Positions 1 to 64,000 of a stretch of DNA of 64,000 bases are shown in pieces. The notes below the pieces were generated by a model. The model was not told the DNA's origin. It did no database searches and was given only the letters and a program-made list of their open reading frames with translations. Position 1 is the stretch's first letter; every line of letters begins with the position of its first letter. The position numbers and the translations under genes are program-made. This DNA is from Allobosea vaviloviae (GTDB lineage Bacteria > Pseudomonadota > Alphaproteobacteria > Rhizobiales > Beijerinckiaceae): positions 62,001-126,000 of the forward strand of contig NZ_LGSZ01000031.1 in the NCBI RefSeq assembly GCF_001298265.1, read 5' to 3'.

Positions 1-254
1 ATCTCAACCAGCCGGCGATGCGCCCGATCATCCGGCTGACCTCCAACATCGTGAACTACGCCCATCCCGGGCTGGTCCATTCGGTCATGGTCGACGGCGA
101 ATTCGTGATGCGCGACCGCAAGGTGCTGAGCATCGACGAGCCGGCGCTGCTGGCCGAGGCGCAGGCGGTGACCGAAGCGGTCTGGCGGCGCATGGTCGAG
201 GCCAACGGCGACATCGCGCCGCCCAAGGGTGAGATCCCCTTCCTCGACGCCTGA
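1..254 (+). CDS. Amidohydrolase family protein, C-terminal end (partial)
   Basis: The open frame is already running at the window edge, so only about 84 C-terminal residues are visible. The segment with NIVNYAHPGLVHSVMVDGEF followed by an alpha-helical tail with VTEAVWRRM matches the closing beta-sandwich and C-terminal helix of metal-dependent amidohydrolases of the chlorohydrolase/cytosine deaminase/guanine deaminase type. The metal ligands lie upstream and cannot be checked. It ends 97 bp before the LysR gene on the same strand, and its substrate may relate to the nitrogen-compound operon that follows. Family assignment is moderate; substrate is unknown. Confidence 0.65.
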   Translation, partial: LNQPAMRPIIRLTSNIVNYAHPGLVHSVMVDGEFVMRDRKVLSIDEPALLAEAQAVTEAVWRRMVEANGDIAPPKGEIPFLDA

Positions 255-351
255 GCGACGACGCCTGAGCGGCCGGCTTGCGAGGCACGACCAAGTGGCA
301 CATGATTTGCTGGCGAAATAGGATCGACCGAACCCTATTCAGAGCCAGAAT

Positions 352-1245
352 ATGAACCTGCGTCAGATCGAACTGCTGAGAGCGGTCGTCCGTTGCGAGA
401 CGACAGTGCGGGCGGCACATGAACTCGGCCTGTCGCAGCCGGCCGTCAGCAATGCGATCAAGCATCTGGAGAGCCAGATCGGCTTTCCCCTGTTCGAGCG
501 GATCAACAACCGTCTGTTCCCGACGGCCGAGGCCCGGGAACTCTGCCTCGACTCCGATCCGATCTTCAACATGCACGCCGCCTTCGAGGCGAAGGTGCAG
601 GATCTGAAGGAGAATCGCACCGGGCATGTCCGGATCATCGCGACGCCGCCGCTCGGCTACAGCGTGATCCCGATCGCGCTGCGCAATTTCCTCGCCAAGC
701 GACCGAACACGCGGGTCTCCTTCGACATCCGCCGCTTCGAGAACGTCATCGAGAGCGTCGACAACGGTCTGGCCGAACTCGGCTTCGTGCTGGGGCTGAA
801 CGATTATCGCGGGCTCGAGGGCGAATCCTTCTTCTCCGAACGCATGGTCTGCGTGATGCGGCCCGACCATCCGCTGGCGGCGAAGGAGACGATCACGCCC
901 GACGACCTGCGATCGACCGCCTTCATCGCGCTGGAGCGCGGCACGAAGATGGGCACCATCGTGCGGCAGGCCTTCGCCGAGGTCGGAGTTCCGTTCCGCT
1001 CGTCCGTCGAGGTGCGCTACTGCAACACCGCCTGCATCCTCGCCGAGAGCGGGGTCGGCGTCGCCGTGGTCGATCCGCTGTCGCCGCTCTCGGCGAAGAA
1101 TCTGGCCGTCAGGCGCTTCGAGCCAGCCTCGCCGGTCTCGGCATCCGTCGTCCGCTCGCGCAAGCGGCCGCTGTCGCGCGCGGCGGAGGCCTTCCTGCGC
1201 GAGGTGCGGATCGTGGCCGGAGAGACCGTGTCGCGCCTCTCCTGA
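352..1245 (+). CDS. LysR family transcriptional regulator
   Basis: 297 residues, the normal LysR length. The N-terminal winged helix-turn-helix (about residues 1-60) includes ELGLSQPAVSNAIKHLE and is followed by the linker helix and a two-lobed effector-binding domain. The ATG has no strong ribosome site but begins the classical MNLRQIELL start. The gene lies upstream of, and in the same direction as, a ureohydrolase/carbamoylase operon. A dyad with T-N11-A geometry at 1256-1270, just past its stop, is a plausible binding site, so it probably controls that operon. The effector is unknown, perhaps a guanidino or carbamoyl compound. Confidence 0.9.
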   Translation: MNLRQIELLRAVVRCETTVRAAHELGLSQPAVSNAIKHLESQIGFPLFERINNRLFPTAEARELCLDSDPIFNMHAAFEAKVQDLKENRTGHVRIIATPPLGYSVIPIALRNFLAKRPNTRVSFDIRRFENVIESVDNGLAELGFVLGLNDYRGLEGESFFSERMVCVMRPDHPLAAKETITPDDLRSTAFIALERGTKMGTIVRQAFAEVGVPFRSSVEVRYCNTACILAESGVGVAVVDPLSPLSAKNLAVRRFEPASPVSASVVRSRKRPLSRAAEAFLREVRIVAGETVSRLS

Positions 1246-1255
1246 AGGACCGGGT

Positions 1256-1270
1256 ATTCGCGCGGCGAAT
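1256..1270 (+). promoter_or_regulatory. Candidate LysR-type operator (T-N11-A dyad)
   Basis: ATTCGC-GCG-GCGAAT is a perfect 6-bp inverted repeat with a 3-bp centre, and it contains the T-N11-A core of LysR boxes. It lies 10 bp after the LysR stop and 120 bp before the ureohydrolase start, where an activator site would be expected. The sequence is seen directly; its role is inferred. Confidence 0.45.
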
Positions 1271-1390
1271 GCCACCCCCGGATTCTTGATAAGGCGGTCC
1301 GTTGCCTGCACGAAGCGGTTGAACCAGTGTCGCCCTCGGCGAAAGCGGCCGCCTCCGGCTGGCAGGCCGCGCCAGGGCCGAGGACCGCCG

Positions 1391-2350
1391 ATGACGCTGA
1401 CGACCGCTCCCAAGACCGGCCACGCGACCTTCCTCTATGCGGAACTCGCCACCGATCTCGACAATCTCCAGGCCGACATCGCCTTTCTCGGCATCCCCTA
1501 TGGCAATGCCTACAGCTTCGCCGACATCGTCAACGACCAGACCAACATGCCGGCCGCCATGCGCCAGGCCACGGACCGGATCCAGCGTTCGATTGAGCGC
1601 TACGACTTCGACCTGGGGGGACCGCTCTACGACAACCGGCCGATCCGGGCGGTCGATTGCGGCGATATCGTCGGAGATTTTCGCGATCTCACGGCACATT
1701 CCGTCAAGGCAGAGGCCGCTATCCGGAAGATTCGGGCTGCCGGTGCCATGCCGATCGTGCTCGGCGGCGATCATGGCATACCGATCCCGGTGCTGCGCGC
1801 TCTGGATGGCGACGGTCCGATCACGCTGATCCAGGTCGACCAGCATCTCGACTGGCGCCAGGAGGTCAACGGCGTGACGACCGGCCTGTCGAGTCCAATC
1901 CGGCGCGCCTCCGAGATGGCCCATATCGGCGAGATCTTCCAGATCGGGCTGCACGCCACCGGCAGCGCCCGGACCGAGGAGGTTGAGGCGGCCCTGGCCT
2001 ATGGCGCGCACCTCGTGCCCTCCTACGAGGTGCATGAGCGCGGCATGCAGGCGGTGCTCGATCGCATTCCGGCCGGCGGGCGCTACTACCTGACGATCGA
2101 CATGGATGGCATCGACCCCTCGATCGCGCCCGGCGTCGCCGGCCCCTGCCCCGGCGGCCTGACCTTCCCGCAGGTTCGCACCCTGATCCACGGCCTCGTC
2201 GGCAAGGGGCGCGTCGTCGGGATGGACGTGGTCGAGATCACGCCCCGCAGCGACGTCAACCAGATCACCTGCATCACCGCCGGCCGCTTCATCGTCAACA
2301 TGATCGGTGCCGCCGTGCGCGCCGGCTATTTCGACAAGCCAGCCTCATGA
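1391..2350 (+). CDS. Agmatinase/arginase family ureohydrolase
   Basis: 319 residues from the ATG beginning MTLTTAPK. Ureohydrolases are dimanganese enzymes that release urea from guanidino compounds. The metal-ligand motifs are present: GGDHGIP, DQHLDWR (a DAHxD variant) and TIDMDGIDPSIAPG. Length and motif order fit agmatinase-like proteins rather than true arginases. The stop overlaps the start of the next gene by 4 bp (ATGA), so the two are translationally coupled. With the carbamoylase, Rid protein and transporter downstream it suggests breakdown of a guanidino or ureido compound. Agmatine itself is not established; many relatives act on guanidinobutyrate or other substrates. Confidence 0.88.
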   Translation: MTLTTAPKTGHATFLYAELATDLDNLQADIAFLGIPYGNAYSFADIVNDQTNMPAAMRQATDRIQRSIERYDFDLGGPLYDNRPIRAVDCGDIVGDFRDLTAHSVKAEAAIRKIRAAGAMPIVLGGDHGIPIPVLRALDGDGPITLIQVDQHLDWRQEVNGVTTGLSSPIRRASEMAHIGEIFQIGLHATGSARTEEVEAALAYGAHLVPSYEVHERGMQAVLDRIPAGGRYYLTIDMDGIDPSIAPGVAGPCPGGLTFPQVRTLIHGLVGKGRVVGMDVVEITPRSDVNQITCITAGRFIVNMIGAAVRAGYFDKPAS

Positions 2351-3660
2351 GTGACGCCGCAGCGCAAGAGCAGGACATCGGGGCCATCACGCCCGAGGCG
2401 ATCCGCGATGCGGTCAACGCACAGCGCGGAATGGTGGAGCGGCTGTTCGAGACGCTCGCAGCCGGCAGCCAGGGCCATCCCGGCATCATGCGCGATACCT
2501 ATGGCGCAGGGGAGAATTTCGGCCATGAGGTGATGGTCGAGGCCGCATCGCGCTCCGGCCTCGATGTCACGACGGATGCCGCCGCCAACACATATGCCAC
2601 CTGGCGGGGAACTGACGCCGACGCGCCGACGATCCTGATGGGCTCGCATCTCGACAGCGTTCCCCATGGCGGCAATTTCGACGGCGCGGCGGGGGTCATC
2701 GCGGGGCTGGCGACGATCGCGGCGCTGCGCGCGCTCGGCCTGCGGCCGCAACGGGACGTCACGGTGATGGGCGTCAGGGCCGAGGAAAGCGTCTGGTTCC
2801 AGGTCTCCTATATCGGCAGCCGCTCGGCACTCGGCACGCTGCCGGACGGTGCGCTGGAGGCGACCCGCATCGACACACGCCGCAGCCTCGCGCAGCACAT
2901 GCGCGAGTGCGGCGGCGATCCCGACGCGTTGCGTCGCGGCGAGCGGGCCCTCGATCCGCAGCGCATCCGCGCCTTCCTGGAGGTTCATATCGAGCAGGCG
3001 CCGAGCCTGTTCGAGGCCGGCCATCCGATCGCTGTCTGCACCGGCATTCCCGGCAATGTCCGCTATCCCGACGCCCGCATCGTCGGGCGGCACGACCATG
3101 TCGGCACGCCCCGCCGCTTCCGTCGCGACGCTGCGATGGCGGGCATGGAGCTGGCCCATGCTCTCGACGAGATCTGGGCCGAGCACGAGGCGAAAGGCAT
3201 CCAGATCGCCGTGACCTTCGGCCGCTTCCACACCAATGTCGAACTGCATGGGATGACGACCGTGCCGGGCGAATTCCAGTTCAGCCTCGACATGCGCGCC
3301 TATGACGAGGCGATCCTTGCCGGCATCGAGACGCGCATGCACGAGGCGATCCGCCGGATCGAGGCGCAGCGGCGGGTGACGTTCGAGCTGGGCCAGCGCG
3401 CCTCGGCGGCGGTCGGGCTGGTCGATCCCGCCATCCGCGCTGCGCTAACCGCGGGAGCCGAGCGCCTCGCGATCTCCTCGATTCCGCTCGGCAGCCCGGC
3501 CTCGCATGATTCCGCAGCCTTCGCTGCGGCAGGCGTGCCCGTCGCGATGCTCTTCGTGCGCAACGAGCATGGCAGCCATAACCCGAAGGAGGCGATGGAG
3601 ATCGACGACTTCATGGACGCGGCCGCCGTGATGGCGCTTTGGGTCGCCGAGAACGCCTGA
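2347..3660 (+). CDS. Zn-dependent M20-type hydrolase (N-carbamoyl-amino acid hydrolase/allantoate amidohydrolase family)
   Basis: 437 residues, close to the usual 410-430 of the hydantoinase/carbamoylase branch of peptidase family M20. Metal-binding and catalytic motifs are visible: SHLDSVPHGGNFDGAAGV, the RAEESVWF glutamate pair, and EVHIEQAPSLFEAG. A late histidine is seen in NEHGSHNPKEAM. The dimerisation-domain motif is divergent (HDHVGTPRRFRRDA). These enzymes remove a carbamoyl group from N-carbamoyl amino acids, allantoate or ureidoglycine, giving CO2 and ammonia. It is coupled to the ureohydrolase by an ATGA overlap. The exact substrate cannot be read from sequence. Confidence 0.88.
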   Translation: MSDAAAQEQDIGAITPEAIRDAVNAQRGMVERLFETLAAGSQGHPGIMRDTYGAGENFGHEVMVEAASRSGLDVTTDAAANTYATWRGTDADAPTILMGSHLDSVPHGGNFDGAAGVIAGLATIAALRALGLRPQRDVTVMGVRAEESVWFQVSYIGSRSALGTLPDGALEATRIDTRRSLAQHMRECGGDPDALRRGERALDPQRIRAFLEVHIEQAPSLFEAGHPIAVCTGIPGNVRYPDARIVGRHDHVGTPRRFRRDAAMAGMELAHALDEIWAEHEAKGIQIAVTFGRFHTNVELHGMTTVPGEFQFSLDMRAYDEAILAGIETRMHEAIRRIEAQRRVTFELGQRASAAVGLVDPAIRAALTAGAERLAISSIPLGSPASHDSAAFAAAGVPVAMLFVRNEHGSHNPKEAMEIDDFMDAAAVMALWVAENA

Positions 3661-3812
3661 GCGCCACGCAATCCAGGTCACATGCCGCGGCTGCCGGCCG
3701 GAGGCTGCCGACAGCCTGGCCCGGCCTATAATCGGCGTGAATAATGACGGCCCGATTTTAATTCGATCAACGGCCGGTTTCCGTCCTAGCATTTCGATCG
3801 CGTCATCAATGC

Positions 3813-3849
3813 CCCGATCCCGCGATCAACCTGCCATCGCGGGATCGGG
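3813..3849 (+). terminator. Perfect 14-bp stem-loop between carbamoylase and Rid gene
   Basis: CCCGATCCCGCGAT and ATCGCGGGATCGGG form a perfect 14-bp inverted repeat around a 9-base loop. A moderately T-rich tract (TGTCATTCTTG) follows. It lies 152 bp after the carbamoylase stop and 77 bp before the Rid start. It could terminate or attenuate the upstream transcript, or stabilise RNA processing ends. Confidence 0.5.
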
Positions 3850-3925
3850 TGTCATTCTTGCATCGCCGACACGGCCTGAAGCGCATCCTCGGCGGACATG
3901 GCGAGGCGCGCCCTGCGGAGACCAC

Positions 3926-5161
3926 ATGAAACGCCTCGCCATTGCCCCCTCCGCCCTCCCGGGCATCGCCGACAAGCCGATCGCCGGCGCCGTGCGCAGC
4001 GGGGAGCGCGTCTTCCTCAGCGGCGCCAGCGCGTTGAAGCCCGATGGCAGCATCGCCGGCATGGGCGACGCGGCTGCCCAGACGCACGCCGCGCTCGACC
4101 AGCTCGAAGCCGCGCTGAAGGCAGCCGGCGGCTCGCTCGCCAGCCTGACCAAGCTCACCACCTGCATCGTCGATCGCGGCTATCGGGCCGAGGTCTATGC
4201 CGTCATCGCCCAGCGTCTGCCCGAGGTTCGCGCCGTCAGCACGGGGCTGGTCGTGGCCGGGCTGCCGCTGCCAGAGTTGATCGTCCAGATCGACGCCGAA
4301 GCCGCGATTCCTGCCACGCCGCCGCGCTACACCCGCCCCTACACCTTCGAAAGCTGGCACGGACAGGGCTTCCCCTGGCAGGGCGCGATGGTGCTCGCGA
4401 CCGACGAGGAGTTCTTCCTGCGCGGGCAGACTGGCGCGGGCCTCGATCATACCGGCGTCAAGGCCAAGGGACGCGGCGTCGCCGATGCGGCGGCGCAGGC
4501 GGATCTGGCGATGGCCAATCTCAAGATCTTGCTGGAAGAAGCCGGCGCATCCCCAGAGGATATCTGCAAGATCACGGTCTACATCTCCGACCGCGCTTAT
4601 CGCGCTGGGGTGTACCCGATGATCGGCAAGCATCTCGCCGGGGTCAGGCCGGTCTCGACCGGCATCGTCACCACCGGCTTCGCGCGTCAGGACATCCTGT
4701 TCGAGATCGACGTCACGGTCGTCCGCAAGCAGGGCGGCAAGCCGCATCAGCGGCTGCGGACCTATCACTCCAGCGCCGCGCGCTACGGCAAGGAACAACA
4801 GCCGCTCGACTGCGAGTTCTGCATGGCGGTGGTGTCGGGCGACCGGATCACGCTGCGCGGCCAGACGGGGATGGGGCTCGACGAGGTGCTTTATGGCGCG
4901 GGCGACGCCAAGGTGCAGGCGCGGACGGCCATGGACAATGTCGCGACGCTGCTCTCGGAAGCCGGTGCGACGCTCGCCGACGTCGCCAAGGCGACCGTCT
5001 ACGTCACCGACCGGGCCTTCCTGACCGACGTCAACGCGGTCGTCCGCGAGCGCCTCGGCGACAACGCCTGCGCCTTCACGACCGTGATCGTGAAGGGCCT
5101 CGCCAGCCCCGAACTGCTGATGGAGGTCGATATCGTCGCGATCAAGGCGGGCTCGCGATGA
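3926..5161 (+). CDS. Triple-domain Rid (YjgF/YER057c/UK114) protein
   Basis: 411 residues made of three tandem Rid domains, roughly residues 1-130, 131-275 and 276-411. Each has an FLSG/FLRGQTG/LRGQTG strand, an AxxQxxxAxxNxxxLLxxAG-like helix, a T(V/C)x(V/I)xDRxY/F segment and a closing beta-strand. Single-domain RidA is about 130 residues and hydrolyses reactive enamines/imines with an arginine (Arg105 in the classic enzyme). At that position these domains read STGLVVAGLP, STGIVTTGFA and FTTVIVKGLA, so the arginine is absent from all three. Deaminase activity is therefore doubtful. The ATG at 3926 was chosen because Rid homology begins there. The stop overlaps the next start (ATGA). Confidence 0.85.
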   Translation: MKRLAIAPSALPGIADKPIAGAVRSGERVFLSGASALKPDGSIAGMGDAAAQTHAALDQLEAALKAAGGSLASLTKLTTCIVDRGYRAEVYAVIAQRLPEVRAVSTGLVVAGLPLPELIVQIDAEAAIPATPPRYTRPYTFESWHGQGFPWQGAMVLATDEEFFLRGQTGAGLDHTGVKAKGRGVADAAAQADLAMANLKILLEEAGASPEDICKITVYISDRAYRAGVYPMIGKHLAGVRPVSTGIVTTGFARQDILFEIDVTVVRKQGGKPHQRLRTYHSSAARYGKEQQPLDCEFCMAVVSGDRITLRGQTGMGLDEVLYGAGDAKVQARTAMDNVATLLSEAGATLADVAKATVYVTDRAFLTDVNAVVRERLGDNACAFTTVIVKGLASPELLMEVDIVAIKAGSR

Positions 5162-5829
5162 CGTTCTCGCTCGCCGGACGCTGCGCCCGGACCGGCATGC
5201 TGGGCGCGATCGTGACGACCTCCTCGATCGCGGTCGGCTCGCGCTGCCAGCATGCGGCCGCCGGCGTCGGTGCCGCGTTGACCCAGCACATGACCGACCC
5301 TCGCCTGGGGCCGTTGATGCTGGATCTGCTCAAGCGCGGCTACACGGCGCAGCAGGCGATTGATGCCGCGGCTGCCGGCACGCCGCGCGGCGACTGGCGC
5401 CAGCTCGCCCTGATAGACCGGGAAGGCCGCACCGCGAGCTTCAGCGGCGCCAATGTGCAGCCCGAGCTGGCTGAGGCGCATGGGCGCGATTGCGTGGCGC
5501 TGGGCAATATCGTGCGCTCGAAGGAGGTTCCCGACGCGATGGTGCGGGCTTTCGAGGCCGATCCGGAGGCGCCGCTCGCGGCGCGCCTGATCGCGGCGCT
5601 GAAGGCCGGCGACGAGGCCGGCGGCGAGTTCAAGCCATTGGTCTCGACCGCGCTCGTCGTCGTCCACGAGCACGCCTTTCCCTATGTCGACCTGCGCGTC
5701 GACAGCGATCCCGACCCGATCGCGACCCTTGCCCGGCTCTGGCGCGAATACGAGCCGACGGCGGATCTCTATGTGACCCGGGCGACAGACCCGGACACGG
5801 CTATCGCGAACCGGCCCAAACAAAGCTGA
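5158..5829 (+). CDS. DUF1028 family protein (putative Ntn-hydrolase-like)
   Basis: 223 residues starting MTFSLAGRCARTGMLG, which matches the beginning of DUF1028 proteins. Glycine-rich segments such as SIAVGSRCQHAAAGVGA and a C-terminal PYVDLRVDSDPDPIATLARLW also match. The family is predicted to share the Ntn-hydrolase fold, and its members often sit beside Rid proteins, M20 amidohydrolases and peptide transporters. No enzymatic reaction is firmly known. It overlaps the Rid gene by 4 bp and lies 27 bp before the binding-protein gene, so it belongs to the same operon. Confidence 0.85.
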   Translation: MTFSLAGRCARTGMLGAIVTTSSIAVGSRCQHAAAGVGAALTQHMTDPRLGPLMLDLLKRGYTAQQAIDAAAAGTPRGDWRQLALIDREGRTASFSGANVQPELAEAHGRDCVALGNIVRSKEVPDAMVRAFEADPEAPLAARLIAALKAGDEAGGEFKPLVSTALVVVHEHAFPYVDLRVDSDPDPIATLARLWREYEPTADLYVTRATDPDTAIANRPKQS

Positions 5830-5856
5830 CCGATCAAAAAACGAGGGGATTCCACC

Positions 5857-7359
5857 ATGCGACGACTACTATCGACACTGGCCATCACCATCGGCCTTTC
5901 CACCGCGCTGACGGCCCTGCCGGCGGCCGCCCAGGGCACGGTCCGCGTCGCGCTCGGCACGACGCTGAGCCAGCTCGACCCGGCCAAGACGACGATCGGC
6001 GACGAATACGTCTACGTCCACCTGCTGTTCAACGGCCTGTCGCGGATCGATCCCGACATGACCGTGAAGCCGGATCTCGCCGAGAGCTGGACGGCGTCCG
6101 ACGACCTCAAGACCTGGACCTTCAAGCTGCGCCAGGGCGTCAAGTTCCACCATGGCCGCGTGATGGACGCCGAAGACGTCGTCGCCACGATGAAGCGCAT
6201 CCTCGACCCGGCGACGGGTTCGCGCGCCCGCACCGGCCTGTCGATGGTCGACGGCGTGTCCGCGACCGATCCGCTGACGGTCGAGTTCAAGCTCAACATC
6301 CCCTATGCCGGCTTCGCCGACATCTTCGCCGACCGCAACCTGCGCATCGTCCCCAAGGACAAACTCGCCGAGCTCTCGACGCAGCCGATCGGCACGGGGC
6401 CGTTCATGTTCAAGTCCTGGTCGCCCGGCGACCGGCTCGAACTGGTCAAAAACCCCAGCTATTTCGAAGCCGGCCTGCCCAAGCTCGACGGCGTCACGCT
6501 GCGCATCGTGCCGGAATCCTCGGCGCGCATGGCGGCGCTCGAATCCGGCGCGCTCGATATCGTCTGGAGCATGCCCTATGAGGCGGTCGAGAAGCTCAAG
6601 ACCAGCGCGGTCGCACGCGCCGACAGCGTCTCGACCCCGACCTGGGACGGCGTGATCCTCAACAACGACCGCCCGCCCTTCAATGATGTGCGCGTCCGCA
6701 AGGCGCTGGCCCTCACGATCGACAAGGAGGCGATCGTCGAACTCGCGCTGTTCGGCCAAGGCGCCCCGACCTTCAGCCCGATCCCTCCGAGCCACCCCTA
6801 TTTCAACAAGGCCCTGAAGTTCGCCCCGCCGGACGTCGCGCAGGCCAAGAAGCTGCTGGCCGAGGCCGGCTTCCCCAATGGCTTCGACGTGCCGATGCAG
6901 GTTCCGCAGGAGCGCGAGCAGCGCGTGCGCGTCGGCGTCGCCGTGCGCGACATGGCCAAGGCGGCCGGCATCCGCATCAATGTCGAGCGGGTGCCCTTCG
7001 CCTCCTACACGGCGAATGTCGCGGGCAAGGCGCAGATGTATGTCGATGGCTACTTCGCCCGGCCGACGATCGATACGGCGATCTATCCGTTCTACCATTC
7101 GTCCGGAAGCTGGAACAAGCAGCTCTGGATCTACAAGGACGCCCGCGTCGATCAGCTTCTGGACGACGCCCGCAAGACCAATGACGAGGCGGCGCGCAAG
7201 GTCATCTTCGGCAAGTTCCAGGAACTCGTCGAGGAGACCGTGCCGGGCATCATCGCCTACTCGGCCGCCCATGTGAACGGCGTCAGCAAGAAGGTTGAGG
7301 GCTTCAAGTCGACCCCGATGCAGTGGCTCGAGCTGAAAAGCGTCTCGCTCAAGCCCTGA
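5857..7359 (+). CDS. Peptide/nickel-type ABC transporter substrate-binding protein (family 5)
   Basis: 500 residues. An N-terminal signal peptide (MRRLLSTLAI to LPAAAQG) directs export to the periplasm. The mature part starts TVRVALGTTLSQLDPAKT, typical of DppA/OppA-family SBP_bac_5 proteins. Other family landmarks are LFNGLSRID, WTFKLRQGVKFHHG, ADVRKAL-like FNDVRVRKALALTIDKEAI and YDG-like segments near residue 390. A GAGGGG ribosome site lies ahead of the ATG. The cognate permeases and double ATPase follow directly. The cargo is probably the compound processed by the upstream hydrolases rather than a generic dipeptide, but this is inference from context. Confidence 0.92.
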   Translation: MRRLLSTLAITIGLSTALTALPAAAQGTVRVALGTTLSQLDPAKTTIGDEYVYVHLLFNGLSRIDPDMTVKPDLAESWTASDDLKTWTFKLRQGVKFHHGRVMDAEDVVATMKRILDPATGSRARTGLSMVDGVSATDPLTVEFKLNIPYAGFADIFADRNLRIVPKDKLAELSTQPIGTGPFMFKSWSPGDRLELVKNPSYFEAGLPKLDGVTLRIVPESSARMAALESGALDIVWSMPYEAVEKLKTSAVARADSVSTPTWDGVILNNDRPPFNDVRVRKALALTIDKEAIVELALFGQGAPTFSPIPPSHPYFNKALKFAPPDVAQAKKLLAEAGFPNGFDVPMQVPQEREQRVRVGVAVRDMAKAAGIRINVERVPFASYTANVAGKAQMYVDGYFARPTIDTAIYPFYHSSGSWNKQLWIYKDARVDQLLDDARKTNDEAARKVIFGKFQELVEETVPGIIAYSAAHVNGVSKKVEGFKSTPMQWLELKSVSLKP

Positions 7360-7367
7360 TCCAGCCT

Positions 7368-7406
7368 CTGCGTCCGCCCCCCGCGTAGCGGCGTGGGCGG
7401 GCGCAG
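7368..7406 (+). repeat. Stem-loop between binding protein and permease genes
   Basis: CTGCGTCCGCCC pairs with GGGCGGGCGCAG: 12 pairs, one a G-U in RNA, around a 15-base loop. It starts 9 bp after the binding-protein stop. A hairpin here can protect the upstream mRNA and attenuate the permease part, raising binding-protein output. The structure is seen; the role is inferred. Confidence 0.5.
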
Positions 7407-7432
7407 CCCCGGTTCACTGGAACCCATCCCCG

Positions 7433-8389
7433 ATGGCAGCCTACATCACCCGACGCCTGGCCTTCGTGGTCCTCGTCCTCGTGGCGGTGTCGATGCTCGT
7501 CTTCGGCGTCACGACGCTGCTGCCAGCCAACGTCGCCTATCTGATCCTGGGCTCCTTCGCGACGCCCGAGCAGGTCCATGCGCTGGAGCTCAAGCTCGGC
7601 CTCACCGACCCGGTCTGGCAGCAATATCTGCGCTGGGCAGGCGGTTTCCTGACCGGCAATCTCGGCGAATCCACCCTCATGAACAGACCCGTAGGGCCGA
7701 TGCTGCTGGAGGCGATCCAGCGCTCGCTGATGCTGACCGGCGTCTCCTTCGTGCTGATCGCCATCATCGGCGTGGGCCTGGGGATCGCGGCGGCGCTGCG
7801 CCACGGCCGCGCGCTCGACCACGGCGTCTCGGTTGCGACCTATCTCGGCATTGCCGTGCCGGAGTTCTTTTGGGCGATCGTCGTCATCATCGTCTTCGCA
7901 TCCTGGCTCGGCTGGCTGCCGGCCTCGGGCTACGAGCCGATCTCGGCCGGCGTCTGGGAGTGGGCCAAGCACCTGATCGCGCCGACGCTCACGCTGGTCT
8001 TCGGCCATCTCGCCCATGTCTCGCGGCTGACGCGCTCCAGCATGATCGAGGTGATGCAGAGCCCCTACATCACCGCCGCGCGCGCCAAGGGCCTGCCCGA
8101 GCGCGTCATCGTCCTGCACCACGCGCTGCGCAACGCGCTCCTGCCGACGATCACGGTGCTGGCGCTGGATTTCGGCCGGCTGATGGGCGGCATCGTCGTG
8201 ATCGAGACCGTCTTCGCCTATCCGGGCCTGGGCCGCCTCGTCGTCTTCTCGATCCAGAACCGCGACCTGCCGACGCTGCAGGCCGCGATCCTCGTCGTCG
8301 CCGCGATCTACGCGCTCGCCAACCTGCTCGCGGACCTGCTCTATGCCCGCTTCAACCCCAAGATCAGGTTCGGCCGCAATGTCGCCTGA
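7433..8389 (+). CDS. ABC transporter permease, DppB/OppB type
   Basis: 318 residues with an N-terminal membrane helix (RRLAFVVLVLVAVSMLVFGV), a periplasmic loop, and further helices forming the BPD_transp_1 domain. The EAA-like coupling loop is visible in YITAARAKGLPERVIVLHHA, followed by LRNALLPTITVLALDFG, typical of DppB. It inserts in the inner membrane and pairs with the next gene product as the transmembrane channel. It is the first permease after the hairpin at 7368, and overlaps the second permease gene by 11 bp. Confidence 0.93.
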   Translation: MAAYITRRLAFVVLVLVAVSMLVFGVTTLLPANVAYLILGSFATPEQVHALELKLGLTDPVWQQYLRWAGGFLTGNLGESTLMNRPVGPMLLEAIQRSLMLTGVSFVLIAIIGVGLGIAAALRHGRALDHGVSVATYLGIAVPEFFWAIVVIIVFASWLGWLPASGYEPISAGVWEWAKHLIAPTLTLVFGHLAHVSRLTRSSMIEVMQSPYITAARAKGLPERVIVLHHALRNALLPTITVLALDFGRLMGGIVVIETVFAYPGLGRLVVFSIQNRDLPTLQAAILVVAAIYALANLLADLLYARFNPKIRFGRNVA

Positions 8390-9269
8390 GCCTGCAGCCG
8401 CCACCGCGCCGGTCAGGCCGCCGCGCAAGCCCACGCCTCCGCGCAAGCCTTGGCCGCTCCAGCTCAAGCTGGGGCTGGCCATCACCGGCTCCATTCTGCT
8501 GCTCGGGCTGCTCGCGCCTTGGATCGCGCCGCATCCCTGGGACACGATCTCGATGCGCACGCGCTTCCTGGCGCCGAACGCGACCTACTGGTTCGGCACC
8601 GACGAATATGGCCGCGACGTGCTCAGCCGGCTGCTGATGGGCGCGCGGCTGTCGATCGGCATGGGCGTGGCGGCGACGCTGGTCAGCCTTGCCATCGGCG
8701 TGCCGATGGGGCTCGCGGCAGGCTATTTCCGCGGCTGGATCGACGAGGCGCTAATGCGGCTGGCCGACGTGCTGATGGCGATCCCGCCGATCATGCTCGG
8801 CCTGCTGGTGCTGGCGGTGACCCCGCCTGCGCTCTGGAAGACCGCCATGGCGGTGGGATTCGTCTATATCCCGCCGATCGCGCGGCTGGCGCGCAGCGTC
8901 ACGCTGACGCTTGCCAACGAGGAGTTCATCCAGGCAGCGAAGGCGCGCGCGGAGAGCACATCCTACATCCTGTTCCGCGAGATCCTGCCCAATGCCTGGC
9001 CGCCGCTGATCGTGGAAGCCAGCCTGCGGGTGACCTACGCCATCCTGCTCGGCTCTGCCCTCTCCTTCCTCGGGCTCGGAGCCCAGCCGCCGAGTTCGGA
9101 CTGGGGGCTGATGATCTCGGAGGCGCGCTCCTTCCTCGACCGCGCGCCCTGGATCGCGCTGGCGCCCGGGCTCGCCATGTGTCTGCTGGTGGTCGGCATC
9201 AACCTGCTGGGCGACGGCGCCCGCGAGCGGCTCGACCCGCGCCTCAAGGCGCGGCTGGGGAAGGCTTAG
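8379..9269 (+). CDS. ABC transporter permease, DppC/OppC type
   Basis: 296 residues from the ATG at 8379, which overlaps the previous stop by 11 bp. A proline-rich cytoplasmic N-terminus (PPRKPTPPRKPW) precedes the first helix. The DppC hallmark WFGTDEYGRDVLSRLLMGAR follows at about residue 70. The coupling loop is FIQAAKARAESTSYILFREI with the following LPNAWPPLIVEASL. It completes the heterodimeric channel with the DppB-type partner. Confidence 0.93.
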   Translation: MSPEPAAATAPVRPPRKPTPPRKPWPLQLKLGLAITGSILLLGLLAPWIAPHPWDTISMRTRFLAPNATYWFGTDEYGRDVLSRLLMGARLSIGMGVAATLVSLAIGVPMGLAAGYFRGWIDEALMRLADVLMAIPPIMLGLLVLAVTPPALWKTAMAVGFVYIPPIARLARSVTLTLANEEFIQAAKARAESTSYILFREILPNAWPPLIVEASLRVTYAILLGSALSFLGLGAQPPSSDWGLMISEARSFLDRAPWIALAPGLAMCLLVVGINLLGDGARERLDPRLKARLGKA

Positions 9270-9273
9270 GGCC

Positions 9274-11148
9274 ATGCTCGAAATCGACGACCTGACGGTC
9301 CGCTATCGAACGGCCGGCGGCGAGATCGAGGCGCTGTCCTCGGTCACGCTCGAGGCCCGCAAGGGCTCGACGCTGGCGCTGGTCGGCGAATCCGGCTCTG
9401 GCAAGAGCACGATCGCGCTGGCCGCCATGGGGCTTTTGCCCGCCGAGGCGACGGTGCCGTTGGGGCGCATCCTGTTCGACGGCGCCGACATCCTGACGAT
9501 GGACGCGGAGGCCCGCCGGCAGTTGCGCGGCTCGCGCATCGGGCTCGTCTTCCAGGACCCGTTCTCGGTGCTGAACCCCAGCTTGCGCATCGGCGACCAG
9601 GTCGGCGAAGGCCTGGTGCATCATCGCGGCTTCACGGCCGAGCGCGCCTTTGCGCGGGCGATCGAACTCCTCGACGAGGTCGGCATCGTCAAGCCGGAGG
9701 CGGTCGCGAAAGCCTATCCGCATGAGCTGTCGGGCGGCATGCGCCAGCGCGCGCTGATCGCCGGCGCGCTCGCCTCGGAGCCCGAACTGCTGATCCTGGA
9801 CGAGCCGACCACGGCGCTCGACGTCACGATCGAAGCGCAGATCCTCGACCTGCTCGAGGACCTCAGGGTTCGACGCGGGCTGACGATGGTCTTCATCAGC
9901 CATAATCTCGGCGTGGTCCGACGCATCGCCGACGAGGTCGCGGTGCTCTATGGCGGCCAGATCGTCGAGCAGGGCGCGACCGAGGACGTGCTTCAGCGGC
10001 CCGTGCATCCCTATACCAAGGGGCTGCTCGCCGCGATCCCGCGCATCGGCCGCAGGATGGCGCGGCTCGCCGCCATCCCCGGCCGCCTGCCCGATCTGCG
10101 CAACCCGCCCGCCGGCTGCCGCTTCGCACCACGCTGCCCCTTCGCGACCGATGACAGCGACAAGCCGCAAAGGCTGCTTCCGGTCGGCGAGAGAATGGTT
10201 CGCTGCAGCTCGGCAGAGGCTCTGCGCGAGACGCCCTGGCCGGTTCAGCAGGAGACGGTGTCTGCCGCGACGGGCGCCGCACCGACCGGGTCAGGACCCG
10301 TCGTTGAGGTCGAAAACCTGACCAAGAGCTTCGTGCTCAGCCGGGGCGCGCTGCGCTGGGAGCGCTGGCGGCCGGTGCGGGATACGCTCAGCATCAAGCC
10401 GGTCGATGACATCTCGCTCACGATCGCGCCGGGCGAGGTCGTCGGCCTCGTCGGTGAATCGGGCTCGGGCAAGACCACGCTCGGCCGCACCATCCTGCGC
10501 CTGATCGAGGCCGATTCAGGTCTGATCCGCATCGCCGGCGAGACTGTCTCCGACAAGCCGCAAAGCGCACTGGAGGCCATGCGGCGCGCCGCGCAGATCG
10601 TCTTCCAGAATCCGGATTCTTCGCTCAACCCGCGCAAGACGATCCGCGAACTGCTCGGCCGCCCGATCGCACGCTTCGGTCTCGCGCCGAAGAGTGAAAT
10701 CCCCAAGCGGGTCGATGAGCTGCTCGACCTCATCAGGCTGCCGGCCCACTACGCCGACCGCTATGCCCACCAGATGAGCGGCGGCGAGAAGCAGCGCGTC
10801 GGCATAGCGCGCGCGCTGGCGACGCAGCCGAAATTCATCGTCTGCGACGAGCCGGTCTCGGCGCTCGACGTCTCCGTGCAGGCGGCGATCGTCAATTTGC
10901 TCGCCGATCTGCGCGACCGCCTCGGCGTCGCCTATCTCTTCATCTCGCACGACATCTCGGTGGTGGCCCATCTCGCAGACCGGGTCGCGGTGATGCATCA
11001 CGGCAAGATGGTCGAGATCGGCCCGGCCGAGCAGATCATGCAGGCGCCAACCCACCCCTACACGATCAAGCTGCTCTCGGCCGTTCCGAGGGTCGATGGT
11101 CCGCCGCTGGCGCGTGGCGAGACTGTCGCCGTCGATGCTCTGGCCTGA
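9274..11148 (+). CDS. Dipeptide/oligopeptide-type ABC transporter, fused double ATPase (DppD-DppF)
   Basis: 624 residues with two complete nucleotide-binding domains in one chain. Domain 1: Walker [19 protein letters not shown], signature LSGGMRQR, Walker [13 protein letters not shown]. It is followed by the cysteine-bearing oligopeptide C-terminal motif CRFAPRCPF. Domain 2: Walker [18 protein letters not shown], signature [15 protein letters not shown], Walker [13 protein letters not shown]. This is the common fused form of DppD and DppF (GsiA-like). It starts 4 bp after the permease stop and is the last gene of the operon before a convergent SDR. Confidence 0.93.
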
Positions 11149-11236
11149 GCGGGTCGACCGAGGGACTTCGGACAGGCGCCCGAGCCCCCTGCTTCGAGAC
11201 GCCGCGGCGCGGCTCCTTATCTGGAGGGCTGAAGTC

Positions 11237-12013
11237 CTAGGCCAGCATGCGCGTATCGCCGCAGACCGAGATTTCCTGGCCCGAGATCGTCTTGGCAAAG
11301 GACGAGGCGAGGAAGACGATCTGTTTGGCGATGTCGGCAGGGTCGACGAACTGCTTGATCGAAACGCCGGCGAATAGCCGCGCGGTCATTTCCTCATGCG
11401 AGACGTTGAAGCTGCGCGCCTTGTTGGCGATGACGCTCTGGATGCGCGGCCCCTCGACCAGGCCGGGGCAGATCGCATTGGCCCGGATGCCGAACTCGCC
11501 GAGTTCGGCGGAGAGCGCCTTGGTGAAGCCTATGACCCCCCATTTCGCCGCCGCATAGGGCGAGCGCAGCGGGAAGCCGTGCTTGCCGGCCTGGCTGGAG
11601 AGATTGACGATCGACGCGTTCTTCGACTGCTTGAGATAGGGCACGGCGAGCCGCGTGCAGTTGAACTGCCCGGTCAGGTCGATGGCGACGCAGGAATCCC
11701 AGTCCTCGGGCGCGATCTCGTCGACGCGGCCGGTGGGACCGGCGATGCCGGCATTGTTGACGAGGCAGTCGAGGCCGCCCAGTGCCGCCAGCGCCTCGTC
11801 CATGAGCCGGCCGACCGCGGCGCGATCCGAGACGTCGCACACCGACTGGGTCATCGCCGGGTCGCTCTGCGCCATCTCCGCCAGTGCGGCGCGGTCGACG
11901 TCGCAGATATGGACCTTCGCCCCCTCCGCCGCGAAGGCCCGCGCCGTGGCGCGGCCGATGCCATTGGCGCCAGCCGTCACCAGCACGCGCAAGCCCTTGA
12001 TCTGCAAGTCCAT
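11237..12013 (-). CDS. SDR family oxidoreductase
   Basis: 258 residues, a classical short-chain dehydrogenase. The cofactor motif is TAGANGIGRATARAFAAEG (TGxxxGIG with Ala in place of the first Gly). NNAG occurs as LVNNAGIAG. The catalytic set is Ser in LSSQAGKHG and Tyr-x3-Lys in YAAAKWG. The acidic residue after strand 2 (HICDVDRA) suggests NAD preference. It lies 27 bp downstream of the GntR gene on the same strand and is probably co-transcribed. It converges with the peptide transporter operon. The substrate, presumably an alcohol or hydroxy acid, is unknown. Confidence 0.9.
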   Translation of the reverse strand: MDLQIKGLRVLVTAGANGIGRATARAFAAEGAKVHICDVDRAALAEMAQSDPAMTQSVCDVSDRAAVGRLMDEALAALGGLDCLVNNAGIAGPTGRVDEIAPEDWDSCVAIDLTGQFNCTRLAVPYLKQSKNASIVNLSSQAGKHGFPLRSPYAAAKWGVIGFTKALSAELGEFGIRANAICPGLVEGPRIQSVIANKARSFNVSHEEMTARLFAGVSIKQFVDPADIAKQIVFLASSFAKTISGQEISVCGDTRMLA

Positions 12014-12040
12014 CCTGACGTCTCCCTGTCGCGATTGTGT

Positions 12041-12796
12041 TCAGGCGCTGAGCTGGCCCGTATCCTCGATATGCGCGGCTGCAGCCGTGATGTCGTCCTC
12101 CAGCGCGGAGCGGGCAGCCGCCCCATCTCGCCGGCGCAAGGCGTCGAGCAGCCGCGCATGGGCCTGCATGGCACTGCCACCTTTGAGGCGGCGCGGCTCG
12201 TCGCGCATGTCGAGGTTGAGGATGGGGCCAGCCTTCAGCCAAAGCCGCTCGATCATCTCGATCAGGCTCGGCATGCCGGCCGCCTCATAGAGCGCGAAAT
12301 GCAGGTCGCGATTGGCCGCCACAGCGCCCGCGCTGTCGGGCGGATCGGCGCTGGCGGCCTTGCGGAAATCCGCATCATGGGCGGCGATCCGCGCGATCTC
12401 CGAAGGTGTCGCCTTGCGCGCCGCTTCCTCGGCGGCAAAGCCCTCGACCACGAGCCGCAGCCGCGTCAACTCGCGGAACTGATCCAGCGAGAGCACCGGC
12501 ACCCGCACCGCCCTGCCCGGCAGAACCTCGAGCGCCCGGTCAGCGGCCAGCCGGCTGACGGCCTCGCGCACCGGCATCATCGAGACGCCCAATGCCTCGG
12601 CCACCCGCCGCAGCGAAAGCTTCTCGCCGGGAGCGAGGCGACCCGCGACAAGAAGCGCCCGCAGTTCGCCGGTGACCCGCTCGCCGAGCGTCTCGTGCTG
12701 AAGCGCGCCGATCTCGTCGAGGGCCGATCCGTCGGGCGCGGTCGCGGGAGCGATCCGCTCGATGGCGACAGGCAAGGGCTGGACAGGGGCGATCAT
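12041..12796 (-). CDS. GntR family transcriptional regulator (FCD domain)
   Basis: 251 residues from the ATG at 12796; a GTG eight codons upstream is possible but would lie inside the candidate operator. The winged helix (about residues 35-100) contains LSLRRVAEALGVSMMPVREA, the GntR signature. The rest is all-helical and matches the FCD ligand domain, with metal-site-like residues in RDLHFALYEAAG and a late histidine in MQAHARLLDALRRRD. It is divergent from the LIV transporter operon, with a perfect 12-bp palindrome between them, and upstream of the SDR. It probably represses both directions until an organic acid effector binds. Confidence 0.9.
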   Translation of the reverse strand: MIAPVQPLPVAIERIAPATAPDGSALDEIGALQHETLGERVTGELRALLVAGRLAPGEKLSLRRVAEALGVSMMPVREAVSRLAADRALEVLPGRAVRVPVLSLDQFRELTRLRLVVEGFAAEEAARKATPSEIARIAAHDADFRKAASADPPDSAGAVAANRDLHFALYEAAGMPSLIEMIERLWLKAGPILNLDMRDEPRRLKGGSAMQAHARLLDALRRRDGAAARSALEDDITAAAAHIEDTGQLSA

Positions 12797-12810
12797 GTCT
12801 GCCAACCTAA

Positions 12811-12822
12811 CTGTGATCACAG
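12811..12822. promoter_or_regulatory. Candidate GntR operator CTGTGATCACAG
   Basis: A perfect 12-bp palindrome, followed by a further half-site (AGATCACG). It lies 15 bp upstream of the GntR ATG and 82 bp upstream of the divergent LIV binding-protein gene. The size and central dyad fit FadR/FCD-type operators. Its role is inferred from position. Confidence 0.5.
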
Positions 12823-12903
12823 ATCACGACAAGCGGCATCAGACCGCTCGCCACAATCAGCCGACGCCGAAACGGTGCGGCACTCGTTCTGGGAGGAACG
12901 CCG

Positions 12904-14166
12904 ATGTCAGACCTGTTGAAGACGACCCGACTCTCGCGCCGGCAGGCGCTGGCCGGGCTCGGCGCCGGCGCCGCGACCGGGCTCATCGCCAGCCCGTCCC
13001 TCATCCTGGCTCAGACACCCGACGCAATCCGCTTCGGCCACCTGACGCCGCGCACCGGCTTTCTCGGGCCGCTCGGCGAATATGGCGTGATGGCGGTCGA
13101 TCTCGCGGTCGAGGAGATCAATGCGGCCGGCGGCGTCAACGGCCGCAAGCTCGAAGCGCTGAAGGAAGACTCGGTCAACCCGCAGACCGCCTCGACCAAG
13201 GCAGAGCGCATGATCGAGCGCGACAAGGTCGTCTGCATCCTTGGCGAGATTTCCTCGGCCTCGTGCCTGACGATCTCGCAGGTCGCGGCACGCAACAAGA
13301 CGCTCTTCGTCAACACGGGCGGCAATTCCGATGCGCTACGCGGCGAGAGCTGCAACCGCTACATGTTCCATGTCGAGCACCAGAACTCGATGTATGTGAA
13401 GAGCGCCGGCCGCTCGCTGATGGCGCAAGGGCTGGTGAAGGGCAAGAAGTGGTTCTCGCTGACCGCCGACTACGCTTTCGGCCATGATCTGAGCAAGGTC
13501 GCCAAGCGCTTCATGGAGGCCAATGGCGGCCAGTTCGCCGCCGACAAGCTGGTGCCGACCGACGCGACCGACTTCTCGGCGCTGCTGCTCGAAATCCGCG
13601 CGGCCAAGCCCGACCTCGTGATCTCGAACCTCGCCGGCAACCAGATCACCAACTTCCTGAAGCAGTATTCGGAGTTCGGCCTGACCTTCCCGGTCGCGGG
13701 CTTCGGCTTCGACACGGCGCTGGCCTGGGCCGCCGGCAAGGACAATTTCGGCGGCATCTGGCCCTGCGTCTGGCACCATTTGATCGACACCCCCGGCACC
13801 AAGGCTTTCGTTGCGGCCTTCACCAAGAAATACGGCAAGCCGCCCGAGAACCAGGCCTGGGGTGACTACATGGCCGTGAAGATCATGGCCCAGTCGATGA
13901 ACGAGCTGAAATCGACCGAGACCGCCAAGATCCTGGCGCATTGGGAGAAGGGCGCGAAGTTCGACGTGCTCAAGGGCCGCGAGGGCTATTTCCGCGCCTC
14001 CGACCACCAGCTCATCAGCGAGATGTACACCATCACCGCCCTGCCCGCCGCGCAGGTCAAGAACCAGTGGGACCTGTTCACCTCCTCAGCCCCGGTGCCC
14101 GGCCCCAACGAGGACATGGAGGTCATCGCCACCAGTGGCGACGAGGCGGTCTGCAAGATGAGCTGA
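12904..14166 (+). CDS. Branched-chain amino acid-type ABC transporter substrate-binding protein
   Basis: 420 residues. The N-terminus (TTRLSRRQALAGLGAGAATG) has a twin-arginine-like signal, so export may be by Tat. The mature protein begins at about QTPDAIRFGHLTPRTGFLG and follows the LivJ/Peripla_BP_6 pattern, with GVMAVDLAVEEINAAGGVNG, an IGEISSASCLTIS-like segment and a YAFGHDLSKVAKRF hinge region. A GGAGGAA ribosome site precedes the ATG. It heads the operon containing LivH and the LivMGF fusion. Cargo may be a hydroxy or keto acid rather than an amino acid, judging by the dehydrogenase and cleavage enzyme downstream. Confidence 0.92.
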   Translation: MSDLLKTTRLSRRQALAGLGAGAATGLIASPSLILAQTPDAIRFGHLTPRTGFLGPLGEYGVMAVDLAVEEINAAGGVNGRKLEALKEDSVNPQTASTKAERMIERDKVVCILGEISSASCLTISQVAARNKTLFVNTGGNSDALRGESCNRYMFHVEHQNSMYVKSAGRSLMAQGLVKGKKWFSLTADYAFGHDLSKVAKRFMEANGGQFAADKLVPTDATDFSALLLEIRAAKPDLVISNLAGNQITNFLKQYSEFGLTFPVAGFGFDTALAWAAGKDNFGGIWPCVWHHLIDTPGTKAFVAAFTKKYGKPPENQAWGDYMAVKIMAQSMNELKSTETAKILAHWEKGAKFDVLKGREGYFRASDHQLISEMYTITALPAAQVKNQWDLFTSSAPVPGPNEDMEVIATSGDEAVCKMS

Positions 14167-14174
14167 TGGCTCAT

Positions 14175-14269
14175 CCGTCATTCTCGGGCGGCGTGCAGCG
14201 CCGACCCGGGAATCTCGTGACGGGAGACCGCTGGTTTCCGAGATGGTCGGGTCAAGCCCGACCATGACG
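14175..14269. repeat. Palindromic intergenic repeat, type C, with internal 9-bp stem-loop
   Basis: The element runs from CCGTCATTCTCGGGCG to CATGACG. Inside, ATGGTCGGG-TCAAG-CCCGACCAT (14243-14265) is a perfect 9-bp stem with a 5-base loop. The same stem with loop CTTGT recurs at 19945-19967. It lies between the binding-protein stop and the LivH start. Confidence 0.7.
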
Positions 14270-14322
14270 CGCCATGATGAAGGGCCCTTCCCTGCAGCGC
14301 GCATTCCGATAGAGGCCATTCC

Positions 14323-15198
14323 TTGCTCACCCTCTTCATCCAGCAGGTGCTGAACGGGCTGCTCGACGGGGTCTATTACCTCCTGATCGCGCTCGGCCTG
14401 TCGCTGATCTTTTCGCTCGGCGGCATCGTCAACCTGGCCCATGGCGCCTTCTATGCGATCGGCGCCTATCTGACGATCGTGCTTGCCCCGCATATCGGCT
14501 TCGGCGGCGCCATGGTGGCCTCGCCGCTGCTGGTCGCGCTGATCGGCATTGTCGTCGAACGCAGCCTGTTCCAGCGCTTCTACCGATCGGACCCGATCCT
14601 CTCGTTGCTGCTGACCTTCGGGCTGGCTATGGTCGCGGAGCAGTCGCTGCGGATGATCTTCGGGGCGCCGCCGCTGTCCTTCTCGATTCCGCCGGCCTTG
14701 CGCGGCCAGATCTTCATCGGCGATTTCATCTATTCGCGTTACCGGGCGATGCTGCTCCTGATCGCGGCCGGGTGCGTGCTGGGGCTGTGGTTCCTGCTCC
14801 AGCGCACCGCTTTCGGCCGCGTCGTGCGGGCCGGCGTGCAGAACCCGGACATGGTTGGCGCGCTCGGCATCTCCCTGCAGCCCTACATGGTCGCGGTCGC
14901 CGGCATCGGCATCGGATTGGCGGGGCTGGCCGGTGTGCTGCTGGCGCCGATCTATTCGATCCATCCCGCCATGGGGCAGGAGATCATCACGCCGGCCTTC
15001 GTCGTGGTTGTCATCGGCGGACTCGGCTCCTTCTGGGGCGTGGTGGTGGCGGCCCTGATGGTCGGGCTGGTCAAGGGCATCACCATCGGGCTCGGCTACA
15101 CGCAATGGTCGACCGCGGTGATCTACCTGATGATGCTTCTGGTCCTGCTGTTCAGGCCACGCGGCCTGTTCGGCGAACGCATCCAGCGCTTCGAGTGA
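14323..15198 (+). CDS. Branched-chain amino acid-type ABC transporter permease LivH
   Basis: 291 residues starting at a TTG with AGAGG seven bases upstream; no better ATG is present. Hydrophobic helices run throughout. The LivH landmark LSLIFSLGGIVNLAHGAFYA (NLAHG motif) is near residue 40, and the coupling region is FGRVVRAGVQNPDMVGALG. It is an inner-membrane half of the LIV-type channel; the other half is the N-terminal part of the following fusion protein, which starts 8 bp downstream. Confidence 0.92.
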   Translation: MLTLFIQQVLNGLLDGVYYLLIALGLSLIFSLGGIVNLAHGAFYAIGAYLTIVLAPHIGFGGAMVASPLLVALIGIVVERSLFQRFYRSDPILSLLLTFGLAMVAEQSLRMIFGAPPLSFSIPPALRGQIFIGDFIYSRYRAMLLLIAAGCVLGLWFLLQRTAFGRVVRAGVQNPDMVGALGISLQPYMVAVAGIGIGLAGLAGVLLAPIYSIHPAMGQEIITPAFVVVVIGGLGSFWGVVVAALMVGLVKGITIGLGYTQWSTAVIYLMMLLVLLFRPRGLFGERIQRFE

Positions 15199-15205
15199 GG
15201 ACGCG

Positions 15206-17731
15206 ATGACACCCGCACAGCGCGACCACGCGCCCCTCTTCATCGCAGCTGCGGGGCTCCTGGCCCTGCCCTTCCTGATGCATGTCATCGGGCTCGGCAC
15301 GACGTCGGCGACCGAGATTGTCGTCTTCGCCATCGCCTGCATGGCGCTGAACATCCTCGTCGGCACGACAGGGCTGGTTTCCTTCGGCCATGGCGCCTGG
15401 TTCGGGCTGGCCGCCTATGCCGCCGGGCTGATCCAGCGCAACTGGCTGCCCGGCCAGTTCGCCCTGCCGATTCTGCTCGCCGTCCTGTTCGTCGGGCTGA
15501 TCGCCTTTGCGTTTGGGGCGCTGATCCTGCGCCGCAAGGGGGTCTATTTCTCGCTGCTGACGCTGGCTCTGGCGGCCATGACCTACTCCGTCGCCTTCCG
15601 CTGGACGGCTCTGACCGGCGGCGAGGACGGGCTCGGCGGCATCAAGCGTCCGCTCTTCCTGGGCATCGATTTCGAGCAGGCCTCGCGCTTCTATGTCCTG
15701 GTCGCGCTGATCGGCATGGCGGTGGTCTACGGCCTCTGGCGCTTCCACCGCTCGCCGGTGGGCACGGTGCTGGTGGCGATCCGCGAGAACGAGCAGCGCG
15801 CGCGTTTCCTCGGCTATGCCACCGACCGCTACAAGCTGATCGCCTTCACGCTCTCGGCGGCGCTGACGGGGCTGGCCGGCTCGCTGCTGCTGTTCAACAA
15901 CCGCATGACCTCGGCCGAGCCGATCTCGGTCGCCTTCTCCGGCGAATTGCTGGCGATGGTCGTCATCGGCGGCATGCGCTCCTTCCTGGGGCCGGCGCTG
16001 GGCGCACTGTTTTTCGTGATCTTCCGCGACTACCTCTCCAGCATCACGCCGAACTGGCTGTTCTGGTTCGGCCTACTCTTCGTCAGCTTCATCGTGTTCT
16101 CGCCGACCGGCCTCGTCGGCTTCGGCGAGCGCCTCTTGCGACCCTTCCGCAAGCAGGTCGCAGGCGATGCCGCAATGTCGGAACGCAAGGCCGGCACCGT
16201 GACGCTGCCGGCCTTCATGAAGTCCAGCGACCCTATCGATGGGCCGATCCTGACGGCACGGGGGCTCGCCAAGAGCTTTGGCGGCATCAAGGCGGTCGAG
16301 GGTGTCGACATCACCATGGCCGACCGCCAGCTGCATGCGCTGATCGGGCCCAACGGCGCCGGCAAGACCACGGCCTTCAACCTGATCTCGGGGCTGTTCC
16401 CGCCCGATCACGGGACGGTGCATCTGCGCGGTCGCCAGATCGGAGGGATGTCGCCCGAGGCGATCACGCAAGCCGGGATCGGGCGCGCGTTCCAGATCAC
16501 CAACCTGTTTCCGACGCTCTCGGTCGCGGAAAATGTGCGGCTCGCCGTGCAGGCCCGCGCCGCCGAGCGCTTCGGCTTCTGGCGGCCCTCGGCAGCGTTG
16601 GCGGAGGTCAACGCGCAGACGTCGACGGTGATCGACACGATGGGCCTGCGCGGCATCGAGACGGCGGAGGCCGGATCGCTGAGCTATGGCGGCCAGCGCC
16701 TGCTCGACATGAGCCTGGCGCTGGCGACGAAGCCGCGCGTGCTGCTGCTCGACGAGCCGCTGGCGGGCCTGGCGGCGGCCGAGCGCGAGCGTGTCGGCAA
16801 TTTGATCAAGTCGATCTCGACCGACCTGCCGGTGCTGCTGGTCGAGCACGACATCGACCGCGTCTTCGCCATCGCCGACCATGTCACGGTGATGAACGAG
16901 GGTTCGGTGCTGGTCGATGGCACGGTCGAGGATGCGCGCTCGTCGCCGCGCGTGCAGGAGATCTATATCGGCTCCGGCGCGCATGCGCTGGCGGAGAAGC
17001 CGCGCCAGAGCGCGGCCCGACCCGGCGTCCTGCTCGGCCTCGACAAGGTCGACACCTTCTACGGCAAGAGCCATATCCTGCGGCAGGTCTCGCTCGACGT
17101 GCACGAGAACGAGATCGTCGCGCTGCTCGGCCGCAACGGCGCCGGCAAGTCGACCCTGCTCAAGACCATCACCGGCATCGCCCCACCGGCGAGCGGCAGC
17201 GTCACGCTAGCCGGCCAGGACATCGCCGGACAGCCGCCCGCCGCGATCGCGCGGGCCGGCATTGCCTATGTGCCGCAGGGCCGCGGGCTCTTCGCAGGCA
17301 TGAGCGTCAAGGACAATATGGAGCTCGGGCGGCTCAAGCGCGTCACCGGCAACGGCACGCATTGGGACGACGAGAAGATCTTCGCCTTCTTCCCGCGCAT
17401 CAAGCAGCGCTGGCATTCGCCCGCCGACTACCTGTCGGGCGGCGAGCAGCAGATGGTGGCGGTGGCGCGCGCGCTTTCGGGCGATACCCGCGTGCTCCTG
17501 CTCGACGAGCCCTTCGAGGGGCTGGCGCCGGCTGTCGTGGAGGAGCTGTTCGAGGCCTTCGACAAGCTCCGCCAGGAGATCGCGATCGTGATCGTCGACC
17601 ACCATCTCGATCTCGCGCTGGCGCTGTCGGACCGGACCGTCGTGCTTGAGCGCGGCAGCGTCGTCCACACCGGCCCCTCACGCGCGCTGAGCCAGGATCT
17701 CGCGCTCCGGCGTCAGGTGTTGTGGCTGTGA
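15206..17731 (+). CDS. LivM-LivG-LivF triple fusion: ABC permease plus two ATPases
   Basis: 841 residues with no internal stop or frame change. Residues 1 to about 310 are the LivM permease (LVGTTGLVSFGHGAWFGL, and NEQRARFLGYATDRYKL as coupling loop). Residues about 345-585 are LivG: Walker A GPNGAGKTT near 381, LSYGGQRLLDMSLAL, Walker B VLLLDEPLAGLA near 512. Residues about 610-841 are LivF: Walker A GRNGAGKSTLLKTITG near 641, LSGGEQQMVAVARAL, Walker B VLLLDEPFEGLAPA near 764. LivM-LivG fusions are common in Hyphomicrobiales; having LivF on the same chain is unusual as far as I know. All motifs look intact, so a working transporter is expected. Confidence 0.93.
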   Translation: MTPAQRDHAPLFIAAAGLLALPFLMHVIGLGTTSATEIVVFAIACMALNILVGTTGLVSFGHGAWFGLAAYAAGLIQRNWLPGQFALPILLAVLFVGLIAFAFGALILRRKGVYFSLLTLALAAMTYSVAFRWTALTGGEDGLGGIKRPLFLGIDFEQASRFYVLVALIGMAVVYGLWRFHRSPVGTVLVAIRENEQRARFLGYATDRYKLIAFTLSAALTGLAGSLLLFNNRMTSAEPISVAFSGELLAMVVIGGMRSFLGPALGALFFVIFRDYLSSITPNWLFWFGLLFVSFIVFSPTGLVGFGERLLRPFRKQVAGDAAMSERKAGTVTLPAFMKSSDPIDGPILTARGLAKSFGGIKAVEGVDITMADRQLHALIGPNGAGKTTAFNLISGLFPPDHGTVHLRGRQIGGMSPEAITQAGIGRAFQITNLFPTLSVAENVRLAVQARAAERFGFWRPSAALAEVNAQTSTVIDTMGLRGIETAEAGSLSYGGQRLLDMSLALATKPRVLLLDEPLAGLAAAERERVGNLIKSISTDLPVLLVEHDIDRVFAIADHVTVMNEGSVLVDGTVEDARSSPRVQEIYIGSGAHALAEKPRQSAARPGVLLGLDKVDTFYGKSHILRQVSLDVHENEIVALLGRNGAGKSTLLKTITGIAPPASGSVTLAGQDIAGQPPAAIARAGIAYVPQGRGLFAGMSVKDNMELGRLKRVTGNGTHWDDEKIFAFFPRIKQRWHSPADYLSGGEQQMVAVARALSGDTRVLLLDEPFEGLAPAVVEELFEAFDKLRQEIAIVIVDHHLDLALALSDRTVVLERGSVVHTGPSRALSQDLALRRQVLWL

Positions 17732-17755
17732 CGTTCGAAACGTCCCGAACTTTGC

Positions 17756-17873
17756 GCCGTCATCCCGGGCGAAGCGAAGCGCAGACCCGGGATCCATGCC
17801 TGACCCTATCCGGCAAATGCTCCGGCATGGATCCCGGATCGGTGCCGCTGCGCGGCTTGTCCGGGATGACGGC
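17756..17873. repeat. Palindromic intergenic repeat, type A, copy 1
   Basis: The ends GCCGTCATCCCGG and CCGGGATGACGGC are perfect 13-bp inverted repeats. Nested inside are ACCCGGGATCCATGCC and GGCATGGATCCCGGAT. Near-identical copies occur at 36738-36841 and 52440-52542, so this is a dispersed REP-like family. This copy separates the LivMGF fusion from the dehydrogenase gene. Confidence 0.8.
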
Positions 17874-17906
17874 GCCTTTGTATCGAGTGGATCAGGAACT
17901 CTTCGC

Positions 17907-18848
17907 ATGACCAGCATCGCCATCGTCGGTTCGGGCCTGATCGGCCGCGCCTGGGCCACCGTTTTCGCCAGCCATGGCTGTTCCGTCGCGCTGCATGACG
18001 TCGTGCCCGGCGCGGCTGAGGCGGCGCGCGCCCATATCGGCACCAATCTCGAGGAACTCGCGGGCCATGGGCTGGTCGAGAATCCCAAGGGATCGCTCGC
18101 CCGGATCCGCGTCGCCCGCGACCTCGCCGACGTGCTGACCGGCGCCGATCTCGTGCAGGAAAACGGGCCGGAAACCGTCGCGGCCAAGCAGCAGCTCTTC
18201 GCCGAGATGGACGCGCTCTGTCCGCCCTCGACCATCCTGGCGTCCTCGACCTCCTTCATCATGGCCTCGGTGTTCAGCGAGACGCTGGCGGGCCGGGCGC
18301 GCTGCCTCGTGGCGCACCCTGTCAACCCGCCCCATCTCGTGCCGATCGTCGAGCTCGCGCCGGCGCCCTGGACCGACCCGGCGGTGGTCGAGCGGGCCAA
18401 GGCGATCTACGAGCAGGCCGGCCAGGTGCCGATCGTGCTGCGCAAGGAAAAGCCCGGCTTCGTTCTGAACCGCCTTCAGGCCGTGCTGCTGGCCGAGGCC
18501 TTCCGCATCGTTGGCGAAGGCGTCGCCAGCGCGGAGGATGTCGACAAGACGATCCGCGATGGCTTGGGCCTGCGCTGGTCCTTCATGGGCCCGTTCGAGA
18601 CGATCGAGCTGAATGCGCCCGGCGGCATCCCCGATTACTGCGCGCGCTATTCCGCCTCGCTCGATGCGATGGTGAGGTCATCCGAAGGGCTCGGCAATCC
18701 TTTCGACGCCGCGACGGTCGAGACCGTGATGAGCGAATGGCGCGGCGCGCAGTCGCCGGACCGGGTGAAGCGCCTCAGCGACTGGCGCGACACGCGGCTG
18801 GCGGCGCTGCAGGCCCACAAGCGCGGCTCGCAGCGCAAGCCGGGATGA
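17907..18848 (+). CDS. 3-hydroxyacyl-CoA dehydrogenase-like NAD-dependent hydroxy acid dehydrogenase (lambda-crystallin/L-gulonate dehydrogenase type)
   Basis: 313 residues from the ATG at 17907. The Rossmann motif is IAIVGSGLIGRAWATVFASH, followed by an acidic residue after strand 2 (LHDVV), so NAD is expected. QENGPE, SSTSFIM and the catalytic histidine in LVAHPVNPPHLVPIVELAP are all present. The C-terminal helical dimerisation domain contains FVLNRLQAVLLAEAFRI and GLGLRWSFMGPFE. It is soluble and cytoplasmic. It lies directly ahead of a beta-keto acid cleavage enzyme, so it probably oxidises a beta-hydroxy acid to the keto acid that enzyme uses. The precise substrate is unknown. Confidence 0.88.
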   Translation: MTSIAIVGSGLIGRAWATVFASHGCSVALHDVVPGAAEAARAHIGTNLEELAGHGLVENPKGSLARIRVARDLADVLTGADLVQENGPETVAAKQQLFAEMDALCPPSTILASSTSFIMASVFSETLAGRARCLVAHPVNPPHLVPIVELAPAPWTDPAVVERAKAIYEQAGQVPIVLRKEKPGFVLNRLQAVLLAEAFRIVGEGVASAEDVDKTIRDGLGLRWSFMGPFETIELNAPGGIPDYCARYSASLDAMVRSSEGLGNPFDAATVETVMSEWRGAQSPDRVKRLSDWRDTRLAALQAHKRGSQRKPG

Positions 18849-18858
18849 AAAGCCTCAG

Positions 18859-18943
18859 CCGTCATTGCGAGCACAGCGAAGCAATCCAGGGGCGGCCGCG
18901 CTCGACGTCCTCCTGGATTGCTTCGCTGCGCTCGCAATGACGG
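18859..18943. repeat. Palindromic intergenic repeat, type B
   Basis: CCGTCATTGCGAGCACAGCG… is mirrored by …CGCTCGCAATGACGG. Two arms of about 31 bp (ending CAATCCAGG / CCTGGATTG) are almost perfectly complementary around a central GC-rich spacer. This GTCATTGCGAGC-type palindrome resembles intergenic repeats widespread in alphaproteobacteria. It lies between the dehydrogenase and the cleavage enzyme. Confidence 0.75.
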
Positions 18944-18987
18944 ACCCGTTCCAGACCCTGACCCGAACGTCACGAAGGACGCCCAGC

Positions 18988-19920
18988 ATGGCCAAGAACC
19001 GCAAAGTCATCATCACCTGCGCGGTCACCGGCGCAATCCATACGCCGTCGATGTCGCCTCACCTGCCCGTAACGTCGGACGAGATCATCGATGCGGCGGT
19101 CGGCGCGGCCGAGGCCGGTGCCGCCCTCGTCCATGTCCATGCCCGCAATCCCGTGACCGGCCAGCCCGACCAGTCGCCCGAGGCCTTCGAGCCCTTCCTG
19201 AAGGTGATCAAGCAGCGCTCGAACTGCGTCATCAACATCACCACCGGCGGCGCCCCCACCATGGGTGTCGAGGAGCGGCTGGGCCCCTGCGCGCATTTCA
19301 AGCCGGAGGTCGCCTCGCTCAACATGGGCTCGATGAATTTCGGGCTCTACCCGATGCTGGCCCGCTTCAAGGACTTCAAGCACGACTGGGAGAAGCCCTA
19401 TCTCGAAGGCTCGAAGGACCGGATCTTCAAGAACACCTTCCAGGACATCGAGAACATCCTCACCACCTGCGCAGAGAATGGTACCCGCTTCGAGATCGAG
19501 TGCTACGACATCGGCCATCTCTACACGCTGGCGCATTTCGTCGATCGCGGGCTGGTGAAGCCGCCCTTCTTCGTCCAGTCGGTCTTCGGCATCCTCGGCG
19601 GCATCGGCCCGCACCCCGAAGACGTCATCCACATGAAGCGCACGGCCGACAGGCTGTTCGGCGATGCCTATCAGTGGTCGGTGCTCGGAGCCGGCCGGCA
19701 CCAGCTGCCGATCGCCGCCATGGCGGTGTCGATGGGTGGCAATCTGCGCGTCGGGCTGGAAGACTCGCTCTGGCTCGGGCCGGGACAGTTCGCCAAGTCG
19801 AACGCCGATCAGGTCCGCGCGGCGCGGATGATCATCGAGGGGCTGGGGCTGGAGGTCGCGACGCCAGAGGACGCCCGCGAGGTCCTTCAGCTGAAGGGCG
19901 CCGACAAGGTCAATTTCTAG
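18988..19920 (+). CDS. Beta-keto acid cleavage enzyme (BKACE, DUF849)
   Basis: 310 residues from the ATG starting MAKNRKVIITCAVTGA. BKACE proteins are Zn-dependent TIM barrels that condense a beta-keto acid with acetyl-CoA and release acetoacetate plus a new acyl-CoA. Family landmarks are TCAVTGAIHTPSMSPHLPVT, the zinc-site LVHVHARNP (HVH), INITTGG, LNMGSMNFG, and GAGRHQLPIAAMAVSMGGN with a conserved glutamate in GLEDSLWL. Paired with the upstream dehydrogenase and fed by a LIV-type importer, it suggests growth on a beta-hydroxy acid. Substrate subclass was not assigned. Confidence 0.92.
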   Translation: MAKNRKVIITCAVTGAIHTPSMSPHLPVTSDEIIDAAVGAAEAGAALVHVHARNPVTGQPDQSPEAFEPFLKVIKQRSNCVINITTGGAPTMGVEERLGPCAHFKPEVASLNMGSMNFGLYPMLARFKDFKHDWEKPYLEGSKDRIFKNTFQDIENILTTCAENGTRFEIECYDIGHLYTLAHFVDRGLVKPPFFVQSVFGILGGIGPHPEDVIHMKRTADRLFGDAYQWSVLGAGRHQLPIAAMAVSMGGNLRVGLEDSLWLGPGQFAKSNADQVRAARMIIEGLGLEVATPEDAREVLQLKGADKVNF

Positions 19921-19940
19921 GGCGCCCAGCCTCACTCCAA

Positions 19941-20034
19941 CGTCATGGTCGGGCTTGTCCCGACCATTCACGCCTTCGGTGATCGAGGGCGTTGTTCAAG
20001 ACGTGGATGCTCGCCACACGAGCGAGCATGACGG
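19941..20034. terminator. Type C repeat with two stem-loops between convergent genes
   Basis: The region starts CGTCATGG and ends CATGACGG. ATGGTCGGG-CTTGT-CCCGACCAT (19945-19967) is a perfect 9-bp stem. A second stem, ATGCTCGC with GCGAGCAT (20007-20029), has a 7-base loop. The element fills almost all of the gap between the converging BKACE and GMC genes, so it could end transcription from both sides. No T-tract is obvious. Confidence 0.5.
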
Positions 20035-20040
20035 CAGGCG

Positions 20041-21651
20041 CTACAGGCTGTCCCGCCGGATCAGGTCGGCGGCTTTCTCCGCGATCACCAGGACCGCCGC
20101 CTGCGTGTTGCCGGAGACCACTGCCGGCATGACGGAGGCGTCGGCGATGCGCAGACCATCGACTCCATGGACACGCAGTTGCGGATCGACCACCGCGCCC
20201 GGCCCCTGCCCCATCCGGGCGGTGCCGCAGGCGTGATAGATCGTCTGGCCGTTGTCGCGGGCGAAGGCGAGCCAATCCGCATCGCTGTCGCATGTCGGGC
20301 CAGGTGCCATCTCATAAGCGCGATAGGCATCCATCGCTGGCTGGCCGACGATGGCGCGGGCGATCTTCATGCCGTCGATCATGCAGTGCTGGTCGGTGGC
20401 GGTTGCGAGGAAATTCGGGCGGATCGCGGGAGGCGTATCGGCGTCGGGCGCGCGGGCATGGATGGTGCCGCGCGATTCCGGCCGCAATTGCGTCACGCCG
20501 ATGGTCATGCCGGGTTCACGGTCGAGCCTGCGCTCGGCGGCGTTGGCGTAGCTCGCATGCATGAAGAAGTACTGGATGTCGGGCCCCTCGATCTCCGGCC
20601 TTGTCCGCACGAAGCCATGCGCCAGTCCGGTGCCGAGTGTCAGGATGCCCTTCCGCGTCAGGAAATACTGCGCCACAGCAGCCGCCAGCCGCCAGCCGCG
20701 TGTCGTCTCGTTCAGCGTCACCGGCAGCTTCACGCGCCAGTTCATGCGCGTGCAGAAATGATCGCTGTAGTTGGCGCCGACGCCCGCCAGCTCATGCCGC
20801 AGCGGCAGGCCCGCCGCGGCCAGCACCGCCGGGTCGCCGATGCCCGACAATTCCATGAGATGTGGCGTCTGGATCGCACCGGCCGTCAGAACGACGCTGT
20901 GGCGGGCAGCGGCCTGCCGCTCGACGCCGTCGATGCGGTAGGTGACGCCCGAGGCGCGGGGCCCGTCGAGAGCGATGCGCAGGACATGCGCGCCGGTCAG
21001 GACGCGCAGATTGGGACGGTTGCGAACCGGCGCCAGATAGGCATCGGCGGCGCTGACCCGCCGGCCATGGCGCTGGTTGACCTGATAGTAGCCGAAACCA
21101 TCCTGCACCACGCCATTATAGTCGCCGTTGCGCGGGTAGCCCGCCTGCCCGGCCGCTGCGATGAAGGCCTCGGCGACCTCCGGCCGCTCCTTGACGTCAG
21201 TCACCGGAAAGGGGCCGTCGCGGCCGCGCGTCGCGTCGCCCTGCCCGTCATAGGCTTCGAGCTTGCGGAAATAGGGCAGCACGTCGGCAAAACTCCAGCC
21301 GGTGCAGCCAGCCTGAGCCCAGCCGTCGAAATCCTGGGCCTGGCCACGGACATAGATCATGCCGTTGATCAGCGTCGAGCCGCCCAATCCCTTGCCGCGC
21401 GGGATGGCGATCGCGCGATTGCGGGTGTTCTCCTCCGGCTCCGTCTGGAAGCGCCAGTTGAACTCCGGATTGACCAGGAGCTTGCTGAAGCCCGCAGGGA
21501 TCGGAATCCAGAAGCCCTTGCCCTCGCCGCCCGCCTCCAGCACCAGCACGCTGCGGCGGCCGTCCTCGCTGAGGCGGTTGGCGAGCACGCAGCCGGCCGT
21601 GCCGCCGCCGACGATGATGTAGTCGTAAGCTTCGCTGGTAGGCGTCGTCAT
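20041..21651 (-). CDS. GMC family FAD-dependent oxidoreductase (choline dehydrogenase-like)
   Basis: 536 residues. The N-terminal FAD motif is YIIVGGGTAGCVLANRLSED. The GMC signature GKGLGGSTLINGMIYVRG lies near residue 85, and VLTAGAIQTPHLMELSGIGD is the second signature. The C-terminal active site has the His in IYHACGTARMG and the Asn in VVSGNTQA, the usual His-Asn pair. Members oxidise alcohols to aldehydes or ketones. It is the last gene of the minus-strand operon and overlaps the E1 gene by 4 bp (ATGA). The alcohol is unknown. Confidence 0.92.
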   Translation of the reverse strand: MTTPTSEAYDYIIVGGGTAGCVLANRLSEDGRRSVLVLEAGGEGKGFWIPIPAGFSKLLVNPEFNWRFQTEPEENTRNRAIAIPRGKGLGGSTLINGMIYVRGQAQDFDGWAQAGCTGWSFADVLPYFRKLEAYDGQGDATRGRDGPFPVTDVKERPEVAEAFIAAAGQAGYPRNGDYNGVVQDGFGYYQVNQRHGRRVSAADAYLAPVRNRPNLRVLTGAHVLRIALDGPRASGVTYRIDGVERQAAARHSVVLTAGAIQTPHLMELSGIGDPAVLAAAGLPLRHELAGVGANYSDHFCTRMNWRVKLPVTLNETTRGWRLAAAVAQYFLTRKGILTLGTGLAHGFVRTRPEIEGPDIQYFFMHASYANAAERRLDREPGMTIGVTQLRPESRGTIHARAPDADTPPAIRPNFLATATDQHCMIDGMKIARAIVGQPAMDAYRAYEMAPGPTCDSDADWLAFARDNGQTIYHACGTARMGQGPGAVVDPQLRVHGVDGLRIADASVMPAVVSGNTQAAVLVIAEKAADLIRRDSL

Positions 21652-23825
21652 GCAGCCGCCCCGGCAAGCGGCGTGCCGCGCTCGGCCATCACCCTGGCGA
21701 TTCCAGCCATGACCTCCTCGCGCCCGGCAAAGGCGGCGCGTTCGAGCACCTTGGAGATCGTCGGCGAGGCCTCGCGGCCGTGGACGCGCTGCACAGGCTG
21801 GTCGAGCCAGTCGAACAGGCGGCGGTGCAGTTCGTCGGCCAACATCGCCCCATAGGAGGTGCCGCGCGCGCCCTGCTCGACGATCAGGACATTATGCGTC
21901 TTGCGCACGCTGGCACCGATCGCCTCCCAGTCGAGCGATGCGCGGTCGAGCGTGCGCAGATCGACGATTTCCGCGTCGACGCCGAGCGCCTCGACGGCCT
22001 CCAGGCTGCGATGGACCATGGCCGAATAGGTCAGGATGGTGAGGTCGCGGCCCTCGCGGACAATCCGTGCCTTGCCCAGCGGGATGGTGAAGTCGAGATC
22101 CGCGGCCGGGATCAGACCGTTCATCTGGTAGAGATCGACATGCTCGATCACCAGCACGGGATCGCTGCCCTTCAGCGCCGCATTCATCAAGCCGATATAG
22201 TCCTGTGGGGTCGAGGGCGCGACGATGCGCCAGCCCGGCGCCGTCGCGAAGACGCCGGCAGGGTCGAGCGAATGCTGCGAGCCATAGCCCGTGCCCATCG
22301 CGATCTTGCTGCGCAGAACGAGGGGTACGTCGGTGGTGCCGCCGAACATGTGTCGAGCCTTGCCGATCTGGTTGAAGACCTGGTCGGCAGCGACCCACAT
22401 GAAGTCGGGATACATGAACTCGATGATCGGTCGGTAGCGCCCGTCCATGGCAAGCCCGCCGGCGAGGCCGGTGAAGGCGTTCTCGCTGATCGGCGTGCCG
22501 AGCACGCGGCCGGGGAATGCAGCCGCCAGTCCGCGCGTGGCGCCATTCGTGCCGCCCTTCAGGCGGTGGATGTCCTCGCCCATGATGACGATGGACGGGT
22601 CGGTCTCCATCCGGCGATGCAGCACGTCGGCGATGGCATCGACGAACTTGCGCTCGACCGTCGGGCCGGTCGGCGGGCCTTTCGATGACAGAGCCGGCAA
22701 TTCGCCGCGCAGGCCGACATCGACGAAGGCGGTGTCGGGCCAGAGGTCGGGGCGGATGCGGCGGCGGTTACCATCCGGCTCCAGCAATCGCCCGGCGATG
22801 TCCTTCATCAGGGCGACGCAGCGCTCGCGCAGATCGGCGACGGCACCGTCATCGATCAGTCCCAGCGCCGTCATCTCGGTCGCGACACGCGCCAGCGGAT
22901 CGCGGGCGCGCCAGGCGGTTTCCTCGTCCTTGGAGCGGTAACCAAAGGCGGAGCCGGGCAGCGGCCCGTTCTGGTGGAAATAGCGGTAGACTTCGAGTTC
23001 GATCAGGGCCGGCCCCTTGCCGGCGCGCAGCAGCGAGGTGGCTTCCTGCGTCGCCAGATGCACGGCGAGCGGGTCCATGCCGTCGACGCGCCAGGCGGGG
23101 ATGCCGAAACCCGGCCCGCGACCGGATAGGCGCGCCTCGCAGGTCGCCTCGTCGACATGGGTGGCAACCGCGTAGAGGTTGTTCTCGACGACAAAGAGCA
23201 GCGGCAGGGCCCAGGCGGCGGCGAGGTTCATCGTCTCCAGCGTCGAGCCGATATTGATCGCGCCGTCGCCGAAATAGGTCACCGCGATATCGCCTGTGCC
23301 GGCGAGCTTGTGGGCCATGGCGGCGCCGGCCGCCAGCGGCACGCCGCCGCCCACGATGGCATTGGTGCCGAGCGCCCCCGCCTCGATCCAGCGCAGATGC
23401 ATTGAGCCACCGCGGCCATGGCCGAAGCCGGGCTCGAGCCCGAGGATCTCCGCCAGGCTCCGGTGCAGCATGCCTTCGACGGGCGCGGCCAAATCGGCGA
23501 CGGGATCGAGCGTCGGCGCGAGATAAGACAAAGTCTTGGCGAGGAACTGGTGATGGCCGCGATGCGAGCCGTTGACCTGGTCGGAGGCGCGCAGGCCGAT
23601 CACGGAGCCGACGGCGCCGCCCTCCTGCCCGATCGAGGAATGGGCCGGGCCATGGACCAGCCCCTCTCCGGCGAGTTCGAGCACGCTCTCCTCGAAGGCG
23701 CGGATCAGGTGGAGCTGCGTCAGCATGCTGCCGAGCAGCGCCGGATCGGCAGCCTTCCAGTCGGCGGGGGTGGAGCGCAGCGCCGTCCAGGGCGCCTGCG
23801 CGTGGAGCTTTTCGCGGACGGGCAT
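21648..23825 (-). CDS. Thiamine-diphosphate-dependent dehydrogenase E1, alpha and beta subunits fused
   Basis: 725 residues from the ATG at 23825, preceded by GGAGGAG; a GTG two codons earlier is less well placed. Residues about 1-350 are E1-alpha, with the TPP motif GDGAINIG…VVENNLYAVATHV. Residues about 375-725 are E1-beta, with VIMGEDIHRLKGGTNGAT and ISENAFTGLAGGLAMDGRYRPI. E1 proteins decarboxylate 2-oxo acids and normally pass the acyl group to an E2 lipoyl protein. No E2 or E3 gene is in this operon or anywhere in the window. Its partner may be elsewhere, or it may act alone. Acetoin-, pyruvate- or branched-chain-type substrates are all possible. Confidence 0.92.
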   Translation of the reverse strand: MPVREKLHAQAPWTALRSTPADWKAADPALLGSMLTQLHLIRAFEESVLELAGEGLVHGPAHSSIGQEGGAVGSVIGLRASDQVNGSHRGHHQFLAKTLSYLAPTLDPVADLAAPVEGMLHRSLAEILGLEPGFGHGRGGSMHLRWIEAGALGTNAIVGGGVPLAAGAAMAHKLAGTGDIAVTYFGDGAINIGSTLETMNLAAAWALPLLFVVENNLYAVATHVDEATCEARLSGRGPGFGIPAWRVDGMDPLAVHLATQEATSLLRAGKGPALIELEVYRYFHQNGPLPGSAFGYRSKDEETAWRARDPLARVATEMTALGLIDDGAVADLRERCVALMKDIAGRLLEPDGNRRRIRPDLWPDTAFVDVGLRGELPALSSKGPPTGPTVERKFVDAIADVLHRRMETDPSIVIMGEDIHRLKGGTNGATRGLAAAFPGRVLGTPISENAFTGLAGGLAMDGRYRPIIEFMYPDFMWVAADQVFNQIGKARHMFGGTTDVPLVLRSKIAMGTGYGSQHSLDPAGVFATAPGWRIVAPSTPQDYIGLMNAALKGSDPVLVIEHVDLYQMNGLIPAADLDFTIPLGKARIVREGRDLTILTYSAMVHRSLEAVEALGVDAEIVDLRTLDRASLDWEAIGASVRKTHNVLIVEQGARGTSYGAMLADELHRRLFDWLDQPVQRVHGREASPTISKVLERAAFAGREEVMAGIARVMAERGTPLAGAAA

Positions 23826-23849
23826 CAGCACCCTCCTCCGGATGCGGTC

Positions 23850-24626
23850 TCAGAGATAGCCATTGGCGCTCCAGCCTCCATCGACCCCGGCGACCTGCCC
23901 GGTGATCGCGCTCGCCTCGTCGCTCGCCATGAAGGCGGCGAGATCGGCGACCTCCCCGGTATCGATGAAACGGCCGATCGGCATCCGCGCGGTCAGGGCG
24001 TCGGCGTCGAGACGTCCGCGCGCGATCAGGTCGTCGAGGAAGGGGGTGCGGACATAGCCCGGCGCCAGCGCATTGACCCGAAGGCCATGGCGGGCCCATT
24101 CGAGTGCCAGCGCCTTGGCCATCATCGCGACGCCGCTCTTCGAGACGCAGTAGCCGATGCGCTCGGGCGCGGCGACGACGCCATACATCGACGCCATCAG
24201 CAGGATCACGCCGCGCCGGCGCGGGGCCATGCGGCGCCCCGCGGCCTGCGCGGTCAGAAAGACGCCGTCGAGATTGACGGCCATCACCCGGCGCCAATCG
24301 GCGAAGCTCAGTTCCAGCGTCGGGCTGTTCTGCGAGATTCCGGCATTGGCGACGACGATGTCGAGCGGACCGATCCCGGCCTCGGCCCGGTCGAAGGCCG
24401 CATCCACCGCGTCGGGATCGCAGACATCGCAGGCGATGAAGCCGGCGTTCTCGATCTCGGCCAGGGCGTCGGCAGCGGCCGCGTCGCGGTCGAGCACGAC
24501 CACCCGCGCGCCGCGCGCGGCGAAGCGCAGGGTCATGGCCAGCCCGAGGCCGGAGGCGCCGCCGGTGATGAGCGCGACCTTGCCGGCGAGATCGCGGTTG
24601 CGATCGGAAATCGGAGTGGCGCTCAT
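23850..24626 (-). CDS. SDR family oxidoreductase
   Basis: 258 residues from the ATG at 24626, which overlaps the AroE-like stop (ATGA). Classical SDR motifs: ITGGASGLGLAMTLRFAARG for the cofactor, an acidic residue in VVVLDRDAAAA (NAD preference), VANAGIS in place of NNAG, and the catalytic Ser in MASMYG with YCVSKSG. The C-terminus ends with the family motif GQVAGVDGGWSANGYL. It lies in the minus-strand operon between the AroE-like gene and E1, and probably oxidises an intermediate of the same route. Confidence 0.91.
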   Translation of the reverse strand: MSATPISDRNRDLAGKVALITGGASGLGLAMTLRFAARGARVVVLDRDAAAADALAEIENAGFIACDVCDPDAVDAAFDRAEAGIGPLDIVVANAGISQNSPTLELSFADWRRVMAVNLDGVFLTAQAAGRRMAPRRRGVILLMASMYGVVAAPERIGYCVSKSGVAMMAKALALEWARHGLRVNALAPGYVRTPFLDDLIARGRLDADALTARMPIGRFIDTGEVADLAAFMASDEASAITGQVAGVDGGWSANGYL

Positions 24627-25450
24627 CACGTCTTGCCCGGCGGGGTCTTGTCCGGTGACGTCATGCCCATGAAGTCGCCCATCATCTCGAGCTGGCATTC
24701 GAGCATCGGCAGCCCGTAATGGATGCTGCAGCCCCTGGCCTGGGCCGCCGCCAGCAGCGCGGTGACACGCGGCTGCATGATCACCTCGGCGACGATCTGC
24801 CCGGCGGTCAGGCGCGATGCGTCGAGCGGCAAAGGATCGCCCTCGGCGAGGCCGAGCGACGTGCCGTTGATGACGATATCGGGGGCAGCCGCGCCGGGCT
24901 CGTCGAGATCGACGGGAAGCGCGGGAAAGGCCTGTGACAACCGCCGCGCCAGATCCTCCGATTTCGCGCGGGTGCGGTTGGCGATCGAGAGGCCGGCGAC
25001 GCCCGCGTCTGCGAGCGCGAAGGCAACCGCATTGGCGGCGCCGCCCGCGCCCAGCAACAGGACGCGCCGGCCCTTCGGCTCGAAGCCCTCGCGGCGCATC
25101 CCCGCGACGAAGCCAAGCCCGTCGAGAATGTCGCCGACCAGCCGGCCATCGGCCTCGCGGCGGACACAGTTGACCGCGCCGACCAGCTGCGCCTGCCGCG
25201 AGACCTCGTCGCAAAGCGCGACGATCGCGGTCTTGTGGGGCACGGTGACGACGAAGCCGCCGAGCGTCTTCATGGCCTTGAGGCTTGCGACGACGGTGGC
25301 GAGCTCGCCCGCGCCGACATGGACCGGCACCATCACGCCGTCATGCCCGCGCGCGCGCATCAGCGCGTTCAGCTTCTGCGGCGTCTGCACATGGTGGACC
25401 GGGTCGGCGAGGATCGCATAGACGCGGGTGTGGCCGGAGATCTCCGTCAT
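24626..25450 (-). CDS. Shikimate/quinate dehydrogenase-like protein (AroE family) with altered substrate site
   Basis: 274 residues, the usual AroE length. The catalytic pair is retained: Lys73 in TVPHKTAIV and Asp110 in VGDILDGLGF. The NADP-loop GAGGAANAVAFAL, NRTRAK and GAVNC are also present. The carboxylate-binding SxSPxxHN motif of AroE reads VQTPQKLN (residues 21-28), so the first Ser is Val, the second Thr, and the His Leu. It is therefore unlikely to be the biosynthetic shikimate dehydrogenase. Its place in a catabolic, transporter-linked operon points to another cyclic or hydroxy-acid substrate. ATGA overlap with the SDR. Confidence 0.85.
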   Translation of the reverse strand: MTEISGHTRVYAILADPVHHVQTPQKLNALMRARGHDGVMVPVHVGAGELATVVASLKAMKTLGGFVVTVPHKTAIVALCDEVSRQAQLVGAVNCVRREADGRLVGDILDGLGFVAGMRREGFEPKGRRVLLLGAGGAANAVAFALADAGVAGLSIANRTRAKSEDLARRLSQAFPALPVDLDEPGAAAPDIVINGTSLGLAEGDPLPLDASRLTAGQIVAEVIMQPRVTALLAAAQARGCSIHYGLPMLECQLEMMGDFMGMTSPDKTPPGKT

Positions 25451-25459
25451 CGCTGCTAC

Positions 25460-26164
25460 CTAAATCCCGAGATAGGCGGTCTTGATGTGGGGATCGGCCA
25501 GCAGGCCGGCGCCGGTGTTCTCCATGGCGATGCGGCCGTTCTCGATGACATAGGCGCGCTGCGCGATCTTGAGCGCGTGGAAGGCCTTTTGCTCGACCAG
25601 CAGCACCGTCGTGCCCATCGCGCAGATGCGCTCGACGATGCCGAACATCTGCTGGACGATGATGGGCGCGAGGCCGAGTGACGGTTCGTCCAGCATCAGC
25701 AGGCGGGGCTTTGCCATCAGGCCGCGCGCGATCGCGACCATCTGCTGTTCGCCACCCGATAGTGAGCCGGCGAGCTGGTCGAGCCGCTCGCGGACGCGCG
25801 GGAAGATCTCCAGCACCTCCTCGAAGCGCGCGGCCGAGCCCTCGCGGGCATTGGCGTGGTAGCAACCCATCATGACGTTGTCCCGGACGGTCATGACCGG
25901 GAAGACCTGGCGCGCTTCGGGCACCATGACGAGGCCGCGCCCGACGATGTCGGCGGGAGTCGCGCCGGCGATCTGGTGGCCGTCGAACTCGATCGTGCCG
26001 GAGCCGGGCTTCACCAGGCCGGAGATCGCGCGCAGCAGCGTCGTCTTGCCGGCGCCGTTGGCGCCGATGATGGTGACGACCTCGCCCTTGCCGATCCGGA
26101 TCGAGACGTCCTGGAGGATCGTGGTGCGGCCATAGCCGGCCGTCAGCTCAGAGACCTTGAGCAT
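25460..26164 (-). CDS. Branched-chain amino acid-type ABC transporter ATP-binding protein LivF
   Basis: 234 residues, typical for LivF. Walker A is GANGAGKTTLLRAISGL, the signature is LSGGEQQMVAIARGLMAKPR, Walker B is LLMLDEPSLGLAP, and the switch His region is VLLVEQKAFHAL. In most LivF proteins this segment reads VEQN, so Lys replaces Asn. It overlaps the end of the LivM-LivG fusion gene by 17 bp, and ends 9 bp before the AroE-like gene, so importer and enzymes share an operon. Confidence 0.93.
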   Translation of the reverse strand: MLKVSELTAGYGRTTILQDVSIRIGKGEVVTIIGANGAGKTTLLRAISGLVKPGSGTIEFDGHQIAGATPADIVGRGLVMVPEARQVFPVMTVRDNVMMGCYHANAREGSAARFEEVLEIFPRVRERLDQLAGSLSGGEQQMVAIARGLMAKPRLLMLDEPSLGLAPIIVQQMFGIVERICAMGTTVLLVEQKAFHALKIAQRAYVIENGRIAMENTGAGLLADPHIKTAYLGI

Positions 26165-27977
26165 TGGCGAAATCCTCTCCGAGATAGGCCTCGATCACCC
26201 GGCGGTCCCTGACCACGGACTGCGGATCGCCCTGCGCGATCACCTTGCCGGAATCGATCACGATGATGCGGTCCGACAGGCTCATGATCGCCTGCATGTT
26301 GTGCTCGATGGCGATCACCGTGACGCCTGCATCGCGGATCGCGCGGATCAGCGCGACCATCGTCTGCGTGTCGGTCTGGCTCTGGCCGGCCATGACCTCG
26401 TCGAGCAGCAGGATGTCGGGCTCGGTGGCGAGCGTGCGGGCGACCTCGAGGCGCTTGAGATCGCCGATCGGCAGGTTGCGCGCCTCGACCTCGCGGACAT
26501 GCTGCAGGCCGACCAGCGACGACACGCGCAGCGCCACCGCCCGCGCCGAGGCGACGTCGGGATGGCGCATGAAGGCACCGATCATGATGTTCTCGATCAC
26601 CGTCAATTTGCCGAAGGGCTGCACGATCTGGAAGGTGCGGCCGATACCGGCCCGCGCGAAGGCGTCCGGGCTCGCCGGCGTCGTCGCCTTCCCGCCCGAA
26701 ACGATGGCGATGCTGCCGGACGAAGGCTGGAGGAAGCCTGAGATCTGGTTGAACAGCGTCGTCTTGCCGGCACCGTTGGGGCCGATGATGCCGAGAATCT
26801 CGCCCCGCTTCAGCATCATCGAGACGTCGTCGGTCGCCGTCAGGCCGCCGAAGCGCATGACGAGGTTCTTGGTTTCCAGCATCGTCTCGCCAGGCGTCCC
26901 GGTGATCTGGCGCAGCGCCGGGGCTTCCTGCTCCGGCCGCGGCTGCCCACCCGGCAGCCTGTCGATCCAGCGCCCGACGCGAGCCCCGTAGGTGCCGACG
27001 AGCCCGCCTGGCAGCGTCAGCGTGATCAGCACGAGCACCGTGCCGTAGACGAAGCCGTGCAGGCCGTTGGCGGAGGCGCCGAGCCAGCCGCGCGCCAGTT
27101 CCGCGATCGGCACCACCAGCACCGTGCCCAGCAAGGGCCCGACGACGGTGCCGAGCCCGCCGATGAGGGCAAACATCGCGACCTCGATCGAGGTCGAGAG
27201 CGAGAACATCGTCGCCGGCTCGAGGAAGGTCGTGTACATCGCGTGGAACGAGCCGATCAGGCTGGTCAGCACGGCCGAGATCACGACGGCCTTGAGCTTG
27301 ACCCGCGTCGGGCTGATCCCGGCGGCCGAGGCCGCATCCTCGCGCTCGCGCACGGCGGTCAGATAATAGCCGAGCCGCGCATTGCGGATGGCGTAGGACA
27401 CGACCAGCGTCAGCAGCAGCAGGCCAAACGCGATGATCAGGTAGTTGAACTTGTCCTGGAAGATCATCCAGGCCCAGCCGAGCTTCAGCGGCACGATCAG
27501 CCCTGCCGAGCCGCCGGTGACGCCGTGAAAATGGATCGCCAGCAGGCGGATGACCTCGAGGAAGGCGATCGTCGCCAGCGAGAAGAACGGCCCGCGCAGG
27601 CGAAAGCAGGGATAGCCAATGCAGACCGCGACGACGGCCGAAAGCGCCGCGCCCGCCCACATGCCGATCCAGGGCGAGAGGCCGAGATGCTGGATCAGCA
27701 GCGCCGTGGTGTAGCCGCCGATGCCATAGAACATCATATGGCCGAGCGAGAGCTGGCCGGCATAGCCGCCGACGATGTTCCAGGCCGTCGACAGGCCGGC
27801 GAAGACGCAGATCGTCACGAAGACGTGGATGATGAAGGCGGAGTCGCTGAGCGCCGGGACGATCAGCAGCAGCGAGAGCAGGATGAGCGCGACATAGACG
27901 CGCGGATGGGCCAGGGCTGAAAGCCGGCTCGGCTTCGGCACGGCGACGGGAGCGACGGCGGCGGTGCGGGAGGTCAT
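26148..27977 (-). CDS. LivM-LivG fusion: ABC transporter permease plus ATPase
   Basis: 609 residues. Residues about 1-330 form the LivM membrane domain (YAGQLSLGHMMFYGIGGYTT, and REREDAASAAGISPTRVKLK as the coupling loop). Residues about 355-609 form LivG: Walker A GPNGAGKTTLFNQISGFL near 400, then LPIGDLKRLEVARTLATEP in place of the usual signature, and Walker B ILLLDEVMAGQSQTD. In most LivG proteins the signature region reads LSYGxQRxLEIARAL and Walker B DEPxAGL. Pro is replaced by Val here, as in one LivG subgroup. It sits 4 bp after LivH. Compare the 841-residue LivMGF at 15206, which also absorbed LivF. Confidence 0.92.
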   Translation of the reverse strand: MTSRTAAVAPVAVPKPSRLSALAHPRVYVALILLSLLLIVPALSDSAFIIHVFVTICVFAGLSTAWNIVGGYAGQLSLGHMMFYGIGGYTTALLIQHLGLSPWIGMWAGAALSAVVAVCIGYPCFRLRGPFFSLATIAFLEVIRLLAIHFHGVTGGSAGLIVPLKLGWAWMIFQDKFNYLIIAFGLLLLTLVVSYAIRNARLGYYLTAVREREDAASAAGISPTRVKLKAVVISAVLTSLIGSFHAMYTTFLEPATMFSLSTSIEVAMFALIGGLGTVVGPLLGTVLVVPIAELARGWLGASANGLHGFVYGTVLVLITLTLPGGLVGTYGARVGRWIDRLPGGQPRPEQEAPALRQITGTPGETMLETKNLVMRFGGLTATDDVSMMLKRGEILGIIGPNGAGKTTLFNQISGFLQPSSGSIAIVSGGKATTPASPDAFARAGIGRTFQIVQPFGKLTVIENIMIGAFMRHPDVASARAVALRVSSLVGLQHVREVEARNLPIGDLKRLEVARTLATEPDILLLDEVMAGQSQTDTQTMVALIRAIRDAGVTVIAIEHNMQAIMSLSDRIIVIDSGKVIAQGDPQSVVRDRRVIEAYLGEDFANAQGL

Positions 27978-27981
27978 GGGC

Positions 27982-28854
27982 TCACTCCGTCCCGCGGCCG
28001 AAGCCGAACAGGCCGGTCGGCTTGAAGATCAGGATCAGGATAAAGATCGCGAAATAGACGACCTCCTTGAGGTCGGGCGCGATGTAGTAGCCCGACAGGC
28101 TGTCGACGATGCCGATGATCATCGCTCCCGCAAAGGCGCCGTACATGCTGCGCATGCCGCCGAGCACGACCACGACGAAGGCGGTCAGCACGAAATAGGA
28201 GCCGATCGTCGGTGTGACCGGGAACATCGGCGTGATCAGCGCGCTGGCGAGTCCGACGCAGGCCGCGCCGAGCCCAAACGAGATGATGTAGATGCGGTCG
28301 ACCCGCACGCCCATCAGCAAGGCGGCATTGCGGTTCTGCGCGGTGGCGCGGATGGCGCGGCCGAGCGGCGTCTTCTGCATGAAGAGATGCAGCCCCGCGA
28401 CCAGCGCCAGCGCGCAGGCGAGGATGACGATCTGCCCCGACAGCACCGTATAGCCGCCGAGCGAGACCGACTGACGGGCGCTGGGCGTCGAGACCGAATA
28501 GAGATCGGCCCCGAAGATCATCAGCGCCAGGTTCACCAGCGCGGTCGAGAGGCCGACGGTGGCGAAAATCTGAATGTGCTCGTCGGCGTTCAGCAGCGGC
28601 TGGATGATAAAGCGCTGCACCAGCGCACCGACGCAGAACAGCAGCACGACGACCGGCACGGCCGAGACGTAAGGGTGCCAGCCGAGCTTGGTGGCGAGCA
28701 GATAGGTCGCGTACATGCCGATCATCAGGAACTCGCCATGGGCGAAGTTCACGACGCGGACGATGCCGAAGATCAGCGTCAGTCCCACCGCGATGATGGC
28801 GTACATGCTGCCGAGCATGATGCCGTTGAGCAGCAACTGGACAAGCACGTCCAT
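27982..28854 (-). CDS. Branched-chain amino acid-type ABC transporter permease LivH
   Basis: 290 residues of mostly hydrophobic helices. LivH landmarks are VGLTLIFGIVRVVNFAHGEF (NFAHG), the coupling region LGRAIRATAQNRNAALLMG, and a C-terminal ILIFKPTGLFGFGRGTE. The ATG start gives MDVLVQLLLNGIMLGSMYAI, a standard LivH beginning. It is separated from the binding-protein gene by a 124-bp gap holding two stem-loops. Confidence 0.93.
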   Translation of the reverse strand: MDVLVQLLLNGIMLGSMYAIIAVGLTLIFGIVRVVNFAHGEFLMIGMYATYLLATKLGWHPYVSAVPVVVLLFCVGALVQRFIIQPLLNADEHIQIFATVGLSTALVNLALMIFGADLYSVSTPSARQSVSLGGYTVLSGQIVILACALALVAGLHLFMQKTPLGRAIRATAQNRNAALLMGVRVDRIYIISFGLGAACVGLASALITPMFPVTPTIGSYFVLTAFVVVVLGGMRSMYGAFAGAMIIGIVDSLSGYYIAPDLKEVVYFAIFILILIFKPTGLFGFGRGTE

Positions 28855-28911
28855 TTAGGGCGTCTCCGAAGTCGATCTGTCGAAGCGAGGGATGTTGGGC
28901 GCAGGGCGCGA

Positions 28912-28964
28912 GAGGGCCGCACGCGGCGGCCCTCGGGCTCCGTCAAGTCCTGCGTGGGCAGGAC
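28912..28964. repeat. Two stem-loops between LIV binding-protein and permease genes
   Basis: GAGGGCCGC-ACGCG-GCGGCCCTC (28912-28934) is a perfect 9-bp stem with a 5-base loop. GTCCTGC-GTGG-GCAGGAC (28947-28964) is a perfect 7-bp stem with a 4-base loop. Both lie downstream of the binding-protein stop in its direction of transcription, so they may stabilise its mRNA or reduce read-through into the permeases. Confidence 0.6.
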
Positions 28965-28978
28965 GGGATCGTCGGCGC

Positions 28979-30187
28979 TCAGTTGGTGCCGATGCCGACC
29001 TTCATCTTGGCCACGGCCGCATCGGCCGGGAACACGGTGACGAGCTCGCCGCCTTGCCACTGCATCAGGAAGGGCACGGCGCGGCTGTTCTGGCCGCTCT
29101 CGGCGAATTTGGCGCCCCAGCCGGTCGCCGTGCCGCCGACAGGCACGTCGACCGCCAGCACCGCCGTGCGGATCGAGGCCGCCTTCAGGTCGGGCGCCTT
29201 CTCCATGGCGTCGAGGAAGACCAGCGCGCCCATGTAGTTGGCGAGCGAGTGGCCCGAGCGCGGCGCGGTGCCGTATTTGGCCTGGTACTTCTTGACGAAG
29301 GCGTCGACGCCGGGCGCCGCCTTCGGATTGGTGCGGAACTGGGTGAAGTCGACATTGAGGGCGCCCTCCATGTTCTCCGCGCCGATCGCCAGCATGGTGT
29401 CGCGCAAGGAGTAGCCGCCGCCCGCGCCGATCATGGCCTTGGGCTTGAAGCCCTGCTCCTTCATCTGGCGGAAGAACAGCACGGTGTCGTTCTGGTAGGA
29501 GGTCTGGAGCACGACATCGGCACCGGCCGTCTTGAGGCGCAGGATCACCGGCGTCAGATCGACCGACTTCGCCGAATAGGGCAGCGTCTCGACGATGGTG
29601 ACGCCCTTCTCCTTGGCGCGGGCGGTTTGATAGCCGGCGACCGTCTGGCCGTAGAGCGAATCCTCATGGATGATCGCGACCTTGAGCGACTTGGCCTCGA
29701 GGCCCAGCGCCGGAGCGATGGCCTCGCCCACGGCATCGACCATGCGGGCGGCGAAATCGCGCGCGGTCGGGTTGGTGCGGTAGACGTTCTTGAAGCCGCG
29801 CTCGGTGATCGGGTCCGAGATCGCGCCGAGCTCGAAATAGGGCACGCCGGCGAGTTCCGCGACCTGCGTCGCCGCAATCGAGAGCGAGGACGAATAGGTC
29901 CCGAAGATCACCGGCACCTTGTCCACCGAGGTCAGGCGGCGCGCCTCGCCGACGGCCTGGTTGGGCTCGACCGCGTCGCCTTTGACGATCTCGATCTTCT
30001 GCTTCTTCAGGCCGCCGGCGGCGTTGCGCTCCTCGATGGCGATCTCGAGCCCGCGGAAGCTCTCGTCGCCGAGCAACGCCAGCCCGCCCGAGAAGGGATA
30101 GAGTGCGCCGATCTTGACCTGGGCGAAGGCCTGCGTTGCCGACAGAGTCAAAGCTGCGGCGAGCGCCGCACGCGTTACGAACCTCAT
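28979..30187 (-). CDS. Branched-chain amino acid-type ABC transporter substrate-binding protein
   Basis: 402 residues from the second of two adjacent ATGs (30187), chosen because GGGAGGAC is five bases upstream of it. The signal peptide is MRFVTRAALAAALTL…TQAFAQ, and the mature part opens VKIGALYPFSGGLALLGDE. Peripla_BP_6 landmarks are EERNAAGGLKKQKIEIVKGD, FGTYSSSLSIAATQVAELAG and IHEDSLYGQTVAGY. It is the first gene of the minus-strand operon that includes LivH, LivMG, LivF and the four enzymes, and diverges from the quinone oxidoreductase. Cargo is unknown. Confidence 0.93.
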   Translation of the reverse strand: MRFVTRAALAAALTLSATQAFAQVKIGALYPFSGGLALLGDESFRGLEIAIEERNAAGGLKKQKIEIVKGDAVEPNQAVGEARRLTSVDKVPVIFGTYSSSLSIAATQVAELAGVPYFELGAISDPITERGFKNVYRTNPTARDFAARMVDAVGEAIAPALGLEAKSLKVAIIHEDSLYGQTVAGYQTARAKEKGVTIVETLPYSAKSVDLTPVILRLKTAGADVVLQTSYQNDTVLFFRQMKEQGFKPKAMIGAGGGYSLRDTMLAIGAENMEGALNVDFTQFRTNPKAAPGVDAFVKKYQAKYGTAPRSGHSLANYMGALVFLDAMEKAPDLKAASIRTAVLAVDVPVGGTATGWGAKFAESGQNSRAVPFLMQWQGGELVTVFPADAAVAKMKVGIGTN

Positions 30188-30293
30188 CATGTCCTCCCTG
30201 GGACCGCTGTCACGAGCATTTCTTGCGGTCCCCATCGCATGATGCGTCCCGGTCGGACGTTTCGCCGACGACCGGATAATGCAGATAACCAAG

Positions 30294-30304
30294 TTGCCTG
30301 ACAA
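30294..30304. promoter_or_regulatory. Weak candidate GntR-type site TTGCCTGACAA
   Basis: An 11-bp odd palindrome with one mismatched pair (TTG-C-CTG-A-CAA), located in the 238-bp divergent region between the LIV binding-protein gene and the quinone oxidoreductase. A GntR gene lies at the end of the plus-strand operon. The site resembles TTGTCNGACAA-like FCD-regulator sites but is short. Confidence 0.25.
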
Positions 30305-30425
30305 GTGGGGTTTTGCTAACGCTTGAACCAAGGCGGGGTGAACGGCACAAGAGCGGTTCGAGCCCACGCTGGCGCATGCTTCGCCCAGCGACAAGCCAGC
30401 CGGATGTGAGGGAGAGACGACGACC

Positions 30426-31427
30426 ATGCCATTGCCGCAGACGATGAAGCAGGTGCGCTTTTCCGGGCCGGGCGGCCCGGAGGTGATCGAGATCGAGACC
30501 GCGCCGCTGCCGCAGCCCGGTCCCGGCCAGGTACTGATCGCGGTCGCGGCGGCGGGAATCAACCGGCCCGACTGCCTGCAGCGCGCTGGCGGCTACCCGC
30601 CTCCCCCCGGCGCGACGCAGATCCCCGGGCTCGAGATCTCAGGCCATATCGCTGCCGTCGGCGAGGGCGTCGCGGAAAGCCGCATCGGCGAAGCCGTCTG
30701 CGCGCTGGTGATCAGCGGCGGCTATGCGCAATACGCGGTGGCCGACGAGCCGCTCTGCCTGCCGGTGCCGAAGCCGCTCTCTCTGTTGGAGGCCGGCGGC
30801 CTGCCCGAGACCTACTTCACCGTCTACGACAACGTCTTCACGCGCGGCCGCCTCAAGAAGGGTGAGACGATCCTGATACATGGCGGCTCCAGCGGCATCG
30901 GCTCGACCGCGATCCAGCTCGCCAGGCATGCTGGTGCAACCGTCTATGCGACGGCCGGCTCGGCCGAGAAATGTGCCTTCTGCCGCTCGCTCGGCGCGCA
31001 GGAGGCGATCGACTACCGCGCCACGGACTTCGTCGAGGAGGTCAAGCGGCTGACCGACAAGCAGGGCGTCGATGTCGTCCTCGACATGGTCGGCGGCTCC
31101 TATATCCAGCGCAACATCAACATCCTGGCGCTCGAGGGGCGGCTGGTGCAGATCGCCTTCCTGCAGAGCAGCAAGGCCGATCTCGACCTGATGAACGTCA
31201 TGCTCCGGCGCCTGACGCTGACCGGCTCGACGCTGCGGGCGCGCTCGGTCGCGCTCAAGGCCGAGATCGCCGCGCAGTTGCGCCGCGATGTCTGGCCGCT
31301 GCTGGAAGCGGGCACCGTCAAGCCGATCATCCACGCCACCTTCCCGCTGGAGCAGGCAAGGCAAGCGCATGAGCTGATGGAATCAAGCGCTCATCTCGGC
31401 AAGATCATGCTCGAGGTCGCCAAATGA
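30426..31427 (+). CDS. NAD(P)H quinone oxidoreductase, zinc-free MDR family
   Basis: 333 residues of the medium-chain dehydrogenase fold without zinc ligands. Landmarks: AAGINRPDCLQRAGGYPPPPG and PGLEISGHIAAVGEGV in the N-terminal domain, and the cofactor motif ILIHGGSSGIGSTAIQLARHAG. This is the PIG3/QorA-type pattern. GGAGAG lies nine bases ahead of the first ATG; a second ATG six codons in (MKQVRF) is also possible. It reduces quinones or conjugated enones using NADPH. It is coupled to the following SDR by an ATGA overlap. Confidence 0.9.
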   Translation: MPLPQTMKQVRFSGPGGPEVIEIETAPLPQPGPGQVLIAVAAAGINRPDCLQRAGGYPPPPGATQIPGLEISGHIAAVGEGVAESRIGEAVCALVISGGYAQYAVADEPLCLPVPKPLSLLEAGGLPETYFTVYDNVFTRGRLKKGETILIHGGSSGIGSTAIQLARHAGATVYATAGSAEKCAFCRSLGAQEAIDYRATDFVEEVKRLTDKQGVDVVLDMVGGSYIQRNINILALEGRLVQIAFLQSSKADLDLMNVMLRRLTLTGSTLRARSVALKAEIAAQLRRDVWPLLEAGTVKPIIHATFPLEQARQAHELMESSAHLGKIMLEVAK

Positions 31428-32194
31428 CCAGCCATAGCGGCAAGGTCGTGCTCGTCACGGGCGCCGGGCGCGGCATCGGCCAGGCGATCGCCGACGCCCA
31501 TGCAGCGGCCGGCGCCAGCGTCGCCTATCTAGACCATGATCCGGCGCTGGCGGCGGCGGCGGCCGAGGCTGCACGCGCACGCGGCGCGACGACGCTGGCG
31601 GTTTCCGCCGATGTCGCCGACGAGGCTTCGGTCAAGGCAGCCGTGGCGCGCATCGTCGACACGCTCGGGCCGATCGGCGTGCTGATCAACAATGCCGGGA
31701 TCTCGCCGAAATCGGGAGCAGACGGCAAGCGCGCCAAGCTCGGCGAGATGAGCGCGGAGGAATGGCGCCGCGTGCTCGACGTCAACCTGACCGGCGCGTT
31801 CCTCTGCGCCAGCGCGGTCGTGCCGGCGATGCGCGTCGCCGGGCGTGGATCGATCGTCAGCGTCTCCTCCGTCGCAGGCAAGACCTATTGCGACATCGTC
31901 GGCGTCCACTACGCCGCGACCAAGGCCGCTCTGATCGGCTTCACCAAGCATCTGGCGGGCGAACTCGGTCCTGACGGCATCACCGTGAACGCGGTGGCGC
32001 CGGGCCGCATCGACACGCCGCTGATGCGCGGCACCGCTCCGGAAGCCAACGAGGCGGCCCGGATGGCGACGCCGCTGCGCCGGCTCGGCAGCCCCGAGGA
32101 TGTCGCCCAGACCTGCCTGTTCCTGACCTCCGACAACGCCGCCTTCGTCACCGGGCAGGTCTGCGACGTGGCCGGCGGCTGGCTGATGACCTGA
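31424..32194 (+). CDS. SDR family oxidoreductase (FabG-like)
   Basis: 256 residues. The cofactor motif is VTGAGRGIGQAIADAHAAAG, with Asp in AYLDHD after strand 2 (NAD preference). NNAGIS, the catalytic Ser in SVSSVAGK and Tyr-Lys in HYAATKAAL are present, and the C-terminal motif is TGQVCDVAGGWLMT. All catalytic residues are intact. It lies between the quinone oxidoreductase (ATGA overlap) and a second SDR 8 bp downstream. Substrate is unknown. Confidence 0.92.
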   Translation: MTSHSGKVVLVTGAGRGIGQAIADAHAAAGASVAYLDHDPALAAAAAEAARARGATTLAVSADVADEASVKAAVARIVDTLGPIGVLINNAGISPKSGADGKRAKLGEMSAEEWRRVLDVNLTGAFLCASAVVPAMRVAGRGSIVSVSSVAGKTYCDIVGVHYAATKAALIGFTKHLAGELGPDGITVNAVAPGRIDTPLMRGTAPEANEAARMATPLRRLGSPEDVAQTCLFLTSDNAAFVTGQVCDVAGGWLMT

Positions 32195-32202
32195 GGCGCA
32201 TC

Positions 32203-32940
32203 GTGATCGATTTTTCGGGCAAGGTCCTGCTGCTGACGGGCGGCAACGGCGCGATCAGCCGCGCCATCGCGACGCTCTTCCACCACCACGGCGCGTCCTG
32301 CGTCCTGACCGATCTCGACGGCGAGGGCGTGGCCACATTTGCTCGCGAGCTCGATCCCGGCAGGGGCCGCACGCTGGCCTTGCGGCAGGATGCGGCGCAG
32401 GCGAGCGATGCACAGCGCGCGGTCGAGGCTGCGGTCTCGCATTTCGGCCGCATCGACCACCTGGTCACGGCGGCAGGGCTCTATCACGACCGTCTGGTCA
32501 GCGAGATGAGCGAGGCCGAATGGCGCCAGTCGATCGCGATCAACCTCGACGGCGTCTTCCACAGCTGCCGCGCCGCCATCCCGCATCTGGCGGAGGGTGG
32601 ATCGATCGTGAACCTCGCCTCGATGGCCGGCCATCGCGGCAGCTACGCCCATGCCCATTATGCCGCCGCCAAGGGCGGCGTGCTCAGCCTGACGCGGTCG
32701 CTGGCGCTCGAACTGGCGCCGAAGATCCGCGTCAATGCCGTCTCGCCGGGCCTGATCGAGGGGCCGATGGTCCAGCCCCTGATCGCCAAAAAGCCGGAGC
32801 TGATCCAGAACACGCCGATGAAGCGGTTGGGAACGGCCGCCGAGGTCGCGGGCGTCGTTGCCTTCCTGTGCTCCGATCTGGCAGGTTTCGTCACTGGCGA
32901 GACCGTTCACGTCAATGGCGGCCTGCATATCGCCAGCTAA
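32203..32940 (+). CDS. SDR family protein with atypical cofactor loop
   Basis: 245 residues from a GTG start (GTG ATC GAT TTT TCG), the only reasonable start after the previous stop. The glycine-rich loop reads LLTGGNGAISRAIATLF, so the last Gly of TGxxxGIG is Ser and the preceding Gly is Ala. NNAG is replaced by TAAGLY. The catalytic Ser (LASMAGHRG) and Tyr-x3-Lys (HYAAAKGG) are kept, as is the FVTGETVHVNGG ending. It may still be active, with altered cofactor binding. It follows the first SDR in the same operon. Confidence 0.88.
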   Translation: MIDFSGKVLLLTGGNGAISRAIATLFHHHGASCVLTDLDGEGVATFARELDPGRGRTLALRQDAAQASDAQRAVEAAVSHFGRIDHLVTAAGLYHDRLVSEMSEAEWRQSIAINLDGVFHSCRAAIPHLAEGGSIVNLASMAGHRGSYAHAHYAAAKGGVLSLTRSLALELAPKIRVNAVSPGLIEGPMVQPLIAKKPELIQNTPMKRLGTAAEVAGVVAFLCSDLAGFVTGETVHVNGGLHIAS

Positions 32941-32949
32941 AGGAACGGA

Positions 32950-33693
32950 TTGAGCCCCATGGTCGCCGACAGAAGCCGATCCGAGCTGCGTGACATTCTG
33001 GGACGGGCGCCCTCGCTCGCGGACACGCTGGCGCTCCGGCTGCGCGACGAGATTTCCTCGGGCCGCCTTCAGGCGGGCGAGCGCCTGCCCACCGAGCAGC
33101 AGCTCGCCGCGACCTACGGCGTCAGCCGCCCGATCGTGCGCGAGGCCGTGGGGCGGCTGAAGCATGACGGGCTGGTGCTGTCGCGCCAGGGGGCGGGCGC
33201 TTTCGTCGCCGAGCCCGGATCGAGCTCGGTCTTCCGGCTCGACGTCGCGGATTTTTCCGACAAGGCGGAGCTGCGCCACATCGTCGAACTGCTGATGGCG
33301 GTCGAGGCGTCAGCGACGGAGCACACGGCCGAGCGCCACAGCGAGGCCGACCTGGCCACCATCCGCACCCGGCTGGACGCGATGCAGGCCGCGATCGACC
33401 GGGGCGAATCCGGCGTCGACGAGGATGTCGCCTTCCACCGCGCCATCATCGACGCCACCGGCAATCCGTTCTTCCGCGATCTGTCGGAGTTTCTCGACCG
33501 GCGCGTCCGAAACTTCATCCGCACCGCCCGCGCCAATTCGGCGCGCCTCGCCGGCATGGCGCAGACGGTGCAGGGCGAGCACCAGGCGATCTTCGAGGCG
33601 ATCGTCGCGCGTGACCCGCAGGCGGCCCGCATGGCGGCTGAAACCCATCTCAAGAATGCAGCCGCGCGGCTCGCGCTCTATCTCGGGCGGTAG
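32950..33693 (+). CDS. GntR family transcriptional regulator (FadR subfamily, FCD domain)
   Basis: 247 residues from a TTG five bases after AGGA. The ATG three codons later (32959) is an alternative, but its spacing to that ribosome site is long. The N-terminal winged helix has LPTEQQLAATYGVSRPIVRE, the GntR recognition signature, and the C-terminal all-helical FCD domain has DEDVAFHRAIIDATGNPFF and a late EHQAIFEAIVARD. It is the last gene of the QOR-SDR-SDR operon, 9 bp after the second SDR, and probably autoregulates it. It converges with the DapA-like gene, leaving only 14 bp. Confidence 0.9.
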   Translation: MSPMVADRSRSELRDILGRAPSLADTLALRLRDEISSGRLQAGERLPTEQQLAATYGVSRPIVREAVGRLKHDGLVLSRQGAGAFVAEPGSSSVFRLDVADFSDKAELRHIVELLMAVEASATEHTAERHSEADLATIRTRLDAMQAAIDRGESGVDEDVAFHRAIIDATGNPFFRDLSEFLDRRVRNFIRTARANSARLAGMAQTVQGEHQAIFEAIVARDPQAARMAAETHLKNAAARLALYLGR

Positions 33694-33707
33694 CCCGCGA
33701 GGAAGCG

Positions 33708-34625
33708 CTACCTCGCCCAGTTCAACGCCAGCGGATCGAGCTCGCGGGCCAGCTCGATGAGCCCCTCGCGGGTTTTGGGATGCAGCGGCGTCAGCGGGTG
33801 GCGCACGGCCTCCGACTTGATCACCCCGCCCTCCTTCATCACCGCCTTGGCCGAGCGCAGGCCGCATTGGCGGTTCTCGTAGTTGATGATCGGCAGCACC
33901 CTGGCATAAAGCGCGGTCGCCTGCTTGCGATCGCCAGCGGCATGGGCGGTGAGGATCGGCTTGATCAGGTCGGGGATCATGGCTGATGTCATCGTGCCGG
34001 TAGCGCCGGCATCGAGATCGGCCATCAGAGTGATCGCCTCCTCGCCGTCGAAGGGCCCGGCAACCGCCGAGCCGCCGGCCTCGATCAGCGCGCGCAGCTT
34101 GTTGGCCGTGCCGGGCACCTCGATCTTGAAGTAGCGCACGAGCGGCACCTCCTTTGCGAGGCGCACCATGAAGGGGACCGTCATCGTCACGCCCGAAAGC
34201 GGCGCATCCTGCAGGATGATCGGAATCCCGCAGGCGTCCGCGACGGATTTGAAGTGCTCGATCATGCCCTGCTCGTCGGCCTTGAGCAGCGCGCCGTGAT
34301 AGGGCGGCATCATCATCAGCATCTTGGCGCCGGCATCCGCCGCCGCCTTGGCGCGCTGGGCGGCAATTCGCGTCGAGAAATGCGAGGTGGTGACGATCAC
34401 CGGCACGCGGCCGGCAACCTGCTCGAGCGAAACCCGCATCACCTGCTCGCGCTCCTCATCGGTCAGCAGGAACTGCTCGGAGAAGTTCGCGAGGATGCAG
34501 ATGCCGTCGACGCCCTGATCGACCATCAGGTCCATGACGCGGCGGTTGCCGGCGATATCGAGGTCGCCATTGTCGTGGAAGATGGTCGGAGCGATCGGCA
34601 GGATGCCCTTGTAGGGTTCGGTCAT
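33708..34625 (-). CDS. Dihydrodipicolinate synthase family aldolase/dehydratase (DapA-like)
   Basis: 305 residues, a TIM-barrel class I aldolase of the DapA/NAL family. The Schiff-base lysine is Lys167 in RYFKIEVPG. The position of the conserved active-site Tyr (LYNVP in DapA) reads LQDAP (Gln139). The TT motif is seen as TTSHFST. The Tyr to Gln change and the setting beside TctABC and PdxA2 argue against lysine biosynthesis. They favour breakdown of a sugar acid or hydroxy acid, for example a 2-keto-3-deoxy acid. It is the last gene of the minus-strand operon. Confidence 0.88.
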   Translation of the reverse strand: MTEPYKGILPIAPTIFHDNGDLDIAGNRRVMDLMVDQGVDGICILANFSEQFLLTDEEREQVMRVSLEQVAGRVPVIVTTSHFSTRIAAQRAKAAADAGAKMLMMMPPYHGALLKADEQGMIEHFKSVADACGIPIILQDAPLSGVTMTVPFMVRLAKEVPLVRYFKIEVPGTANKLRALIEAGGSAVAGPFDGEEAITLMADLDAGATGTMTSAMIPDLIKPILTAHAAGDRKQATALYARVLPIINYENRQCGLRSAKAVMKEGGVIKSEAVRHPLTPLHPKTREGLIELARELDPLALNWAR

Positions 34626-34658
34626 GGCGGCGTTTCCGGTGGTTTCTTGAAGTGACGG

Positions 34659-36170
34659 TCAAACCGTGCGCGTGGCGGTGCGCCCGCGCAAATACCCAGT
34701 AGCACGGCCGATCAGCGGCATCAGCAGCAGGGTGAGGCCGATCGCCATCAGCGTCGTGACCAGCGGGTTCGACCAGAAAATCGACAGCGAGCCCTGGCTG
34801 AAGATCATCGACTGACGGAAGGCGTCCTCGGCCTTGTCGCCGATCACCATGGCCAGCACGAGCGGCGCGATCGGATAGTCGAGCTTCTTGAAGACGTAGC
34901 CGACGAGGCCGAAGATCAGCGCCAGCCAGATGTCGAAGCCCTTGCCTGCCGCCGTATAGGCGCCGATGAAGCAGATCACCACGATCACCGGCCCGATGAT
35001 CGAGAACGGAATCCGCAGGATCGAGGCGAACAGCGGCACCGTCGCCAACACGACCACCACCGCGACGACATTGCCGAGATACATCGAGGCGATCAGCCCC
35101 CAGACGAAGTCCGGGCGGTCGGTGAACAAAGTCGGGCCCGGGTTGAGCCCCCAGATCATCAGTCCGCCCATCATCACGGCGGCGGTTGCGGAGCCGGGAA
35201 TGCCGAGCGCCAGCATCGGCAGCATCGCGGCAGAGCCTGCCGCATGGTCGGCCGTCTCGGGCGAGATCACGCCCTCGGGTTCGCCCTTGCCGAACTTGGA
35301 CGGATCGCGCGACGAGCGCTTCGCCATGGCGTAGCTCATGAAGGAGGCTGCCGTCGGCCCGCCCGGCGTGATGCCCATCCAGATGCCGATCAGCGAGGAG
35401 CGCAGCAGCGCGAGCCAGTAGCGCGGCAGCTTGGCCGCCGTCAGCACAACGTCGCGGATGCGGACTTTTGCGGCGACGCCCTCGAATTTCAGCCCCTCCT
35501 CCATCGTCAGCAGCAGTTCGCCGATGCCGAACAGGCCGATCACCGCGATCAGGAAGGAGACGCCCGCGAGCAGGACGTCGAACTCATAGGTCAGGCGGAC
35601 ATTGCCCGAGACCGAATCCATGCCGATCGAGGCGAGCGTAAAGCCGATGCCCATCGAGACCACGGTCTTCAGCGGCGAGGCGCCACCCAGCCCGATAAAG
35701 CTGGCGAAGGTCATGAAATAGACCGCGAAATACTCAGGCGAGGAGAAGCGCAGCGCGAACTTCGCGACCCAGCCCGACAAGAGCGTGATCAGGATGACAC
35801 CCGCCAGAGCACCAAAGCCCGCCGAGAGAAAGGCGAAGGACAAAGCCTCGGTCGCCCGGCCCTGCTTGGCCATCGGGTGGCCGTCGAAGGTCGTCGCGAC
35901 CGATGAGGGCTCGCCGGGGATGTTGAACAGGATCGAGGTGGTCGAGCCGCCGAAGAGCGCACCCCAGTAGAGCGAGGTCAGCAGGATGATGGCGGAGACC
36001 GGGTCCATGCTGAAGGTCAGCGGCAGCAGCAGCGAGACGCCATTGGGCGCGCCCAGGCCGGGCAGCACGCCGACGAGCACGCCCAGCAGCACGCCCGCCA
36101 TCATCAGCAGCAGATGATGCGTGGTCAGCGCGACCGAGAAGCCATGCATCAGGTTGGCGAAGTTATCCAT
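34659..36170 (-). CDS. Tripartite tricarboxylate transporter, large permease TctA
   Basis: 503 residues with about twelve hydrophobic segments, the standard TctA size. Landmarks: GVLPGLGAPNGVSLLLPLTF, the repeated TctA motif LYWGALFGGSTTSILFNIPG, and the second half motif GITPGGPTAASFMSYAMAKR. It imports small organic acids using the proton or sodium gradient together with TctB and the periplasmic TctC. It sits 32 bp after TctB and 33 bp before the DapA-like gene. Confidence 0.93.
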   Translation of the reverse strand: MDNFANLMHGFSVALTTHHLLLMMAGVLLGVLVGVLPGLGAPNGVSLLLPLTFSMDPVSAIILLTSLYWGALFGGSTTSILFNIPGEPSSVATTFDGHPMAKQGRATEALSFAFLSAGFGALAGVILITLLSGWVAKFALRFSSPEYFAVYFMTFASFIGLGGASPLKTVVSMGIGFTLASIGMDSVSGNVRLTYEFDVLLAGVSFLIAVIGLFGIGELLLTMEEGLKFEGVAAKVRIRDVVLTAAKLPRYWLALLRSSLIGIWMGITPGGPTAASFMSYAMAKRSSRDPSKFGKGEPEGVISPETADHAAGSAAMLPMLALGIPGSATAAVMMGGLMIWGLNPGPTLFTDRPDFVWGLIASMYLGNVVAVVVVLATVPLFASILRIPFSIIGPVIVVICFIGAYTAAGKGFDIWLALIFGLVGYVFKKLDYPIAPLVLAMVIGDKAEDAFRQSMIFSQGSLSIFWSNPLVTTLMAIGLTLLLMPLIGRATGYLRGRTATRTV

Positions 36171-36202
36171 GGCTCACGGCACCGTTTTCCGTTGCGCGTC
36201 GG

Positions 36203-36691
36203 TCACAGGCCGAGCAAGGGCTCGATCGGCCCTTTGAGCAGGCTGATCTGGAAGAATTTCTCCAGCGCGAGATAGAAGAAAGCCGCGGTGCCCAGCGCCG
36301 TCGCGAGCGTTCCCGGCCAGCCGTAACGGCCCTGGAAGCGCATGGTGACGACGAGATAGAGGATCGTCGCGACATACATGCCGAGCGTCGCGCTCAGAAC
36401 GACGAACGCGAGCAGCGGCAGCAGGAAGGACAGGACCCTCAACCCCCGCTCACGATCGAGGAAGAGCTCGTCGAGCCCGCCCGAGCCCGCGATGCGGCCG
36501 GCCGCCGTCACGATAAGCGTGCCAAGGCTCGCCAGCGCGACGAGACCGCCGATGTAGAACGGAAACGCGCCGGGCTGCGGACCCGAGGAATCCCAGCCGA
36601 CGCCGAATTCCAGCGCGCCGTTGACGATGACGAGGCCGAAGGCCAGCGTCACCAGTGCGGTCGCGATCTCGGCCCAGAAGCGGGTGATCAT
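36203..36691 (-). CDS. Tripartite tricarboxylate transporter, small subunit TctB
   Basis: 162 residues with four to five membrane helices: an N-terminal one (EIATALVTLAFGLVIVNGAL), one around FPFYIGGLVALASLGTLIV, and a paired C-terminal set (LLPLLAFVVLSATLGMYVAT onwards). This matches the size and pattern of TctB. GWDSSGPQPGAFPFYIG is a family landmark. It lies between TctC, from which a type A repeat separates it, and TctA. Confidence 0.9.
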   Translation of the reverse strand: MITRFWAEIATALVTLAFGLVIVNGALEFGVGWDSSGPQPGAFPFYIGGLVALASLGTLIVTAAGRIAGSGGLDELFLDRERGLRVLSFLLPLLAFVVLSATLGMYVATILYLVVTMRFQGRYGWPGTLATALGTAAFFYLALEKFFQISLLKGPIEPLLGL

Positions 36692-36737
36692 GGCTGAAGG
36701 GCCCTTCCTGCAAGGCTAGGCATCTGGCTCTCCCCGC

Positions 36738-36841
36738 GCCGTCATCCCGGGCGGAGCGAAGCGGAGACCCGGGATCCATGCCGGAACGGTTCAGGCATGG
36801 ATCCCGGATCAGCGCCGCTGCGCGGCTTGTCCGGGATGACG
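36738..36841. repeat. Palindromic intergenic repeat, type A, copy 2
   Basis: It begins GCCGTCATCCCGGGCGGAGC and ends CTTGTCCGGGATGACG, with nested GGGATCCATGCC and GGCATGGATCCC arms. It is nearly identical to 17756-17873 and 52440-52542. It sits between the TctC stop and the TctB start, at the binding protein to permease junction. Confidence 0.8.
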
Positions 36842-36857
36842 TGGAGCTTGCGTCAGC

Positions 36858-37853
36858 TTACTTCGCGACCCAGCCCTCGTTCTCAAACACCTTCTTGTTG
36901 GCGGCATCGTCCTTGGCGACGAAGTCGGCGAGTTCCGCCCCCTTCATGAACTTGGCGGTCTGCGCGGTGCGGGAGACGAATTCCAGCCATTCCGGCGTCT
37001 TGGAGACCTTTTCGAGCACGTCGGCATAGAAGGCGACGGCATCGGCGGGCACCTCGGCCGGCAGCCAGACGGTGCGCGGCATCTGGAAGGTCTCAAGCGG
37101 CACGCCGGCTTCCTTGCAGGTCGGGACATCGCCCCAGCCCTTGCCCTCGAAGACCGGATCGCTCTTGGCCAGGCGCGCCGGTGAGAAGACGCAGAGCGGC
37201 TTGACCTGCCCCGCCTTCCACTGGCCGATGTTCTCGTTGGGATTGTTGACGTTTGAGTCGATGTGCCCGCCGGCAAGCTGCACGGCCGCAGCGCTGCCGC
37301 CCTGGAACGGGATGTAGATCCACTTCACGCCGGTGGCGTCCTGGATCATCGAGGTCAGGGTCTGGTCGGTGTCCTTCGACTGGCTGCCGCCCATCTTGAA
37401 GCCCATCGGCTTGGCCTTCACGGCATCGAGATAGCTCTTGGCGTCGGCATAGGGCGCATCGCCCTTGACCCAGAGCAGGAACTCGTCGAGCGCCAGCCCT
37501 GCGACGGGGGTCAGGTCGCTGTACTTGTAGCCGAGCTTGGCGACATAGGGCAGCAGATAGGCGTTGTTGGTGCCGAAGATGACGCGGTTGGGATCGCCCT
37601 TGGCGCCCTTGCCGTAGACATAGCCCTCGGCGCCCGAGCCGCCGCCCTTGTTCACCACCACGATCGGCTGGTCGATCAGCTTGTGCTTGCTGATGATCGC
37701 CTGGATCATGCGGGCGAAATTGTCGGTGCCGCCGCCGGCACCCGAGGTGACGACGAATTCGATCGGCTTGGTCGGCTGCCAGGCCTGCGCCGGGCTCGTG
37801 GCACTCAGCGCGATGGTGCCGGCGATGGCGGCGGTGATGCTGAAGGTCTTCAT
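36858..37853 (-). CDS. Tripartite tricarboxylate transporter substrate-binding protein TctC (Bug family)
   Basis: 331 residues. The signal peptide is MKTFSITAAIAGTIALSATS…QAW. The mature start QPTKPIEFVVTSGAGGGTDN carries the Bug-family glycine loop that contacts a carboxylate, and VVVNKGGGSGAEGY is the second contact segment. It is periplasmic and delivers an organic acid to TctA/TctB, whose genes follow after a palindromic repeat. It lies 84 bp after PdxA2. The charged residues facing the ligand were not resolved, so the acid is not assigned. Confidence 0.92.
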   Translation of the reverse strand: MKTFSITAAIAGTIALSATSPAQAWQPTKPIEFVVTSGAGGGTDNFARMIQAIISKHKLIDQPIVVVNKGGGSGAEGYVYGKGAKGDPNRVIFGTNNAYLLPYVAKLGYKYSDLTPVAGLALDEFLLWVKGDAPYADAKSYLDAVKAKPMGFKMGGSQSKDTDQTLTSMIQDATGVKWIYIPFQGGSAAAVQLAGGHIDSNVNNPNENIGQWKAGQVKPLCVFSPARLAKSDPVFEGKGWGDVPTCKEAGVPLETFQMPRTVWLPAEVPADAVAFYADVLEKVSKTPEWLEFVSRTAQTAKFMKGAELADFVAKDDAANKKVFENEGWVAK

Positions 37854-37870
37854 GGGTTTTCTCCCTGGAT

Positions 37871-37892
37871 GAGCGGTTCTTCGGGACCGCTC
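37871..37892. repeat. Small stem-loop between PdxA2 and TctC genes
   Basis: GAGCGGT and ACCGCTC form a 7-bp stem around an 8-base loop (TTCTTCGG region) in the 84-bp gap upstream of TctC. It may mark an mRNA processing point between the two genes. Confidence 0.35.
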
Positions 37893-37937
37893 TTGGATGG
37901 CGGTCTTGTGTGTCGGTCGTCGGATGGAATTGTCGCG

Positions 37938-38972
37938 TCAGGCGGCGGCCTTTGCCCTCGCCTTGCCGTCCCGGGCCATCTTGATCGCGAGCGCGAGCGC
38001 GGCGCGGGTTGCACCGAGATTGGCGACGCCCTTGCCGGCGATCTCATAGGCCGTGCCATGGGCGGGCGTGCAGATCGGGAACGGGAAGCCGCCGATCAGG
38101 GTGACGCCGCTGTCGAAACCGATCAGCTTCATCGCGATCTGGCCCTGATCGTGATACATCGTCAAAACCGCATCGAAATCACCGTTGCGGGCGCGCAGGA
38201 ACACCGTATCGGATGGGAACGGCCCCTCCACGGTGAAGCCCTTCGCCTTGGCGGCCTTCACCGCGGGCTCGATGGTCTCGATCTCGTCGCGGCCGAAATT
38301 GCCGCCGTCGCCGGCATGGGGATTGATGCCCGCGACCGCGATGCGCGGCGGGTTGAAGCCGGCAAGGCGCAGATTGGCATCGGCCAGTGTCAGCGCCCGC
38401 AGGATGCGCTCCTGCGTGATGTTGGCGGCCACCTCGGAGAGCGGAATATGCGAGGTCACCCGCGCATTCCAGAGCTTGTCCAAAATGTTGAACTCGCTCG
38501 CAGGCCCCTCGAAACCAATGGCGTCGCGCACGAAGCGGATCTCGTCGTCGTAGCCGGGATAGGCGAAGCGCATCGCGGCCTTGTTGAACGGCGTGAAGAA
38601 CACCGCATCGGCATGACCGGCGGCGGCGAACTGCAGGGCATGGCGGAAATTGTCGGTCGCGGCCTTGCCGCCGGCCAACGTCGCCGTGCCGCGCTGCAGG
38701 TCCGCCGGATCGTGGTTGCCGAGGTCGATGAAGACCGGCCTGTCACCGAGAGGCAGGACATCGCCCTCGCGGACGACGCGCACCTGCGGATCGGCCGCGC
38801 CATCCTTGATGCCGAGTTCGAGCAGGCGCGCATCGCCGAAGACGACGTAGCGCGCTGCCGCGCGCAGATCGGGCTCGGAGAGGATGCGCGCGGTCAATTC
38901 CGGGCTGATGCCCGAGGGATCACCCATCGCGACGGCAATCACCGGCAACTCGTTCTGCGCCCGATTGTCCAT
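37938..38972 (-). CDS. 4-hydroxythreonine-4-phosphate dehydrogenase family protein (PdxA2-like)
   Basis: 344 residues from the ATG at 38972. PdxA-family metal ligands are present: His in SHIPLSEVAANIT, His in INPHAGDGGNFG, and MYHDQGQIAMKLIGFD. The N-terminus is VAMGDPSGISPELTARIL. Biosynthetic PdxA works in pyridoxal phosphate synthesis. The PdxA2 branch oxidises 4-phospho-D-threonate or -erythronate in catabolism and usually neighbours transporter and aldolase genes, as here. The DUF1537 kinase that normally supplies the phosphorylated substrate is not in the window. It is the first gene of the TctCBA-DapA operon and is divergent from GntR. Confidence 0.87.
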   Translation of the reverse strand: MDNRAQNELPVIAVAMGDPSGISPELTARILSEPDLRAAARYVVFGDARLLELGIKDGAADPQVRVVREGDVLPLGDRPVFIDLGNHDPADLQRGTATLAGGKAATDNFRHALQFAAAGHADAVFFTPFNKAAMRFAYPGYDDEIRFVRDAIGFEGPASEFNILDKLWNARVTSHIPLSEVAANITQERILRALTLADANLRLAGFNPPRIAVAGINPHAGDGGNFGRDEIETIEPAVKAAKAKGFTVEGPFPSDTVFLRARNGDFDAVLTMYHDQGQIAMKLIGFDSGVTLIGGFPFPICTPAHGTAYEIAGKGVANLGATRAALALAIKMARDGKARAKAAA

Positions 38973-39034
38973 AGCCCTGCTCCGCTGACTGGCCTGCTGC
39001 CCTCTGGCTAGCACAGGCCTCCGCAGCTCACAAG

Positions 39035-39052
39035 TATGCTGTATGCAGCATA
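39035..39052. promoter_or_regulatory. Candidate GntR operator TATGCTG-TATG-CAGCATA
   Basis: A perfect 7-bp inverted repeat with a 4-bp centre, in the 277-bp divergent region between PdxA2 (start 38972) and GntR (start 39250). It lies 63 bp upstream of the PdxA2 start, well placed to repress that operon. The surrounding DNA (GCATAATTAGAGT) is locally AT-rich. Confidence 0.55.
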
Positions 39053-39249
39053 ATTAGAGTGGTGTACGTATGAGGGTAAGGGCGTTGAGCGATCGTGTCC
39101 GTGACGGTGCGGTAAGAAGAAGCGATGAATTCGGATGCGCAAGACGCAAACAGCAGTACCGCAGTTGCCGGACGCGTAGCCGCCGTTGGTTTGACAGCGC
39201 CTGGTCCGCATGCCGTAACCGCCGCAGACAAAGCCTTGGTGGAGTCGCG

Positions 39250-39915
39250 ATGAGCGAGCCTGCAATCGACTATCCCCGGATCACGCGCCGGACCCTGCAT
39301 GACGAGGTGCTGGAGCGCCTGCGCGACATGATCATCGAAGCGCGTCTCGCCCCGGGCCAGCGCATCAACGAGGGTCTGGTGGGAGCGCAGCTCGGCGTCT
39401 CCCGCACGCCGCTGCGCGAAGCGATCAAGACGCTCGCCAGCGAAGGCCTGGTCGAGATCCTCCCCGCCAAGGGCGCGATCGTGCGCAAGTTTTCGGCGCG
39501 CGATCTCGCCGACATCCTGGAGGTGCTGAAGACGCTGGAGCAGCTCGGCGGGCGGATCGCCTGCGAGCAGGCGAGCGACGCGACGATCGAGGCGATCCAT
39601 GCGATGCACCGGCAGATGATGGCGCTCTACGAGACCCGCAGCCGGCTGGAATATTTCAAGCTCAACCAGGACATTCACAGCGCGATCGTGGCGGCATCGG
39701 ACAATGCGGCGCTGATGGAGATGCACGCGACGCTACAGGCGCGGATCAAGCGTCTGCGCTTCGTCGGCAATGAGGGGCCGGCCAAATGGGCCGGCGCCGT
39801 GGCCGAGCACGAGGACATGATGGCTGCCCTGCTCAAGCGCGATGCCGCAGAGCTGAGCGCGATCATCGGAGTCCATATGGATGCGACGCTGCTGCGGGTC
39901 CGCGAACTGCTCTGA
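39250..39915 (+). CDS. GntR family transcriptional regulator (FCD domain)
   Basis: 221 residues from the ATG starting MSEPAIDYPRITRRTLHDEV; in-frame upstream codons exist but lack GntR similarity. The winged helix (residues about 15-75) contains INEGLVGAQLGVSRTPLREA. The FCD domain has KLNQDIHSAIVAASDNAALM and EHEDMMAALLKRDAAEL. It is divergent from the PdxA2-TctCBA-DapA operon and flanks the 18-bp dyad at 39035, so it likely represses that operon in the absence of its organic acid ligand. Confidence 0.9.
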   Translation: MSEPAIDYPRITRRTLHDEVLERLRDMIIEARLAPGQRINEGLVGAQLGVSRTPLREAIKTLASEGLVEILPAKGAIVRKFSARDLADILEVLKTLEQLGGRIACEQASDATIEAIHAMHRQMMALYETRSRLEYFKLNQDIHSAIVAASDNAALMEMHATLQARIKRLRFVGNEGPAKWAGAVAEHEDMMAALLKRDAAELSAIIGVHMDATLLRVRELL

Positions 39916-39938
39916 CCGCGCCGCAGCGGACGCCGGCC

Positions 39939-40151
39939 TCACTCTTTCGGCGCCTCGCCCGCGGTCGCCTCGCCGAGGCGGCTGACGGTTTCCTCCAGGC
40001 TTTCCGCGACGCCAAGCATGTAGTCCTTGCCGAAGCCGATGATGGTGTCGGGCGGCTGGCCCTTGAAGCTGTAGACGACGGTGACGAGCGCCGGATTGAC
40101 GTAGACCGGCTTGCCGTCGGCCGGCGAGGTGAACTTGCAGAGTTTGGGCAT
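39939..40151 (-). CDS. Small conserved-looking hypothetical protein
   Basis: 70 residues from the ATG at 40151. It begins MPKLCKFTSPADGKPVYVNP, continues through alternating beta-like segments (ALVTVVYSF, DTIIGFGKDYMLGV), and ends with a charged helix (AESLEETVSRLGEA). There is no signal peptide, membrane segment or catalytic motif. The opening resembles short proteins in which cell-surface or regulatory strands carry FTxxDGxxVYVNP, but I do not recognise the family. Codon use is like its neighbours, so it is probably real. It is divergent from the histidine phosphatase. Confidence 0.65.
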   Translation of the reverse strand: MPKLCKFTSPADGKPVYVNPALVTVVYSFKGQPPDTIIGFGKDYMLGVAESLEETVSRLGEATAGEAPKE

Positions 40152-40318
40152 GGGCGTCTCGCGAGTCGATGCAGGAGCGGGATCTATACGATGGAAGCGC
40201 GGCGCGCGCTCCTCGCACGTCCTTGCAGATCGAGCATTCCCCCGGTCCCGCTTGAGACGCCCGGGCAAAGCGCTACCATCCGGGCAGACCCGGCAGACCA
40301 TGCGAGACCAGCGACCCG

Positions 40319-40930
40319 ATGACGAACAGCGACCCTCGCGAGCCTGACGCACCCTTGCAGGTCTATCTGGTCCGGCACGGCCAGACCGAATGGTCGCTGT
40401 CGGGTCAGCATACCGGCCGGACCGATATCGCGCTGACGCCGCAGGGCGAGGACGAGGCGCGAGCGCTCCAACCGTCCTTTCGCGGGCTGACGTTTTCGCA
40501 TGTCCTGACCAGCCCGCGACAGCGTGCCCGACAGACCGCGGCGCTGGTCGGGCTCGGCGCGCAGGCGGCGGTCGAACCCGATCTCGCCGAGTGGGATTAT
40601 GGCGACTATGACGGCCTGCGCTCGGTCGAGATCCGTGCCATGCGGCCGGGCTGGAACATCGTCCGCGACGGCTGCCCCAACGGGGAATCGCCGGCGCAGA
40701 TCACGGCGCGCGCCGACCGGCTGGCCGCGAAACTCTCGGCGCTGAGCGGCCCTGTCGCCGTGTTCACGCACGGCCATTTCGGACGCTGCCTCGCCGCGCG
40801 CTGGATCGGCCTCGACCTCACGGCCGTCCAGAACCTGCTGCTCGGAACGGCCTGCTACGGCGTGCTGGGCTATGATCCCGGCCATCCGGAAAACCGCGTC
40901 ATCGCACGCTGGAACATCGCCGTAGCCTGA
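40319..40930 (+). CDS. Histidine phosphatase family protein
   Basis: 203 residues. The N-terminal catalytic motif is YLVRHGQTEWSLSGQHTGRT (RHG with the phospho-accepting His). A second His lies in VFTHGHFGRCLAARW, and a conserved DYGDYDGL segment holds the acidic residue. It resembles phosphoglycerate mutase-like acid phosphatases acting on small phosphate esters. It is cytoplasmic, with no signal peptide. The neighbours (a small hypothetical and a phospholipase D-type protein) do not define a substrate. Confidence 0.9.
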   Translation: MTNSDPREPDAPLQVYLVRHGQTEWSLSGQHTGRTDIALTPQGEDEARALQPSFRGLTFSHVLTSPRQRARQTAALVGLGAQAAVEPDLAEWDYGDYDGLRSVEIRAMRPGWNIVRDGCPNGESPAQITARADRLAAKLSALSGPVAVFTHGHFGRCLAARWIGLDLTAVQNLLLGTACYGVLGYDPGHPENRVIARWNIAVA

Positions 40931-40997
40931 CCGACCTCCCCCGAGGCCGGTTTGCCCGATACCAAAGCGCCCTGCATCATTGTAACTGCGAAGCGTC

Positions 40998-42425
40998 ATG
41001 GATCTCACCGCGCTGCTCATGAGTCTTGCCGATCATGGCCCGCTGCTGCTGACGGCGTTGCACGTCGTCACGGCCGGCACGGTCACGATCCATGCCCTGA
41101 TCCGGAAGCGCGACGTGCCGGCCGCAATCGGCTGGATCGGCCTCGCCTGGCTCTCGCCGTTCTTCGGGCCGATCCTCTATTTCGGCTTCGGGATCAACCG
41201 GGTGAAGCGCCGTGCCATTCGCTTGCGCGGCATCGCCGGCGCTGGCGGCTTTCCCGGCCGGCTCGGCGCGGTGCCCGGCGAGCCGGCCGGCAGCCTCCAG
41301 ACCGCGGTCGGCCGGATCACCCGGTCCGGCACGAAACCCGGCACCGTGGCCGCCGCGCTCGATTGCGGCGACGAGGCCTATCCGCGCATGCTGGCCGCTA
41401 TAGACGACGCCAGGACCAGCGTCGCGCTTTCGACCTTCATTTTTCGACCCGACGAGGCCGGGCTTGCCTTCATCGATGCGCTGACCCGCGCCCATCGCCG
41501 CGGCGTTGCCGTGCGGGTGCTCATCGACGGCTTCGGCGGGGGCTTCCTGTTCTCGCGCGCCTACCACCAGCTGCGCAGGGAGGGCGTGCCGGCGGCCCGC
41601 TACCTGCACTCCCTGATGCCATGGAAGATGCCGCTGCTCGATCTGCGGCTGCACAAGAAGATCCTGCTGATCGACGGAGAGACGGCGTTCATCGGCGGGC
41701 TCAACATCGGTGCCGACAATCTTCGCACGGCGAAGCCGCAGGACCGCGTGCGCGACCTCCATTTCAGGGTCGAAGGCCCGGTGGTTCAGCAGGTCACAGA
41801 GAGCTTCCAGGACGACTGGGCCTTTTCGACATCCGAGACGCTGGAAGGCCCGCTCTGGTTTCCGGCCGAGCATCGCGACGGAACCGCGCCCGCACGCGTG
41901 ATCTCGTCGGGTCCCGACCAGAGCGTCGACCAGCTCATCCTCGTCCTGCTGTCGGCGATCAACGCGGCCTCGTCGTCGATCCGGATCGCGACACCCTATT
42001 TCCTGCCCGACGAGCAGGTTCTGACCGCGCTCCAGCTCGCGGCGCTCCGGGGCGTCGCGGTCCATGTCGTGATCCCGGCCGTCAACAACCATCGCCTGAT
42101 GGGCTGGGCGATGCAGGCGCATATCCGGCCGCTGCTGAAGGTCGGCTGCCATGTCTGGCGCTCGCCCCGGCCTTTCGACCATTCGAAGCTCGCAACGATC
42201 GACGAATCCTGGAGCCTGATCGGCAGCGCGAACTGGGATGCGCGCAGCCTCAGGCTGAACTTTGAAATCACCATGGAGTTCTACGATCACGAACTGGCCA
42301 AGCGGCTCAACGGCATCATCGACGGCAAGCGTGGCGACGCCGTCACGCTGGAGCAGATCGACGCACGCTGGCCGATCGTGAAAATTCGTGATGCGGCCGC
42401 CCGGCTGCTGATGCCCTATCTCTGA
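40998..42425 (+). CDS. Phospholipase D family cardiolipin synthase (ClsA/ClsB-like)
   Basis: 475 residues. Two N-terminal membrane helices (LLTALHVVTAGTVTIHALI and IGWIGLAWLSPFFGPILYFG) are followed by two HKD catalytic motifs: HKKILLIDGETAFIGGLNIG and HSKLATIDESWSLIGSANWD. This is the layout of membrane-bound cardiolipin synthase, which condenses phosphatidylglycerol with another phospholipid. An EEP-family gene starts 20 bp downstream, repeating the clsB-ybhP neighbourhood of enterobacteria. In ClsB the N-terminal helices are missing, so this protein is more ClsA-like in topology. Confidence 0.88.
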   Translation: MDLTALLMSLADHGPLLLTALHVVTAGTVTIHALIRKRDVPAAIGWIGLAWLSPFFGPILYFGFGINRVKRRAIRLRGIAGAGGFPGRLGAVPGEPAGSLQTAVGRITRSGTKPGTVAAALDCGDEAYPRMLAAIDDARTSVALSTFIFRPDEAGLAFIDALTRAHRRGVAVRVLIDGFGGGFLFSRAYHQLRREGVPAARYLHSLMPWKMPLLDLRLHKKILLIDGETAFIGGLNIGADNLRTAKPQDRVRDLHFRVEGPVVQQVTESFQDDWAFSTSETLEGPLWFPAEHRDGTAPARVISSGPDQSVDQLILVLLSAINAASSSIRIATPYFLPDEQVLTALQLAALRGVAVHVVIPAVNNHRLMGWAMQAHIRPLLKVGCHVWRSPRPFDHSKLATIDESWSLIGSANWDARSLRLNFEITMEFYDHELAKRLNGIIDGKRGDAVTLEQIDARWPIVKIRDAAARLLMPYL

Positions 42426-42444
42426 TGTCGACGAGCGAGGTCGC

Positions 42445-43167
42445 GTGAAGGTCGCATCCTACAACATCCACAAATGCCGCGGCACCGACCGGCGCGTCCG
42501 GCCCGATCGGATCGTCTCCGTCCTCGCCGAGATCGGCGCCGATCTGGTGGCACTGCAGGAGGTCGACCGCCGCTTCGGCCAGCGCACCGGCCTGCTCGAC
42601 CCGGCCGCCATCCTGCGCGAGACCGGCCTGCACCTGCTCGTCCAGTCCGATGTGGTGGATGGTCATGGCTGGCACGGCAATGCGCTGCTGGTGCGCGGCG
42701 AGCCGCTCTCCTACCGGCGCTTCCGGCTGAAGCTGCCGGGGATCGAACCGCGTGGCGCGGTCGTCGCCGAACTCGACCTCGGCGAAGGCAAGTTCCGCGT
42801 CATCGCCGCCCATCTCGGCCTGCTGCGCCGGTCCCGGATCGACCAGGCGACGACGCTGCTGCATGCCTTCCTTGAGCTCGCGCCGATGCCGACGATCCTG
42901 CTGGGCGACTTCAACGAGTGGCGACGAAGCCGCCGGTCGGCGCTCGACGTGCTGGTTCCGCATTTCGCCGACATGAAGCATCCACCCAGCTTTCCATCGC
43001 GCCGTCCGATGCTGCCGCTGGACCGCATCCTCGCCTGGCCCGACGGGCTGATCTCCGAGCTCTGCGTGCATGATTCGGCGCTGTCGCGAAAAGCCTCGGA
43101 CCACCTGCCGCTGACGGCCCGAATCGACATCGCGGGCTGCCAACTCGGCCTGGACAGTGCAGCCTAG
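42445..43167 (+). CDS. Endonuclease/exonuclease/phosphatase family protein (YbhP-like)
   Basis: 240 residues from a GTG start. EEP motifs: KVASYNIHKCRG (metal-binding Asn), LVALQEVDRRFG (Glu), ILLGDFNEWRR (Asp-Asn) and SDHLPLTARI (Asp-His). The fold covers DNase I-like nucleases and inositol/sphingomyelin phosphodiesterases. No signal peptide is visible. Its position 20 bp after a cardiolipin synthase-like gene matches YbhP beside ClsB and suggests phospholipid work rather than DNA repair. The substrate is inferred only. Confidence 0.88.
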   Translation: MKVASYNIHKCRGTDRRVRPDRIVSVLAEIGADLVALQEVDRRFGQRTGLLDPAAILRETGLHLLVQSDVVDGHGWHGNALLVRGEPLSYRRFRLKLPGIEPRGAVVAELDLGEGKFRVIAAHLGLLRRSRIDQATTLLHAFLELAPMPTILLGDFNEWRRSRRSALDVLVPHFADMKHPPSFPSRRPMLPLDRILAWPDGLISELCVHDSALSRKASDHLPLTARIDIAGCQLGLDSAA

Positions 43168-43181
43168 AGCAGTCTCTCCCT

Positions 43182-43886
43182 CTACGGTTGCCGCTCTGTC
43201 ATAACCGCCCCCGGCCTAGCAAAACGGGCTTCGATCGCGGCGATATAGGCATCCCGCGATGGTCCCAGATGCTGCCGGCAGAGCGCGACGAGGCGGTCGC
43301 GGTCGCCGGCTGCGAGAGCCTCGACCATCGCGGCGTGCTCGTCGCGGGCCAGCCGCAAATGCTCCGGACTCGCGGCGGTGATCGAGCGCGCGCCATGGAC
43401 CTTCTGCGCCAGGCCCTGGATCAGCTCGACGAGAGGGGGATTGCCGCAGGCGCCAAACAGTGTCTCGTGAAACTGCATGTTGGCGCGAAAGGCCGCCCGC
43501 GCGTCGGCGCTATCGACCGCCACCGCATGGCGCTGCTGGACTTCGCGCAACGCGTCCAGGACGGTGGCTGAAGCCGGTAGCGGGATTTGCTCGGCGGCCA
43601 ACGTCTCCAGTGCCTCGCGCACCGAATAGATCTGCCGGACCTCGACGGGATCGAGCAACTTGACGACCGCGCCCCGATTGGGGATGCGCTCGACCAGGCC
43701 CACCCGCTCCAGATCGGCCAGCGCCTCGCGCACAACATGGCGCTTCACGGCGAGGCGTTCCGCCAGCTCTTCCTCGACCAGCCGCTCGCGCGGCAACAGC
43801 CAGCCGAGGACGATCTCCTCCTCCAGCATCGCCGCGACACTGCGCACGCGCTCGGTGGTCTGGGCCTTGAGGGCTGTCATGCTCAT
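43182..43886 (-). CDS. GntR family transcriptional regulator (FCD domain)
   Basis: 234 residues from the ATG at 43886; a second ATG two codons later is possible. The winged helix has LVEEELAERLAVKRHVVREA. The FCD domain has FRANMQFHETLFGACGNPPL and RDEHAAMVEALAAGDRDRL. It diverges from the sugar-acid dehydratase, with a 12-bp palindrome in the 64-bp gap, and is likely its repressor. It converges with the EEP-family gene, leaving 14 bp. Confidence 0.9.
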   Translation of the reverse strand: MSMTALKAQTTERVRSVAAMLEEEIVLGWLLPRERLVEEELAERLAVKRHVVREALADLERVGLVERIPNRGAVVKLLDPVEVRQIYSVREALETLAAEQIPLPASATVLDALREVQQRHAVAVDSADARAAFRANMQFHETLFGACGNPPLVELIQGLAQKVHGARSITAASPEHLRLARDEHAAMVEALAAGDRDRLVALCRQHLGPSRDAYIAAIEARFARPGAVMTERQP

Positions 43887-43910
43887 GCCAGTTTATAACC
43901 CTTCGACATA

Positions 43911-43922
43911 ATTGTTGACAAT
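43911..43922. promoter_or_regulatory. Candidate GntR operator ATTGT-TG-ACAAT overlapping a -35 box
   Basis: ATTGTTGACAAT has perfect 5-bp arms about a 2-bp centre. It contains TTGACA (43915-43920), a consensus -35 hexamer for the plus strand, with TATTCC (43937-43942) 16 bp downstream as a weak -10. Binding here would block that promoter. It lies midway between the divergent GntR and dehydratase genes. Confidence 0.55.
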
Positions 43923-43950
43923 CCTGGCAACGCCCATATTCCTAGCTGCC

Positions 43951-45672
43951 ATGAGCACGTCCGACGATACCCCAATCCTGAAGCCTGCTGCACGCGGCAT
44001 GCGGCGCAATCTCGCGACCTATGGCGATCCGGGCTTCTCGCTGTTCCTGCGCAAGGCCTTCATCAAGGCAGCCGGCTTCTCGGACGATGCGCTCGACCGG
44101 CCGATCATCGGCATCACCAACACCTTCAGCGACTTCAACCCCTGCCATGGCAATGTGCCCCGGCTGATCGAGGCGGTGAAGCGCGGCGTGATGCTGGCGG
44201 GCGGCCTGCCGATGGAGTTCCCGACGATCTCCATCCACGAATCCTTCGCCAACCCGACCTCGATGTTCCTTCGCAACCTGATGGCGATCGACACCGAGGA
44301 GATGATCCGCGCGCAGCCCTGCGACTCCGTCGTGCTGATCGGCGGCTGCGACAAGACGGTGCCTGCACAGCTCATGGGCGCGGTCAGCGCCGACGTGCCG
44401 GCGATCCAGCTCATCACCGGGCCGATGCTGGTTGGCCATCACAAGGGCGAGGTGCTGGGCGCCTGCACCGATTGCCGACGGCTCTGGGGCCAGCATCGCG
44501 CCGGCCAGATCGACGAAGCCGAGATCGAGGTTCTGAGCGGGCGGCTCGCGCCGACGCAGGGCACCTGCATGGTGATGGGCACGGCCTCGACCATGGGCTG
44601 CCTGGTCGAGGCGCTCGGCATCGCCCTGCCCGGCTCCGGCACGATTCCCGCCACCCATGCCGACCGCATCCGCGCCGCCGAGGCCAGCGGGCGCGAGGCG
44701 GTGCGGCTGGCCCAGGGCGGGCCGAAGCCGAGCGAATTGCTGACGGAGACAGCCTTCCGCAACGCGCTGACGGTTCTGCAGGCGATCGGCGGCTCGACCA
44801 ACGGGCTTGTCCATCTGGCGGCAATCGCGCGCCGCGCCGGGCTCTCGATCGATCTCGAGGAGTTCGACGCCATCGGCCGCAAGGTGCCGGTGCTGATCGA
44901 TCTCAAGCCCTCCGGCGACCATTGTATGGAGCATTTCCACTGGGCCGGCGGCGTGCCCAAGCTGATGAAGGAACTCGGCGACCATCTCGACCGCTCGGCC
45001 CCGACCATCGACGGCCGCACCATCGGCGAGATCGCCGATGCCGCCGAGGACGTCCCGAACCAGACGATCATCCGCACTGCCGCAAGCCCGGTGAAGCCGA
45101 CCGGCGGCATGGCCGTGTTGCGCGGCAACCTCGCGCCCGGCGGCGCAGTCATCAAGCATTCGGCCGCCTCGCCTGCGCTGATGACCCATACCGGCCGCGC
45201 CGTCGTCTTCACCTCGGTCGAGGACATGGTCACGCGGATGGACGATCCCAGCCTCGACGTGACCGCCGACGACGTCCTCGTCTTGACCAATGCCGGCCCG
45301 CGCGGTGCGCCCGGCATGCCGGAGGCTGGCTACATCCCGATCCCGAAGAAGCTGGCCCAGGCCGGCGTCAAGGACATGGTCCGGATCTCCGACGCCCGGA
45401 TGAGCGGCACGGCTTTCGGCACCATCGTCCTGCACATCACGCCCGAATCGGCCGTCGGCGGCCCGCTCGGGCTGGTGCGCGACGGCGACATGATCCGGCT
45501 CGATGTCGAGGCGCGCGAGATCGCGCTGCTCGTCGAGGATGCCGAACTGGAGCGCCGCAGGAGCGAGTGGCAGCCCCCGGCCCATCTCGCCGAGCCCTCC
45601 CGCGGCTACCGTCACCTCTACCTCACCACCGTGCTGCAAGCCGACGAAGGCTGCGATTTCGACTTCTGCTGA
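43951..45672 (+). CDS. IlvD/Edd family dehydratase (sugar-acid dehydratase, L-arabonate dehydratase-like)
   Basis: 573 residues from the ATG starting MSTSDDTP. Three cysteines fit the 2Fe-2S cluster of the arabonate/xylonate dehydratase branch: Cys65 (FNPCHGN), Cys133 (GGCDKTVPAQ) and Cys206 (GTCMVMGTASTMGC). The substrate-loop Ser lies in the region GGSTNGLVHLAAIARRAG, and GPRGAPGMPEAG and RMSGTAFGTIVLHITPE are C-terminal landmarks. It dehydrates an aldonic acid to a 2-keto-3-deoxy acid. No ribosome site precedes the ATG; with the nearby -10-like sequence the transcript may be leaderless. It heads the operon with a Bug protein, a dehydrogenase and a racemase-like protein. Confidence 0.92.
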   Translation: MSTSDDTPILKPAARGMRRNLATYGDPGFSLFLRKAFIKAAGFSDDALDRPIIGITNTFSDFNPCHGNVPRLIEAVKRGVMLAGGLPMEFPTISIHESFANPTSMFLRNLMAIDTEEMIRAQPCDSVVLIGGCDKTVPAQLMGAVSADVPAIQLITGPMLVGHHKGEVLGACTDCRRLWGQHRAGQIDEAEIEVLSGRLAPTQGTCMVMGTASTMGCLVEALGIALPGSGTIPATHADRIRAAEASGREAVRLAQGGPKPSELLTETAFRNALTVLQAIGGSTNGLVHLAAIARRAGLSIDLEEFDAIGRKVPVLIDLKPSGDHCMEHFHWAGGVPKLMKELGDHLDRSAPTIDGRTIGEIADAAEDVPNQTIIRTAASPVKPTGGMAVLRGNLAPGGAVIKHSAASPALMTHTGRAVVFTSVEDMVTRMDDPSLDVTADDVLVLTNAGPRGAPGMPEAGYIPIPKKLAQAGVKDMVRISDARMSGTAFGTIVLHITPESAVGGPLGLVRDGDMIRLDVEAREIALLVEDAELERRRSEWQPPAHLAEPSRGYRHLYLTTVLQADEGCDFDFC

Positions 45673-45746
45673 CGCGGCCGGCCCGGCCCCAATCTGTTTG
45701 CGAGACGGGACCCAACCCGTCCGCCCTGCCCTTCGGAGAAAACCCC

Positions 45747-46721
45747 ATGCTCGACCGTCGCCATCTCATCGGCGCTCTCGCCGGCCTTTCAATCGCTCTT
45801 CCGGTCACGGCCTTCGCCCAGGCCTATCCGCAGAAGCCGATCACGCTGATCGTGCCCTATGCGCCGGGCGGCGCCACCGACATCATCGGCCGCGTCGTCG
45901 CCGAGGAAATGTCGAACGGGCTTGGCCAGCGCCTGGTGGTCGAGAATCGTGCCGGCGCCGGCGGCAGCGTCGGCGCGACGGCGGCCGCCCGCGCCCAGCC
46001 CGACGGATACACCCTGCTGCTCGGCGCGCTGACCAGCCATTCGATCAATGCGAGCCTGCAGGCCAAGTCCGGCTTCGACCTGAAGAAGGACCTTGTGCCG
46101 ATCGGGCTGGCCGGCAATGTCGGGCTTGCCCTCGTGGTCCACCCCTCCGTGCCCGCCAAGACGGTCCCCGAGCTGATCGCGCTGATCAAGGCAAAGCCGG
46201 ACGCCTATTCCTATGCCTCCTCCGGACAGGGCTCGCCGCAGCATCTCTCGGGCGAGCTGTTCAATCTCAAGGCCGGCACCAAGATGCCCGTCGTGCCCTA
46301 TCGCGGCTCCGGCCCGGCCATGACCGACATGGTCGCCGGCCAGGTCAAGATCATGTTCGACACGATCCCCGCCGTGCTGCAGCATGTGAAGGGCGGGTCG
46401 CTCAGGGCGATTGCCACCACAGGCACCGAGGCCTCGCCCTTCATGCCGGAGACACCGACCGCCATCTCGCAGGGGCTCGCCGGCTTCGAGGTGTCGTCCT
46501 GGTTCGGCCTGCTCGCCCCGGCCGGCACGCCGCAGCCGATCCTGGACAAGCTCAACGCCGAGTTGAACAAGGCCTTGCAGAGCCCGAAACTGAAGGAAGC
46601 GTTCGCTCTCCAGGGCGTCGTGCCCAAGCCGAGCACGCCGGCCGAGGCCTCCGCCCGGATCGACAGCGAGATCACCAAATGGGGCGATCTGATCAAGACC
46701 AGTGGCATCAAAGCCGAGTGA
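45747..46721 (+). CDS. Bug family periplasmic substrate-binding protein (TctC-like, orphan)
   Basis: 324 residues. The signal peptide is MLDRRHLIGALAGLSIALPV…FAQ, with RRHLIG as a weak Tat-like motif. The mature opening YPQKPITLIVPYAPGGATDI carries the carboxylate-binding loop, and VVENRAGAGGSVGATAAARA is the second conserved segment. The start at 45747 follows CGGAGAA. No TctA or TctB lies nearby, as is common for Bug proteins, which may borrow a transporter or act as a sensor. It sits between the dehydratase and a dehydrogenase and probably binds the same sugar acid. Confidence 0.92.
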   Translation: MLDRRHLIGALAGLSIALPVTAFAQAYPQKPITLIVPYAPGGATDIIGRVVAEEMSNGLGQRLVVENRAGAGGSVGATAAARAQPDGYTLLLGALTSHSINASLQAKSGFDLKKDLVPIGLAGNVGLALVVHPSVPAKTVPELIALIKAKPDAYSYASSGQGSPQHLSGELFNLKAGTKMPVVPYRGSGPAMTDMVAGQVKIMFDTIPAVLQHVKGGSLRAIATTGTEASPFMPETPTAISQGLAGFEVSSWFGLLAPAGTPQPILDKLNAELNKALQSPKLKEAFALQGVVPKPSTPAEASARIDSEITKWGDLIKTSGIKAE

Positions 46722-46740
46722 CGGGTCCGATAAACAGGTC

Positions 46741-47658
46741 ATGAAAGACATGGTCCAGAAGCTCGCCATCGTCGGCGCGGGCATGATCGGCGCGAGCTGG
46801 GCGGCGCTTGGCAGCGCCCATGGCGTCGCCGTCTCCGCCTATGATCCCAACCCGGAGGCCGAGGCGCGCTTCCTGTCCCATGTCGAACGAGCCCGGACGC
46901 AGCTGGCCGAGCTCGGGCTGACCGGCGACGGGGCCGTGTCGTTCTCCACCGACCTCGCCGCCGCGTTGGACGGCGCCGGTTTCGTCCAGGAAAACGGGCC
47001 AGAGAACGAGGCGGTGAAGCGCAGGCTCCTCGCCGAGATCGACGCCCTCCTTCCTCCGGGCGCGATCATCGCCAGCTCGACCTCGGCGCTGGTCCGAAGC
47101 GCCATCGTCGCCGATTGCGAGAGGCCGGAGCGGATCGTCGTGGCGCATCCGTTCAACCCGCCGCATCTGGTGCCGCTGGTCGAGATCGTCGGGGCAGACG
47201 TCGAGGTGGTGGCGCGGGCGGCGGATTTCTATCGCGCGCTCGGACGCCGCCCGGTCGTGCTCAACCGCGAGATGCCCGGCCATATCGCCAACCGGCTGGC
47301 CTCCGCGCTCTATCGCGAGGCGGTGCATCTTGTCGAGCAAGGCGTGGCAAGCGTCGCCGACATCGATGCTGCGCTCTGCAACGGTCCAGGCCTGCGCTGG
47401 GCCCTGATGGGTCCGCACATGACCTATCATCTCGGCGGCGGCGAAGGTGGCATCAGCGGCTATCTCGCCCATCTCGGACCGAGCCAGGTCCGGCGCTGGC
47501 AATCGCTCGGCAACCCGTCGCTCGACGCCGAGGTCCAGGCGAAGATCGTCGCCGGTGTCGCCGAGGAGGCCGGCGGGCGCTCGATCGCCGAGCTCGAGCT
47601 GCGTCGCGACGAGGGCTTGCTCGCTTTGCTCAAGGCGCGCACGCTCGTCAGCGACTGA
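46741..47658 (+). CDS. 3-hydroxyacyl-CoA dehydrogenase-like NAD-dependent hydroxy acid dehydrogenase
   Basis: 305 residues from the ATG at 46741; an ATG three codons later (MVQKLAIVG) is equally plausible. The Rossmann motif is LAIVGAGMIGASWAALGSAH with AYDPNP (Asp after strand 2, NAD). QENGPENEAVKRRL, SSTSALVRSAIV, and the catalytic His in VVAHPFNPPHLVPLVEIVG are present, and the helical domain has NRLASALYREAVHLV and GPGLRWALMGP. It is a paralogue of the protein at 17907. It likely oxidises a hydroxy acid made or imported by the flanking genes. Confidence 0.88.
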   Translation: MKDMVQKLAIVGAGMIGASWAALGSAHGVAVSAYDPNPEAEARFLSHVERARTQLAELGLTGDGAVSFSTDLAAALDGAGFVQENGPENEAVKRRLLAEIDALLPPGAIIASSTSALVRSAIVADCERPERIVVAHPFNPPHLVPLVEIVGADVEVVARAADFYRALGRRPVVLNREMPGHIANRLASALYREAVHLVEQGVASVADIDAALCNGPGLRWALMGPHMTYHLGGGEGGISGYLAHLGPSQVRRWQSLGNPSLDAEVQAKIVAGVAEEAGGRSIAELELRRDEGLLALLKARTLVSD

Positions 47659-47670
47659 CAAGGCAGACAG

Positions 47671-48363
47671 ATGACCGACACCACTGAACCAACCCCGCGC
47701 ATCGCGCTGATTCATGCGCTCGAGGAATCCGTGCTGCCGGCGCGCGCCGCTTTCGCCGCGCATTGGCCCCAAGCGAATGCCTTCGACCTGCTCGACACCT
47801 CGCTGGCGATCGATCTCGCCGCGCGCGGTAGCCTCGACCAGGCGATGACCGAGCGCTTCCTGACGCTGGGCCGCTATGCGGCGGCGACCGAAGGCACGGC
47901 CGGGCCTGCCCAGGCGATTCTGTTCACCTGCTCGGCCTTTGGGCCGGCAATCGATGCGGTCAAGCGCGCCCTGCCGATCCCGGTGCTGCGGCCCAATGAA
48001 TCGGCTTTCGCCGAGGCTCTGGCCTTCGGCGGGCGCATCGGCCTGATCGTGACCTTCGCACCCTCCCTGCCGTCGCTGACGCAGGAGCTGAACGAGATGG
48101 CGAGCAGGCCGGTCGACGTCACCGGCATCGTCGTCGAGGGCGCGCTGGCAGCGCTGAAGGCAGGCGATGGCGCCATCCATGACCGGCTGGTGGCGGAGGC
48201 CGCCGCACGCCTTACCGGCATCGACACGCTGATCCTCGGCCAGTTCTCGCTCGCCCGCGCCAAGCCGGCGATCGAGGCGGCGACGGGCCTTCGCGTCGTG
48301 ACGACGCCGGAAGCCGCGATCAGGGGACTGAAGCGCGCCCTGCAGACCGGCAAGCCCGCCTGA
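47671..48363 (+). CDS. Asp/Glu racemase superfamily protein with one catalytic Cys
   Basis: 230 residues. The overall pattern (IALIHALEES near the start, AILFTCSAFGPAI, RIGLIVTFAPSL, DTLILGQFSLARAKPAIE) fits the Asp/Glu/hydantoin racemase superfamily. The first catalytic Cys is Cys87 in LFTCSAFG. The second, normally in an LGCT segment, is Gln191 in ILGQFSLA. A two-base racemisation is therefore unlikely; decarboxylase- or isomerase-like chemistry using one Cys (as in arylmalonate decarboxylase) is possible. It is the last gene of the dehydratase operon, 12 bp after the dehydrogenase, and converges with ftsK. Confidence 0.8.
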   Translation: MTDTTEPTPRIALIHALEESVLPARAAFAAHWPQANAFDLLDTSLAIDLAARGSLDQAMTERFLTLGRYAAATEGTAGPAQAILFTCSAFGPAIDAVKRALPIPVLRPNESAFAEALAFGGRIGLIVTFAPSLPSLTQELNEMASRPVDVTGIVVEGALAALKAGDGAIHDRLVAEAAARLTGIDTLILGQFSLARAKPAIEAATGLRVVTTPEAAIRGLKRALQTGKPA

Positions 48364-48369
48364 AGCCGC

Positions 48370-50793
<2,424 letters not shown>

Positions 50794-50924
50794 GGATCAG
50801 GGCAGCACTGCAATCTGTTGGCCAGTCTCCAAGACCTATGGTGACAGGGTTAAGGCTCCCTGAAGTCAGCGGCGCTTTTTGCACCGCACGCGCACGGGCA
50901 CGGCAGCGCGGTCAGACGGAACGA

Positions 50925-51512
50925 CTAGAGACAGGCGACCCAGAGAACCCGCGTCTCGCCCTCTGCCGCATTGGCGAAGCGATGCGGCCGCGACGATAGA
51001 AACCGGAAGCTGTCGCCCTCCTGCAGGGTCCAGCTTTCGCTTTCCACGGTGAGCACCATCGCGCCGCTCATCACCAGCCCCGCCTCCTCGCCATCATGCG
51101 TATAGAGTTCGTCCCCCGTGCTGGCTCCCGGCTCCATCTCGACGATATAGAGACTGAGCTTCGAACCCGCGCTATGCGCCGTCAGCAGCTGCTTGCGGAT
51201 CCCCGAGCGCCACAGCTGGAGTTGGCTGCGCGCCGCGCTGCGCACGATGGTGGCCGTCTGGTCGCCGGTGACGCCGGTCGCAGGAAACAGATCGGCGAGG
51301 CCGACACCGAGCGCATCGGCCATGGTGACCAGCGCCCGCAGCGTCGGCGAGGACTTGCCGCGTTCGATCTGGCTGAGGAAGCCGATCGACAGATGGGTGC
51401 GGGCCGCCAGATCGACCAGCGACAGGCTGCGCTCCCGCCTCAGACGGCGCAGGCCCGCTCCGATCTCGCGATCGACCTCTGGCTGGGACGTCGTGGCCGC
51501 CGGACTGCTCAT
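50925..51512 (-). CDS. XRE family transcriptional regulator with C-terminal cupin domain
   Basis: 195 residues from the ATG at 51512. The helix-turn-helix covers residues about 15-70 (LSLVDLAARTHLSIGFLSQI, ERGKSSPTLRALVTMADALG). The cupin_2 domain covers about 110-195 (GDELYTHDGEEAGLVMSGAM, then a late SRPHRFANAAEGETRVLWVA). The design resembles PuuR and SutR, which sense small metabolites. It diverges from an amino acid/amine importer operon containing a PuuB-like oxidase; two matching palindromes lie between them. It probably represses its own gene and that operon. Confidence 0.92.
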   Translation of the reverse strand: MSSPAATTSQPEVDREIGAGLRRLRRERSLSLVDLAARTHLSIGFLSQIERGKSSPTLRALVTMADALGVGLADLFPATGVTGDQTATIVRSAARSQLQLWRSGIRKQLLTAHSAGSKLSLYIVEMEPGASTGDELYTHDGEEAGLVMSGAMVLTVESESWTLQEGDSFRFLSSRPHRFANAAEGETRVLWVACL

Positions 51513-51534
51513 GAAAGCTCCATTCGTCGCGCTT

Positions 51535-51552
51535 ATTTCATGCACATGAAAT
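51535..51552. promoter_or_regulatory. Candidate XRE-cupin operator 1: ATTTCATG-CA-CATGAAAT
   Basis: An 18-bp perfect palindrome, 22 bp upstream of the regulator's ATG. Its TTCATG-N2-CATGAA core recurs at 51586-51599. A half-site (TCATGAAA) overlaps the regulator start at 51509-51516. Confidence 0.7.
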
Positions 51553-51585
51553 CGCTTGCCGGCAAGATCGTCCTATGCTGGTATC

Positions 51586-51599
51586 TTCATGCTCATGAA
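51586..51599. promoter_or_regulatory. Candidate XRE-cupin operator 2: TTCATG-CT-CATGAA
   Basis: A 14-bp perfect palindrome with the same arms and spacing as operator 1, whose centre is 49 bp away (about five helical turns). It lies 58 bp upstream of the binding-protein start. Two same-phase sites would suit cooperative or loop-forming repression. Confidence 0.7.
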
Positions 51600-51657
51600 A
51601 ATCATGATGGCCGCGCTGGCCGCGCAAGACGCGCGCGATAAGCAGGGGATCATTGCG

Positions 51658-52413
51658 ATGGAACGTCGGACCTTTCTGTCCATGCTGGCGGGCAGCGCCG
51701 TGGCTGCCGGCATCCTGCCCGCCCGGGCGCAAGGCGTGCTCAAGGTCGGCTCGACGCCGACGGGCAGCCCCTTCACCTTCCTCGACACCAAGACCAACAC
51801 GATCGAAGGCGTGATGGTCGACCTGATCAAGGCCATCGCCGCATCCTCCGACTTCAAGGTCGAGGTCGAGGGCATGCAGTTCTCGACGCTGATCCCGTCG
51901 CTGACCGGCAACAAGGTCGATATCGTCGCCGCCGCGATGTACATCACCCCGCCGCGCAAGGAGGTCATCGACTTCTCGGACCCGATCTACACCTACGGCG
52001 AAGGCCTGATCGTCCCGGCGACAGACACCAAGGATTACGTCACGCTGGAAGACCTGAAGGGCAAGACGATCGGCGTGCAGATCGGCACGGCTTATGTCGA
52101 TGTGCTGCAGAAGTCCGGTCTGTTCTCGGAGGTCAAGCTCTACAAGACCCTGCCCGACATCCTCGCCGACGTGAATGCCGCCCGTGTCCAGGCCGCCGTC
52201 TTCGACCTGCCGATCATCGGCTACAACCTCTCGCAGGGGCAGTTCCCCAAGGTCCGCATCGTCAAGTCCTACAAGCCGGTGATCTCGGGCTCGGTCGGCA
52301 TCGGCGTGCGCAAGAGCGACGGCGAATTGTTGAAGAAGATCAACGCCGGCCTTGCCAAGCTCAAGGCCGACGGCACGGTCGACAAGATCCTGGCCAAGTG
52401 GGGCCTCGTCTGA
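51658..52413 (+). CDS. Polar amino acid-type ABC transporter substrate-binding protein (family 3)
   Basis: 251 residues from the ATG starting MERRTFLSMLAGSAVAAG, a Tat-like signal peptide (RRTFLS) ending at about ARAQG. The mature protein begins VLKVGSTPTGSPFTFLDTKT. SBP_bac_3 landmarks are GVMVDLIKAIAASSDFKVEV, TLIPSLTGNKVDIVAAAMYI and TPPRKEVIDFSDPIY. Upstream in-frame ATGs fall inside operator 2 and were not used. It is periplasmic; its permease and ATPase follow. With the oxidase at 54069, an amine or basic amino acid is a likely cargo. Confidence 0.92.
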   Translation: MERRTFLSMLAGSAVAAGILPARAQGVLKVGSTPTGSPFTFLDTKTNTIEGVMVDLIKAIAASSDFKVEVEGMQFSTLIPSLTGNKVDIVAAAMYITPPRKEVIDFSDPIYTYGEGLIVPATDTKDYVTLEDLKGKTIGVQIGTAYVDVLQKSGLFSEVKLYKTLPDILADVNAARVQAAVFDLPIIGYNLSQGQFPKVRIVKSYKPVISGSVGIGVRKSDGELLKKINAGLAKLKADGTVDKILAKWGLV

Positions 52414-52439
52414 GCAGGCCCTGACGACAGATCACTCGC

Positions 52440-52542
52440 GCCGTCATCCCGGACGGAGCGAAGCGGAGATCCGGGATCCATGCCGGATCAGTCAGGCATG
52501 GATCCCGGATCGGCGCCGCTAACGCGACTTGTCCGGGATGAC
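52440..52542. repeat. Palindromic intergenic repeat, type A, copy 3
   Basis: It begins GCCGTCATCCCGGACGGAGC and ends GACTTGTCCGGGATGAC, with GGGATCCATGCC and GGCATGGATCCC inside. It matches 17756-17873 and 36738-36841 with scattered differences. It lies between the binding-protein and permease genes. Confidence 0.8.
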
Positions 52543-52586
52543 ACGCCGGGGATCGCAAGCCGAGCCCCCTCCGACTGACAGAACCC

Positions 52587-53249
52587 ATGCAAACCTTCCT
52601 ACGCGACGCGACCCAGTTCCTGCCGCTGCTGCTCCAGGGTGTGAAGTTCACTCTGATCGTGGCGCTGGGCTCGCTCGCGCTGTCGACCGTGCTCGGCCTC
52701 GTCTGGGCGCTGATGCGGGTATCCGGCATCGGCTGGCTCGGAATGCTCGCCAAGGCGATCGTCAACACGCTGCGCGGCATCCCGATCCTGGTGCAGCTGT
52801 TCTACATCTATTTCGTGCTGCCAGAGTTCGGCATCGCGCTGACGGCCCTGCAGGCCGCCATCATCGGGCTCGGCGTCGCCTATTCTGCCTATCAATCCGA
52901 GAACTTCCGCGCGGGCATCGAGGCGATCGATCACGGCCAGGTCGAGGCGGCGCAATCGATCGGCATGGGCTGGGGCCTGACGATGCGCCGGGTGATCCTG
53001 CCGCAGGCGATCCGCCTCGTCCTGCCGCCCTATGGCAACATCATGGTGATGATGCTCAAGGATTCCTCGCAGGCCTCGACGATCACGGTCGCCGAATTGA
53101 CCCTGCAGGGCACCCTGATCGCCTCCTCGACCTTCAAGAACATGACCGTGTATTCGCTCGTGGCCCTGCTCTACCTGGCGATGTGCCTGCCGCTCATGGG
53201 CCTGGTCAGCTGGCTCGAACGGCGCTTCGGCAAGGGGACGCGGCGATGA
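52587..53249 (+). CDS. Amino acid ABC transporter permease (His/Glu/Gln/Arg/opine family)
   Basis: 220 residues with about five helices. Family landmarks: [20 protein letters not shown], the ESFRAGI-like [20 protein letters not shown] coupling loop, and [20 protein letters not shown]. It probably acts as a homodimeric channel, since only one permease gene is present. It overlaps the ATPase gene by 4 bp (ATGA). Confidence 0.93.
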
Positions 53250-54007
53250 CCGGGCATGCAGTTGCGGGCGCGCCGATGATCGAGATCACCGGCGTCACCA
53301 AGAGCTTCGGCGCCTTCCCGGTGCTCAAGGGCATCACGGCCAGCGTCGCCAGGGGCGAGGTCGTCTGCCTGATCGGCCCGTCCGGCTCGGGCAAGTCGAC
53401 CATCCTGCGCTGCATCAACGGTCTCGAAGCTTATGATGGCGGCGCCATCACCATCGATGGCGCGCGGGTCGAGCGCGACAAGCCCTCGATCATCGGCATC
53501 CGCACCGCGATGGCGATGGTGTTCCAGCGCTTCAACCTGTTTCCGCATCGTACGGCGCTGGAGAACGTCGTCGAAGGCCCGATCTTCGTGAAGAAGGAGC
53601 GCGCGGCAGACGCGATGGCGCGGGGCCGCGACCTCCTTGCCCGCGTCGGGCTCGCCGACAAGGTCGACGCCTATCCCGCCCAGCTGTCGGGCGGGCAGAT
53701 GCAGCGTGTCGCGATCGCCCGCGCGCTCGCCATGCAGCCCAAGGCGATCCTGTTCGACGAGCCGACCTCGGCGCTCGATCCCGAACTCGTCGGCGAGGTG
53801 CTGCAGGTGATGAAGAGCCTGGCCGATGACGGCATGACCATGCTCGTCGTGACCCACGAGATGGGCTTCGCCCGCGAGGTCGCAGACCGCGTGCTGTTCC
53901 TCGACGGCGGCGTCATCGTCGAGCAGGGCCCCGCCCGCGACGTCTTGAGCGCACCGACCCATCCGCGCACGCAGGACTTCCTGCGACGCGTGCTGCGACC
54001 GATCTAA
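53246..54007 (+). CDS. Amino acid ABC transporter ATP-binding protein (GlnQ/HisP-like)
   Basis: 253 residues from the ATG at 53246. Walker A is [19 protein letters not shown]-loop [20 protein letters not shown], signature [20 protein letters not shown], Walker [14 protein letters not shown] and switch His [11 protein letters not shown]. The Q-loop FNLFPH and the LRCINGLE end of Walker A are typical of the polar amino acid group. It closes the three-gene importer; the FAD oxidase follows 61 bp later. Confidence 0.94.
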
Positions 54008-54068
54008 GCCACTGACCGAAAAGAGGAATGCGCTTTTCTGTGCGATGCTGCAAAATGAGGAGGCCGAG

Positions 54069-55370
54069 ATGGCCGAACCGTTCCCGCTGAGCCCGTCGCT
54101 CTGGTATGCGACCGCGCCGGACGCAGCCCCGACACCGCCGCTGGCAACCTATGGCAAGGCGGATGTCTGCGTGATCGGAGCCGGCTTCGCCGGGCTGTCC
54201 ACCGCGCTGCATCTGGCCGAGGCCGGGGTTTCCGTCACTGTGCTCGAGGCGCATGAGCTCGGCTGGGGCGGCTCCGGTCGCAATGGCGGGCAGGTCATCC
54301 CCGGCATCAAATATGACCCGAGCGAGATCGTCGCGAAATTCGGCCCCGCGGCGGGCGAGGCGCTGATCCGCTTCGTCGGTTCGACGGCCGATCTCGTCTT
54401 CGACCTGATCGAGCGGCACGGCATGGATGTGCCGCACAAGCGCGCCGGCTGGATTCAGGGCGCGCATACGCCTGCCATGGTCGAGACCGTCAAGCGGCGC
54501 GCGGGCGAATGGCAGGGGCGTGGCGTCGATGCCGCCTTCCTCGACAAGGATGCGATCGCGGGCTTGCTCGGCACCGACCGCTATCTCGCCGGCTGGATCG
54601 ACCGGCGCGCCGGCGGCGTGCAGCCCCTCGCCTATGCCCGTGGTCTGGCCAAGGCCGCGATTGCCGCAGGTGCGGTCATCCACGGTCAGAGCAACGTCGT
54701 CTCGCTGAAGCGCGACGGCGCGAACTGGACCGTCCGCACCGCGCAGGGCGCGAGCGTCACCGCCCCGCGCGTCGTGGTCGCGACCAATGGCTATACCGGC
54801 GACCTGATCCCGAAGCTGCGCCAGACCGTGATCCGGCCGAACTCCTTCATCGTGGCGACGCAAGCCCTCTCCGACAACATCGCCGGCACGATCCTGCCCG
54901 AGGGGCAGGTTACCTCCGACACGCGGCAATTGCTTCTGTATTTCCGCAAGGACCATCAGAACCGCCTGCTGATGGGCGGGCGCGGCCCGTTCCGCGAGCC
55001 GAAGGATGCTTCCGACTGGGCCCATCTCGAGCGCGTCGTCGGCAAGATGTATCCGCAGGTGAAGGGCGTGCCGTTTGATTTCCGCTGGTGCGGCCGCGTC
55101 GCGCTGACGCGAGACTTCCTGCCGCATCTGCACGAGCCGGAGCCCGGCCTGCTCGTCGATATCGGCTGCATGGGGCGGGGCGTCGGGCTGCAGAGCGCCA
55201 TGGGCAAGGCTATGGCCGAATACCTTGCAAGCGGCGACAAGAGCCGCCTGCCCTTTCCGGTCGTGCCGATCACACCGCTGCCTCTGCATGCGCTCAACGA
55301 GCTCTACGTCTCCGCGATCATCGCCTGGTACCGGCTGACCGACGGCGGCATGAAGGACAAGGCAGCGTAA
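54069..55370 (+). CDS. FAD-dependent oxidoreductase, DAO family (gamma-glutamylputrescine oxidase-like)
   Basis: 433 residues from the ATG at 54069, chosen because GAGGAGG ends five bases upstream; an earlier ATG at 54045 lacks this. The FAD motif is CVIGAGFAGLSTALHLAEAG with VLEAHELGWGGSGRNGGQVI, the signature of the PuuB/OrdL group. Further landmarks are GWIDRRAGGVQPLAYARGLA and WCGRVALTRDFLPHLHEPEP. These enzymes oxidise amines or amino acids to imines, giving H2O2 or reducing a quinone. An importer and an XRE-cupin regulator sit upstream, similar in concept to the Puu system, but no PuuA, PuuC or PuuD homologue is in the window. Confidence 0.9.
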   Translation: MAEPFPLSPSLWYATAPDAAPTPPLATYGKADVCVIGAGFAGLSTALHLAEAGVSVTVLEAHELGWGGSGRNGGQVIPGIKYDPSEIVAKFGPAAGEALIRFVGSTADLVFDLIERHGMDVPHKRAGWIQGAHTPAMVETVKRRAGEWQGRGVDAAFLDKDAIAGLLGTDRYLAGWIDRRAGGVQPLAYARGLAKAAIAAGAVIHGQSNVVSLKRDGANWTVRTAQGASVTAPRVVVATNGYTGDLIPKLRQTVIRPNSFIVATQALSDNIAGTILPEGQVTSDTRQLLLYFRKDHQNRLLMGGRGPFREPKDASDWAHLERVVGKMYPQVKGVPFDFRWCGRVALTRDFLPHLHEPEPGLLVDIGCMGRGVGLQSAMGKAMAEYLASGDKSRLPFPVVPITPLPLHALNELYVSAIIAWYRLTDGGMKDKAA

Positions 55371-55681
55371 GCCTCGCGGCAGGCGCCGATGACGGCGCGA
55401 GCCAAGGCGGCTCGATGAACTCGACCGGTGCCGTCCCGTTCGTCAACGGCCTTGCGGCGTGAGAAGATCAGGCGCGCCCGGAGTTTATTCCACTTCCAGC
55501 CTGGCGAAATTTGGAAAAACCATCCACCGGACGTGAATTGAACCAGGAGGCTCATTGGCCTAGATTTCGTTCGGTATACAGAACGGGAGCGCAACCCATT
55601 GGCCACGCCGCATATGATCGACAGATCGGGCCCGACCCGTCAGCGCAGGCCGGCCTCTGGCCGGCGCATCCGGTCCGCGTA
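55371..55681. other. Intergenic region ahead of the sulfur-assimilation genes
   Basis: About 310 bp without a convincing gene. The second half (from about 55480) is more AT-rich and contains the palindrome at 55568-55585, so the promoter of the cys genes probably lies here. No terminator hairpin was recognised after the oxidase gene. Confidence 0.5.
55568..55585. promoter_or_regulatory. Candidate operator CGTTCGGTATACAGAACG upstream of cys genes
   Basis: An 18-bp dyad with arms CGTTC/GAACG and centre GTATAC; only one pair (G/A) breaks the symmetry. It lies 97 bp before the DUF2849 start. A sulfur-responsive regulator is a reasonable guess; which family is not known. Confidence 0.45.
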
Positions 55682-56038
55682 ATGGCAACCGCAGATAAGC
55701 GCCCGGCCCTGCCCGCGATCCTGCTCGCCAACGACCTGCTCGACGGCGACGTCGTCTTCGCCATCGTCGAGGCTGGCGGTGCACTCGGCTGGACGCGCGA
55801 TCCGAGCCTGGCGCTGGTCGCGACGGACGATGCCACGGCCATCCGTCTGGAAGCCTTCGCAGCCCAGGAACTCGCAGCGCAGCACGTGGTCGATGCCTAT
55901 CTGGTCGATGTGGAACTGAGCGCCGCCGGACCGGTGCCCCGGCATTTCCGCGAGCGCTTCAAGACGCTCGGCCCGAGCAACCGCCCCGATCTGGGCAAGC
56001 AGGCCGGCGAAGGCATCGCCGCCCGCCGGAGCGCATGA
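55682..56038 (+). CDS. DUF2849 protein of the sulfite reductase operon
   Basis: 118 residues from the ATG starting MATADKRPALPAILLANDLL. The pattern (LLDGDVVFAIVEAGGALGW, then EAFAAQELAAQHVVDAYLVD, VELSAAGPVPRHFRERFKTL and GPSNRP) matches the small DUF2849 protein that precedes cysI in many alphaproteobacteria. Its function is unknown; genetic linkage suggests an accessory role in sulfite reduction. It ends 3 bp before cysI. Upstream frame is open but has no family similarity. Confidence 0.85.
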   Translation: MATADKRPALPAILLANDLLDGDVVFAIVEAGGALGWTRDPSLALVATDDATAIRLEAFAAQELAAQHVVDAYLVDVELSAAGPVPRHFRERFKTLGPSNRPDLGKQAGEGIAARRSA

Positions 56039-56041
56039 GTC

Positions 56042-57712
56042 ATGTATCGCTACGATGAGTTCGACGAGCGCTTCGTGCGCGATCGCGTCGCCCAGTTCCG
56101 CGATCAGGTCGCAAGGCGTCTGGATGGCTCGCTGACAGAGGACGAGTTCAAGCCGCTGCGGCTGAAGAACGGCGTGTATCTCCAGTTGCACGCCTATATG
56201 CTGCGCATCGCCATCCCCTATGGCACGCTCTCGGCGCGGCAGTTGCGCCAGCTTGCCTTGATTGGCGAGCGCTACGACCGCGGCTACGGCCACTTCACCA
56301 CGCGGCAGAACCTGCAGTTCAACTGGCCGAAGCTGCGCGACGTGCCCGCCATCCTCGACCTGCTCGCCGATGTCGAGATGCACTGCATCCAGACCTCGGG
56401 AAACTGCATCCGCAACGTCACGGCCGATCATTTCGCCGGCGTCGCGCAGGACGAGATCGAGGATCCGCGCGCCGTCTGCGAGCTGATCAGGCAGTGGTCG
56501 ACGGCCCATCCCGAGTTCAGCTACCTGCCGCGCAAGTTCAAGATCGCCGCCACCGGCGCGCAGCATGACCGCGCCGTGATCAAGGCGCACGATATCGGTC
56601 TGCGGATCCTGAAGCATCCGCAAACCGGAGAGATCGGCTACGAGATCAGCGTCGGCGGCGGGCTTGGCCGCACCCCGATGATCGGAAAGGTCGTGCGCGA
56701 CTTCCTGCCCAAGACGGACCTGCTCGCCTATCTCGAGGCGGTGATGCGGGTCTACAATCTGGAGGGCCGGCGCGACAACAAGTACAAGGCTCGCGTCAAG
56801 ATCCTGGTCCACGAGATCGGGACGGAGGAGTTCCGTCGCCGGGTCGAGGCCGAATTCGCCCGGCTCGACGGTCCCTCGGTGAATGCCGACCCGGAGGAAC
56901 TCGCCCGGATCGAAAGCTATTTCACGCCGCCGGCCTACGAGACCTTGCCGGAGGAAAGCCCGGCGCTGACTGTCGCTAAGGCTGCAAACCCCGATTTCGC
57001 CCGCTGGGTCGACACCAACCTCACCCTGCACCGCGTACCGGGCTACAGCGCGGTGACCATCTCGCTGAAGCCGGTCGGGCTGGCACCGGGCGATGCGACA
57101 TCCGAACAGATGCGCCTCGTCGCCGACCTGGCCGAGCGCTACTCCTTCGATGAATTGCGCGTCACCCATGCGCAGAACCTCGTGCTGCCGCATGTCCGCA
57201 AGGACGACCTGTTCGCGATCTGGCAGGCGCTGGTTCCCGTCGGGCTCGCCACCGCCAATCTCAGCCTGATCACCGACATCATCGCCTGCCCCGGTCTCGA
57301 CTATTGCGCGCTCGCGACCGCGCGCTCGATCCCGATCGCTCAGGCGATCTCCCAGCGTTTCGCCGATGTGGAGCGTCAGGCTGACATCGGTGAGCTCAAC
57401 ATCAAGATCTCCGGCTGCATCAACGCCTGCGGCCATCACCATGTCGGCCATATCGGCGTTCTCGGCCTGGAGAAGCGCGGCATCGAATCCTACCAGATCA
57501 CGCTCGGCGGGGACGCGACCGAGAACGCGGCGATTGGCGAGATTCTGGGACCCGGTCTGCCGGCCGAAGCGGTGCCCGATGCGATCGAGGCGATCGTGGG
57601 TGTCTACGAGCACCACCGTCATGACGGCGAACGCTTCATCGAGACGGTGAAGCGTGTCGGGCTCGTGCCGTTCAAGACCGCTTTCAAGGAGCTGTCCGAT
57701 GCTGCTGCTTGA
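56042..57712 (+). CDS. cysI: Sulfite reductase, siroheme and 4Fe-4S hemoprotein (CysI; nitrite/sulfite reductase family)
   Basis: 556 residues with the two-fold repeated NIR_SIR architecture. GYGHFTTRQNLQFNWPKLRD and CIQTSGNCIRNVTADHFAG are in the first half. The cluster and siroheme ligands lie near residues 416-463: CPGLDYC (Cys-x5-Cys) and SGCINACGHHHVG (Cys-x3-Cys). The enzyme reduces sulfite to sulfide in the cytoplasm. DUF2849 upstream, DUF934 overlapping downstream, and cysH and cysD further on identify sulfur rather than nitrite assimilation. All ligands are intact. Confidence 0.93.
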   Translation: MYRYDEFDERFVRDRVAQFRDQVARRLDGSLTEDEFKPLRLKNGVYLQLHAYMLRIAIPYGTLSARQLRQLALIGERYDRGYGHFTTRQNLQFNWPKLRDVPAILDLLADVEMHCIQTSGNCIRNVTADHFAGVAQDEIEDPRAVCELIRQWSTAHPEFSYLPRKFKIAATGAQHDRAVIKAHDIGLRILKHPQTGEIGYEISVGGGLGRTPMIGKVVRDFLPKTDLLAYLEAVMRVYNLEGRRDNKYKARVKILVHEIGTEEFRRRVEAEFARLDGPSVNADPEELARIESYFTPPAYETLPEESPALTVAKAANPDFARWVDTNLTLHRVPGYSAVTISLKPVGLAPGDATSEQMRLVADLAERYSFDELRVTHAQNLVLPHVRKDDLFAIWQALVPVGLATANLSLITDIIACPGLDYCALATARSIPIAQAISQRFADVERQADIGELNIKISGCINACGHHHVGHIGVLGLEKRGIESYQITLGGDATENAAIGEILGPGLPAEAVPDAIEAIVGVYEHHRHDGERFIETVKRVGLVPFKTAFKELSDAAA

Positions 57713-58220
57713 TCGCGACGGGGCCGCCACCGACCGCTGGACCCGCAGCGAGGGTGCAGCGATCGACAACCTGTCGCGGGCGCTGGTGGGCTTCGATGCG
57801 CTGCCCGACGCGCTCGCCCAGATCACGCCGGATCAGCAGATCGGGGTTGTGATCTCCAATGCACTGGCCGTCTCCGAACTCGAACCCTTCCTCCCCCGGC
57901 TGTCGCTGATCGCGATCGGCTTTCCGGCCTTTGCCGATGGCCGCGGCTTCAGCCAGGCCAAGGCGATCCGAAGAGCGGGCTTCACCGGCGTGCTGCGCGC
58001 GTCGGGGCCGCTCATCCCCGACCAGTTCGACTATGCACTGGCCTGCGGCTTCGACGAGATCGAGCTGCCCGATATCAGCGCCGGCAGGCAGACCGTGCAG
58101 CAATGGCAGCAGGCTCGCGGCCGCCTGAGCCAGACCTACCAGCGCGGCTACCGCCGCGACGGCAACATCCTGGACCGCCGCAGGCTGGCCCGGAATCCGT
58201 CCGGCAGCGCGGCACCCTGA
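57699..58220 (+). CDS. DUF934 protein of the sulfite reductase operon
   Basis: 173 residues from the ATG at 57699, overlapping the cysI end by 14 bp. DUF934 landmarks: LVGFDALPDALAQ early, then LIAIGFPAFADGRGFSQAKA, IRRAGFTGVLRASGPLIPDQ and FDYALACGFDEIELPDI. The family is nearly always found between cysI and cysH, and its biochemical role is unknown. Here cysH is 4.9 kb further on, beyond a molybdoenzyme operon. Confidence 0.9.
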   Translation: MLLLDRDGAATDRWTRSEGAAIDNLSRALVGFDALPDALAQITPDQQIGVVISNALAVSELEPFLPRLSLIAIGFPAFADGRGFSQAKAIRRAGFTGVLRASGPLIPDQFDYALACGFDEIELPDISAGRQTVQQWQQARGRLSQTYQRGYRRDGNILDRRRLARNPSGSAAP

Positions 58221-58224
58221 CGTG

Positions 58225-58455
58225 ATGAGCGAGCACGCCGGCGACAAGGAGGCGGTCGAGATGGCCAAGGCGATGAGCTGGAACGAAGATACTTCCGCGC
58301 GCGAGATCGCGAATTTCCTGCCGCGCAAGCCCGGCGAGCGCTGGCTCGATCTCGGCTTCCGCTTGCTGATCGTCGCGCTGCTCTGTGGCTGGTTTTCCAT
58401 GCCGAGGCCGGCCGCCGATCCGGCACCATCGGCAGCCCAGACCACCACCCGGTAG
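58225..58455 (+). CDS. Small single-pass membrane hypothetical protein
   Basis: 76 residues from the ATG (a GTG lies one codon before). A charged N-terminus (MSEHAGDKEAVEMAKAMSWN) and PRKPGERWLDLGF precede one hydrophobic segment (LLIVALLCGWFSM, residues about 47-59) and a proline/alanine-rich tail. It begins 4 bp after DUF934 and is probably co-transcribed. I do not recognise the family. It may be a small partner of the sulfite reductase system or unrelated. Confidence 0.6.
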   Translation: MSEHAGDKEAVEMAKAMSWNEDTSAREIANFLPRKPGERWLDLGFRLLIVALLCGWFSMPRPAADPAPSAAQTTTR

Positions 58456-58857
58456 ATCACGCCGAGTCCGCACAAGCGCGGCCAGCGCCGCCTGCGTCGG
58501 TCCGCGTCCAGGGTCCGCCGTCACAGCCCAGGTTCGACGAGATCGCGCAGCCGCATCCCAGCACCGGTTGGCAACTGCGGAGGTTGTCGAGAAGCAGCGC
58601 TGTCACGCATTGGATCGTCGGCCGGCTGCTCTCGTCCCCGGACGCCACCCGGACGCAAAGCAACGCGTGTTGCAGCCACGACCAGCGTCGCTTCCTGTCA
58701 GCGAACGATAGCTGCTGCGCGGGAGCGTTGACGATCTCGTGTCCACGACATTCTAGAAAAGGAGTGAACTAGGCGCGGTTTCAGTCGTTCTCCCTTCCAA
58801 CGCGGCAGCCTCTGCAGAGAGCTGCTAACGGCGATTGTGTCGAAACCGGAGGCGCTT
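58456..58857. other. Intergenic region between cys genes and the molybdoenzyme operon
   Basis: About 400 bp. The only candidate gene is the minus-strand Cys-rich frame at 58457-58663. The last 130 bp (from about 58730, TTCTAGAAAAGGAGTGAAC) are less GC-rich and may hold the promoter of the aldehyde oxidoreductase genes. No tRNA or repeat was seen. Confidence 0.4.
58457..58663 (-). CDS. Possible small Cys-rich protein
   Basis: 68 residues, opposite in direction to its neighbours. The central part (LRSCQPVLGCGCAISSNLGC) carries five cysteines in 20 residues, seven overall. Third codon positions are mostly G or C, as in real genes here, which is the only positive evidence. There is no recognised ribosome site, signal peptide or family. 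It may be a remnant or chance frame. Confidence 0.25.
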   Translation of the reverse strand: MLCVRVASGDESSRPTIQCVTALLLDNLRSCQPVLGCGCAISSNLGCDGGPWTRTDAGGAGRACADSA

Positions 58858-59493
58858 ATGGCCATTCCAGGAGAACTGACGTTGAACAGGCGCGATCTCA
58901 TCGCGGCAGCTGGCGCTTGTGCCGCATTGCCGTCCATGGTCGGGGCAGCACGGGGGCAGCCGGTTCCCATAGGCGAGCCGGTCCGGGCGTCGGTTTCATT
59001 TCGCGTGAATGGCGCCGGCCATCACCTTGAGCTCGATACGCGCACAACGCTGCTGGATGCACTGCGCGAGCATCTCAAGCTGACCGGCACCAAGAAGGGC
59101 TGCGACCACGGCCAGTGCGGGGCATGCACTGTGCTGGTCGATGGGCAGCGGATCAACTCCTGCCTCACCCTCGCCGTGATGAATCAGGGCAGCGAGGTCA
59201 CGACCATCGAAGGCCTCGGCAGCGTCGACAACCTGCATCCGATGCAGGCCGCCTTTGTCAAGCATGACGGCTTCCAGTGCGGCTACTGCACGCCCGGACA
59301 AATCTGTTCCGCCGTCGCGGTTCTCGACGAGATCAAGGCCGGCATTCCCAGCCATGTCAGCGCCGATCTCGAAGGGGCCATGGCCGTGAGCGAAGCGGAA
59401 CTCCGCGAGCGCATGAGCGGCAACATCTGCCGCTGCGGCGCCTATTCCAACATCGTCGAAGCGATGACCGACGTCGCGGGGAGGCAGGGATGA
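58858..59493 (+). CDS. Aldehyde oxidoreductase 2Fe-2S subunit (PaoA/YagT-like), Tat-exported
   Basis: 211 residues from the ATG at 58858, with GGAGG five bases upstream; a GTG seven codons earlier is less likely. The N-terminus [20 protein letters not shown] is a twin-arginine signal, so the complex is periplasmic. Two 2Fe-2S clusters are shown by [21 protein letters not shown]-type spacing (cysteines near 80-102) and by QCGYCTPGQ with NICRCGAY. This is the small subunit of xanthine dehydrogenase-family molybdoenzymes. It overlaps the FAD subunit gene (ATGA). Confidence 0.92.
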
Positions 59494-60440
59494 GGGCTTT
59501 CACCTACGAGAAAGCAGCATCGCCGGCTGAGGCGGCCACGGCCGCCGCCCGCAATGCCGAGGCGAAGTTCGTCGCCGGCGGCACCAACCTGCTGGACCTG
59601 ATGAAGCTGCAGATCGAAACGCCGACGCATCTGATCGACGTCAACGGCCTCGGCCTCGACACGATCGAAGCAACGCCCGAGGGCGGGCTGCGCATCGGCG
59701 CAATGGTCCGCAACACGGCGCTCGCGGCGGATGCGCGTGTCAGGCGCGACTACGCGGTGCTGTCGCGGGCGCTCCTGGCGGGGGCATCCGGCCAGCTGCG
59801 CAACCGCGCGACAACAGCCGGCAACCTCCTGCAACGCACGCGCTGCCCCTATTTCTACGACACCGCCCAACCCTGCAACAAGCGCCAGCCGGGCAGCGGC
59901 TGCTCGGCACTCGGCGGGTTCTCGCGCCAGCTCGGCGTGGTCGGCACGAGCGATTCCTGCATTGCGACGCATCCATCAGACATGGCGGTGGCGATGCGGG
60001 TGCTCGATGCAACCGTCGAGACAGTGAAGCCGGACGCATCGACGCGGTCGATCCCACTGGCCGGGTTACACCGCCTGCCGGGCTCGACCCCGCATCTCGA
60101 AACGGCCTTGGAGCCGGGCGAGCTGATCACGGCCGTGACCCTGCCCAAACCCGCCGGTGGCCGGCACATTTACCGGAAGGTTCGCGACCGTGCCTCCTAT
60201 GCCTTTGCACTGATCTCGGTGGCAGCCGTCATTCAGCGGGACGGCCGTGGAAAGGTCGCGCTGGGCGGCGTTGCACCCAAGCCATGGCGGGTCGAGGCAG
60301 CGGAAGCGGAGTTGCCGCGCGGTGCGAAAGCGGCTGCAAAAGCCATGTTCGCCGGCGCCAGACCGACAGACGAGAACGCATTCAAGCTGCCGCTGGTCGA
60401 GCGCACGCTCGCCGCGGTGCTGGCAGAGGCAAGGGGTTGA
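59490..60440 (+). CDS. Aldehyde oxidoreductase FAD subunit with extra Fe-S cluster (PaoB/YagS-like)
   Basis: 316 residues. FAD-binding motifs are [15 protein letters not shown] and [20 protein letters not shown]. Directly after comes [20 protein letters not shown] with a further Cys, a cysteine-bearing insert like that of E. coli PaoB, which holds an additional 4Fe-4S cluster. This distinguishes it from ordinary CoxM/XdhB subunits. It has no signal of its own and is presumably exported with the Tat-tagged small subunit. It is coupled on both sides (ATGA overlap upstream, 3 bp gap downstream). Confidence 0.92.
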
Positions 60441-60443
60441 GCC

Positions 60444-62651
60444 ATGAAATTCGACAAACCCGCGACCGACAACCCCATCGACCGGCTGCAGGTGGTCGGC
60501 CAGCCGCGCGACCGCATCGACGGCGCGCGCAAGGTCACCGGCACCGCTCGCTATGCCTATGAACATCACGACGTCGCAGCCAACCAGGCCTATGGCTATG
60601 TCGTCGGCGCCGGCATCGCCAAGGGGCGGATCGCGTCCATCAAGCTCGACGCTGCCCGCAAGGCGCCGGGCGTCCTTGCCATCGTCACGGCGAAGGAGGC
60701 CGGCAAGCTGAACAAGGGCAAGCGCAACACCGCGCGCCTGCTCGCCGGACCCGAGATCGAGCACTATCACCAGGCCGTGGCGCTCGTCGTCGCCGAGAGC
60801 TTCGAGCAGGCGCGCGCCGCGGCGAGCCTGGTCGAGATCGCCTATGCGCCCACCAAGGGCACGTTCGACCTCAAGAAGGTCAAGGACAGCGGCAAGAAGC
60901 CCGAGGGCGACGATCCGAGCCTCGACGATACCAATGTCGGCGACTTTCCCGGCGCGTTCGAGAGCGCGCAGGTCAAGCTCGACCAGAGCTATACCACGCC
61001 GGACGAAAGCCACGCGATGATGGAGCCGCATGCGACGCTTGCGGCTTGGGAAGGCGAGCGGCTGACGCTGTGGACCTCCAACCAGATGGTCGCCTGGGGC
61101 GTCGCCGACATGGCGGCGACGCTGGGCATCTCCAAGGACAACATCCGCATCATGTCGCCTTTCATCGGCGGCGGCTTCGGCGGGAAGCTGTTCCTGCGCT
61201 CCGACGTGCTGCTGGCGGCGCTGGGCGCGCGGGCGGCGAAACGCCCGGTCAAGGTCGCGCTGCAGCGTCCGCTGATGATCAACAACACGACGCATCGGCC
61301 GGCGACGATCCAGCGTATCCGCATCGGCGCGACCCGCGAGGGAAAGATCACGGCCATCGGCCATGAGAGCTGGTCTGGCGACCTGCCCGGCGGCGGCCCC
61401 GAGGTCGCGGTTCAGCAGACGCGGCTGCTCTATGCCGGCGCGAACCGGATGACGGCGATGCGGCTCGTCGAACTCGACCTGCCCGAAGGCAACGCGATGC
61501 GGGCGCCGGGCGAGGCTCCGGGGCTGATGGCGCTCGAAATCGCGATGGACGAGATGGCCGAGAAGCTGTCGCTCGACCCGATCGCGTTCCGCATGCTCAA
61601 CGATACGCAGGTCGATCCCGAGAAGCCGGAGCGGCCGTTCTCGATGCGGCAACTCGGCGAGTGTTTCCGCGTCGGCGCTGAGCGGTTCGGCTGGAGCCGC
61701 CGCCAGGCGCGCCCCGGCACGATGCGCGACGGCCATGGGCTCATCGGATTTGGCGTCGCCGCCGCGTTCCGCAACAACATCGTGATGAAGTCGGGAGCGC
61801 GCGTCAGCCTGGACTCACAGGGCATCGTCACGGTCGAGACGGACATGACCGACATCGGCACCGGCAGCTACACCATCATCGGCCAGACGGCCGCGGAGAT
61901 GCTGGGGGTCGACCTCTACAAGGTCGTCGTGAGGCTCGGCGATTCCGCCTTCCCCGTCTCGGCCGGATCGGGCGGGCAATGGGGCGGCAACAGCGCGACA
62001 GCCGGCGTCTACGCCGCCTGCGTCAAGCTGCGCGAGGCCGTGGCGCAGAAGCTCGGGATCAATTCCGGCGAAGCGGTTTTTGAAGGAGGCGACGTCAAGG
62101 CCGGCAACCGCAGCCTTCCCCTGGCAAGCGCGGCCGCGTCGGGCCCGCTGACCGCAGAAGACACGATCGAATACGGGGACCTCGACGAAACGCATCAGCA
62201 ATCGACGTTCGGTGCCCATTTCGTCGAGGTGAGCGTCGATACCGCCACCGCCGAGACACGGATCCGGCGCATGCTCGCGGTCTGCGCCGCCGGGCGCATC
62301 CTCAACCCGAAGACGGCCCGCAGCCAGGTCATTGGGGCGATGACGATGGGCGCCGGTGCGGCCCTGATGGAAGAGCTGGCCGTCGACAAGCGCCGCGGCT
62401 TCTTCGTCAACCACGACCTCGCCGGATACGAGGTGCCCGTTCATGCCGACATACCCCATCAGGACGTGATCTTTCTCGACGAGACCGACCCAATGTCCTC
62501 CCCGATGAAGGCGAAGGGCGTGGGGGAACTCGGCATCTGCGGGGTTGGGGCTGCGATCGCCAACGCCATCTACAACGCGACCGGCGTGCGGGTCCGCGAT
62601 TATCCGATCACCTTGGACAAGTTGATCAGGCACATGCCCGATGCGGCTTAG
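60444..62651 (+). CDS. Aldehyde oxidoreductase molybdenum-binding subunit (PaoC/YagR-like)
   Basis: 735 residues, the PaoC size. Landmarks: DRIDGARKVTGTARYAYEHH at the start, FIGGGFGGKLFLRSDVLLAA (molybdopterin-contact glycine loop), MRAPGEAPGLMALEIAMDEM, and the catalytic glutamate Glu695 in KGVGELGICGVGAAIANAIY, matching the active-site Glu of PaoC. The complex oxidises aldehydes, often aromatic, to acids in the periplasm. No PaoD/XdhC-type cofactor chaperone gene follows, although one is normally linked. It is the last gene before a 511-bp gap and cysH. Confidence 0.92.
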   Translation: MKFDKPATDNPIDRLQVVGQPRDRIDGARKVTGTARYAYEHHDVAANQAYGYVVGAGIAKGRIASIKLDAARKAPGVLAIVTAKEAGKLNKGKRNTARLLAGPEIEHYHQAVALVVAESFEQARAAASLVEIAYAPTKGTFDLKKVKDSGKKPEGDDPSLDDTNVGDFPGAFESAQVKLDQSYTTPDESHAMMEPHATLAAWEGERLTLWTSNQMVAWGVADMAATLGISKDNIRIMSPFIGGGFGGKLFLRSDVLLAALGARAAKRPVKVALQRPLMINNTTHRPATIQRIRIGATREGKITAIGHESWSGDLPGGGPEVAVQQTRLLYAGANRMTAMRLVELDLPEGNAMRAPGEAPGLMALEIAMDEMAEKLSLDPIAFRMLNDTQVDPEKPERPFSMRQLGECFRVGAERFGWSRRQARPGTMRDGHGLIGFGVAAAFRNNIVMKSGARVSLDSQGIVTVETDMTDIGTGSYTIIGQTAAEMLGVDLYKVVVRLGDSAFPVSAGSGGQWGGNSATAGVYAACVKLREAVAQKLGINSGEAVFEGGDVKAGNRSLPLASAAASGPLTAEDTIEYGDLDETHQQSTFGAHFVEVSVDTATAETRIRRMLAVCAAGRILNPKTARSQVIGAMTMGAGAALMEELAVDKRRGFFVNHDLAGYEVPVHADIPHQDVIFLDETDPMSSPMKAKGVGELGICGVGAAIANAIYNATGVRVRDYPITLDKLIRHMPDAA

Positions 62652-63162
62652 CATATGTGTCAGGGCCGCCGGGACGGTGTCATGTTCAGGTCGGCCCTCC
62701 TCACCCTGCGGCGCTGGAGACAGACGAAGCGCTGGGCGCCGGCTCCTGCCCCCCGGAAAACGGGCGAGCCGATCAGGCCGCCACTCAGGATGGATGGGCT
62801 GAAGCAGGAAGAAGGAACCCAGCGTTAGGGTCCGCAGAACAGCGGATTCATTTCCATTCGGCAGCGATCTTTGAAAATGGATTTTATTGACCTTCAAGCT
62901 CTATTCGTCGACACTTTACAAGTCTTGGGATCGTAAAGAGTTGATCAAAACCTGCAACAGGACTGATTTAGTAGACAAGCATCTTCATCAGAAACTTCGA
63001 TTCACGCTCTCGATCGCCTGAGCGCTTCGTTGTTGGTCGTCGACACAGGTCGCAGGCTTCCACCTTAACAGGCGTAGCCCTCACGACATCGCCCTCCCGA
63101 ACGAATCCGTAGCACCACGGGCTGCGGGCTGGTTACTTCTGTCACAAGGCGCCGTTCTGACG
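62652..63162. other. Intergenic region ahead of cysH
   Basis: About 510 bp. The first 200 bp are GC-rich with no convincing gene. From about 62870 to 63010 the DNA is clearly more AT-rich than anywhere else nearby and includes CTTTAC-N13-GTAAAG (62914-62938). It probably holds the cysH promoter. No mobile-element gene or obvious direct repeat was seen at this boundary. Confidence 0.5.
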
Positions 63163-63948
63163 GTGACAAGCTCCAAAATGGCCGACAATGGCGTGCCCAA
63201 CCCAGCCCCCCATCCTCCGTCCATGCCTTTTGCGCCTGATCGGGTCATCGATCGGCTGCGGTATCTGCCGGCCGACGTTCCCGGTCGGCTGGTCTTCACC
63301 ACAAGCTTCGGGCTCGAAGACCAGCTCCTGACGGACCTCATCGTGAAGGCCGGGCTGGCGCGCGCCATCGCCTTCGCGACCCTCGACACCGGCCGCCTGT
63401 TTCCCGAGACCTACGATCTCTGGGCGCAAACCGAGCAGCGCTATGGCATCGCCATCGCCGGTTTTCTGCCGGATGCGGGCGCGGTCGAGACGCTTGTGAG
63501 CGAACAGGGCATCAACGGCTTCAAGGCTTCGCTTGCTGCACGCCAGCGCTGCTGCTTCCAGCGCAAGCTCGTCCCTCTGGAACGTGCCCTGGCAGGCGCC
63601 GCCGGCTGGGTCACGGGCTTGCGCGCCGACCAGTCGCAGGCACGGGCGGCGACCGGATTTTTCGAGCATGACGCCGCACGCGGCCTGACCAAGATCAACC
63701 CTCTGCATGACTGGACCCGCGAACAGGTTCTCACTGTGGCGCACGAATTCGACGTGCCTCTGAACCCGCTGCATGAGCGCGGCTTCGTCTCGATCGGCTG
63801 CGCGCCCTGCACGCGCGCGATCGCGCCCGGCGAGCCCGAGCGCGCTGGACGCTGGTGGTGGGAGCAGGACGCCGCGAAGGAATGCGGGCTGCATGTCGGG
63901 GCCGACGGCCGCCTCGTGCGCGTGCAACAGCCGGAGACACGGCCATGA
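63163..63948 (+). CDS. cysH: Assimilatory adenylyl-sulfate (APS) reductase CysH
   Basis: 261 residues if the GTG at 63163 is used; an ATG five codons later (63178) is equally possible. The PAPS reductase fold has TSFGLEDQLLTDLI, LDTGRLFPETYDLW and TGLRADQSQARA. Cys130-Cys131 (RCCFQRK) and Cys213-Cys216 (GCAPCTR) are the 4Fe-4S ligands that mark the APS-using type, and Cys241 in ECGLHV is the C-terminal catalytic Cys. It reduces APS to sulfite using thioredoxin. The stop overlaps the next gene start (ATGA), as usual for cysH-cysD. Confidence 0.93.
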   Translation: MTSSKMADNGVPNPAPHPPSMPFAPDRVIDRLRYLPADVPGRLVFTTSFGLEDQLLTDLIVKAGLARAIAFATLDTGRLFPETYDLWAQTEQRYGIAIAGFLPDAGAVETLVSEQGINGFKASLAARQRCCFQRKLVPLERALAGAAGWVTGLRADQSQARAATGFFEHDAARGLTKINPLHDWTREQVLTVAHEFDVPLNPLHERGFVSIGCAPCTRAIAPGEPERAGRWWWEQDAAKECGLHVGADGRLVRVQQPETRP

Positions 63949-64000
63949 TCGCCCCCAGCCATCTCCAGAGGCTGGAGGCAGAGGCCATCTTCATCCTGCG
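63945..64000 (+). CDS. cysD: Sulfate adenylyltransferase subunit 2 CysD, N-terminus (partial)
   Basis: Only 18 complete codons lie inside the window, reading MIAPSHLQRLEAEAIFIL. The LxxLEAEAIxILR opening is the characteristic start of CysD, and cysD follows cysH in many alphaproteobacteria. It overlaps the cysH stop by 4 bp. CysD with CysN makes APS from ATP and sulfate, the substrate of CysH. Everything beyond the window edge is unseen. Confidence 0.8.
   Translation, partial: MIAPSHLQRLEAEAIFIL

Follow-up and report, generated by a model that had tools for sequence, protein, structure and literature searches.

The window analysed here, a stretch of 64,000 nucleotides from Allobosea vaviloviae, contains a gene (livMGF) that joins in one reading frame a LivM-type permease and the two ATPases, LivG and LivF, of a HAAT (LivFGHM/UrtBCDE-like) importer. 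The locus raises the question of whether such a triple fusion is genuine and rare, how it arose, and what the transporter built around it carries. We consider it probable that the gene encodes a genuine and widespread HAAT half-transporter with clade-specific ATP sites, and that this transporter imports a C5-C6 3-hydroxy or 3-oxo acid.

Domain architecture of the fused gene

The frame is open from its ATG to the stop codon and encodes 841 residues (Table 1). As the earlier note had read it, it is uninterrupted and carries a complete set of motifs in each ATPase half (GPNGAGKT, LSYGGQ, LLLDEP and H548 in LivG; GRNGAGKS, LSGGEQ, LLLDEP and H799, with the H-loop VDHH, in LivF). Pfam placed PF02653 at residues 34-289 of the chain, together with two ABC_tran stretches, and when the pieces were scored apart the nearest models were UrtC for the permease and UrtD/LivG and UrtE/LivF for the ATPases. 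In a tree of the nucleotide-binding domains (NBDs, 102 rows) a branch with 100% support parted the 51 LivG domains from the 51 LivF domains without exception, and the half bearing the additional switch histidine is thus a true LivF. A LivG origin of this half was considered and set aside on the basis of the same tree, in which a swap of only a few residues would leave no trace.

Only LivH and the binding protein are encoded separately, as had been claimed, and both lie directly upstream: livH ends seven bases 5' of the livMGF start and is itself preceded by the binding-protein gene. The locus therefore has the composition of a HAAT system, with two PF02653 permeases (the second at LivH residues 9-275), one LivG-type and one LivF-type ATPase (by the NBD tree), and a PF13458-type periplasmic binding protein in the operon.

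Several neighbouring features were recorded by eye. The spacer that follows livMGF (17732-17906) contains a palindromic-looking intergenic repeat, which lengthens the open reading frame of the 3-hydroxyacyl-CoA dehydrogenase at its N-terminus, probably spuriously; there may be another such stretch near 18865-18960. Immediately before the operon, 9274-11148 (+) encodes a dipeptide/oligopeptide-type ABC protein of 624 aa with two ATPase domains, and farther downstream 21648-23831 (-) holds a 727-aa frame that resembles the alpha and beta subunits of a dehydrogenase E1 joined into a single chain, adjoined by a GMC oxidoreductase-like gene.

Table 1. Features of the livMGF locus and of the second LIV system in the window (residue numbers refer to the protein named).
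Feature	Position	Strand	Evidence
Short-chain dehydrogenase (SDR)	11237..12013	-	family search
GntR/FCD regulator, divergent	12041..12820	-	family search
Substrate-binding protein	12904..14166	+	PF13458
livH, second permease, presumed partner	14323..15198	+	PF02653 at residues 9-275
livMGF triple fusion, 841 aa	15206..17731	+	ORF; one-frame orthologues; Pfam
LivM-type permease domain, residues 34-289	15305..16072	+	PF02653
LivM-LivG linker, residues 312-346	16139..16243	+	alignment; mean majority-residue frequency 0.65
LivG-type ATPase, residues 348-589	16247..16972	+	profile scores; NBD tree
LivG signature LSYGGQ, residues 492-497	16679..16696	+	identical in 113/113 type I proteins
LivG switch histidine H548	16847..16849	+	sequence/motif alignment
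LivG-LivF linker, residues 590-609	16973..17032	+	alignment; mean majority-residue frequency 0.67
LivF-type ATPase, residues 611-836	17036..17713	+	profile scores; NBD tree
LivF-half switch histidine H799	17600..17602	+	alignment; Gln or Lys in 77/77 separate LivF rows
3-hydroxyacyl-CoA dehydrogenase family	17907..18848	+	NF004783, 410.6 bits, cut-off 347
BKACE	18988..19920	+	NF053538, 555.4 bits, cut-off 430
Second LIV system, LivF	25460..26164	-	
Second LIV system, LivM-LivG fusion	26148..27977	-	
Second LIV system, LivH	27982..28854	-	

Distribution and authenticity of the fusion

Within the genus a full-length, one-frame orthologue (77-100% identity) was found in 48 of the 67 genomes, and 51 of the 67 hold either an orthologue or a relative of about 42% identity. 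Beyond the genus, one-frame homologues (uninterrupted matches at E <= 1e-120, in samples that overlap and include the window's own genome) were present in 36/149 genomes of the family (38 had a match, two of them, G1017 and G1099, with internal stops only), in 43/297 of the order (45 matched; G792, with stops, and G663, the source of sequence L123, were dropped), in 10/289 of the class (11 matched; G137, with a stop, was dropped) and in 23/398 of the phylum (24 matched; L123 was dropped). Outside the fetched loci these junctions were judged by the open-frame and stop columns alone, which can mislead, as L123 (see below) illustrates. On plasmids, 21 of the 30 matches listed were in one piece (1530 records matched).

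The earlier note had presented the architecture as rare, and had named a common occurrence as the finding that would speak against it. The fusion is found in many genomes from genus to phylum, and this part of the proposal falls: the livMGF architecture is known, common and widespread in related bacteria. RefSeq already names such proteins 'branched-chain amino acid ABC transporter ATP-binding protein/permease', and one of them, WP_099515769.1 from Microvirga ossetica, has the same M-G-F architecture, is 67.6% identical, lies in an operon of the same order and differs in no essential way from the window's protein. Literature searches of open-licence PMC text returned no title on a LivMGF fusion, nor any characterisation of this RefSeq family (e.g., WP_099515769.1).

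Could the frame nevertheless have been produced by a missed stop or a frameshift joining three adjacent genes? Such pseudo-fusions do occur. Among the 141 distinct fused protein sequences that we gathered (some clipped at contig ends) there is one apparent frameshift, L123, whose LivG runs out of frame after the Walker B region and reads on into LivF, whereas in its near relative L168 (genome G007) LivM-LivG and LivF are two proteins. L123 was, however, the only one of the 141 with a short LivG match, none of the others had a short LivF match, and the window's protein carries no such sign. The fusion is common to 113 distinct sequences of type I (the group of the window's protein, defined below), its junctions are open in independent genomes (48 of 67 within the genus), and the linkers of 48 aligned type I orthologues are constant in length (gap-free except for two rows at one column), although less conserved in letters than the domains (mean majority-residue frequency 0.80-0.82 in the latter). 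We thus give the artefact explanation practically no credence, and the sequencing frameshift against which the earlier note had cautioned was not found.

Origins of the triple fusions

A careful tree of 42 systems, built from concatenated domains, resolved the fused transporters into three types. Types I and II form one clade (support 99/99), to which the window's protein belongs as a monophyletic M-G-F protein in one frame, and type III, with the same M-G-F order, forms another (100/100), with a 100/100 branch between it and types I+II. The tree keeps 8 of 113 type I, 5 of 9 type II and 9 of 18 type III sequences, and omits near-copies, L123 and the very long branch L161. Type III adjoins three LivM-LivG fusions with a separate LivF (supports 94/85, 93/81 and 98/89). 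Forcing all fused rows into a single clade costs 139 log units (p-AU 2.5e-36) and was rejected; a quick tree of 73 rows also spoke against it (p-AU 7.9e-59 with L123, 0.004 without). L123 itself had been a candidate for a third origin of the fusion, and was dropped from the careful tree because its LivG tail is out of frame relative to L168. As two gains require the fewest changes on the tree, the triple fusions most likely arose twice, although the tree taken alone would also accommodate a single ancient fusion that later came apart several times.

Type II transporters (e.g., Rhizobium sullae WP_027513123.1) share the LivF histidine of the window's protein but are only about 40% identical to it, and two of their four annotated examples lie beside a shikimate dehydrogenase gene. 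One type II system, carried by a Roseomonas plasmid (L249), has an IS5 family transposase annotated between the binding protein and LivH (4001-4819).

The layout described earlier for the second LIV system of the window (LivM-LivG fused, LivF separate; Table 1) holds. The accompanying idea, that two stages of one process are visible side by side, does not: in the tree this system (L009) is placed with a separate-gene system (100/99) and apart from livMGF, which points to an independent LivM-LivG fusion rather than to a precursor of livMGF. Its LivG is off consensus (signature LPIGDL, Walker B LLLDEVMAGQ), its LivF H-loop reads VEQK and, by eye, it adjoins shikimate dehydrogenase-like and SDR-like genes. 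It is one of 14 further LIV-like systems in the 5.6-Mb genome (L009 and L152-L164), of which 12 have separate LivM and LivG and two have them fused; one of these systems, L161, may be a urea system.

ATP-site residues

Each ABC site consists of the Walker A, Walker B and H-loop of one ATPase and the signature of the other (PMC7756269). At the site made of the LivG Walker A and H-loop and the LivF signature, the histidine is present in all systems compared except the frame-shifted L123. The opposite site differs between fused and separate systems: the H-loop of the LivF half carries histidine in 113/113 type I, 9/9 type II and 4/4 further proteins assigned by similarity (126/126), and Gln or Lys in separate LivF proteins, namely in 27/27 systems and in 50/50 further LivF rows (among the 77 are near-copies and at least one duplicated locus, L226 being L162; the 50 are LivF-model matches from one 60-genome sample and form a biased set, 30 of them being the highest-scoring). 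Type III has Gln in 18/18, as does L123. Among known systems, E. coli LivFGHM-LivK/J (L192), a HAAT transporter with the same five functions, whose LivG and LivF each fall with their fused counterparts in the NBD tree, differs in having separate genes and the LivF H-loop VEQN rather than VDHH; the Thermotoga maritima ABC ATPase 1JI0, the PDB chain that scores best against the LivF half (6.9e-46), is likewise a separate protein with VEQN. The histidine as a feature of clade I+II was defined in this analysis, and open-licence PMC text yielded no title on a Gln/His switch in LivF.

Considering that the histidine clade is nested among Gln rows, the simplest reading is that the histidine was regained in clade I+II. 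The LivG signature that would complete the second site is LSYGGQ in all 113 type I proteins, departing from LSGGQ at the third position. With the LivF histidine that separate LivF proteins lack, this signature makes the second site look consensus-like, and both ATP sites of the window's transporter may conform to the consensus. Histidine and signature are not coupled across the whole of clade I+II, since type II has the histidine but a poorer LivG signature (LPHGAK in 6/9, LAHGEK in one, LSHG in two). In type III the LivG signature has lost its serine in 18/18 (LPHVDR-like in 17, LPHGEK in one).

One may tentatively read these residues as a 'resymmetrised' importer, in which the histidine would have been regained with the fusion in clade I+II and two consensus sites reached in type I, while ordinary Liv systems would keep one consensus and one Gln-switch site, and type III, independently fused, a strongly degenerate second site. 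We hold this reading to be possible but doubtful. In MRP1, according to PMC7756269, Gln or Asn in place of the H-loop histidine of NBS2 leaves transport wild-type-like, so a separate LivF with Gln could still form an active site, and the histidine may leave activity unchanged.

Operon context and substrate

The synteny counts refer to those loci with enough sequence among the best 80 of 419 matching stretches (drawn from genomes with a name or title), i.e., among the closest relatives. LivH and the binding protein were upstream in 70/70 of these, the GntR regulator was divergent in 63/67 and the SDR present in 64/67; downstream, the 3-hydroxyacyl-CoA dehydrogenase was the next gene in 70/75 and BKACE followed in 69/75 (both enzymes in 69, with 6 lacking the two). 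A second set of loci at 63-70% identity (L264-L273) held both enzymes in 8/10; the sequence of the remaining two is short and breaks off shortly after livMGF. Among distant type I loci (53-59% identity; L252, L254-L263) a homologue of neither enzyme was found in the fetched stretch (0/11). As these distant transporters are without the two enzymes nearby, the cargo probably differs within type I.

The window's BKACE belongs to its family by PF05853 (365.6 bits) and by its match (6e-145) to 8RIO, a solved and assayed BKACE; the model whose cut-off it exceeds in Table 1, NF053538, describes a 3,5-dioxohexanoate:acetyl-CoA acetone transferase. On a plasmid of Paracoccus denitrificans (NZ_CP141053.1, locus L253), in a stretch that the record leaves unannotated, each of the seven genes has a homologue and the gene order is preserved. 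The BKACE there, 68% identical to the window's, is the last gene of the operon of the triple-fused transporter and is identical over 310 aa to PDB 8RIO. By this identity, it is the solved enzyme BKACE15 of P. denitrificans that closes this operon. A conserved operon ending in BKACE15 suggests the import of a C5-C6 3-hydroxy or 3-oxo acid, and our best guess, from gene context, is that such an acid rather than leucine would be the cargo. The branched-chain amino acid cargo implied in the earlier note was too strong a statement in view of this operon.

An ordinary branched-chain amino acid importer with unrelated enzymes downstream would agree with the automatic annotation and with the HAAT domains found throughout. 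We nonetheless regard it as unlikely: the LivG and LivF scores lie far below the NCBIfam LivFGHM equivalog cut-offs (191.0 of 362 and 175.9 of 441, respectively), the pairing with BKACE and the 3-hydroxyacyl-CoA dehydrogenase is kept among the close relatives (69/75, as above), and the genome already has its 14 other LIV-like systems. A urea (Urt) transporter is more improbable still. The UrtE and UrtD models do score above cut-off on the whole chain, but this score sums two ATPases; each half alone falls below (UrtD 218.2/304.1, UrtE 223.3/285.8), as does the permease (UrtC 161.3/296.2), and we discarded the two equivalog calls accordingly. The binding protein, moreover, reaches only 107.7 of 492.75 on the urea-system model.

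The alternative with the most weight is an aromatic-derived or sugar-derived acid (e.g., a ring-cleavage product), in whose breakdown BKACE would serve at a late step. The BKACE15 context is read as aromatic degradation by the authors of the paper (PMC11961710), triacetate arises in phloroglucinol breakdown (PMC10470551), and deoxyribonate is handled by an SDR together with a BKACE (PMC6365646). No ring-cleavage or lactonase gene lies beside the operon in two annotated plasmid copies, which argues weakly against such a substrate (the other loci were searched for the window's own genes only). We see this alternative as a possibility, albeit an improbable one, and favor a C5-C6 3-hydroxy or 3-oxo acid as the cargo.

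Proposed mechanism and implications

The single chain provides the LivM-type membrane half together with both ATPases; its partners would be the separately encoded LivH half, in a 1:1 ratio, and a periplasmic binding protein. From general knowledge of ABC importers, we infer that the tethered ATPases form the usual LivG/LivF sandwich beneath the LivH/LivM pore; it is reasonable to expect that a fixed stoichiometry and the tethering of both NBDs would constrain assembly, as proposed earlier. An AlphaFold model of the single chain without LivH (48 sequences) reached a mean pLDDT of 81.6 and a pTM of 0.69, with pLDDT below 50 at residues 131-144 and 234-242 and, at the junctions, at 315-323 and 589-591. 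A structure-library comparison of this model listed 50 matches, all of them ATPase chains and so uninformative on the permease or the arrangement, and a search of the LivH sequence against PDB chains gave no match up to E 1. The second ATP site would be built from the LivF Walker A and H-loop against the LivG signature, and is expected to be consensus-like in type I. The C5-C6 3-hydroxy or 3-oxo carboxylic acid thought to be imported would be oxidized to a beta-keto acid by one of the two dehydrogenases (of the SDR or the 3-hydroxyacyl-CoA dehydrogenase family), and BKACE would cleave the latter with acetyl-CoA to yield acetoacetate and an acyl-CoA.

We reason that the ATP-site pattern and the connection of the operon with BKACE15, and not the architecture, give this locus its interest. 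The operon link gives a structurally solved enzyme a likely dedicated importer, and would narrow the list of candidate substrates. No row examined breaks the correspondence between ATP-site pattern and fused clade, and with this pattern the exchange of single residues could show what the second site does in heterodimeric importers. If the 'resymmetrised' reading holds true, clade I+II and type III would offer a ready comparison for the second ATP site in importers.
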